Positions 1-33,324 of a DNA stretch of 33,324 nt are shown in pieces. A program made the position numbers and the translations under genes. Every line of letters begins with the position of its first letter. Position 1 is the stretch's first letter. The notes below the pieces were generated by a model. That model saw only the letters and a program-made list of their open reading frames with translations, ran no database searches and had not been told where the DNA came from. Location: contig JAHFCH010000052.1 in the NCBI GenBank assembly GCA_023249635.1, positions 1 to 33,324 of the forward strand, given 5' to 3'. This DNA is from Fibrobacterota bacterium (GTDB taxonomy: Bacteria; Fibrobacterota; Fibrobacteria; UBA11236).

Positions 1-423
1 ACGCTCACCTGGTCTTCGAGCAACGCCACCGGATGCACCGCCAGCGGGGCCTGGAGCGGCAGCAAGGCCGTCAGTGGATCCCAATCCACCGGCGCCCTCA
101 GCTCCAACAGCACCTACACTTTGACCTGCACCGGCGCAGGCGGATCGGCCAACGCCTCCGCCACCGTTACCGTCAACGCGCCGCCGCCGCCCGTTCCCAC
201 GGTGACACTCACCGCCAATCCCACCTCGGTCAGCAGCGGGTCAAGCTCTACGCTCACCTGGTCTTCGAGCAACGCTACCGGATGCACGGCCAGCGGGGCC
301 TGGAGCGGCAGCAAGGCCGTCAGCGGATCGCAATCCACCGGCGCCCTCAGCTCCAACAGCACCTACACCTTGACCTGCACCGGCGCCGGCGGATCGGCCA
401 ACGCCTTCGCCACCGTTACCGTC
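1..423 (+). repeat. 249-bp tandem coding repeat (83 aa Ig-like unit)
   Basis: Bases 1-168 align with 250-417 with only about seven mismatches and no gap, giving a period of 249 bp. Nearly all differences are synonymous; one visible exception is a Ser to Phe change (tcc to ttc). The first copy is cut by the window edge, so more copies may lie upstream. Confidence 0.9.
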
Positions 424-1170
424 CAGGGTCCGGGAGGCGGCGCCATTACCGGCCTGGTATTCAATGGCAACGACAACCCTTACTACGATTCGAGATTCCA
501 CTTCACCGGCGGCAACCTGCAGCCCATGTATCCCGCCACCATCGTCTTCCGCGTCAATCCCCGGCCGCAGGCCGGGTATTACACGACCTTCTTCTGGGGG
601 CCCGAAGGCGATTACACCGGCAATGGTTTCTACGGGGCCCATCCCTACCCGGCCACGACGCCTCCGGACAACAGCACCACCCACAACTGGGAATTCTCGG
701 TGAGCGGCCATGATTGGATCAACGATGCCAACGGGCACTCGACCTCACTGGGCTATAATGTCTGGCGCACCCAGGCGGTGCGTGTCTGGGATGCCGGCAA
801 CGCCAAGATCCACGAGTTCTATTGGGATCTCCCGGACACGACCAAGGTCATCAGGGTATCGGTCGATCCGAGCTACGGACCCTTAAGCGGTCGCACCAAC
901 TCGCTCACCTTCGGCAACGCGCAGTTCTCGCCCATCAGCGAACATTGCAATTGCACCTTGCGGGGGATCCAGCTTTACAACGCCAAGCTCTCCGTCTCCG
1001 ATATCCTGGCGGAGATCAATGCGCCCCAGAGCACCTCGGCAGGCAGCCAGAACATGTGGTACCTGAACCTCAACCCCACCCCGGATGACATCACCGACAA
1101 GTCGGGACGCGGGCATCATCCCACCTGGTGGAATACCTCCATGAAGGCGAGCCTGTGGACGGGGCCTTAG
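1..1170 (+). CDS. Secreted Ig-like repeat protein with C-terminal LamG-like domain (5' partial)
   Basis: The reading frame is open from base 1, so the start and signal peptide lie upstream of the window. The visible 389 residues begin inside one bacterial Ig-like repeat, followed by a Pro-rich linker (PPPPVPT) and a second, nearly identical repeat of the 'LTANPTSVSSGSS...LTWSSSNATGC' type with a conserved Cys pair. From about residue 142 a non-repeated region follows, rich in Trp, Tyr and Asn. It looks like a concanavalin/LamG-type beta-sandwich ('LRGIQLYNAKLSVSDILAEI' resembles LamG endings). The protein is most likely an extracellular or surface adhesin or carbohydrate-binding protein; no catalytic motif was seen. 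It ends with a TAG stop 33 bp before the convergent asparagine-synthase-like gene. Family assignment is by eye; the Ig repeats are clear, the LamG call is tentative. Confidence 0.75.
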   Translation, partial: TLTWSSSNATGCTASGAWSGSKAVSGSQSTGALSSNSTYTLTCTGAGGSANASATVTVNAPPPPVPTVTLTANPTSVSSGSSSTLTWSSSNATGCTASGAWSGSKAVSGSQSTGALSSNSTYTLTCTGAGGSANAFATVTVQGPGGGAITGLVFNGNDNPYYDSRFHFTGGNLQPMYPATIVFRVNPRPQAGYYTTFFWGPEGDYTGNGFYGAHPYPATTPPDNSTTHNWEFSVSGHDWINDANGHSTSLGYNVWRTQAVRVWDAGNAKIHEFYWDLPDTTKVIRVSVDPSYGPLSGRTNSLTFGNAQFSPISEHCNCTLRGIQLYNAKLSVSDILAEINAPQSTSAGSQNMWYLNLNPTPDDITDKSGRGHHPTWWNTSMKASLWTGP

Positions 1171-1208
1171 GCTCGGCTAGGTCGGCTATGGTGGCTGAGG
1201 CGGCTAAG
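1168..1208. repeat. Short degenerate GGCT-type tandem repeat between convergent genes
   Basis: About four imperfect 9-10 bp units of the form GGYnGGCTR fill the gap between the stop codons of the two convergent genes and run into the last codons of the minus-strand gene. There is no clear hairpin or T-tract. Confidence 0.5.
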
Positions 1209-2991
1209 GCGCCCGGCCGCTGGCCAGGCTTTCCGCGGCGGCGATGAGGGTGTAGGCCCGCGCCAGTACTTTCGCGTTTCCGGAATAATCGATCCCGTTC
1301 ACGCCCCCGGCCTGGAAGGCCTGGGGGTCGAGGATATCCTGCAGGATGCCGATGCGGGCGGGAACCTCTTTGCGCAGGAAAGCCGAATCCAGCTCGGCGC
1401 CGGGGCGCGGCGGGGGTTTCAGCAACTTGTTGCGGACCTTGGCCGCGAAGGCCACGGCCTTGCGGGGCAGGGCCATGGCCGTGTCCAGGGCGCCCGGACC
1501 CGCCACGTTGCCGCCCGCGATGGGAAAGCCGGTGAGGCCGGGATGCAGGCGGGACAGCAGGGCGCGGCTGAGCATATGGGAACGTTTGTCTTCCCACTTG
1601 CAGGCGAGCACGGCGGACAGCGCGTCGATATTGTTCCAGGGAGTGAAGCTGCCGTGGATGCGGTTGGTGGCGCTGGCGATGCGCCCTTGCCAGAACTGCA
1701 TGCGGATGCGCAGGTATATATTGTCCAGCCGCGCGAAAGCGGGGCGGCCTTCCAGATCGTATTGCCCGATGCGCTCGCGGATATGCGCGGCCCAGTCGAA
1801 AGCATGGGCCGGGCGCATGAGCCTGCGCACGTCCACGGAGGGCGGAAAGCGTTTGGCGATGAGGCCCGCGAAGTCGACGTCCCCGGTGGGAGAGCCTTTG
1901 TAGAAGCTGGGATGCAGGAAATAATTCCGCATCACGTCCGCGGTCGAGCCGTGCACGCTGATCTCGGTGGGAGCGAAGTCGCGCGCGTGGATATCCATGA
2001 TCTTGGTATACTCGATGGCATCGTATTCGCCGTCGGCGTATACCAGGGCCGCTGCGGCGCCGGGGCCGATACCGCCGGCGTCCCGTTGCCCGCTTTCCAC
2101 GCGGGTATGCTTGAGCCGGTAATGGGCCGCGATGGCGGCGGCCACGCGCACATCCTCATCGGACTCGGGGCCCGAAACCGTCGTGCGGAAGTCCAGGCGG
2201 TTGCGCAGGGCGAAGCCCAGGTTGCAACGGGAGTCGTATCCGCCGGTGAGATCGAATACGTAACGGCCCAATCCCTTGAGACGCTTGCAATCCTCGTCGA
2301 TGGCGATGAGCATCTGCTCCAGGGCCTTGTCGATACCCAGGGATCCGAAAGCGATCTCGCCGATGCGCCAGTATTCGGCCTCGCTGCGGGCGGCCGCGCC
2401 CTTCCACACGTACATGCGCGAGGGCTTGAGGGTGGAGATGTTCTGGTACAGCGAACGGTTGCCGTAGATGGAACCGGTGGCGAGGAACTCGGCGGCGGGA
2501 ACGGCATCGATGCCGGCGCCGGCCAGATGGGCCAGCAACAGCGAAGAGGTGGAAAGCCAGACATGGGTCGGGGTTTCCAGCACGTAGACGTAAAGGGAAT
2601 TCAACAGATCGGTTTTGACGAGCAGGGAGCCATCGGCGCGTGCCGCGATCAGGACGGCCGTTTCCATGCCGCGGGTGAAAAGCCGGGCATCGCGCGCCGC
2701 CTCGGCCGCGGTACCTGCCGAGGGTAACGGCAAGGTTTCCTGGGAAAGGTCCACGCGCGGGCCCGCGTACAGGTGCATGGCGCCGCCGCCTGCACCTACG
2801 ATGAGCCGTTGGTTGCTTTCGCAGGGGACGATGCTGCGCGAGTACAACCATAGCGTGAACGGGCCGGATACGGATTTTTTCAGACCGCCTTCATGCAGGC
2901 CCGCCTCCCAGGCGGTAAGGCGCCGATTCCATTCGGGATTTTCCGGGACGTTTTTCGCGCCTCGGAGGTAACCAGCCAAAAATCCCTTCAT
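1204..2991 (-). CDS. Asparagine-synthase-like amidotransferase homologue lacking the catalytic Cys
   Basis: This 595-residue protein has the two-part layout of class II asparagine synthetases. The N-terminal Ntn-type glutaminase region begins M-K-G-F-L-A-G-Y, so the position normally held by the Cys2 nucleophile is Lys. The C-terminal ATP-pyrophosphatase domain carries LTGGYDSR at residues 248-255, a variant of the SGGxDS loop. Without Cys2 it cannot hydrolyse glutamine in the classical way; it may use free ammonia, take ammonia from a partner, or adenylate a different substrate. The start ATG is preceded by GGAGAA on the minus strand. It stands alone, divergent from the lyase trio and convergent with the Ig-repeat gene. 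Homologues of this variant type are common in polysaccharide loci; the substrate is unknown. Confidence 0.8.
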   Translation of the reverse strand: MKGFLAGYLRGAKNVPENPEWNRRLTAWEAGLHEGGLKKSVSGPFTLWLYSRSIVPCESNQRLIVGAGGGAMHLYAGPRVDLSQETLPLPSAGTAAEAARDARLFTRGMETAVLIAARADGSLLVKTDLLNSLYVYVLETPTHVWLSTSSLLLAHLAGAGIDAVPAAEFLATGSIYGNRSLYQNISTLKPSRMYVWKGAAARSEAEYWRIGEIAFGSLGIDKALEQMLIAIDEDCKRLKGLGRYVFDLTGGYDSRCNLGFALRNRLDFRTTVSGPESDEDVRVAAAIAAHYRLKHTRVESGQRDAGGIGPGAAAALVYADGEYDAIEYTKIMDIHARDFAPTEISVHGSTADVMRNYFLHPSFYKGSPTGDVDFAGLIAKRFPPSVDVRRLMRPAHAFDWAAHIRERIGQYDLEGRPAFARLDNIYLRIRMQFWQGRIASATNRIHGSFTPWNNIDALSAVLACKWEDKRSHMLSRALLSRLHPGLTGFPIAGGNVAGPGALDTAMALPRKAVAFAAKVRNKLLKPPPRPGAELDSAFLRKEVPARIGILQDILDPQAFQAGGVNGIDYSGNAKVLARAYTLIAAAESLASGRAP

Positions 2992-3101
2992 GGAACCGGT
3001 TCTCCGAATCCGCCGTACTTTTGGTTCCGCATAATTTTATGGAATACGCAATCTTGGGGGTTTAGTCGATCCATTTTCGGCATTTGGGTCCGTGGAAATG
3101 G

Positions 3102-3110
3102 TAATATAAA
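3102..3110 (+). promoter_or_regulatory. Possible -10 region upstream of the lyase trio
   Basis: The AT-rich TAATATAAA lies about 45 bp upstream of the chosen lyase start in the 163-bp divergent gap. A TTTGGG 16 bp upstream of TATAAA is only a poor -35 match, so this is a weak call from sequence alone. Confidence 0.3.
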
Positions 3111-3154
3111 GTGAGCGCGGAATGGGCTCGCGCTCCCGACAAAGGATGGTCATT

Positions 3155-4789
3155 ATGCTGCATGTGCCCAGCATCCCCGCTTTCGCCGCGACCCTGCTCC
3201 TCTCCGCCTCCCTCGCCTCCGCCTTACCCGCCTTTCCCGGCGCCGAAGGCTGGGGCGCCGACACCAAGGGCGGCCGCGGCGGCAAGGTCTACATCGTCAC
3301 CACCACCAAGGCCACGGGCGCCGGATCGTTCCGGGAGGCCTTGCAGGCTACGGGACCGCGCACCATCGTGTTCCGCGTCTCCGGGGTAATCGATCTCGAT
3401 CCCGACGGCTACGATCAGGGCTGGTACCTCGAAGCCAAGAATTCCGACGTCACCATTGCGGGACAAACCTCTCCGGGCGGGGTCACCTTTACCTCCTCGG
3501 CCGCAGGCTCCTCCATCATCATGTGCTACCAGGGCAATTTCCACGACGGCATCTGGCGCTTCCTGCGCTTCCGCGCCGGAGCCGATAACCAGGATGCGTT
3601 CACCATGAACACGGCCCATCATTTCATCTTCGATCATGTCGACTTCTCGGGCGCGAGGGACGAGACCTCGGATGCCACCGCCGATCACCATTTCACCTTC
3701 CAATGGTGCACCATCGCCAATTCGTCCCATGGCCAGGCCTACGGGCAGCTGCTGGCCTACGTTCCCACCAATTACATCTCACTGCATCATAACCTGTACG
3801 CCAACCACGTTAACCGCGGCGGGCCCCACATGCATTGGGCCGAAGAGCCCATCCCGGAATTCGGCATGATCGATTACCGCAACAATCTGTGCTACAACTC
3901 CGAAGCGGCCCGCTTCATCGACGTGGAAATCATCGCCGGGGGCGAACTGCGCTGGAACCTGACCGGCAATTACTTCAAGGCCGGCCCCATCACCGCCGCC
4001 GGAACCGACCATCCCCCCGTACGCCTGGGCTCGACCACCAAGGTGTACGACCATGACAACGTATGGATCGCCAAGGGCGGCACGGAAAAGACGGCCGTAC
4101 TCGATCGCAACTTCGACAATCCCACCGCCATGCCTTCCGCCTGGGACATGCCCGCCGTGACCACGGCTACGGCCAAGCTGGCTTACGACCTGGTGCTCGC
4201 GAAGGTGGGCGCCTGGCCGCGGGACCCCATGAACACGCGCACCGTGGGCGAAGTCAAGAACGGCACCGGGGGCCTGGCCAAGATCGACGACGCCAAGATC
4301 ACCAGCGGACCCGCGGCCCCGGCCGATGGGGACAATGACGGTATGCCCGACTTCTGGGAGTCGGCCATGGGCCTCAATCCCGCCAGCGCCGCGGACAATA
4401 TCCTGGACAAGGACAACGACGGTTACACGAACATCGAGGAATATGTCAATGACCTGGCCTCGTCCCTGCTGGGAGAACCTCAGCAGAATCCCGGTATCCT
4501 GGACGTGAAGCGGTTGGCCCAGAGCTTCCCGCGCGCTTTCGGGATCAGCGCCGGGCGCGCCGGGGACCGCCTGCGGCTGGCGCTGCAGGGCCCTGGCGGC
4601 AAGGCCGCGGGAGAAGTAGTGGTAACCGACATACAAGGCCGGAAAATCGCGTCCCTCAAAGCCGCGCCCGAATTGGAATGGGTTTCGCGCGGCGCGGGTG
4701 GCTCGCCCTTGGCTTTCGGATCCTATATTCTGACTTGGAAGGACGCGGGCCAAACATTGGCCCGGCAAACCGTAAGGTGGACACCATGA
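3155..4789 (+). CDS. Secreted pectate lyase (PL1-type) with C-terminal sorting-like domain
   Basis: The protein has 544 residues: signal peptide (hydrophobic ATLLLSASLASA, cut before LPAFPGAEGWG) and then a right-handed beta-helix catalytic region. The opening 'FPGAEGWGADTKGGRGGKVY' and 'TIVFRVSGVIDL' are hallmarks of the bacterial PL1-like pectate lyase family, which cleaves polygalacturonate-like uronans by beta-elimination. Around residues 390-435, D-x-D-N-D-G type loops suggest Ca-binding repeats. The last ~75 residues form a small beta-sandwich with 'VVVTDIQGRKIA', resembling FCB-type C-terminal secretion or anchoring domains. I chose ATG 3155 because AAAGGA lies 8-9 bp upstream; in-frame ATGs at 3122 and 3146 lack such a site. 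Its stop overlaps the next gene's start by 4 bp. In this locus a uronan lyase probably trims or degrades the locus's own acidic glycan (inference). Confidence 0.85.
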   Translation: MLHVPSIPAFAATLLLSASLASALPAFPGAEGWGADTKGGRGGKVYIVTTTKATGAGSFREALQATGPRTIVFRVSGVIDLDPDGYDQGWYLEAKNSDVTIAGQTSPGGVTFTSSAAGSSIIMCYQGNFHDGIWRFLRFRAGADNQDAFTMNTAHHFIFDHVDFSGARDETSDATADHHFTFQWCTIANSSHGQAYGQLLAYVPTNYISLHHNLYANHVNRGGPHMHWAEEPIPEFGMIDYRNNLCYNSEAARFIDVEIIAGGELRWNLTGNYFKAGPITAAGTDHPPVRLGSTTKVYDHDNVWIAKGGTEKTAVLDRNFDNPTAMPSAWDMPAVTTATAKLAYDLVLAKVGAWPRDPMNTRTVGEVKNGTGGLAKIDDAKITSGPAAPADGDNDGMPDFWESAMGLNPASAADNILDKDNDGYTNIEEYVNDLASSLLGEPQQNPGILDVKRLAQSFPRAFGISAGRAGDRLRLALQGPGGKAAGEVVVTDIQGRKIASLKAAPELEWVSRGAGGSPLAFGSYILTWKDAGQTLARQTVRWTP

Positions 4790-7062
4790 ACATCCGCAAC
4801 CTCTCGCGCGCGGGCGTCTTCGCGCTGACGGCCCTGGCTTCCCTGGCGATGCAGGCCCAGGCCGCGGCCCTGTTCACCATCAAGGTCAAGAATACCGGCG
4901 CGGCCCTCACCAAGGTGCCCGTCACCTTCGGCCAACCCTTCCGCCCCGGCGACTTCAAAGCCACCCAAGGCCTTTCCGCCAGCGCCGGGGGCACCGACGT
5001 TCCCGTCCAGGTCGACGTCAAATGCAAGCATGACGACGGCACCATCCGCCACGCGGTGGTAACCGTGATGCTGGACGCCCTCGCCGCGGGGGAAACCAAG
5101 ACCATCGCCTTCGAGCCGGGAGCGGCCAAGTCGGCGGCGCCCGTAGCCCTGGCCGATCTGTTGGCTTCCTCCTTCGACGCCAAAGTAAGCCTCAACGTAG
5201 GCGGCACCAGCTACGAAGCTTCCGCCAAGGCCCTGTTGGCCGCGGCCAAGCCCGCGCAATGGCTTTCCGGCGATCTGGTTTCGGAGTGGATTGTCGGCAC
5301 GCCCGCCAAGACCACAGCCGGCGCGGCCCATCCCCATCTCGCCATCCGTTACAACATCCGCGCTTACCAGGGCTTTAAGTACGTACGCGTCGACGCCTAC
5401 GTCGAGAACGACTGGGCCTTCGAACCCAATCCCCAGGGCTTCACCTACGATGCCGCCTTCACGGTGGGCAGCACCAGCGTGTATACCAAGGCGGGCCTCA
5501 AGCATGCGCATCACGCCCGCTGGCGCCGCATCGGCTGGGTAGGCGGCGAACCTTCCGTCACCATCGAACAGGATCGCGACTACATCCTCACCACCCAAGC
5601 CATTCCCTACTACGACAAGACCGTCAAGATCGCGGAGAGCGCGATCGCGGGGATGCCGGCCGACTTCGAACCCATGACCAACGGCAACCTCACGCCGGAC
5701 ATGGGGGACGGCGGAGCCCAAGCCGGCATCGGGCCTTCGCCCAATTGGACGGCCAAGTACATCATCAGCATGGACCCGCGCGCCCGCGCCAATGTGCTGG
5801 CCAACGGTACCTGCATGGGCGCCTATCCCGTGCATTACCGCGACAAGGCGACGGACCAGATGGTCAACCTGGATACCTATCCCTACGCGACCGACCTGGG
5901 CGACCCCGAGGACGCCATCGATCCGGTCACCAAGAAATCGCAATACCTGCTGCGCCCGGTGGCGCAGACGGAAAGCTTCCGCGCCGAGCGCGCCCACGAT
6001 CCTGCCGCGGCCTACTATCCCTACCTGTTCACGGGCGATTACTTCTACATGGAAGAGTTGCTGTTCTGGGCCAACTGGAAAATGGCCATCGGCAATCCCA
6101 CCTACCGCGATTTCGCCAAGGGCCTGCTCAAGTGGGTCGAAGTGCGCGGCCAGGCATGGGGCATGCGTAACCTGGCGCAGGCCGCCTACATCGCCCCTGA
6201 CAATCATCCCCTCAAGGCGTACTTCCGCAACAAGCTGGAAAACAACATCAAATGGTACACGGACGAATACGTGGGCAACCCCAAGGCCAATACCATCGGC
6301 TACCGCTACGACGACGTGTACGATCCTTTCGGCCTGGCCCCGTGGCAGGATGACTTCTTCACCTGGGCCATGAGCTACGTGAATGAGCTCGGGTTCACGA
6401 GCGTCCGTCCCTTCCTGGGCTTCAAGACCAAGTTCGTAACGGGCCGCATGACCGATCCCGGCTATTGCTGGCTGCACGCCAGCGCCTACTCCTTGCAAAT
6501 AGGCCCGGCCGACAAATCGTCGACCTATGGGACCCTGGCGGAAATCTACAAGGCCAACTTCCCGGGGGCGTTCACCTGCACGGGCGTGGCCATGGACGGG
6601 TATCCGGAATTGGGGACCGGCTACGGGGCCAATATGCAGCCGGCCCTGGCGGCCGCCGTGGATTTCAAGACCCCGGGCGCCTCCGACGGCTGGACCAAGT
6701 ACGGTACCCGCGTTCCCAAGCAGGATTTCTCCGAGTCGCCGCAATACGCCATCGTCCCCAAGGCCCAGGACGGCGTTCCCGAAGGCCTGCGCCCGGGCGC
6801 CCCGGCGCGCCGCAAGCAATTGGGCAGTGGCCTGTGGGTACCGGGCTCCGGCGCGCCCCTGGCTTATACGCTGGACCAGACCGGCCGCGTGATAGCGGAC
6901 GTGTTCGATTCCCGCGGTCGCCTGGCCGCCCGCCTGGATCAGGGCGTGCAGAAGGCCGGCGAACACCATCTTTCCTGGTCGATTACCGGGGCAGCCCCTG
7001 TCCTGCCCCAAGGCGTGTGCATCGTGCGGTTGCGCTGGGCCGAAGCGCATAACGGAACTTGA
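4786..7062 (+). CDS. Large secreted protein resembling PcRGLX/YetA-type rhamnogalacturonan lyases
   Basis: The protein has 758 residues. The start is ATG 4786, overlapping the lyase stop as ATGA, with AAGGTGG 5 bp upstream; an ORF opening further upstream is an artefact. A signal peptide (ALTALASLAMQAQA-A) is clear. The next ~90 residues ('IKVKNTGAALTKVPVTFGQPF', then '...IRHAVVTVML') resemble the N-terminal RIFT-barrel domain of the exo-rhamnogalacturonan lyase PcRGLX/YetA group. The middle is rich in Trp and Tyr and looks like an alpha/alpha-barrel ('YPYLFTGDYFYMEELLFWAN'). The last ~60 residues ('VIADVFDSRGRLAARL...') look like a FlgD-type Ig or sorting domain, similar in style to the upstream lyase. 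The family match is from memory of sequence style, so lyase activity is plausible, not shown. Coupling to the PL1 gene supports a role on acidic polysaccharide. Confidence 0.65.
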   Translation: MNIRNLSRAGVFALTALASLAMQAQAAALFTIKVKNTGAALTKVPVTFGQPFRPGDFKATQGLSASAGGTDVPVQVDVKCKHDDGTIRHAVVTVMLDALAAGETKTIAFEPGAAKSAAPVALADLLASSFDAKVSLNVGGTSYEASAKALLAAAKPAQWLSGDLVSEWIVGTPAKTTAGAAHPHLAIRYNIRAYQGFKYVRVDAYVENDWAFEPNPQGFTYDAAFTVGSTSVYTKAGLKHAHHARWRRIGWVGGEPSVTIEQDRDYILTTQAIPYYDKTVKIAESAIAGMPADFEPMTNGNLTPDMGDGGAQAGIGPSPNWTAKYIISMDPRARANVLANGTCMGAYPVHYRDKATDQMVNLDTYPYATDLGDPEDAIDPVTKKSQYLLRPVAQTESFRAERAHDPAAAYYPYLFTGDYFYMEELLFWANWKMAIGNPTYRDFAKGLLKWVEVRGQAWGMRNLAQAAYIAPDNHPLKAYFRNKLENNIKWYTDEYVGNPKANTIGYRYDDVYDPFGLAPWQDDFFTWAMSYVNELGFTSVRPFLGFKTKFVTGRMTDPGYCWLHASAYSLQIGPADKSSTYGTLAEIYKANFPGAFTCTGVAMDGYPELGTGYGANMQPALAAAVDFKTPGASDGWTKYGTRVPKQDFSESPQYAIVPKAQDGVPEGLRPGAPARRKQLGSGLWVPGSGAPLAYTLDQTGRVIADVFDSRGRLAARLDQGVQKAGEHHLSWSITGAAPVLPQGVCIVRLRWAEAHNGT

Positions 7063-8273
7063 TGGGGAGGACGGCAAAGGCATTCCTAACCTTGGCTTTT
7101 CCCGTCTGCGTGCTTTCCGGCATCGTGCTTCCCGCCGTATTCATCCTGCCCGCGGCATGTACGCTTACGGCCACCGCGAGCTCCATCACCAATCCCCACG
7201 ACACCGTCCCCAAGGACACCACCCCCAACCATATCGACAGCCTGGCCACGGGCACCTGGTTCGCCCAGCCCAATACCAAGCTGCGCGGCGCGCTTTCCAC
7301 GGCCAAGGACCTGGGTGATCCCAACCTGATGATGGAAGCCTGGAGCGGCGGCACATTGGACCCGGTCAGCGGCAACCTGATCGTATTGGGCGGCGGCCTG
7401 GGCAATTACAAGGGCAACGAGCTGTATTCCTTTTCCATGGAAAACCTGAAATGGACCCGGCTCACCGAGCCGTGTACCGATTTCGTGTGCTCCGATCCCA
7501 ACCCCTGCGGCCAGCCTATCGTGCGCCACACCTATAATGGGGTCTCGTACATCGCCCACGCCGGCAAGCTCTTTCTGCAAGGCGGGGCCTTCAATTGCGA
7601 CGGCAAGGCCTGCACCATGCGCGAGACCTGGACCTTCGACATGGCCGCCAGGAAATGGCAACGCATGCAGCCCAAGGGCGACATCCCCAACGGCAACAGC
7701 TGCGGCGTGAACAGCGCCTACGATCCCGGCACCAAGCTGGTGTATTACGTGGACGAGACCGGTTTCAGCTCTTACGACGTGGACGCCAACACCTGGAAGC
7801 GGCTCGACTCCAAGGGTTCCTACTACCAGACCGCGGCCATCGACAGCAAGCGCAACCAATACCTGCAGGTGGGCCAGGGTACCATCACCGCCTACGATCT
7901 CAAGAACCCGGGTAGCGGGCGGGTTACCCTGGAGACCACGGGGGACAAGACCATCGTCAATGCCGACAACCCCGGGGTGGAGTACGATCCGGTTTCGGAC
8001 CGCCTGGTGGGCTGGTCCGGCGGATCGGCCTATAGCCTGGATCTGGACAGCAAGGTATGGGAAAAGCGGTCCGCCACCGGCGCGCCCACGCCCACGGCCA
8101 ACGGCATCTTCGGGCGCTGGCGCTACGTGCCCTCGCACAACGTGTTCATAGCCGTGACGGGCATGGACGTGGACGTGCATTTCTTCAAGGCTTCGGTCGG
8201 GGGCGGGAAGCAGGTCGCGGCCCCGCCTGCGGCGAAGCGGGCGGCCGCGCGGAAAAAATCCGCGCCTAAGTAA
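7062..8273 (+). CDS. Secreted Kelch-like beta-propeller protein
   Basis: The protein has 403 residues from ATG 7062, which overlaps the previous stop by one base (TGATG); an adjacent TTG at 7059 is an alternative start. A hydrophobic N-terminus ends in ILPAAC, possibly a poor lipobox, so it may be a lipoprotein or simply secreted. The body has about five or six Kelch-style blades: 'G.LDPVSGNLIVLGGG', 'ELYSFSMENLKWTRL', 'LFLQGGAF...ETWTFDMAARKWQRM', 'FSSYDVDANTWKRL', 'AYSLDLDSKVWEKR'. The C-terminus is Lys/Ala/Arg-rich and basic. No catalytic residues are recognisable; a glycan- or protein-binding role in the envelope is likely. It closes the coupled lyase trio, so it is probably made together with the two enzymes. 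Confidence 0.7.
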   Translation: MGRTAKAFLTLAFPVCVLSGIVLPAVFILPAACTLTATASSITNPHDTVPKDTTPNHIDSLATGTWFAQPNTKLRGALSTAKDLGDPNLMMEAWSGGTLDPVSGNLIVLGGGLGNYKGNELYSFSMENLKWTRLTEPCTDFVCSDPNPCGQPIVRHTYNGVSYIAHAGKLFLQGGAFNCDGKACTMRETWTFDMAARKWQRMQPKGDIPNGNSCGVNSAYDPGTKLVYYVDETGFSSYDVDANTWKRLDSKGSYYQTAAIDSKRNQYLQVGQGTITAYDLKNPGSGRVTLETTGDKTIVNADNPGVEYDPVSDRLVGWSGGSAYSLDLDSKVWEKRSATGAPTPTANGIFGRWRYVPSHNVFIAVTGMDVDVHFFKASVGGGKQVAAPPAAKRAAARKKSAPK

Positions 8274-8296
8274 CCGGGGTGTTACCCTAGGCCGTC

Positions 8297-8313
8297 ACCG
8301 CGCGGAACGCGGT
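8297..8313. terminator. Candidate bidirectional hairpin between convergent genes
   Basis: ACCGCG, loop CGGAA, CGCGGT: a perfect 6-bp stem placed exactly between the stop of the Kelch-like gene and the stop of the deacetylase gene. No T-tract follows on either strand, so intrinsic termination is uncertain. Confidence 0.4.
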
Positions 8314-9417
8314 TCACATGGGAACGTAGATTCGATTGAGGCTGGGCACCGTGGGCGCGCCGTTTCGGCCCGCGGACCGCGATGCCGACGCCGTCCGCGC
8401 GGATCCCGAAGCGGCCTGCAGGGCCGCCGGGACCGGGCCCAATTCCCGGGCCGCTTCCGCGAAGGTGGTCACGCGCCAACGCCCGCGGGCGTCGGCCAGG
8501 TAGGCGCAGGTCGCTTCGAATTCCCGCGCCACCGACGTGTTCGTTCGCATCGGTTTCCAAGACCAATCATCCGCGGCGCGATCCAGGCATTCCCAATTGT
8601 GCAGCAGCAAGGTCAGGCAGCGCATGCCCTCGCGGCCGGCCCGTTCCAGCACGCGCCGGGCATTGCCCGCCGTGGTGCAGCCCACCTGGAGCGGTTTGCG
8701 GGAGAAGCCCAACAACTTGCGGACATCGCGGATGCGGTAGGTGGAAGCGGGGATTTCCCACACGCCTTGGGCGGGAAAGACATCGTTGCGTTCTCCGAAG
8801 CCGGCGATTTCGCATCCTTGATCGCGGTAACCCAGGCAATAACTGGAACTCAGGGGGATGCCCAACTCGCGCAGGGCCTGGTATTGGCGATCATCGGCCG
8901 CGAAGCCGCCCGCGCGGAAGGCGACGATTTCGGCTCCCTGTTTTTCCAGGAGTTCCTTACCGTGGCGGATCAATTCGACCTGCTCGGCCGGCCCGTAATC
9001 GCAGAGCCGATCGCTATGACGTTTGCCTTCCTTGAACGTGAGCCAGGCCGGATGCAGGTGCAATTGCACGTCCTGGCCGGCATCGCGGATGGTTTTGACC
9101 GTGCGCGCCAGGGCCGCTTCGCCGAAGCGGTAACTGGCCATGGGTTCCACGAAGAAGGTGGCCTTGAGGCCGTGGCGGCGGAAGCTTTCCACTACGTGGG
9201 TCAGGCCCATGGGTTTGCCGTCCACGAGGCATTCCATGCTGGCGTCCGGGATCTGATCGGCCTTAGCCCCGCCGATATGCGCCATGCCCGCGTACTCGAC
9301 GTCGACGGTGATGTAGACCTTGAGGAGATCGGTATTGGCGATTGCAGCGGAGCTTGCGGAGGCGTTCATTGTCAAGGATTCCGGCACTGCGCGGAGTGGT
9401 GATTTCATATTAGCCAT
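8314..9417 (-). CDS. Polysaccharide deacetylase (NodB-like, CE4 fold)
   Basis: The protein has 367 residues. It shows the NodB homology fold: 'VYITVDVEY' (D39, E41) replaces the usual TFDD motif 1, 'GLKATFFVEP' is the typical following strand, and 'VQLHLHP' (H120, H122) is the metal-binding motif 2. 'IVAFRAGGFAAD' matches the motif 3 Arg strand and 'LLLHNWE' resembles motif 5. Such enzymes remove acetyl groups from N-acetylated sugars or related amides; some relatives in polysaccharide loci act on EPS intermediates. There is no signal peptide, so it appears cytoplasmic. ATG 9417 is preceded by TGGGAC; other in-frame ATGs are at 9408 and 9369. It is divergent from the amidotransferase operon with an 89-bp shared gap, and the C-terminal ~50 residues are low-complexity. 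Confidence 0.8.
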   Translation of the reverse strand: MANMKSPLRAVPESLTMNASASSAAIANTDLLKVYITVDVEYAGMAHIGGAKADQIPDASMECLVDGKPMGLTHVVESFRRHGLKATFFVEPMASYRFGEAALARTVKTIRDAGQDVQLHLHPAWLTFKEGKRHSDRLCDYGPAEQVELIRHGKELLEKQGAEIVAFRAGGFAADDRQYQALRELGIPLSSSYCLGYRDQGCEIAGFGERNDVFPAQGVWEIPASTYRIRDVRKLLGFSRKPLQVGCTTAGNARRVLERAGREGMRCLTLLLHNWECLDRAADDWSWKPMRTNTSVAREFEATCAYLADARGRWRVTTFAEAARELGPVPAALQAASGSARTASASRSAGRNGAPTVPSLNRIYVPM

Positions 9418-9459
9418 TTTTGTCCCAAGACCCCACTCGAAACCGGGTTACATGGGTAT

Positions 9460-9485
9460 TTGCGTTTGTCTCCAATGCGTATAAT
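9460..9485 (+). promoter_or_regulatory. Likely promoter of the amidotransferase-ACP operon
   Basis: A perfect TATAAT lies at 9480-9485, 21 bp upstream of the GTG start. TTGCGT at 9460-9465 is a possible -35 but the spacing (14 bp) is short. The -10 stands out in an otherwise GC-rich sequence within the divergent gap. Confidence 0.55.
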
Positions 9486-9506
9486 GTTCTATTTTGAAGG
9501 GTTTCC

Positions 9507-11435
9507 GTGGCAGAATTAATCGCAATCACCAGACAGCGCGGGCAAGCCGCGGTGACGCCGGCGGAATGCCAGGCGCTGTTCGCTCCGTTGCGCAAAGAGG
9601 CGACGGGCCTGGGCGCCGGCGAAAGCATCGAACGGTGCGCATCGTCGGGAGCATGGGGAGTTGCCGTCCACGTACCGGCCGGGGAGAATCCCGTCGGCCG
9701 CTTCTACGAGGACGATGGCCTCGTGGTGGTCTGCGATTCCGAGATCTACAACCACGCGGCCCTGGCCAAAACCCTGGGCACGGATGGGCTCTCCGAAGCC
9801 GCCCTCATCGCGGCCCTGTGGCGCAAGCATGGCGACCAATGGTTCACCCCCGTATCCGGCGTGTTCCGGGCCCTGATTGCCGAAAAGCAAACGGGGCGGG
9901 TGCTGGCCTACACCGATCGGGTGGGCGTAAAGGCTTTGGCCTGGTCCGAGGATTCCCGCGGCGTATTCGTCGCTTCGCGCTTGGCCTTGCTCGCCGCGCG
10001 TCCCGGTTTCACGCGCAAGCTCGATCCTCAAGCCATCCACAGCTATCTGTTCATGGAAATGATTCCCACCCCGTTCACCATCTTCAAGGGGATCAAGAAG
10101 CTCGAGAGCGGCCATCGCTTGGCCCTGGCCGACAGGGTCGCGCCCAAGATCGAGCGCTTCTGGAACATGCCCTTCGTTCCCGGCAAGCTCGCGGACGAAA
10201 ACGAAATCAAGTCGGGCGCCTACGCGCGCACCAAGGCCGCCGTGGCCGAGCAGTTCGGCTACCGCAGCGGCCCGGGCGAAACCGGCGCCTTCCTTTCCGG
10301 CGGCACCGACTCCAGCACGGTATGCGGCCTCATCAACGAACTGCATCCGGGCAAGGCCCGCACCTTCTCCATCGGTTTCGATGAGACCGGCTTCGACGAG
10401 ACCTACTACGCGCGCATCGCTGCCAAAGCCTTCGACTGCAACCATACCGAATACGTGGTCACGGCCAAGGACGTGGAGTCGCTCTTCCCGCTGCTCATCC
10501 AGAGCTACGACGAGCCCTTCGCCAACTCCTCCGCCATACCCACCTATTTCTGCTCCAAGATCGCCCGCGAGCACGGCGTCAAGATCATGCTGGCCGGCGA
10601 CGGCGGCGACGAGATCTTCGGCGGCAACTCGCGCTACGTGGAAGTGCTCGACTTCAAGGGCAAGATTCCGCCGTGGATGGCCAAGGCCTTCGTAGCCCCC
10701 GCGGCGCAAGCGCTGGGCTCGGTGGTCCCGCATCCCCTGTTCAAGCGCGCGGAAGGCTATGCCCGCCGCACCTTCGAACCGTTCCAGCGCCGCATCCACG
10801 ATTTCTCCCTGATGGATTTCTTCTCCAAGGAAGACGTGTTCCAGCCCGCCTTCCTGGACGGTCCCATCGTGGAGCCGGATGCCATCTCGCGCGTGTACCT
10901 GGAACAATCAGGGACGCCGGACCTGCTCGATCAATACATGTACCATGACCTGAAGCTCACCTTGATGGACAATGATCTGCGCAAGGTGAACCGCATGACC
11001 CAGGTAGCCGGGGTCCAGGTGCGTTATCCCTACCTGGACAACGAGTTGATGGAATTCACCGGCCGCATCCCTCCCGGGCTCAAGGTCAAGAACGGCCGCC
11101 TGCGCCACATCTTCAAGGAAACCTTCAAGGGCCTGTTGCCCCACGAGATCATCGAAAAGAAGAAGCACGGCTTCGGGCTGCCGGTGGTGCGTTGGATGCT
11201 GCGGCCGGGCGCACTGGGCGACCAGTACCGCGATTGCGTGTTCGGCAAGCGGCTCAAGGAGCGCGGCATCTTCAAGCCCGCCTTCCTGGAAACCCTGGAG
11301 AAGCGCAGCAAAGAACCCGGCACCGAATACCTGGGCAAGTATCTGTACTATATTTTTTTCCTGGAGTCGTGGCTGCGGGCCCACGTGGACGGCGCCGGTT
11401 CCTTCGCGGACCACGCCCACGCCGGAAACGCCTGA
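9507..11435 (+). CDS. Asparagine-synthase family amidotransferase, Cys-less, first gene of the EPS decoration operon
   Basis: The protein has 642 residues. The start is GTG 9507 with GAAGGG 5-6 bp upstream. The N-terminal half keeps an Ntn-glutaminase shape ('VVVCDSEIYNHAAL' corresponds to the family's 'vfNGEIYN') but starts M-A-E-L-I-A-I, so the Cys2 nucleophile is missing. The C-terminal half has an intact ATP-pyrophosphatase: SGGTDSS at 264-270 and LAGDGGDEIFGG at 362-373. It therefore probably activates a carboxylate with ATP and transfers ammonia or an amine to it. A 27-bp gap separates it from the ACP gene, which suggests that the acceptor acyl group could sit on that carrier. By context it resembles amidotransferases associated with exosortase A clusters; OxyD of tetracycline biosynthesis is a characterised analogue acting on a malonyl unit. 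Function is inferred. Confidence 0.8.
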   Translation: MAELIAITRQRGQAAVTPAECQALFAPLRKEATGLGAGESIERCASSGAWGVAVHVPAGENPVGRFYEDDGLVVVCDSEIYNHAALAKTLGTDGLSEAALIAALWRKHGDQWFTPVSGVFRALIAEKQTGRVLAYTDRVGVKALAWSEDSRGVFVASRLALLAARPGFTRKLDPQAIHSYLFMEMIPTPFTIFKGIKKLESGHRLALADRVAPKIERFWNMPFVPGKLADENEIKSGAYARTKAAVAEQFGYRSGPGETGAFLSGGTDSSTVCGLINELHPGKARTFSIGFDETGFDETYYARIAAKAFDCNHTEYVVTAKDVESLFPLLIQSYDEPFANSSAIPTYFCSKIAREHGVKIMLAGDGGDEIFGGNSRYVEVLDFKGKIPPWMAKAFVAPAAQALGSVVPHPLFKRAEGYARRTFEPFQRRIHDFSLMDFFSKEDVFQPAFLDGPIVEPDAISRVYLEQSGTPDLLDQYMYHDLKLTLMDNDLRKVNRMTQVAGVQVRYPYLDNELMEFTGRIPPGLKVKNGRLRHIFKETFKGLLPHEIIEKKKHGFGLPVVRWMLRPGALGDQYRDCVFGKRLKERGIFKPAFLETLEKRSKEPGTEYLGKYLYYIFFLESWLRAHVDGAGSFADHAHAGNA

Positions 11436-11462
11436 TTCCGTCCCCTGCAAGAGAAAGACCCC

Positions 11463-11711
11463 ATGGACGCAAAGACCGCCGAGACCGCCAAGAAGATCAT
11501 CGCCGAGAGCATCGGCGGCGAGTTGCGCAACAAACCCCTGCCCGGCAACCTCAAGCTGATCGGGAACGTGCTGGACTCCATGGCGGTGACCAACCTGCTG
11601 GCCTCCCTGGAAACCGCCTTCGGTTTCGCCTTCGATGACGAAGACCTGACCGCCGAGGCGTTCGAAACCGTGGACTCGGTCCTGCAACTGGTGCAGAAGA
11701 AACTTTCCTGA
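11463..11711 (+). CDS. Acyl carrier protein
   Basis: The 82-residue acidic helical protein has the phosphopantetheine site G-N-V-L-D-S-M-A-V (Ser39), matching the D-S-[LM] signature of carrier proteins, and a hydrophobic 'LLASLETAFGFAF' helix II. Its length is normal for a stand-alone ACP. It sits between the amidotransferase and two hydrolases, followed by an acyl ligase, so it is a dedicated carrier for this pathway rather than the fatty-acid AcpP (no fab genes nearby). In exosortase-A-associated gene sets a small ACP occurs with the same partners. A purine-rich AGAGAAAG stretch precedes the ATG. Confidence 0.88.
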   Translation: MDAKTAETAKKIIAESIGGELRNKPLPGNLKLIGNVLDSMAVTNLLASLETAFGFAFDDEDLTAEAFETVDSVLQLVQKKLS

Positions 11712-11716
11712 GCGGT

Positions 11717-12568
11717 ATGGAACCCGGGCGCGAAGAGGTTTTTTTTTTCGAGGGTAACGGAAAGCGCCTGCTGGGCTTTCTGCATCTCCCCCCGAAAGGC
11801 AAATCCTCCGCCCAGGGCGTCGTCTACTGTCATCCCTTCGCCGAAGAGAAGAACCTTTCCCACGCCGTGACCGCCCGCGCCGCGCGCCGCCTGGCCGAGG
11901 CGGGCATCGCGGTGTTGCGTTTCGATTTCAGCGGCTGCGGCGACAGCGAAGGCGAACTGGACCAGTCCGATGCTTCGGCTTGGCTGGCCGAGATCGCCGC
12001 GGCGGAACAGGTGTTGCGCGCCAAGACCGGCGTGAAACAGGTGGGCTTCTGGGGCCTGCGCTCCGGCGCCAACCTGGCCCTGATGCATGCCCAGGGCCGC
12101 CGGGACGTTCCCTTCCTCATCTTGTGGCAACCGCTTCCGGGTCTCGCCGATTTCCTGCGCATCTTCCTGCGGCAAAGCATCAGCACCGCCTTGGCCAAGG
12201 GCCAGGGCGCCAAGCTGACCGTGAAGGATCTGACCAAGCGTCTGGAAGAGGGCGGCGTGGTCGAAGTGATCGGCTACCCCATCGGCAAACGCTTGTACGA
12301 AAGCTTCATGGCCCTGGACGCGCGCGCGCTGCCGGGCGAATTGCCCTGCCCGACCTATATGTTGACTGTCGGCCCGCCGGAAATGGCCCCGCTCAAGGTC
12401 AAGAACTGGGCCGCATCCCTGCAGGCCGCCGGCGCGCCCCTGGAAGCGCTCCATGACGAGAGCGAACCTTTCTGGGATCGCTACTGGCGTTGGGACGCAC
12501 CGGCCCCGGCCGAAGCCACCGCCGCCTGGGCAGTCGCCCGGGGAACCTCTACCGCGGTCGCGGGATGA
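11717..12568 (+). CDS. Alpha/beta-hydrolase, similar to exosortase-A-associated hydrolase 2
   Basis: The 283-residue protein has an alpha/beta-hydrolase fold: 'GVVYCHPFAEEKN' is the oxyanion strand, 'GIAVLRFDFSGCGDSEGE' the typical strand and loop, and 'VGFWGLRSGANLAL' the nucleophile elbow. At the elbow (residues 113-117) the sequence is G-L-R-S-G, so Arg sits where G-x-S-x-G puts Ser; Ser116 is one position later. The family beside exosortase A shows similar 'GLR.GA' elbows, as I recall. It starts five bases after the ACP stop. A run of ten T (11739-11748) encodes Phe9-11 right after the start and could be slippage-prone. The substrate is unknown; thioesterase or acyl transfer on the ACP-bound intermediate is the natural guess. 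Confidence 0.75.
   Translation: MEPGREEVFFFEGNGKRLLGFLHLPPKGKSSAQGVVYCHPFAEEKNLSHAVTARAARRLAEAGIAVLRFDFSGCGDSEGELDQSDASAWLAEIAAAEQVLRAKTGVKQVGFWGLRSGANLALMHAQGRRDVPFLILWQPLPGLADFLRIFLRQSISTALAKGQGAKLTVKDLTKRLEEGGVVEVIGYPIGKRLYESFMALDARALPGELPCPTYMLTVGPPEMAPLKVKNWAASLQAAGAPLEALHDESEPFWDRYWRWDAPAPAEATAAWAVARGTSTAVAG
11739..11748 (+). other. T10 homopolymer tract inside the 5' end of the hydrolase gene
   Basis: Ten consecutive T residues occur in a strongly GC-rich coding region, encoding part of V-F-F-F at residues 8-11. In the given sequence the frame is intact through the tract. Confidence 0.9.
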
Positions 12569-12572
12569 TGCC

Positions 12573-13589
12573 ATGGGATCCGCCGTGTCCGACATGAACC
12601 CCTCCGCGACCGGCGTTAACGCGCCGGTTACCCCGGCTTCCGAGACGGCGGTGGAGTTCCGTCTGGACGATCGCCGCGTGGGCGACCGCGGCGGGCTGGA
12701 GGGCCGCGGCCTGTTCGGGATCCTGCACCAACCCTCCCGCCCCGGACCCGCCGGCCCGGAGCCGGTCCCCGTGCTCATGGTCAACGGCGGGCCCCAGGCG
12801 CGCATCGGCGCCCACCGTTCCTACGTGCAGATCGCGCGTCATCTGGCCGGGCTCGGCTATACCGTGCTGCGCTTCGACTACGCCGGCCTCGGCGACGGCC
12901 AAGGCGATTTCGTGGGCTACAACAAGGCCGCCCCATCCATTCGCGCCGCGCTGGATTTCCTGCTCTCGCGGGTACCGGCCCAGGGCGCGTACCTGTGGTC
13001 GCTGTGCGACGGCGCCGCGGCGAGTTCCGTCTACGCACCTCACGATGCGCGCATCCTCGCTATGGTGCTCAGCAATCCCTACGTGTTTTCCGATCAGGTG
13101 CGCTCGCAGACCTACATCAAGCATTACTACCTGCAGCGCGTGATGGAGAAGGATTTCTGGGTCAAGGCCGTCACCGGCGGATTGAATCCCTTCAAGGTGA
13201 TAGGCGGCTTCACGGAGCTGTTCCGCAAGGCTTTTATGGGTAAACGCAAGGCCCCGGCACGAGGCGACGCGACGGCAGCGAACGCCGGCGCTCCCGATGG
13301 CAGCTTCGCCAAGGCGGACGTGAAAGAGGAAGTGCTCGGCGGCGTGTGCCGTTTCGGCAAGCGGGTCCACTTCCTGCTCAGCACCGATGATCTCACCGCC
13401 ATGGGCTTCAAGGATCTATTGTTGGGCGGCGGCGAGACCGCGCGCCTGCTTAAGACCGGGCAATTGTCCTACTCCGAAATCGCGGGGTCGGACCATACGT
13501 TTTCCACGCCCGGGGCCAAAGCCGAAGTCTGCGCGCAGACGCGCGCGGCCCTGGAAGGTTTTTCCAAGACAGTGCAAGGGAGGTCCTGA
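12573..13589 (+). CDS. Alpha/beta-hydrolase, similar to exosortase-A-associated hydrolase 1
   Basis: The protein has 338 residues from ATG 12573, four bases after the previous stop; an in-frame opening at 12453 lies inside the upstream gene and is rejected. The fold is visible as 'PVLMVNGGPQARIGAHRSY' (strand with oxyanion Gly), 'GYTVLRFDYAGLGDGQGDF' and the elbow 'LWSLCDGAAAS'. The elbow (residues 143-147) reads S-L-C-D-G, placing Cys145 at the Ser position of G-x-S-x-G; the exosortase-A-associated hydrolase 1 family typically has a 'GLCDGA' elbow. 'GSDHTFS' near the C-terminus supplies the likely catalytic His. An insertion around residues 223-250 (Lys/Ala/Gly-rich) looks like a flexible lid. 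It probably acts with the preceding hydrolase, since the two families travel together. Confidence 0.75.
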   Translation: MGSAVSDMNPSATGVNAPVTPASETAVEFRLDDRRVGDRGGLEGRGLFGILHQPSRPGPAGPEPVPVLMVNGGPQARIGAHRSYVQIARHLAGLGYTVLRFDYAGLGDGQGDFVGYNKAAPSIRAALDFLLSRVPAQGAYLWSLCDGAAASSVYAPHDARILAMVLSNPYVFSDQVRSQTYIKHYYLQRVMEKDFWVKAVTGGLNPFKVIGGFTELFRKAFMGKRKAPARGDATAANAGAPDGSFAKADVKEEVLGGVCRFGKRVHFLLSTDDLTAMGFKDLLLGGGETARLLKTGQLSYSEIAGSDHTFSTPGAKAEVCAQTRAALEGFSKTVQGRS

Positions 13590-15187
13590 TGTCAAGAGTA
13601 CTGCAAGATACGCTCCGCGAAGCGGCCCGGGATGCCGGCGCCAAGGAAGCCGTGCTCCAGAAGGACAAGGCCATCACCTATCAGGAGCTGTACCTCAAGT
13701 CCAACGCCCTCGCGAAGGCGCTCATCGATAGCGGCGTCGTGAAAAGCGATCGCGTTTCCTTCTTCCTGGAGAAATGCTTCGAGAAAGTCATCTCCATCTA
13801 CGGCATCCCGGCGGCGGGCGGCGTGTTCGTGCCCATCCGGCGCCTGTCCAGCGGTCCCCAGGTGGAGCATATCCTCAAGGACAGCGGCACCAAGGTGCTC
13901 ATCACCAATTACGCCCGCTTCGGCGCGCTCATGGCATTCGAGGCCAACCTGCCGGATCTGGAAACCATCATCGCCATCGGCGACAAGGCCGAGGCCGGCG
14001 AACATTGGCCCAAACGCGTGAAGGTGGTGGACTGGGAACAGGTGGTAGGCAAGGGCATCGCGGAAGCGCCCGCGCTGCGCGTGATCGAATCCGATCTCGC
14101 CGCCATCCTGTACACCTCCGGTTCCACCGGCAAGCCCAAGGGCGTGGTTCTCTCGCACCTCAACATCATGGCGGGCGCCCGCTCGATTTCCGAATACCTG
14201 AAGATCACCTCCGAGGATCGCATCCTCAGCATCCTCACCTTCGGGTTCGACTACGGGCTCAACCAGCTCACCACCTGCGTCATGCACAAGGCCCAGATCG
14301 TGCTGCTGGAATACCTGTTCCCCAAGGACATCATCACCAACGCGCGCAAGTACGGCATCACGGGCATCGCCACCGTGGCCACGACGTGGATCCAGTTGAT
14401 GAACATCAAGTGGAACGGGGAGGATATCCCCACCCTGCGCTACATCACCAACTCCGGCGGCGCCATCCCGGAAAATCACGTGCGGGAATTGCGCACGCGC
14501 CTGCCTAACGTATCCATGTACCTCATGTACGGCCTTACCGAAGCCTTCCGCTCCACCTTCCTGGATCCCTCCCTGGTCGATCAATTCCCCACCTCCATGG
14601 GTAAGGCCGTCCCCGGCGAAGAGATCCTGATCCTGGACGAGTACGGCAAGCAGGTGCCTGCCGGCGGCACCGGCGAACTGGTGCACCGCGGCGTCTTCGT
14701 GGCCCAAGGCTATTGGAACGCGCCCGATCTCACCGCCATCCGCTACAAGCCTTTCCCGGGCCAGCCGGCCGCCGTGCCCTTGCGCGAGATGGCCGTCTTC
14801 TCCGGCGACCAAGTGAGGATAGAAGCCAACGGCTTGCTGTATTTCGTGGGCCGCAAGGACGAGATGATCAAGAGCACCGGCATCCGCATCAGCCCCACCG
14901 AGATCGAAGAGATCCTGTACGCCTCGCAGGTGGTCAAGACCGCCATGGCCTTGGGCGTACCCGACGCGGTGCTCGGATCCGTGGTGTGCGCCGTCATCGT
15001 CATGGCCGAGGGCAAGGAAGACGCCCGCGCCGAGCTGGAAGCCTACTGCAAGCAGAATATGCCCACCTATATGGTGCCCAAGGTATGGGAATGGCGGACG
15101 ACCCTGCCCACCAACACCAACGGTAAGCTGGACCGCGCCATGATCCGCGACGAGATCCAGGCCAAGTACGGCGGAAAGAAAGTCTGA
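13589..15187 (+). CDS. AMP-forming acyl-CoA/acyl-ACP ligase, exosortase-A-associated type
   Basis: The 532-residue protein is a member of the ANL adenylating superfamily. The P-loop-like A3 motif 'ILYTSGSTGKPKG' is at about 174-185, 'YLMYGLTEAF' matches A5, 'GELVHRGVFVAQGYW' and 'FSGDQVRIEANGLLYFVGRKDEMIK' match A6-A8, and the C-terminal catalytic Lys is in 'NTNGKLDR' (K513). It adenylates a carboxylic acid and transfers it to CoA or, more likely here, to the phosphopantetheine of the neighbouring ACP. The start overlaps the previous stop by one base (TGATG) with a strong GGGAGG site, so expression is coupled. Neighbour content matches the acyl ligase found beside exosortase A with the same decarboxylase and hydrolases. 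The substrate acid cannot be read from the sequence. Confidence 0.88.
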   Translation: MSRVLQDTLREAARDAGAKEAVLQKDKAITYQELYLKSNALAKALIDSGVVKSDRVSFFLEKCFEKVISIYGIPAAGGVFVPIRRLSSGPQVEHILKDSGTKVLITNYARFGALMAFEANLPDLETIIAIGDKAEAGEHWPKRVKVVDWEQVVGKGIAEAPALRVIESDLAAILYTSGSTGKPKGVVLSHLNIMAGARSISEYLKITSEDRILSILTFGFDYGLNQLTTCVMHKAQIVLLEYLFPKDIITNARKYGITGIATVATTWIQLMNIKWNGEDIPTLRYITNSGGAIPENHVRELRTRLPNVSMYLMYGLTEAFRSTFLDPSLVDQFPTSMGKAVPGEEILILDEYGKQVPAGGTGELVHRGVFVAQGYWNAPDLTAIRYKPFPGQPAAVPLREMAVFSGDQVRIEANGLLYFVGRKDEMIKSTGIRISPTEIEEILYASQVVKTAMALGVPDAVLGSVVCAVIVMAEGKEDARAELEAYCKQNMPTYMVPKVWEWRTTLPTNTNGKLDRAMIRDEIQAKYGGKKV

Positions 15188-16428
15188 TGACCGCCAACCT
15201 GTCACCCCTGCCGCCTCTGCCTTCCGGGTTCGAGGCCAAGGGCCCGGATCTCCTTTTCGCCGGCAAGACCGTGGCCGCCTGGGCCGCACAATACGGCACC
15301 CCGCTATATCTGTACGATACCGCGCGCCTCAAGCGGAAGTATGAAGCCCTGCGGGCCGCCATGCCCAAGGAGCTATACCTCTCCTACGCCATCAAGGCCA
15401 ACCCGCATACCGAGGTGATCCGTTTCCTGGGGAAGCATTACGACGGCGTCGATCTGGCATCGATGGGCGAAATGGCCAAGGCCATGGAAGCGGGCGTGGA
15501 ACCGGCCCGCATGAGCTTCGCGGGACCGGGCAAGAGCCCGGCGGAATTGGAATTCGCCGTCAAGAACGGCATCGGCGCGATTTCCGTGGAGAGCCAGCGC
15601 GAACTGGAGCTCATCATCGGGATCGCCCAGCGCCTCAATACCAAGGCGCGCGTGTATTTCCGCGTCAACCCCGCTTTCGAGCTGGGCAGCTCCGGCCTCA
15701 AGATGGGCGGCGGCTCCAAGCAATTCGGCATCGACGCCGAATTGATCCCGGACCTGGTCAAGGGGCTCAAGGGTAACCCGCTGGTGACCTTCCATGGTTT
15801 GCATTTCTTCACCGGCGTGCAGAACCTCAACGCCGACGCCATCCTGTCCGCCTTCGAGAAGATCCTGGCCTATGCGGCCGACCTGGTGGAATCGGCGGAC
15901 GCCTCGATGGAAGTGCTCAACCTGGGCGGCGGTTTCGGCATCCCGCATCATCGCGGCGACGGCGAACTCGACCTGGCCAAGGTGGGTGAAGGCATGGGCA
16001 AGCTGTTCGACGCCATCCGCCCGCGCCTACCCAAGACCCGCTTCAAAATAGAGCTCGGCCGCTTCGTGGTCGGCGAATGCGGCCTATACATCTCCAAGAT
16101 CCTGTACCGCAAAATGTCGCGCGGCGGGGTCTTTCTGGTCATGGATGGCGGCTTACACCAATACCTGGCGGCCTCGGGCCACATGAGCGGCAATCCCATC
16201 CACCGGCCCATGAACATCGCCATCGCCAGCCGCATGGACGCGCCCCTGGAGAAGGTCAATGTAGTGGGCACGCTCTGCACGCCTCTCGATCGCTTCGGAT
16301 TCAACCTGGAGCTGCCCCGCGCCGAAGAGGGCGATCTCATCGCCGTGCTCAACGCGGGCGCCTACGGGTTCTCGATGAGCCCGCTCACCTTCCTCAGCCA
16401 TGCGCTGCCCAAGGAAGTGGTCTTGTGA
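15187..16428 (+). CDS. PLP-dependent decarboxylase (DapDC/ODC fold type III), exosortase-A-associated type
   Basis: The 413-residue protein has the alanine-racemase-like barrel with the PLP Schiff-base lysine in 'LSYAIKANPH' (K70), the 'FHGLHFFTG' His that stacks on PLP, a Gly-rich phosphate loop 'LNLGGGFGIP' and the C-terminal C-x-x-x-D motif 'LCTPLDRF' (C364, D368) that completes the active site across the dimer. This is the pattern of diaminopimelate/ornithine decarboxylases. No lysine or polyamine pathway genes are nearby, and it overlaps the acyl ligase by one base. It most likely decarboxylates an amino-acid-like precursor for the EPS decoration rather than serving primary metabolism. 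Exosortase-A clusters carry a decarboxylase of this kind next to the same ligase. Confidence 0.88.
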   Translation: MTANLSPLPPLPSGFEAKGPDLLFAGKTVAAWAAQYGTPLYLYDTARLKRKYEALRAAMPKELYLSYAIKANPHTEVIRFLGKHYDGVDLASMGEMAKAMEAGVEPARMSFAGPGKSPAELEFAVKNGIGAISVESQRELELIIGIAQRLNTKARVYFRVNPAFELGSSGLKMGGGSKQFGIDAELIPDLVKGLKGNPLVTFHGLHFFTGVQNLNADAILSAFEKILAYAADLVESADASMEVLNLGGGFGIPHHRGDGELDLAKVGEGMGKLFDAIRPRLPKTRFKIELGRFVVGECGLYISKILYRKMSRGGVFLVMDGGLHQYLAASGHMSGNPIHRPMNIAIASRMDAPLEKVNVVGTLCTPLDRFGFNLELPRAEEGDLIAVLNAGAYGFSMSPLTFLSHALPKEVVL

Positions 16429-17762
16429 GCATAGACGCCCCCGCCTCCGCGCAGTCCCAGGCCCCCGGGGCCGCGGTTCCCGCAGGAGCCGTTGCGCCCG
16501 GCAAGTCCCTGAACCTGCTGATGGTAGCGTTCCACTTTCCGCCCATCGCGGGCAGCAGCGGATACCTGCGCACCTTGAAGTTCGCCAAGTACCTGCCGGC
16601 TTCGGGCGTACAGCCCACCTTGCTCACGGTCAAGCCGCAAGTGTACGCGGCCTATGACAAGAACGCCAAGCCGCCCCTGCCGGAGACCACCCACGTGGAG
16701 CGGGCCTTCGCCCTGGATTCCCGCCGGGCCTTCGCCATCAAGGGCAAGTCGCTCTCGCTTTTCAGCCTGCCGGACAGGTATTGGACCTGGGTGCCTTTCG
16801 CCGTGGCCGCGGGCCGCCGCCTGATACGCGAACGCAACATCGACGCGATCTTCTCCACCTACCCCATCGCCAGCGCCCACCTGATCGGGCTCTTGCTGCA
16901 CCGCCTGACGGGCAAGCCCTGGATCGCGGACTTCCGCGATCCCATGTGGGACGAATTCACCGGGGCCAAGGGCCTCTCCTTGAGCCTGCGCCAACGCATC
17001 GAAAAGGCGGTACTGCGCCGCTGCACCACCGCCATGGTCTGCACCGATGCCATGTATGATCTTTTCTGCCGCCGCTACCCGGATCAGAAGCACAAGTTGA
17101 TGAACATCCCCAACGGCTTCGACGATGAGGATTTCCAGGGGCTCGACATCCCCGCGTCCCGCGCCGCCGGCCCCGTACGCCTGCTGCATACCGGACTGCT
17201 GGAGCCCGTTGATCGCGATCCGGTACCCTTCTTCAAGGCCGTCAAGGCCCTGTGCGAACGCCGCCCCGGGCCCGCCCCCGTTGTCGTGGATCTCATCGCC
17301 CCCAGCGACGAGGAGTACTACAACAAGGTGATCGCCGAAATGGGCCTGCAAGGCGTCATCAACATCCTGTCCTGGCGGCCCTACAAGAAATCGCTCGAGG
17401 CCATGGCCGCCACCGACATCCTGCTGCTGTTCCAGGGCCCCAGCTGTTTCAGCCAGGTGCCCGCCAAGCTGTATGAATACATGCGCGTAGGCCGCCCCAT
17501 CATGGCCATCACTCCCGCCGCGGGAGAGACCGGCAAACTCGTGCTGGGCACCGGCTCGGGCCGCGTGGTGGTCCATGATGATCCCGAAGCCATCGGCAAA
17601 ATGCTCGAGGAATGGGTCGACTCCGTGCAGAACGGCGCTTCCCTTCCCAAGGCCGGCCCCGAAGCCGTCCTGCGTTTTTCCCGCAGCCGCCACGCGCAAT
17701 TGCTCGCGGCCAGCCTGCATCAAGCCATTACCAGAAAACCCCATCCCGGAGAATCGCCATGA
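16425..17762 (+). CDS. Glycosyltransferase, GT-B fold (GT4-like)
   Basis: The protein has 445 residues from GTG 16425, overlapping the decarboxylase stop by 4 bp, with AAGGAA upstream; openings further upstream are inside the previous gene. After an Ala/Pro-rich leader, 'LLMVAFHFPPIAGSSGYLRT' is the standard N-terminal start of GT4-like enzymes. 'WIADFRDPMWDEF' and 'NIPNGFDDEDF' mark the domain junction, and 'PAKLYEYMRVGRPIMAI' is the nucleotide-sugar binding part of the C-terminal domain. It has no membrane segment, so it is probably a cytoplasmic or peripheral enzyme adding a sugar to a lipid-linked repeat unit. Donor and acceptor cannot be read. Its coupling to the ligase/decarboxylase module suggests that the glycan and the decoration are assembled together. 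Confidence 0.85.
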   Translation: MSIDAPASAQSQAPGAAVPAGAVAPGKSLNLLMVAFHFPPIAGSSGYLRTLKFAKYLPASGVQPTLLTVKPQVYAAYDKNAKPPLPETTHVERAFALDSRRAFAIKGKSLSLFSLPDRYWTWVPFAVAAGRRLIRERNIDAIFSTYPIASAHLIGLLLHRLTGKPWIADFRDPMWDEFTGAKGLSLSLRQRIEKAVLRRCTTAMVCTDAMYDLFCRRYPDQKHKLMNIPNGFDDEDFQGLDIPASRAAGPVRLLHTGLLEPVDRDPVPFFKAVKALCERRPGPAPVVVDLIAPSDEEYYNKVIAEMGLQGVINILSWRPYKKSLEAMAATDILLLFQGPSCFSQVPAKLYEYMRVGRPIMAITPAAGETGKLVLGTGSGRVVVHDDPEAIGKMLEEWVDSVQNGASLPKAGPEAVLRFSRSRHAQLLAASLHQAITRKPHPGESP

Positions 17763-19183
17763 TTCCGCGTACCCCCCTTCTGCTCGCCGGCGTCCTGTGC
17801 GCCGCCGCGCTGGCTTCCCTCGCCACGGGCGCGCCCGTGTCCAAGTCCCTGAACGCCCATAAGTCCCAGAAGTCCGCCGCCCGCGATTTCTACTGGTACT
17901 ACTATCCCATCGATTCCACCGGCATCCCCCAGGACGCCGACGGCATGACCACGGGCGCGGCCAAACTGCGCTACGATTCCAAAGGCGTGCCCAAGGTGGC
18001 CTATGGCCGCGGTCAGGACGTCTATTACGCCGAGCTGGACGGCAACGCTTGGAAATGGCAGGTCGCCGACACCGCCTTCAAATACGAAGCCAAGTTGACC
18101 ATGGATCTGGACAGCGAAGGCAATCCGCACATCGTGCATGAGGATTTCCGCTACAACGTAATCCACTACGCCGGTTACGACGGAAAAGCCTGGAAGCACA
18201 AAGTACTGGATACCATCCACGACGAGACGTTCGGCAATTTCTACGCGTTGTCGCTCAAGGTCGATGGCAAGAAAAACCTGCATCTGTTCTATCCGCGCAT
18301 GAACACGGCGGCCGACGGACATAGCGGCGCCACCTACGGGCGCTTCGGGACCGACTTGGGATTGGTCCGCCGCGATTCCCTGTGCAGCTGCGGATCGAGC
18401 GGAAAATGGGCGGGCCTGGCGCTCGACTCCAAGGAGAACCCGGTGATGGCCTTCTTCACCAACACCATCGAGAAGGCGCAGGTCGCCTACCTGAATGGCG
18501 ATGCGAAATTCATGGTGGATACCCTGAAGACGGCTGATGCGGCCGGTCCCAATGGGCAATACGCCTCCATCGCAATCGATTCCAAGGACTCGCTTTTCAT
18601 AACCCACCACACGCGTAAGCCCGACGTCGACTCCTGGCTGCTGATGACCGCGGGCAAGGCCGGGGGGCCGTACAAGACCGACACCGTGGCCAAACTGGGC
18701 GGCAATCCCCTCTGGATTTCCACCAGCCCCATCGCTCTCGGCAAATCCGCGACGCCGTACATCGCCTATCTCGCTAGCAAGCAGGACGGCCAGTACCGCG
18801 TGAGCGAGGGCAAGTTGCGCCTCGCCTGGAAGACGGACGCCGGCTGGAACACCGAGACCATCGATTCCTCTTCCGCCATCACCGGCCTGTTCCCCGACAT
18901 CGCGATCAACAAGGATGGCCTGCCCTCGGTGGTCTTCTACAATTACAGCAAAAAGCAATTGTGGCTGGCGGTGGCGCGGCCGGATGAACCCAAGGACGCC
19001 AACAGCAACGGCATCCTGGACTACCAGGAGACGCCCATCGTAACGGTGGGACTCGCGAAGAATATGCTGAAGAAGGGGAAGTCCGCCACCAAGCGCGGCG
19101 CATCCCTGTTCGACGCCAGCGGGCGGAAGGTGAAGGACGTAGCCGCGGTGAAGCGTTTGCCGACGGTAGCGTATCCGAACTAG
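17759..19183 (+). CDS. Secreted beta-propeller-like protein with C-terminal sorting-like tail
   Basis: The protein has 474 residues from ATG 17759, overlapping the glycosyltransferase stop by 4 bp, with GGAG upstream. It has a clear signal peptide (LLLAGVLCAAALASLATGA). The body repeats a blade pattern of 'hydrophobic-D-S-K-x-x-P-x-hhY' ('LRYDSKGVPKVAYG', 'MDLDSEGNPHIVHE', 'LALDSKENPVMAFF', 'IAIDSKDSLFITHH', 'IAINKDGLPSVVFY'), typical of BNR/sialidase-like or NHL-like propellers without obvious catalytic residues. 'DANSNGILDYQE' is a Ca-binding loop, and the end 'SLFDASGRKVKDV' is a short FCB-style tail. That a secreted protein is translationally coupled to glycosyltransferase and decoration genes suggests that it binds or matures the exported polymer. 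I do not recognise a specific family. Confidence 0.7.
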   Translation: MIPRTPLLLAGVLCAAALASLATGAPVSKSLNAHKSQKSAARDFYWYYYPIDSTGIPQDADGMTTGAAKLRYDSKGVPKVAYGRGQDVYYAELDGNAWKWQVADTAFKYEAKLTMDLDSEGNPHIVHEDFRYNVIHYAGYDGKAWKHKVLDTIHDETFGNFYALSLKVDGKKNLHLFYPRMNTAADGHSGATYGRFGTDLGLVRRDSLCSCGSSGKWAGLALDSKENPVMAFFTNTIEKAQVAYLNGDAKFMVDTLKTADAAGPNGQYASIAIDSKDSLFITHHTRKPDVDSWLLMTAGKAGGPYKTDTVAKLGGNPLWISTSPIALGKSATPYIAYLASKQDGQYRVSEGKLRLAWKTDAGWNTETIDSSSAITGLFPDIAINKDGLPSVVFYNYSKKQLWLAVARPDEPKDANSNGILDYQETPIVTVGLAKNMLKKGKSATKRGASLFDASGRKVKDVAAVKRLPTVAYPN

Positions 19184-19186
19184 CGC

Positions 19187-19477
19187 TTAAACCGCAAGTG
19201 GATCGGTCCACTCCAGCTCCGGAGCGAACCGGGAGAATCCGGCATCATGGCTTGCCAAAACCAGGCCATGGGTGATCGCGAACGCCGCCAGCCACGCATC
19301 CACGATCCCATCTCCCGCGATCCCATGGCTTGCACATAGCCTTGCCAACACTTTGTCATGGTTGGGAACCTCGGGAATGCGTGACGTATCCAAGGTTGCC
19401 AGGAATTTTATGGCGAGTTCCGTCGGAGCGACGGGGGATTTAAAGCTGGAAATCGGGTTTTGACCTCCGATTATCCC
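19187..19477 (-). pseudogene. 5'-truncated VapC-type PIN-domain toxin remnant
   Basis: The open frame after an in-frame TGA (19478-19480) gives about 96 residues. The C-terminal part, 'GDGIVDAWLAAFAITHGLVLASHDAGFSRF', is a classic VapC ending, with the conserved Asp of 'DA.LAA.A..HG' and the 'S.D.GF.RF' strand. The part 'NPISSFKSPVAPTELAIKFL' corresponds to the middle of such toxins. The first ~50-60 residues, including the N-terminal catalytic Asp and Glu, are missing, and no VapB antitoxin gene lies upstream. The only start options (for example TTG at 19393) would give a fragment. It is a decayed toxin, cut close to the end of the RCC1-repeat gene. Confidence 0.7.
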
Positions 19478-19490
19478 TCAAAAGAACGCG

Positions 19491-21686
19491 TTAATAGTTG
19501 GCGTAGTAAGAAGCGGATAGCACATCGGCATTATGCCCCAGCCCCAGTTCTCCATTGAGATTGGAACCCCAGCTCGCGGCGTAGCTGGAAAAACGGGCAA
19601 GGGTATGGTTGCCTCCCGCGGCAAGGTAAGTCGCGGTCACCGGCAACCACCAATCGAGGTTGCTCCGATTGCTGGTGGTGCCATCTCCCAATTGCCCGTT
19701 GGAGTTGCTTCCCCACGCGTGCACTTGTCCGAATTGGAACTGCGCGAAGTTGTGGTTCGCATAGTTGCCGCTGACCACGGAGATAAACCCGTTTCCGGCA
19801 TTCCACGGAATGGTGACGTTCGCGGAGGTGGAATTCTTGCCGATCTGCCCGACATTGTTCTTGCCCCATGCCCAAAGCGATCCGTCATTGCGAAGGGCCA
19901 GGGTATGTTCCTGGCCGCATGCCACTGCCACCCAGGAGTAATCGGGCGAGGTCCCGCCGACTTGGGTCGGCGTCCATTGGTTATTGGGGTAGTTGGATCC
20001 GAGTTGGCCGTTGTTGTTCTTCCCCCATGCGTAAAGGCCTCCATTACTGCGGATGGCAAGGCCATGCGAACTGCCCGCGGCGATGGCGATCCATTTGGAG
20101 GTTCCGGGGATCTGGGTCGGAGCCGTACGGTTGGTAAACGAACCATCGCCTAACTGGCCGACGTCGTTGCGTCCGAAACCCCAGATGGTTCCGTCGCCCC
20201 GCAAGGCGAGGGTGAAATCATCGCCGCATTTCACATCGATCCAGCGGGCATCGGATCCGACCTGGCTGAAACTGGACGTAGGCGTATTCGTGCGGCCCAG
20301 CTGGCCGTAAGAGTTGCTTCCGGCCGACCACATCGACCCATTGGAAAGGATGCCCAAGGTATGGGTGGAGCCTGCGCAGGTCTTGATCCAGGTCGCGGAA
20401 TTGACCGGCGTCGGGCTGAGTTTGTTCGCCGTGGAGCCCAGACCCAATTGGCCGGCTGTTCCCAGGCCGAAAGTGAACAAGCGGCCGTTGCCTTTGATCA
20501 AGGTCGAATGCCATCTGCCGGCGGCCTGGGAGCCGAGACGGCAATTGGAAAGCACGGTGCCCGGGGTCTGGCCTCCGGGTAGGCCGGCCAATTCGCTGCC
20601 GGTGGCGTAGCCCCACGAGAAAACCGAGCCCTCGACGCCGATGGCCACGTTGATATCATGGCCTGCGGAGATGGAGACGATACGGATGCCATAGGGAATG
20701 GGCACCTGTAGCATGCTTGTCACCGGTGCACTTGCGTATCCGAGGCCCAGCTCGGCATGGTAATTAGATCCCCAGGCGTAAAGATCGCCGCTCGTCGTAA
20801 GGGCCAGGCAATGGTATGTGCCGCAGGAAACCGCCTTCCAATTCTTTCCGGAGCCCCGCTGGATAGGGGTCATCCGGTTGGTGGTGGTCCCGTCGCCGAC
20901 CTGGCCGTCGCTGTTCCAACCCCAGACCCATAAGGTACCGTCGGCCTTGATCGCGGCCGAGGTCGATTTCAATCCGAAGCCGGTGCCCAAGGTGGCCCAA
21001 TCACTGCCCGCCAATTGGACCGGTGCGGCGTATTCCTGCGCTTGGGATGCGGCGCCGACGCCGCCGACGTTGTTCTTGCCCCATCCCCAGAGGGAGCCAT
21101 CGGCTTTCAACGCGTTGCAATAGTTGTATCCGCAGCTGACCGACTTCCATTTGGTATCGGTCGTCTGGATTTGCTTAGGGGATTTCCGGCTTATGGCTCC
21201 GGCTTCGCCCAAGGATCCGTTGTCGGACATGCCCCAGGTCCACAGCGTGCCGTCGCCCCGGATGCCCGCACCATGGGTCCGGCCGGCGCTGATGGTCACC
21301 CAACCGGTCCCCTCGACATAGGCGCCGCCGTTGTAGTTGCCGCGACCGTAGGTATTCAGGCCACGGGTCAATGCCGTCCCGTTTTCCAGCACGATGATCG
21401 AGAAGGGATTGGTTTGATCCCCGCCCGCGGAAATTTCACGTACGCCCGGACCGGTCTCCCCGTTTTGGGCCAGATTATATGGACTCGTGAAGGGACCACC
21501 GCCGGTCAGCATCTGGTAGTTAGCGTTGTCGCCCCAACCCCACAGGCTGCCGTCGGATTTTACGCACATCTGGTATTTGCTTCCGGCGGCTGCGATGCCG
21601 AGCGGATAGCTTCTGGCGGCCGCGCAGGAAAGGCCAGGAAGCAATAGCGAGCACATCGAGAGTAGCTTCAGATTCCGTATCCGCAT
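19491..21686 (-). CDS. Secreted RCC1-repeat (regulator of chromosome condensation-like) propeller protein
   Basis: The protein has 731 residues. ATG 21686 is chosen because a perfect AGGAGG lies 9 bp upstream; an ORF opening at 21737 has no such site. It has a signal peptide (LKLLSMCSLLLPGLSCAAA). The rest is about a dozen copies of a ~50-residue RCC1 unit, 'G..H.LAL..DG.LWAWG.N..GQLG.G.....P', forming one or two seven-bladed propellers. Bacterial RCC1 proteins of this kind are extracellular; most have no known activity and probably bind ligands or matrix polymers. It has its own leader region and is separated from the amidotransferase gene by 170 bp, so it may be transcribed alone or by read-through. 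There is no C-terminal sorting domain; it ends Y-Y-A-N-Y. Confidence 0.88.
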   Translation of the reverse strand: MRIRNLKLLSMCSLLLPGLSCAAARSYPLGIAAAGSKYQMCVKSDGSLWGWGDNANYQMLTGGGPFTSPYNLAQNGETGPGVREISAGGDQTNPFSIIVLENGTALTRGLNTYGRGNYNGGAYVEGTGWVTISAGRTHGAGIRGDGTLWTWGMSDNGSLGEAGAISRKSPKQIQTTDTKWKSVSCGYNYCNALKADGSLWGWGKNNVGGVGAASQAQEYAAPVQLAGSDWATLGTGFGLKSTSAAIKADGTLWVWGWNSDGQVGDGTTTNRMTPIQRGSGKNWKAVSCGTYHCLALTTSGDLYAWGSNYHAELGLGYASAPVTSMLQVPIPYGIRIVSISAGHDINVAIGVEGSVFSWGYATGSELAGLPGGQTPGTVLSNCRLGSQAAGRWHSTLIKGNGRLFTFGLGTAGQLGLGSTANKLSPTPVNSATWIKTCAGSTHTLGILSNGSMWSAGSNSYGQLGRTNTPTSSFSQVGSDARWIDVKCGDDFTLALRGDGTIWGFGRNDVGQLGDGSFTNRTAPTQIPGTSKWIAIAAGSSHGLAIRSNGGLYAWGKNNNGQLGSNYPNNQWTPTQVGGTSPDYSWVAVACGQEHTLALRNDGSLWAWGKNNVGQIGKNSTSANVTIPWNAGNGFISVVSGNYANHNFAQFQFGQVHAWGSNSNGQLGDGTTSNRSNLDWWLPVTATYLAAGGNHTLARFSSYAASWGSNLNGELGLGHNADVLSASYYANY

Positions 21687-21695
21687 AAGTAAGAA

Positions 21696-21701
21696 CCTCC
21701 T
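21696..21701 (-). promoter_or_regulatory. Strong ribosome binding site of the RCC1-repeat gene
   Basis: Perfect AGGAGG on the minus strand, 9 bp before ATG 21686. It decides the start against the upstream in-frame ATG. Confidence 0.8.
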
Positions 21702-21856
21702 GCGCCCGGACTGTTCCATTCGGTGTCCTAAGCCCAATTTGGAAGTTATTTAGGGATGCGGTGACTGGAAACACCAATAGAAATGGTGACGCGAGGCATG
21801 GGGAGCGAAGCCAGCCCCGTGTTTCGCTCGAAGGTCAATCATCTCTAATGGGGCCG

Positions 21857-23731
21857 CTAAATCCGCCGCGTCCCCGCGTCCACGAAGGTCCGGTGCCAGA
21901 GCTCGAAGTTGAGCAGGCTCCAGATCCACATGCTGTAATCGCGCCCGCCGCGATTGTGCTCCTCAAGCATGGCCGCCACGCGCTCGGGCCGGAAATACCC
22001 GCGCTGCTTGAATTCTCCCGAAGTCAGGATCTCGCGCGCGTATTCCTTCAGCTCCCCCTGGAACCACTTCTCACGCGGTATCGCGAAGCCCTGTTTCTTC
22101 TTGTTCATGATCTCGGGCGGAAGGAACCGGGACGCCAGCTTGCGCAGGATGTACTTGCCGCGGCCGTCCTTCATCTGCATTTCCGGAGGGATGCTGGCGG
22201 CGAACTCGACCACGGTGTAGTCGAGCAAAGGGGCGCGCGTCTCCAGCGAGTTGGCCATGGACATCTTGTCCACCTTCATGAGGATGTCCTCGGGCAGATA
22301 GACCTTGGTGTCCTGGTACTGCATGCGCGACAAATGGTTTTCCGGGGCATGGGCCCAATGCTTGATGGCCATGACGGGATCATGGCCGTGGATCTTGCGG
22401 GTCCAATCGGCCGTATACAGCGCGGATTTGATGGGCGGGTACAATTCCACCACTTCGCCCGCATCGTAAGCTTCGAGATTCGCGACGCGCAAGAGCATGT
22501 TGCGGCCGGGCGCGTTCCAGGGCAGGATGCGGCCCGCGGTGCCCAGCAGGGTCTTGCGCAGGCCCTGGGGAATGAGCTTGTAGCGCGCGTAGCGGTCCTT
22601 CCACTGGTACAGGTTGTAGCCCGCGAAGAGTTCGTCGCCGCCGTCGCCGGAGAGGATCACGGTAACCTCTTTACGGGCGGCCTGGGATACGTAGTAAGTG
22701 GGCACCGCCGAGGAATCGGCGAAGGGTTCGTCGAAATGCCACACCAGTTGCGGCAGGATGGCCAGGGCGTCTGGCTTGATTACCTGTTCGCGATGCAGGG
22801 TACCGAAGGCATTGGCTACCGTGCGCGCGGCTTCGGTTTCGTCGAAGGCCTTGTCCTGGAAGCCCGCCGTGAAGGTACGCACGGGACCGTTGGAGACCTT
22901 GGCCATAAGCCCGACGATGGTGCTGGAGTCGATGCCGCCCGAGAGGAAGGCGCCCAGGGGCACGTCGGAGAGCAGGCGGCGCTTGACCGCGGCCCCGAGC
23001 AGGTCCTGGAGCTTATCGACGTAATCGTCTTCCGTCTTGCATTCGGCATTGGGCTTGTACTGCACGTCCCAGTACTGCGCGAGTTGCAGCTTGCCGCCTT
23101 CCCAGGTAAGCGAATATCCTGGACGCAGCTTTTGCACCGCTTTGAACGCGGTGCGGGGCGCGGGAATGTATCCGTAGGAGAAATAATCGTCCATGGCGAC
23201 GGGATCGATTTCGCGGGAAACGGCGGACTCGACGAGCAGGGATTTCATTTCCGATGCGAACAGGAAGCGGTGCGCGTCATGGTGATAGTAAAGGGGCTTC
23301 TTGCCGAGGCGATCCCTCGCCGCGAACAGGCGTTGGTTGGGTGCGTCCCACAGGGCGAACACGAACATGCCGTTGAGGCGTTGCAATAGCAGCGGGCCCC
23401 AGGCATGGTAGCCGTGCAGCAAGATCTCGGTATCCGAGTTGGTCTGGAAGGCGTAGCCCTTGCCCTCCAGCTCTCTACGCAGTTCCGGGAAGTTGTAGAT
23501 CTCTCCGTTGAAAACCACCGAAAGTTTGCCGTCCGGCGTGGACATGGGTTGGGCGCCGCCGCCCAGGTCGATGATGGAAAGGCGGCGATGGCCCAACCCG
23601 GCCTGCCCACGGAACAGCATGCCTTCGCCATCCGGCCCGCGGTGCACGATGCGATCGCACATGGCCTTGAGCACTTCCCGTTTCGCCTCGGCGTCGCCGC
23701 CCGGCACGATGTATCCGGCTATCCCGCACAT
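21857..23731 (-). CDS. Glutamine-hydrolysing amidotransferase (asparagine synthase family), exosortase-A amidotransferase 1 type
   Basis: The 624-residue protein begins MCGIAGYIV, so Cys2 is present as the glutaminase nucleophile. 'RIVHRGPDGEG', 'HRRLSIIDL' and 'VFNGEIYNFPEL' complete the glutamine site, and SGGIDSS at 264-270 with 'LSGDGGDELFAGY' forms the ATP-pyrophosphatase site. Length and layout match both AsnB and the amidotransferase 1 of EPS/exosortase clusters. It lies directly downstream of the flippase gene, with GGGAGG upstream and the previous stop just before its ATG, which favours an EPS role (amidating a uronic acid or an acyl decoration) over general asparagine synthesis. It could also supply ammonia to the two Cys-less paralogues in this window. 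The exact acceptor is unknown. Confidence 0.85.
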   Translation of the reverse strand: MCGIAGYIVPGGDAEAKREVLKAMCDRIVHRGPDGEGMLFRGQAGLGHRRLSIIDLGGGAQPMSTPDGKLSVVFNGEIYNFPELRRELEGKGYAFQTNSDTEILLHGYHAWGPLLLQRLNGMFVFALWDAPNQRLFAARDRLGKKPLYYHHDAHRFLFASEMKSLLVESAVSREIDPVAMDDYFSYGYIPAPRTAFKAVQKLRPGYSLTWEGGKLQLAQYWDVQYKPNAECKTEDDYVDKLQDLLGAAVKRRLLSDVPLGAFLSGGIDSSTIVGLMAKVSNGPVRTFTAGFQDKAFDETEAARTVANAFGTLHREQVIKPDALAILPQLVWHFDEPFADSSAVPTYYVSQAARKEVTVILSGDGGDELFAGYNLYQWKDRYARYKLIPQGLRKTLLGTAGRILPWNAPGRNMLLRVANLEAYDAGEVVELYPPIKSALYTADWTRKIHGHDPVMAIKHWAHAPENHLSRMQYQDTKVYLPEDILMKVDKMSMANSLETRAPLLDYTVVEFAASIPPEMQMKDGRGKYILRKLASRFLPPEIMNKKKQGFAIPREKWFQGELKEYAREILTSGEFKQRGYFRPERVAAMLEEHNRGGRDYSMWIWSLLNFELWHRTFVDAGTRRI

Positions 23732-23732
23732 A

Positions 23733-25289
23733 TCAGCCTCCCGTCCCCGCGCCCGCGGTCCCGAATGCCAGCCGCCGCCCTACCGCGATCAATCCGACCC
23801 GGTGCTCCCTGGCGATCAGGAAGAACCACGCGGCGATCAGGTAGGCGACGGATACCAACGTAAAGCAAGCGAAGATCGGCGCCCAACCGCCATGGGGGGC
23901 AAAGCGCATGAGCGGGCGGCCGGAGAGGTAGAGTAAACCGGTCACCAGGAAATTGGGCAGAATGGCGTGGCGCAGGTATTCATAGAGGCCGGCCCCGGCC
24001 TGGCGCATCGCCAGCAAAGGGACCAGGGCGCCTTCCCACAAGGCCATGGGGACCAGGGTCGCGATGGCCATGCCCACCATGCCGTAGCGCGGGACCAAGG
24101 CCAGGGCCAGGCCCGCGATGCACAGGGATTCCAGGGCGATGAAGCCCGCGAACAACTTGTTCTTGCGGCGGCCGAACAGGATCTGCTGGGCGACCGCGCT
24201 CGAGAGGGCGGCCATGTTGGCAAGGGTGAGCAGCGCCAAGACGGTGGCGCTCGAACCATACGGCCCGTCCGCCACGAATTTTTCCCCCATCCATTGACCC
24301 AGGAAATCGCGACCCACCAGCAGCAGGTTCAGGCCCACCAAGAAGACCAGGGCGGTGAGGTAGCGCGTGCCGGTCAGGAACATGGCGCGAATGGAGGCCT
24401 CGTCGGCGTGGACGTCCATGGGGATGATCGCCTGCAGTAGCGGAGTGGTGACGGCGCTCGCGATTCCAGCCATGTAGGGGAGCATTTCCGATCCCACGCT
24501 GTAATAGGTCACGGCCGCCGCGTCGATCTTGCGGGCCAGGATGAAGGCCCAGAACCCCGCGCCGAACTGGGCCGATACGTTGAGCAGGAAATTGAAGACG
24601 CCGTACAGGAATAACTCATGGAAGGCCGGGAAGCGGAAATGGAGGGGACGGAATACCAGCGAAGGCACCGCGCGGCGGGCGAAGAAGACCAGGACGATCC
24701 CTTCCAGCAAATGGGTCGTAGCGGCGACCACAGCGAGGCCAACCAATCCCTTGCCCATGCGGAAGGCCAGCACTACGCAAAGCGCATTGGCGATCTTGAC
24801 TCCTGCCGAAACCGCGCTCACGATATCGAAGCGCTGGGCACCCACCAGCAGTCCCTGGAAAACCGAGAACGGGAACTTCATTCCCGTGACCAGGCCCATG
24901 AGCAGGAACGCGGCGCGCACCGGGGCCACGGCATCGGCGGGCACGTGGAAGAAACGGGAGAAGAGCGCGGCCGCCCCCAGGCAGGAAACGACCACCGCCA
25001 ACCCCACCAACAGCAGGACCGTGAGCGCCGAATTGATCTTGTCGTTGAGCTTCCCGCCGTCCTTGTCGGCCATGTGCCGGGCCACGTAATGGCCTACGCC
25101 CGATTGAATGCCCAAATCGAAATAGCCGAAATAGGCGACGGCGGTGACCACCAGGGACCAGTAGCCGTAGCTCGCGTCCCCCAGGCTGCGGACCAGGAAG
25201 GGTGAAAGGAAAAAGCCGATCGCGATGGACGTGACGAAGGCGCCCCAGTTGCACAGGATATTGCGCAGGTACCGGCGGCTATCAAACAC
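23733..25289 (-). CDS. Polysaccharide flippase (Wzx-like, MOP superfamily)
   Basis: The protein has 518 residues from GTG 25289; the longer opening frame overlaps the PIG-L gene and is rejected. Roughly 12-14 hydrophobic segments span it, beginning 'NWGAFVTSIAIGFFLSPFLVRSLGDASYGYW', the typical N-terminal signature of oligosaccharide flippases of the RfbX/Wzx family ('LG...YG.W'). 'YFGYFDLGIQSGVGHYVAR' is the conserved second region. It would move the lipid-linked repeat unit across the inner membrane for Wzy-type polymerisation. No Wzy polymerase, Wzc kinase or Wza-type export gene lies in the window. It sits between the PIG-L deacetylase (41-bp gap) and the amidotransferase (1-bp gap), consistent with one operon. 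Confidence 0.85.
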   Translation of the reverse strand: MFDSRRYLRNILCNWGAFVTSIAIGFFLSPFLVRSLGDASYGYWSLVVTAVAYFGYFDLGIQSGVGHYVARHMADKDGGKLNDKINSALTVLLLVGLAVVVSCLGAAALFSRFFHVPADAVAPVRAAFLLMGLVTGMKFPFSVFQGLLVGAQRFDIVSAVSAGVKIANALCVVLAFRMGKGLVGLAVVAATTHLLEGIVLVFFARRAVPSLVFRPLHFRFPAFHELFLYGVFNFLLNVSAQFGAGFWAFILARKIDAAAVTYYSVGSEMLPYMAGIASAVTTPLLQAIIPMDVHADEASIRAMFLTGTRYLTALVFLVGLNLLLVGRDFLGQWMGEKFVADGPYGSSATVLALLTLANMAALSSAVAQQILFGRRKNKLFAGFIALESLCIAGLALALVPRYGMVGMAIATLVPMALWEGALVPLLAMRQAGAGLYEYLRHAILPNFLVTGLLYLSGRPLMRFAPHGGWAPIFACFTLVSVAYLIAAWFFLIAREHRVGLIAVGRRLAFGTAGAGTGG

Positions 25290-25330
25290 CGGAGCCCCCG
25301 GAGAAGCCCGGCGCGCGCCCGTCCATGGCC

Positions 25331-25975
25331 TTACCAGCTCAGCTTGCGGCCGAAGAAGGCCTCGGCGAAGCGGGTCGGCGAATTCGCCTCCATGCCGCGC
25401 AGACGCAGCAGGGCGCGGAAGGTGTCTTCCATGAACCATTGTTTACCTGCCTGGGTGGCGTAATGCTTCATCAGGTGGGCGATCTTGGCGTCGCACTTGG
25501 CCTGGTCCAGGCGCACGAAGAAATTGGGGATACCGAAGTCACCGTCGTACTTGGGGATTTCGTATTCGAGGATCTGGTGATCGCGCCAGGTGTTCCAGGT
25601 CAGTTCCGAGACGATGCGATGATCCTGATGCAAATCCTGGCGGTAATGCGTGAGGATGAGATCCGGGGCGAAGCGCTTCTTGATGGCTTCGAAATCATCC
25701 TTCACCTCGGCCCAATGGTTGGGCAGGAAACCATCCCGATAGGAATGGATCAGGATTTCCCGCTTGCCTGCGCCTTGCAGGAAGGCCTCCGCGCATGCCG
25801 ACGCTTCCGCCTTGCGCACGGGATTGGAGGCGAAGACCACCCACAGGATCTCGGCCTGGGGATTCTCCTCCACCAGGCGCATGACGGTTCCCCCGCATCC
25901 GATTTCGATATCGTCGCAATGGGCGCCCAGGCATAGGATTCTGTTGAGGCCGCCGGCGAAGGAAAGGGTTTTCAT
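25331..25975 (-). CDS. PIG-L/LmbE family deacetylase
   Basis: The 214-residue protein has 'ILCLGAHCDDIEIGCGGT' at residues 13-30, corresponding to the zinc motif A-H-P-D-D, but Pro is replaced by Cys20. 'YRQDLHQDHR' (H116, H119) is the second metal and catalytic motif. The family removes N-acetyl groups from sugars such as GlcNAc in GlcNAc-PI, mycothiol or antibiotic intermediates. Here it probably deacetylates an amino sugar of the glycan or its lipid-linked precursor. ATG 25975 has GGAGA 6-7 bp upstream. It is the first gene of the minus-strand operon with the flippase and the amidotransferase, and no signal peptide is seen. With the NodB-like enzyme at 8314-9417 it is the second deacetylase in the locus. 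Confidence 0.85.
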   Translation of the reverse strand: MKTLSFAGGLNRILCLGAHCDDIEIGCGGTVMRLVEENPQAEILWVVFASNPVRKAEASACAEAFLQGAGKREILIHSYRDGFLPNHWAEVKDDFEAIKKRFAPDLILTHYRQDLHQDHRIVSELTWNTWRDHQILEYEIPKYDGDFGIPNFFVRLDQAKCDAKIAHLMKHYATQAGKQWFMEDTFRALLRLRGMEANSPTRFAEAFFGRKLSW

Positions 25976-26157
25976 CGCGTCTCCGTGCTTAAACGCCTAA
26001 TCTAGAAAAGACCCTTCCGATTTTTCGCGCCTTGGCCGAAGGCCCCGGCCGCAGGAAAGAAATCCGACAGTGTAACTCCCGCCCCAAACTCTTCGTCCAA
26101 AACCCAATCGCCGCCACCGGGCCGGGCCTAGGCGCGCGAGCGCGCGGGCGAGTTAGC

Positions 26158-26163
26158 TATATT
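26158..26163 (+). promoter_or_regulatory. Possible -10 box of the Cys-rich repeat gene
   Basis: TATATT sits 28 bp before ATG 26186 in the divergent gap between two transcription units (25976-26185). No recognisable -35 lies upstream, where the sequence is GC-rich (GCGCGCGAGCGCGC). Confidence 0.35.
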
Positions 26164-26185
26164 TCCCGTTTTCTCCAGGATGTCC

Positions 26186-27256
26186 ATGAGCAACACCGCC
26201 GTTACCGCCCCCAAACCCGCCGCCTTCACTTCGGCCCCGGAACTCGGCCTGCGCGCCGGCGATTGGGTCGTTGTCCGCTCGAAGGAAGAGATCCTTGCGA
26301 CCCTGGATTCATTGGGACGGCTGGAAGGCATGCCCTTCCAACCGGAGATGTGGGCCTGGTGCGGCAAGCGCCTCAAGGTGCAGAAGTCGGCCCACAAGAC
26401 CTGCGACACCATCCATAAGAGCGGGGGCCGCGGCATCCACGCCGCCGTGCACCTGGAAGGCGCGCGTTGCGACGGCGCCAAGCACGCCGGCTGCATGGCC
26501 GATTGCGTGTTCTTCTGGAAGGAAGCCTGGCTGCGACCCGAAGGCGAGCCCTCCGCCGCGCCGGTCAAAGCGCCCGCGGGCGCCTGCACCGAGGCCATCG
26601 TCGAAGCGCGGGTAAAGGCCCCGGGCCAGGAGAACGAACCGGATCCGGCCTGGGTATGCCAGACCACGGCCTTGTTCGAGGCCTCGACGCCGCTCAAGTG
26701 GTGGGACGTGCGCCAGTACATCAAGGACGTGACCAGCGGCAACCATAGCGCCTGGGCCATGTTCAAGCTGCTGTTCGCGGCCAACTACCGCGCCTTGGTG
26801 CACCGGGGCATCGGCTACAGCTACCTGGTCGGGTTCTACAACTTCGTGCAGAAAATACGCGGCGGCGAGCCCTATCCCGAGGCCGTCGGCAAGATCCCGG
26901 ACGGCCAGCCCACGCCGGTGGAAAAGCTTACCCTCAAGGTGGGCGACTGGGTGGAAGTGCGTTCGCGGGAAGAGATCGAAGCGACCATGACCGTTAACGG
27001 TTTCAACCGCGGCATGCGCTTCGACATCGAGATGCTCAAGTATTGCGGCCACCGCTACCGCGTGCAGCTACTGGTCGATCGCCTATTGCATGAGGTGACG
27101 GGAAAGCTGATCCCGATGAAGACGGCATGCATCCAGCTTGAGGATGTCTATTGCCGCGCCACCTGCACGGATTTCCGCCTGGGGTGCCCGCGCATGATGC
27201 CGAGCTATTGGCGTCAGATTTGGTTGAAGCAGGTGGACGGGCCCAAAGGGGCCTGA
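26186..27256 (+). CDS. Unrecognised protein with duplicated Cys-rich domain
   Basis: The protein has 356 residues; ATG 26186 follows AGGA by 5 bp, and ATG 26180 is an alternative. No signal peptide or membrane segment. Two homologous ~100-residue domains flank a linker. Copy 1 begins 'LRAGDWVVVRSKEEILATLD' and copy 2 'LKVGDWVEVRSREEIEATM'. Each continues with '(G)M.F..EM..(W/Y)CG.R..V', a central Cys (KTCDT in copy 1, KTACIQ in copy 2), a C-x3-C-like cluster ('CMADC', 'CRATC') and a closing W. The aligned Cys residues suggest a metal site in each domain. The linker has 'WWDVRQYIKDVTSGN' and a Trp/Tyr-rich stretch. I recall similar conserved hypotheticals near glycan biosynthesis genes but cannot name a function. 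It stands alone between divergent and convergent genes. Confidence 0.75.
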   Translation: MSNTAVTAPKPAAFTSAPELGLRAGDWVVVRSKEEILATLDSLGRLEGMPFQPEMWAWCGKRLKVQKSAHKTCDTIHKSGGRGIHAAVHLEGARCDGAKHAGCMADCVFFWKEAWLRPEGEPSAAPVKAPAGACTEAIVEARVKAPGQENEPDPAWVCQTTALFEASTPLKWWDVRQYIKDVTSGNHSAWAMFKLLFAANYRALVHRGIGYSYLVGFYNFVQKIRGGEPYPEAVGKIPDGQPTPVEKLTLKVGDWVEVRSREEIEATMTVNGFNRGMRFDIEMLKYCGHRYRVQLLVDRLLHEVTGKLIPMKTACIQLEDVYCRATCTDFRLGCPRMMPSYWRQIWLKQVDGPKGA

Positions 27257-27270
27257 GCCGGCCCCCGGAC

Positions 27271-27288
27271 CCCGCTTCCGAAGGCGGG
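27271..27288. terminator. Weak hairpin between convergent genes
   Basis: CCCGC, 8-nt loop, GCGGG lies just after the Cys-rich repeat gene and before the 3' end of the UDP-glucose dehydrogenase gene. There is no T-tract, so the call is weak. Confidence 0.3.
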
Positions 27289-27331
27289 ACGGTTTCAGGC
27301 CCCGCTACGCGAGGCCGATCCGTTACAACCC

Positions 27332-28666
27332 TTACAACCCTATTCCCTCGTACTTCGGTACGGAATCCTTCGCCAGCATCCGCCGTCCGTCGATCAACAC
27401 CGGCGGCTTCGCCATGGCCTTGAGCTTGGCGGGCACCTGGTTGAATTCCTTCCAGCGCGTCACCAAGATAACGGCATCGGCATCCTTGAGGCAGGCGTCC
27501 AGGGAATCGGCCAGGCTGATGATGTTCCCGAAGATATGGGCCGCTTCGGCCTTGGCGGCGGGATCATAGCCAGTCACGATGGCCTTCTCGGCGGCCAGGC
27601 GTTTGACGATCGGGATCGCCGGCGACTCGCGCATATCGTTGGTATCGGGGCGGAAGGAGAGCCCCAGCACGGCGATGCGTTTGCCCGCCAGGGACGGGAA
27701 ATGCTTCCCGAGCAGGCGGAAGACCTGATCGGGTTGCTTGGCGTTGATATCGAGCACGGCGGAGAGAAGATTCATGGGCAGGCCGATGGCCCGGCCATGG
27801 GCCGCCAGGGCGCTGACGTCCTTGGGCAGGCAAGAGCCGCCGAAGCCGCAACCCGCCATGAGGAAGGAATTGATGGCGGGGGAGATGCGGGTGCCGTCGG
27901 CCAGCACGGGATTGAGGTAACGGCCCAGATGCAGGCCCGCCATCACCTCGGCGCTGTCGATGCCGCCCAGGGTCGAGCCCAGGTTCGCCAATTCGTTCGA
28001 GAACGAGATCATGGTGGCCAGCAGCGCGTTGGACGCGTACTTGATCATCTCCGCGGTGCTGTTGTTGGTCCGCAGACGGGGCGCGTCCTTGAAGGCCGCG
28101 TACAGTTCGTCCTGGGCATCCTGGCTGCGGGCGTCAATGCCGCCCAGTACGATGCGATCGGGATCCATGAAATCGGAAATCGCTTCGCCTTCGGTGAGGA
28201 ACTCCGGGTTCATGCCCACGCCGAAATCGCGCCCGGCCTTCTTGCCGCTGGCCTCTTCCAGGATCGGCAGCACCACCTTGTCGGTCGTGCCCGGCACCAC
28301 CGTGCTTTTAACCACGACCACGTGGTACGAATTCTTCTCTTTCAACGCCGCGCCGATTACGCGGGCGGCTTCTTTCACGTATTTGAGATCGATCACCTTG
28401 CCGTCGAAGGGCGTGCCCACGGCGATCAAGGTCAGATCGGAATCCAGCACGGCTTGGCGGGTATCGAGTGTGGCTTTGAGCCGCGTGCCGATATTGCGCT
28501 TGAGCAGGTCCTCGAGCCCGTTCTCGAAAATGGGAGGATCGCCCTTGTTGATGCGGTCCACCTTGGTCTTGTCCAGATCAATGCAGGTGACTTGATGGCC
28601 CTTGTCGGCCAGGCAGGCGCCCGAGACCAGGCCTACGTAGCCAGTTCCGAGTACGGAAACCTTCAT
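27332..28666 (-). CDS. ugd: UDP-glucose 6-dehydrogenase
   Basis: The 444-residue protein has the normal length for the UDP-glucose/GDP-mannose dehydrogenase family. The Rossmann NAD motif GTGYVG is at 7-12, 'ESLTEG'-type 'NPEFLTEGEAISDF' at about 153-166, 'AEMIKYASNALLATMISFSNE' holds the catalytic Lys and Asn, and 'GCGFGGSCLPKD' carries the thioester Cys (C279). It oxidises UDP-glucose to UDP-glucuronate with two NAD. The short insertion pattern and FLTEGEAI fit Ugd better than the UDP-ManNAc enzyme, though related UDP-sugar substrates are not excluded. ATG 28666 has GGAGG upstream and follows the SDR stop by two bases, so the two are coupled. UDP-glucuronate would feed the neighbouring decarboxylase-like SDR and give the polymer acidic sugars, matching the lyases in the window. 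Confidence 0.92.
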   Translation of the reverse strand: MKVSVLGTGYVGLVSGACLADKGHQVTCIDLDKTKVDRINKGDPPIFENGLEDLLKRNIGTRLKATLDTRQAVLDSDLTLIAVGTPFDGKVIDLKYVKEAARVIGAALKEKNSYHVVVVKSTVVPGTTDKVVLPILEEASGKKAGRDFGVGMNPEFLTEGEAISDFMDPDRIVLGGIDARSQDAQDELYAAFKDAPRLRTNNSTAEMIKYASNALLATMISFSNELANLGSTLGGIDSAEVMAGLHLGRYLNPVLADGTRISPAINSFLMAGCGFGGSCLPKDVSALAAHGRAIGLPMNLLSAVLDINAKQPDQVFRLLGKHFPSLAGKRIAVLGLSFRPDTNDMRESPAIPIVKRLAAEKAIVTGYDPAAKAEAAHIFGNIISLADSLDACLKDADAVILVTRWKEFNQVPAKLKAMAKPPVLIDGRRMLAKDSVPKYEGIGL

Positions 28667-28668
28667 CT

Positions 28669-29772
28669 TTAAGCCTCCGACCCTTCGCGGTTGCCCGTGT
28701 ACCAGATCAGCGAACGGCGCAGGCCTTCGTCGACGAGGATGGAGGGATTGAAATCCAGTTGCTCGCGGGCCTTCTTGATGATCGGGCAGCGGCGCTCGGG
28801 ATTGTCGATCAGGTATTCGGCATCCATCTTCTTCACGACTTTGCCCTTATAGCCTACGAGTTCGCGGCCGAGGGCGGCGACCTTTTCGGCCAACTCCAGC
28901 ATGGAGATCTCCGGGGTCTCGACGCCCACGTTGTAGGCCTCGCCGGGAACGCCGCGCACCAGCACCTTGTAATAGCCCGTGACCGCGTCGGCCACGTAGC
29001 AAAAGGTGCGCTTGGGGCTGCCGTCGGATTTCATCACGATGTCGCGGCCGTTGAGCACGTCGCGGGCGAAATCGGGCAGCACGCGGGTGTCCGTGATCTT
29101 GAGGCCGGGGCCGTAGTTGTTGAACGGGCGTGCCACCTTGATGGGAATGCCGTGCTGCTGCACGAAATTCACGCACAAGGTCTCGCCATAGCGCTTGGAC
29201 TCATCGTAGCAGGCGCGCGGGCCGGTGCAGGATACGTTGCCGCGGTAGGTTTCCGGGGTCGGTATCATATCCGGCGTGGGATCGCCGTAGATTTCGCTGG
29301 AGGAATAGAACAGGAAGCCCTCCACCTTGCCGGGCTTGTCCTTGCGGGCCTTGGCGTATTCCAGCAGCGAGCGCAGGCCGCCCACGTTGGCGTCCATGGT
29401 CTCGATGGGATACTTCTTGTAGTAGATCGGCGACGCGATGGATCCCGCGTGGACGATGAACTGGAAGTCCGGGATGTCGGCGGGCAAGGGCATGGAGATG
29501 TCGAACTTGATCAACTCCAGGTTGGCGGTACCGTTGAGGGAAGACAACCAGGCGGGCACGCCGCGGATATAGTTGTCGTAGACCGTAAGCCGGATGGGCT
29601 TCACCGCGGTCTTGTTGTAATGCAGGATCGACTGCACCAGGTAATACCCCAGGAAGCCCGCGCCTCCCACGATGAGCAGGCGCTTGCCCGCCATGGTCCC
29701 GAATTCCTGCTTCAGGTTGCCGCAGATGTAGTCCAGGTCTTTGTTTACGATGTCCGCCGCTGTCTCAGCCAA
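28669..29772 (-). CDS. NAD-dependent sugar epimerase/dehydratase (SDR), UDP-glucuronate decarboxylase-like
   Basis: The protein has 367 residues. After a ~30-residue N-terminal extension, 'LLIVGGAGFLGYYL' is the extended-SDR NAD motif (GGAGFLG at 36-42). 'YSSSEIYGDP' supplies the catalytic Ser, 'CYDESKRYGE' the Tyr189 and Lys193 pair, and 'ARPFNNYGPGL' the substrate strand. 'GPRACYDESKR' is typical of UDP-glucuronate decarboxylases (UXS, giving UDP-xylose), and its partner Ugd makes the substrate. The start is TTG at 29772, supported by GGAGAA 6 bp upstream and the absence of a nearby ATG. A 4-epimerase or 4,6-dehydratase role cannot be excluded, since the match is by motifs only. It lies downstream of the heptamer-repeat hairpin. 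Confidence 0.82.
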   Translation of the reverse strand: MAETAADIVNKDLDYICGNLKQEFGTMAGKRLLIVGGAGFLGYYLVQSILHYNKTAVKPIRLTVYDNYIRGVPAWLSSLNGTANLELIKFDISMPLPADIPDFQFIVHAGSIASPIYYKKYPIETMDANVGGLRSLLEYAKARKDKPGKVEGFLFYSSSEIYGDPTPDMIPTPETYRGNVSCTGPRACYDESKRYGETLCVNFVQQHGIPIKVARPFNNYGPGLKITDTRVLPDFARDVLNGRDIVMKSDGSPKRTFCYVADAVTGYYKVLVRGVPGEAYNVGVETPEISMLELAEKVAALGRELVGYKGKVVKKMDAEYLIDNPERRCPIIKKAREQLDFNPSILVDEGLRRSLIWYTGNREGSEA

Positions 29773-29778
29773 TTTGAC

Positions 29779-29784
29779 TTCTCC
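29779..29784 (-). promoter_or_regulatory. Ribosome binding site supporting a TTG start
   Basis: GGAGAA on the minus strand, 6 bp before the TTG start of the SDR gene at 29772. Confidence 0.6.
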
Positions 29785-29812
29785 GGTTCAGTTTAATCTT
29801 GGACGGGAGAAC

Positions 29813-29827
29813 GCCGCCTGCGGCGGC
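29813..29827. repeat. Perfect GC hairpin next to the heptamer repeat
   Basis: GCCGCC, loop TGC, GGCGGC: a 6-bp perfect stem in the leader of the SDR gene, between the heptamer-repeat hairpin and the ribosome binding site. Confidence 0.6.
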
Positions 29828-29828
29828 T

Positions 29829-29900
29829 GGAGTCGGGAGTCGGGAGTAAAAAGCGTTTGCTTTTCTCCCGACTCCCGACTCCCGACTCCCGACTCCCGAC
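29829..29900. repeat. Heptamer tandem repeat forming a long inverted repeat
   Basis: Five perfect copies of CTCCCGA fill 29865-29899. On the other side, 29829-29847 holds about two and a half copies of the reverse complement TCGGGAG. Between them AAAAGC-GTTT-GCTTTT is itself a stem. The whole can fold into a hairpin of roughly 25 bp. It lies in the 135-bp gap after the methyltransferase stop and before the SDR start, both on the minus strand, so it may act as a terminator or attenuator, or be a mobile repeat. Confidence 0.9.
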
Positions 29901-29907
29901 CTGGTTT

Positions 29908-31146
29908 TCACGAAATGATGGTCGGTTCCGGAATGGGGATGATCCACTTTCCGCCCCACTCGCGGATGTACGCCGTCTGCTCGATGATTTCCTTCTGGAT
30001 GTTCCACACGCCGACGAACAAGTAGTCGGGCTTGGTCTCCTTGATCTTGTCCGGGGACAGGATGGGGATATGCGTGCCCGGCAGGAAATTGCCCTGCTTG
30101 TAAGGATTCTTGTCCACGGTGTAATCGATGAAGTCCTTGCGGATGCCGCAGTAGTTGAGCAGGGTGTTGGTCTTGCCCGCGGCCCCGTAGCCCGCGATTT
30201 TCTTGCCGGCGCGCTTCGCGTCGATGAGGAAATCCAAAATCTTGCGCTTGGTCTCCTTCACCTTCTCTTCCCAGCGGGAGTAGAATTCCAGCGTATTCAT
30301 CCCCGCGGCGTCTTCCTTGGCGAGCATGGCGGCTACCGCCGGGCCCGGCTTGGCGCCTTCGGCATGCTGGGCGAAGATGCGCAACGAGCCGCCGTGGGTG
30401 CCGATTTCCTGCACGTCCACGATGGCCAGGTGGTAATGGGCGAAGAGCTTGTTCACCAAAGTGAAGGAGAGGTAGGAGAAATGCTCCTGGTAAATCGTAT
30501 CGAACTGCATCCCGGCCATCATGGTCATCAGGTGCTGGAACTCAATGGTGATGGTGCCGCCCTTTTTGAGCAATATCTCGAGACCGCCCACGAAGTCATG
30601 CAGATCGGGTACATGCGGCAGCACGTTGTTGCCCAGCAGCAGGTCGGCGGTCACGCCTTCCTTGACCAATGCCTTGGCGGTTTCCACTCCGAAGAACTTG
30701 ACCACGGAGGGCACGCCCTTTTCGATGGCCGATTTCGCGACGTTGCCGGCGGGCTCGATGCCGAGCACGGGTATGGCCTTCTTCACGAAGTACTGGAGCA
30801 GGTATCCGTCATTGCTGGCGATTTCGATCACCTTGCTTTGCGGGCCCAATCCCAGGCGGGGCACCATCATATCCACGTAGTCGGACGCATGCTTGAGCAT
30901 GGTGGCGGCGAAGGAGGAGAAGTAGGCGTATTCGCTGAAGATCTTTTCCGGCCCCACGTAATCGCGCAGCTGCACCAGCAGGCAGTTCTCGCAGAGGAAC
31001 ACGTGAAGGGGAAAGAACTCCTCCCCCTTGTCCAGGTCCTTGGGCTCCAAATGGGTCTGGCAGAGGGGAGACATCCCCAGATCCACGAAGGTGCGGGACA
31101 GGGGCTTCCGGCAGAAGCGGCAAGGGGCGTTGGATTCGATGGCCAT
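29908..31146 (-). CDS. SAM-dependent C-methyltransferase-like protein with N-terminal zinc-binding domain
   Basis: The protein has 412 residues from ATG 31146, with GGAGAA upstream; the longer frame adds a spurious hydrophobic leader. Four Cys form the family's N-terminal zinc module: 'CRFC' (C9, C12) and 'CENC' (C52, C55). 'KVIEIASNDGYLLQYF' (about 105-120) is SAM motif I, in the E-I-A-S-N-D-G form typical of the TylCIII-type sugar C-methyltransferases. The C-terminal domain has 'IAGYGAAGKTNTLLNY' and 'DKNPYKQG.FLPG.HIPI', also typical of this family. These enzymes methylate keto-deoxysugar nucleotides, and some relatives form or transfer other branches. It suggests a branched or deoxy sugar in the glycan, but no dTDP-sugar (rml) genes are present here, so the substrate is open. 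Confidence 0.85.
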   Translation of the reverse strand: MAIESNAPCRFCRKPLSRTFVDLGMSPLCQTHLEPKDLDKGEEFFPLHVFLCENCLLVQLRDYVGPEKIFSEYAYFSSFAATMLKHASDYVDMMVPRLGLGPQSKVIEIASNDGYLLQYFVKKAIPVLGIEPAGNVAKSAIEKGVPSVVKFFGVETAKALVKEGVTADLLLGNNVLPHVPDLHDFVGGLEILLKKGGTITIEFQHLMTMMAGMQFDTIYQEHFSYLSFTLVNKLFAHYHLAIVDVQEIGTHGGSLRIFAQHAEGAKPGPAVAAMLAKEDAAGMNTLEFYSRWEEKVKETKRKILDFLIDAKRAGKKIAGYGAAGKTNTLLNYCGIRKDFIDYTVDKNPYKQGNFLPGTHIPILSPDKIKETKPDYLFVGVWNIQKEIIEQTAYIREWGGKWIIPIPEPTIIS

Positions 31147-31212
31147 GCAGGGGATTCTCCGGGGGTGCAACGCGAAAAAAGTAAGGATGCTCAAGGTAAA
31201 TATTAAGGGCAT

Positions 31213-31231
31213 CGGGCTCAATTAGAGCCCG
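31213..31231. terminator. Perfect 7-bp hairpin upstream of the C-methyltransferase gene
   Basis: CGGGCTC, loop AATTA, GAGCCCG lies between the two methyltransferase genes (31147-31348). On the minus strand it is followed by ATGCCCTTAATATTT, not a real T-tract. It could terminate the upstream methyltransferase transcript or serve as a leader structure. Confidence 0.4.
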
Positions 31232-31312
31232 GTCGAATTGGGGATGTAACCTGTTATCTCAAGGGGTTTTGCGGAATTTTGCGGCAATTGCCTGGGCCGC
31301 GGGTCGAACGTT

Positions 31313-31328
31313 CCCGCGCGAAAGCGGG
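31313..31328 (-). terminator. Possible hairpin after the second methyltransferase gene
   Basis: CCCGC, loop GCGAAA, GCGGG (plus-strand orientation) lies about 20 bp past the stop of the minus-strand gene ending at 31349. No T-tract follows. Confidence 0.3.
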
Positions 31329-31348
31329 AGAATCAAGGGCCGGGACGA

Positions 31349-32152
31349 CTAGGCCGTCGGTCTGGAATACAGTACGTGGATCCAATTCGGCCGCGGGGAT
31401 AGGAACACCTGCTGGGCCCGCCGCAACCGATCGCCCAGCTTACCGGCCCCCCGCTGGAGCAGGGTGCGATGGGCCGGAGGAACCAGCTTGGCGCTGCAAT
31501 GGATGCAGCCTTCATCCTGGTCGTAGGTACCGTAGGGGTTACCGGCCAGATCGGTGAGCCAGGCGGAAACGGCGTTGGTACGATCCCGGTGCTCCCCCAC
31601 GAAGGCGATTTTCTCGACCTTGAGCTCGGGGAAGAGCATCTCCAGGTTCAATTCATTGAAGCTGTTGACGTGGCCCCAGGGCGGATTGTGGCCGCCGCAG
31701 GTCCGGCAGGTGGTGCGGTCCACGCGGATGTCCTGATCGTAGGGCACGCCGATGACCAGGAGTTTTGCCGTCACCCGTGAGAGCTCCGCGCAGGCGCGGC
31801 GCAGTTGGTGGGTGGGAATATGCTCGAGCACCTCCGCGCACAGCACCAGGTCGAAGGTCTGGTCGGGGAATTGCAGGCGCGTCACGTCCCCCTGCACGCA
31901 GGTTACGCCGGGATGGTCGAATTGGGGCAGCTCCAGATCCAGCGCCGTCACCGCAGCGTAGCGTTCGGCGAGCATGCGCGAGAGGAATCCGTCGCGGGCG
32001 CCGATGTCCAGGGCGGTTTGGCCTTCGCCCGGCACCAAGCGGAACAGATCGCGGATGCGTTCGCGCTCCCGTTGCGAATTGCGATAGGCCGTCATGGCCG
32101 GATCAGCTTCCGTCAATTGCGCCAGCGCGCTGATCCGTTCCAAGGCATCCAT
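31349..32152 (-). CDS. Class I SAM-dependent methyltransferase
   Basis: The 267-residue protein has motif I 'ALDIGARDGFLSRML' at about 47-61, 'VTALDLELP' as the acidic motif II, and 'FDLVLCAEVLEHIP', a hallmark of the Methyltransf_11-type fold. Two Cys pairs, 'CRTCGGHNPPWGH' and 'CIHC', are in the C-terminal half and might bind a metal or be structural. Its substrate is unknown; with glycan genes on all sides, methylation of a sugar or of a lipid-linked intermediate is likely. ATG 32152 has GGAAGGG about 12 bp upstream, a wide spacing, so the start is reasonable but not certain. It heads a minus-strand series with the C-methyltransferase, SDR and Ugd, divergent from the beta-helix gene. Confidence 0.82.
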   Translation of the reverse strand: MDALERISALAQLTEADPAMTAYRNSQRERERIRDLFRLVPGEGQTALDIGARDGFLSRMLAERYAAVTALDLELPQFDHPGVTCVQGDVTRLQFPDQTFDLVLCAEVLEHIPTHQLRRACAELSRVTAKLLVIGVPYDQDIRVDRTTCRTCGGHNPPWGHVNSFNELNLEMLFPELKVEKIAFVGEHRDRTNAVSAWLTDLAGNPYGTYDQDEGCIHCSAKLVPPAHRTLLQRGAGKLGDRLRRAQQVFLSPRPNWIHVLYSRPTA

Positions 32153-32403
32153 CGGCTACCGAACCCTTCCCCCCACTACTTTAAGCACGCATGAGATAAT
32201 TAATGCAACAGGCATAATCCAGTGCTTTTCCGAATGGAAACGCATTCGCATTCCCGGCATTGCGGTTCTGGGGCATCTTTCCCGGTACGCCCGGAAATAC
32301 CGTTCCGAAATCGTTCCCAAAATACGTCGGTGGTTTTTACGATTTCGTGGCATACTCTTTTGTGCCATACTGGTAACAGGATCCGTACTCCCGGGAAGGA
32401 TGT
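32153..32403. other. AT-richer divergent intergenic region
   Basis: These 251 bp separate the divergent methyltransferase and beta-helix genes and must carry both promoters. An imperfect direct repeat, GTGGCATACT (32347-32356) and GTGCCATACT (32362-32371), contains two CATACT boxes that resemble -10 elements; no good -35 is visible. It could be an operator or part of the beta-helix promoter. Confidence 0.4.
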
Positions 32404-33324
32404 ATGCGCTCGAACCGAATCGCGATGGTTTTCACAAAAGGATACGCTCCCGCCTTCTTGATTATTCTGGCGGGTGTCGGAGGCAGCGGGACCGCGGCCC
32501 GCACCTTGACGGTAGGTCCCAACCAGGCGTTCAGCAAACCCAGCCTGGCGGCCTCGGCGGCCCAAGACGGGGATACCGTACTCTTTGACGCCGCCGTCTT
32601 CGCCGGGGATGCCGCCACCTGGTCCGCCGACCGGCTTACCCTGCGCGCAGCCTCCCGCTACGCCCACATGCGGGCCGATGGGGCCCAGGCCGGGGGCAAA
32701 GGCACCTGGGTCATCACCGGGGATGATTGCCGCGTGGAGAACATCGAATTCTCCGGCGCCAAGGCGCCCGACGGCAACGGCGCCGGCATCCGCCAGGAAG
32801 GTCTCAACCCTTTCATCACCCATTGTTATTTCCACGACAATGAGAACGGCATCCTGACCGGAGCGGCCAAGAGCGAAATCGTGATCGAATACTCAGTCTT
32901 CACGGCCAACGGCGCCGGCGACGGCTACACGCATAACATGTACATAGGCGACGTCTCCAGCTTTACCTTGCGCTATTGCCATACCCAAAAGGCCAAGGTG
33001 GGGCACAACATCAAGAGCCGCGCGGCCGTGAACTTCATCTCCTACAACCTTTCCGACAACGGCGGCGACGGCGCCTCGAGCTATGAACTGGATATGCCCA
33101 ACGGAGGCTCGGCCTACGTGATCGGGAACGTGTTCCAGCAAAGCGCGGCCACGGAGAATCCCACCCTGCTCGCCTACGGCGAAGAGGGATTGACGCATCC
33201 CGGCAAGGAACTCTATGTAGTGAACAATACCTTCGTGAACGATCGGGCTTCCGGAGGCACCTTCATCTCCATCGCCGCGGGCACGACGGCCGCCAAGGTG
33301 CAGAACAATCTTTTCGTGGGCGGC
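32404..33324 (+). CDS. Secreted right-handed parallel beta-helix protein, polysaccharide-lyase-like (3' partial)
   Basis: The frame is open from ATG 32404 to the window end (307 residues) with no stop. GGGAAGGA lies 3 bp upstream; in-frame ATG 32425 is the alternative. The N-terminus 'YAPAFLIILAGVGGSGTAA' is a signal peptide. From 'LTVGPNQAFSKPSLAASAAQDGDTV' it follows the layout of secreted beta-helix proteins ('P..F.tp..A...A..GD.V.f'). Coil repeats follow: 'CRVENIEFSGAKAPDGNGAGI', 'FITHCYFHDNENGIL', 'IVIEYSVFTANGAGDGYTHNMYI', 'VGHNIKSRAAVNFISYNLSDN', 'LYVVNNTFVND' and 'AKVQNNLFVGG'. Such proteins include polysaccharide lyases, epimerases (AlgG/AlgE-like) and glycosidases. The Asp/His/Asn-rich coils fit but a catalytic set cannot be fixed. 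It is a third potential uronan-acting protein in the locus. Confidence 0.8.
   Translation, partial: MRSNRIAMVFTKGYAPAFLIILAGVGGSGTAARTLTVGPNQAFSKPSLAASAAQDGDTVLFDAAVFAGDAATWSADRLTLRAASRYAHMRADGAQAGGKGTWVITGDDCRVENIEFSGAKAPDGNGAGIRQEGLNPFITHCYFHDNENGILTGAAKSEIVIEYSVFTANGAGDGYTHNMYIGDVSSFTLRYCHTQKAKVGHNIKSRAAVNFISYNLSDNGGDGASSYELDMPNGGSAYVIGNVFQQSAATENPTLLAYGEEGLTHPGKELYVVNNTFVNDRASGGTFISIAAGTTAAKVQNNLFVGG

Follow-up and report, generated by a model that had tools for sequence, protein, structure and literature searches.

Gene Identity and Genomic Context

The window analysed here, a 33,324-nucleotide stretch of a Fibrobacterota contig (JAHFCH010000052.1), carries a glycan locus that includes one gene of unrecognised family, and the question it raises is what a cysteine-rich protein with two similar copies of one domain does in such a locus. 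The gene lies on the + strand at 26186–27256 and encodes 356 residues; its frame runs from ATG 26186, or possibly ATG 26180, to the stop at 27254–27256 and is open throughout. Three stops interrupt the frame exactly opposite, and the longest overlapping antisense ORF tested (26309–27052) has a swapped codon-position GC pattern. GC3 of the + frame is 0.85, as in the neighbouring genes, and homologues were found in 32 other loci, supporting that this is a real gene. A consensus scan identified no promoter-like site for it.

The gene stands by itself on the + strand; on one side it is flanked by a PIG-L gene and on the other by a sugar-nucleotide dehydrogenase gene, both on the − strand. Profile searches assigned the surrounding − strand genes to a PIG-L deacetylase (25331–25975), a UDP-glucose/GDP-mannose dehydrogenase family member (27332–28666), an NAD-dependent epimerase/dehydratase (28669–29772), and a sugar C-methyltransferase (Methyltransf_13/14; 29908–31221). 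In 22 other loci, a PIG-L gene of the same subfamily is found no more than approximately 8 kb from the gene, and the same C-methyltransferase family lies near it in 15 others. A polysaccharide flippase (Polysacc_synt_3/MatE; 23733–25439, −) is located two genes away; it belongs to a different subgroup from the flippases adjacent to homologues and scored only 41.9 bits against their profile. DUF4910 and nucleotidyltransferase genes are present on another contig of the same genome. Within the genus, the C-methyltransferase lies approximately 23 kb from the two-copy gene on the same contig in one genome (G002) and is present in another that does not carry the gene (G001).

Internal Duplication and Predicted Fold

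The sequence-only reading had described a duplicated cysteine domain, and this duplication was clearly borne out. Copy 1 (residues 18–120; 26237–26545, +) and copy 2 (residues 245–353; 26918–27244, +) align with an hhalign profile–profile E value of 1.8e-26, and their pairwise score of 139 lies far above that of shuffled sequences (n = 5000; mean 25.4, sd 4.3, maximum 53; z 26). The shared motifs pointed out in that reading are present in both halves: GDWVVVRSKEEILAT (residues 25–39) corresponds to GDWVEVRSREEIEAT (residues 253–267), and EMWAWCGKRLKV (residues 54–65) corresponds to EMLKYCGHRYRV (residues 282–293). Copy 1 contains C59, C73, C95, C103, and C107, and copy 2 contains C287, C315, C323, C327, and C334. 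Three cysteine pairs (C59/C287, C95/C323, and C103/C334) and the terminal tryptophans (W111/W342 and W115/W346) are aligned between the copies.

The segment between the copies (residues 121–244; 26546–26917, +) had been taken for a Trp-rich linker. It does contain four Trp, but it is conserved and is thus not a mere linker. It holds the conserved C158-Q159 pair and a WWD.RQY stretch; among the 33 family members aligned, C158 and Q159 are kept in all, T161 and N186 in 32, and Q177 in 31. Two amphipathic basic helices are predicted in this middle part at low confidence only, with a hydrophobic moment of 0.3–0.7 and a net charge of +1 to +9 across members.

The fold of a single copy was modelled with AlphaFold2 for copy 1, using 10 rows (five copy-1 and five copy-2 sequences). 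The model (pLDDT 85, pTM 0.76) is a small SH3-like beta barrel, and such a barrel is a fair call. A full-length model built from five rows had a pLDDT of 52 and was left out of the fold searches; the middle part and the cysteine geometry therefore lie outside the usable model. Foldseek of the copy-1 model against the PDB gave no match below E 0.001 (best E 0.054), with weak Mind bomb entries at E 0.065, 0.11, and 0.14. When the Foldseek matches were compared by VIA-align, three Mind bomb 1 entries ranked first (Z 7.5, 7.4, and 6.9), the best superposing at 2.4 Å over 71 of 103 residues, and ribosomal barrels followed at Z 6.3 and lower; the tool itself warns that a Z under 8 may reflect just a common arrangement. 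In the viral structure library, one unnamed match fell below 0.001 (5.0e-4); the matches were barrel proteins, and 2 of the 50 listed were labelled as Mind bomb SH3 repeats.

The MIB/REP repeats of Mind bomb 1 (Pfam SH3_15; PDB 4xi7, 4xi6, and 4tse) are tandem SH3-like barrels, like the pair predicted here, and are the top solved folds by Z. They differ in that identity to the two-copy protein is 18–19% and Z stays below 8. The SH3_15 profile weakly matched 3/33 members at E ≤ 1 (best E 0.02) and, at a cut-off as loose as E 5, did not match the window protein, so the protein is not a Mind bomb repeat by Pfam. The conserved cysteine set, the middle part, and the bacterial glycan context are not known to be features of Mind bomb. 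Kinship with Mind bomb is suggestive only and is not established. Nitrile hydratase beta and large-subunit ribosomal proteins, which are also SH3-like barrels, showed weak fold likeness and a similar GD.V.V strand; these matches have weak E and Z values and are of a kind often seen with this barrel type, and the comparison covered fold and strand.

Family Membership and Distribution

No family in Pfam, NCBIfam, PHROGs, or PDB sequence profiles fits the two-copy cysteine protein. A double-psi beta barrel profile gave weak matches spanning just 22–45 residues. Matches to PDB sequence profiles were rejected as a family identity, being short barrel-strand matches together with a few unrelated weak ones. 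With the Foldseek and Z values given above as the best structural matches, the protein remains unrecognised, as first described, and it matches no characterised family strongly. No convincing relative was present in PHROGs, phage records, or viral contigs either, and searches of a paper library for its motif, for such a cassette, and for an adaptor of flippases found no paper.

The working set consisted of 33 members, namely the window protein and 32 two-copy homologues whose match to the model extends over both copies. Excluded from it were another three Mesorhizobium plasmid records with near-identical matches, second copies of loci already in the set, and one partial match (G741). The latter is confined to the middle part (approximately 70 residues, E 8.5e-4), lies in a region without a family-model match, and was rejected as too weak. 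Named homologues come from one MAG each of Burkholderiales, Pseudomonadales, and Dechloromonas and from Acidovorax delafieldii, and from plasmids of Mesorhizobium (4), Bosea (1), and Nonomuraea (1). The family thus occurs in no fewer than three phyla (Pseudomonadota, Actinomycetota, and that of the window), with a clear cysteine signature and no name in the libraries searched.

The gene is present in 3/5 other genomes of the window's genus and absent outside that genus from the rest of the phylum set (167 genomes). With the centre genome counted in each case, it occurs in 3/398 genomes of the phylum and 3/200 of the family of Acidovorax, in 4/337 of the class (one a weak partial) and 17/295 of the family of G457, and in 2/300 of the order of Dechloromonas. 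None of these partly overlapping sets (167, 398, 337, 200, 295, and 300 genomes) contained a one-domain relative, although distant ones could be missed because in most sets only the best few first-look candidates per genome were scored.

The member sequences inspected by eye showed no evident signal peptide. Two members, L031 (8608–9978) and L080 (8245–9600), carry a double transmembrane hairpin with basic flanks at the N-terminus. By the positive-inside rule, basic flanks lie on the cytosolic side, and both ends of these hairpins should therefore be in the cytosol.

Cysteine Conservation and a Putative Metal Site

Cysteine conservation across homologues proved mixed rather than lacking. Four cysteines are kept in 33/33 members, as would be expected of a zinc or Fe-S protein: C95 (codon 26468–26470), C103 (26492–26494), C107 (26504–26506), and C158 (26657–26659), spanning 26468–26659 on the + strand. 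C59 is kept in 32/33 members. C73, C323, and C334 are each kept in 31/33, and all three are missing in the same two members, L031 and L080. Retention of the other copy-2 cysteines is lower (C287 24/33, C315 13/33, and C327 10/33).

The suggestion of one metal site per copy is disfavoured by this retention pattern. The invariant quartet straddles copy 1 (C95, C103, and C107) and the middle part (C158, outside both copies), three of the copy-2 cysteines are less often kept, and C323 and C334 vary with C73 of copy 1. If a metal is bound, the alignment suggests that one asymmetric putative site in copy 1 and the middle part fits better. C73, C323, and C334 could perhaps form a second site bridging both copies; this pattern may reflect a single loss, because L031 and L080 also share the N-terminal hairpin.

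Association With a Sugar Cassette

The proposed tie to surface-glycan genes was upheld, as it recurs in distant bacteria. A PIG-L gene lies within approximately 8 kb in 23/33 loci. A nucleotidyltransferase (glucose-1-phosphate cytidylyltransferase-like, below cut-off) is near the gene in 22, a MOP/Wzx flippase in 18 (16 of these within 300 bp; the more distant window flippase is outside this count), a C-methyltransferase and an SDR in 16 each, an RmlC-like gene in 13, and DUF4910 in 12. These counts are lower bounds, because the contigs that carry two of the loci are short (L070, 5.3 kb; L079, 6.8 kb). Each neighbour was found in 0/20 arbitrary 18.5-kb control regions from 14 of these genomes; since the controls are non-glycan loci, they do not demonstrate a preference for this cassette over other glycan loci. 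Partners are shared across Alpha-, Beta-, and Gammaproteobacteria and Nonomuraea. PIG-L, nucleotidyltransferase, C-methyltransferase, and DUF4910 are all missing nearby in 10/33 loci.

Co-occurrence was analysed in 80 genomes of one family, where PIG-L (E ≤ 1e-20) was present in 15/17 genomes with the gene and 0/63 without it (Fisher 2e-14, a value that overstates independence given the relatedness of the co-occurring genomes). In both exceptions, G1091 and G1278, the copy of the gene is divergent. PIG-L is not nearby in G1251 and G1267 and lies approximately 15 and 11 kb away, respectively; in G1207 it is on another contig. The family is thus statistically tied to one glycan pathway and offers a marker for the sugar made there.

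The reverse relation does not hold. Of 29 plasmid records with PIG-L, five carry the two-copy gene, and 24 do not have it on the same record; it was also found in 0/5 regions fetched from these 24, and three of these five regions have an annotated flippase. The idea that gene and cassette always occur together was therefore dropped, as the gene is not part of every DUF4910/PIG-L cassette. Presence of the gene is thus a better guide to the cassette than the reverse, and the gene is regarded as accessory. In the gene-less cassettes L101–L105, a "glutamate-1-semialdehyde 2,1-aminomutase" is annotated nearby in 5/5, which may be an aminotransferase of the sugar pathway.

In 2014, a cassette with DUF4910 (CA_C2195) was suggested to produce a modified carbohydrate of the cell surface, and its neighbourhood includes a sugar epimerase/dehydratase, a nucleotidyltransferase, a SAM-dependent methylase, and several times an export protein (PMC4000134). 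The neighbours of the two-copy gene are similar to these. Unlike in the present loci, neither PIG-L nor a protein of this kind is named where that paper describes the neighbourhood, and its supplementary tables may list the latter as a hypothetical protein.

Pairwise distances of the two-copy protein correlated most highly with those of the flippase (Mantel r 0.81, compared to 0.59–0.76 for five other genes), values that likewise overstate independence among related genomes. A single clade of gene-adjacent flippases had been expected, and the tree contradicted it: the 16 adjacent flippases form three groups (support 1.0, 0.999, and 0.998, the last holding one non-adjacent member) and two single branches, interspersed with non-adjacent flippases. 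The adjacency may therefore have arisen more than once, with some branches separating the groups supported at 0.44–0.74 only. Visual inspection and a rough rule based on hydrophobicity revealed no distinctive tail on the adjacent flippases. On a Bosea conjugative plasmid (L010, 7696–10372), the gene and a divergent flippase form an apparent pair, and this flippase is the sole annotated surface-glycan gene within approximately 9 kb.

Proposed Role and Alternatives

We tentatively propose, at somewhat less than an even chance, that the protein is a cytosolic, membrane-proximal accessory, a two-barrel adaptor with a Cys4 site, in a sugar cassette. The cassette would produce a sugar that is C-methylated and probably CDP-linked, and would export the glycan bearing it. 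The two barrels and the middle part would form a binding module comparable to the tandem Mind bomb repeats that act on the cytosolic tail of a membrane protein; the Mind bomb REP region is described as two Mib repeats that bind a short cytosolic box of a membrane ligand (PMC11887331). The helices of the middle part could rest on the membrane, and the module would bring sugar-modifying enzymes to the MOP flippase or to its lipid-linked substrate. The Cys4 site (C95, C103, C107, and C158), most simply zinc, would fix copy 1 to the middle part, and C73, C323, and C334 may link one copy to the other. In this picture the gene, its duplication, the cysteine pattern, the co-location, and the co-occurrence are observed and the barrel fold is predicted, whereas the metal, the contact with the membrane, the adaptor function, its partner, and the kind of sugar are inferred. 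By analogy, a two-barrel, probably cytosolic protein near the membrane and next to an exporter fits an adaptor. Against this reading, the cassette occurs without the gene even in regions with an annotated flippase, ten loci have none of the four cassette markers nearby, the window flippase is two genes off and of another subgroup, adjacent flippases have no distinctive tail, and the fold matches are weak.

Co-location would suit an enzyme equally well. The invariant cysteines could hold a catalytic or structural metal in a protein that modifies the sugar, as such or when lipid-linked. In favour of this are many invariant or almost invariant polar residues, namely D41, R94, Q159, R275, and R343 (33/33), K71 and D74 (32/33), and K112 (31/33), and the co-occurrence with sugar-modifying genes. 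However, no enzyme family matched in profile searches, the cassette exists without the gene, and the nearest folds are binding or ribosomal barrels, although nitrile hydratase beta, an enzyme subunit, is among the weak matches. An enzyme is considered possible but less likely.

A stronger form of the adaptor proposal, which we regard as distinctly unlikely, is that the protein is a dedicated cytosolic accessory subunit of MOP (Wzx) flippases, with tandem SH3-like barrels locked by two part-joining metal sites, and that it would dock the sugar-modifying enzymes onto the flippase so that only the finished C-methylated unit is exported. A role in service of the flippase would make the protein a cytosolic partner for exporters of the Wzx type; we know of no established example, and the literature search likewise found none.

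A regulatory role in glycan synthesis, or one as its redox/zinc sensor, with the cysteines as a switch, would agree with a cysteine-rich, probably cytosolic protein that is accessory rather than universal, but no DNA-binding or signalling domain scored above curated cut-offs, and in 16/33 loci the gene is within 300 bp of a flippase; this reading seems very unlikely. That the gene is a passenger, moved along with glycan loci without a tie to this product, would agree with the frequent transfer of such loci, with the ten loci without markers, and with the gene-less cassettes, but is highly improbable given the PIG-L co-occurrence, including in G1251, G1267, and G1207, and the same partners in distant bacteria.

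Other Features of the Window

Exosortase-A-associated genes of the locus matched TIGR03098 and TIGR03100 above cut-offs and TIGR03099, TIGR03101, and TIGR03108 below them. One exosortase-A-associated run at 9507–17762 (+) encodes an amidotransferase-like protein, two hydrolases, an acyl-CoA ligase, a PLP decarboxylase, and a glycosyltransferase. Four long ORFs had no match in Pfam at E ≤ 0.001; they are located at 1204–2991 (−), 3122–4789 (+), 4678–7062 (+), and 17612–19183 (+). An RCC1-repeat protein of 748 residues is encoded within the glycan locus at 19491–21737 (−; WD40_RLD, E 8.8e-133).
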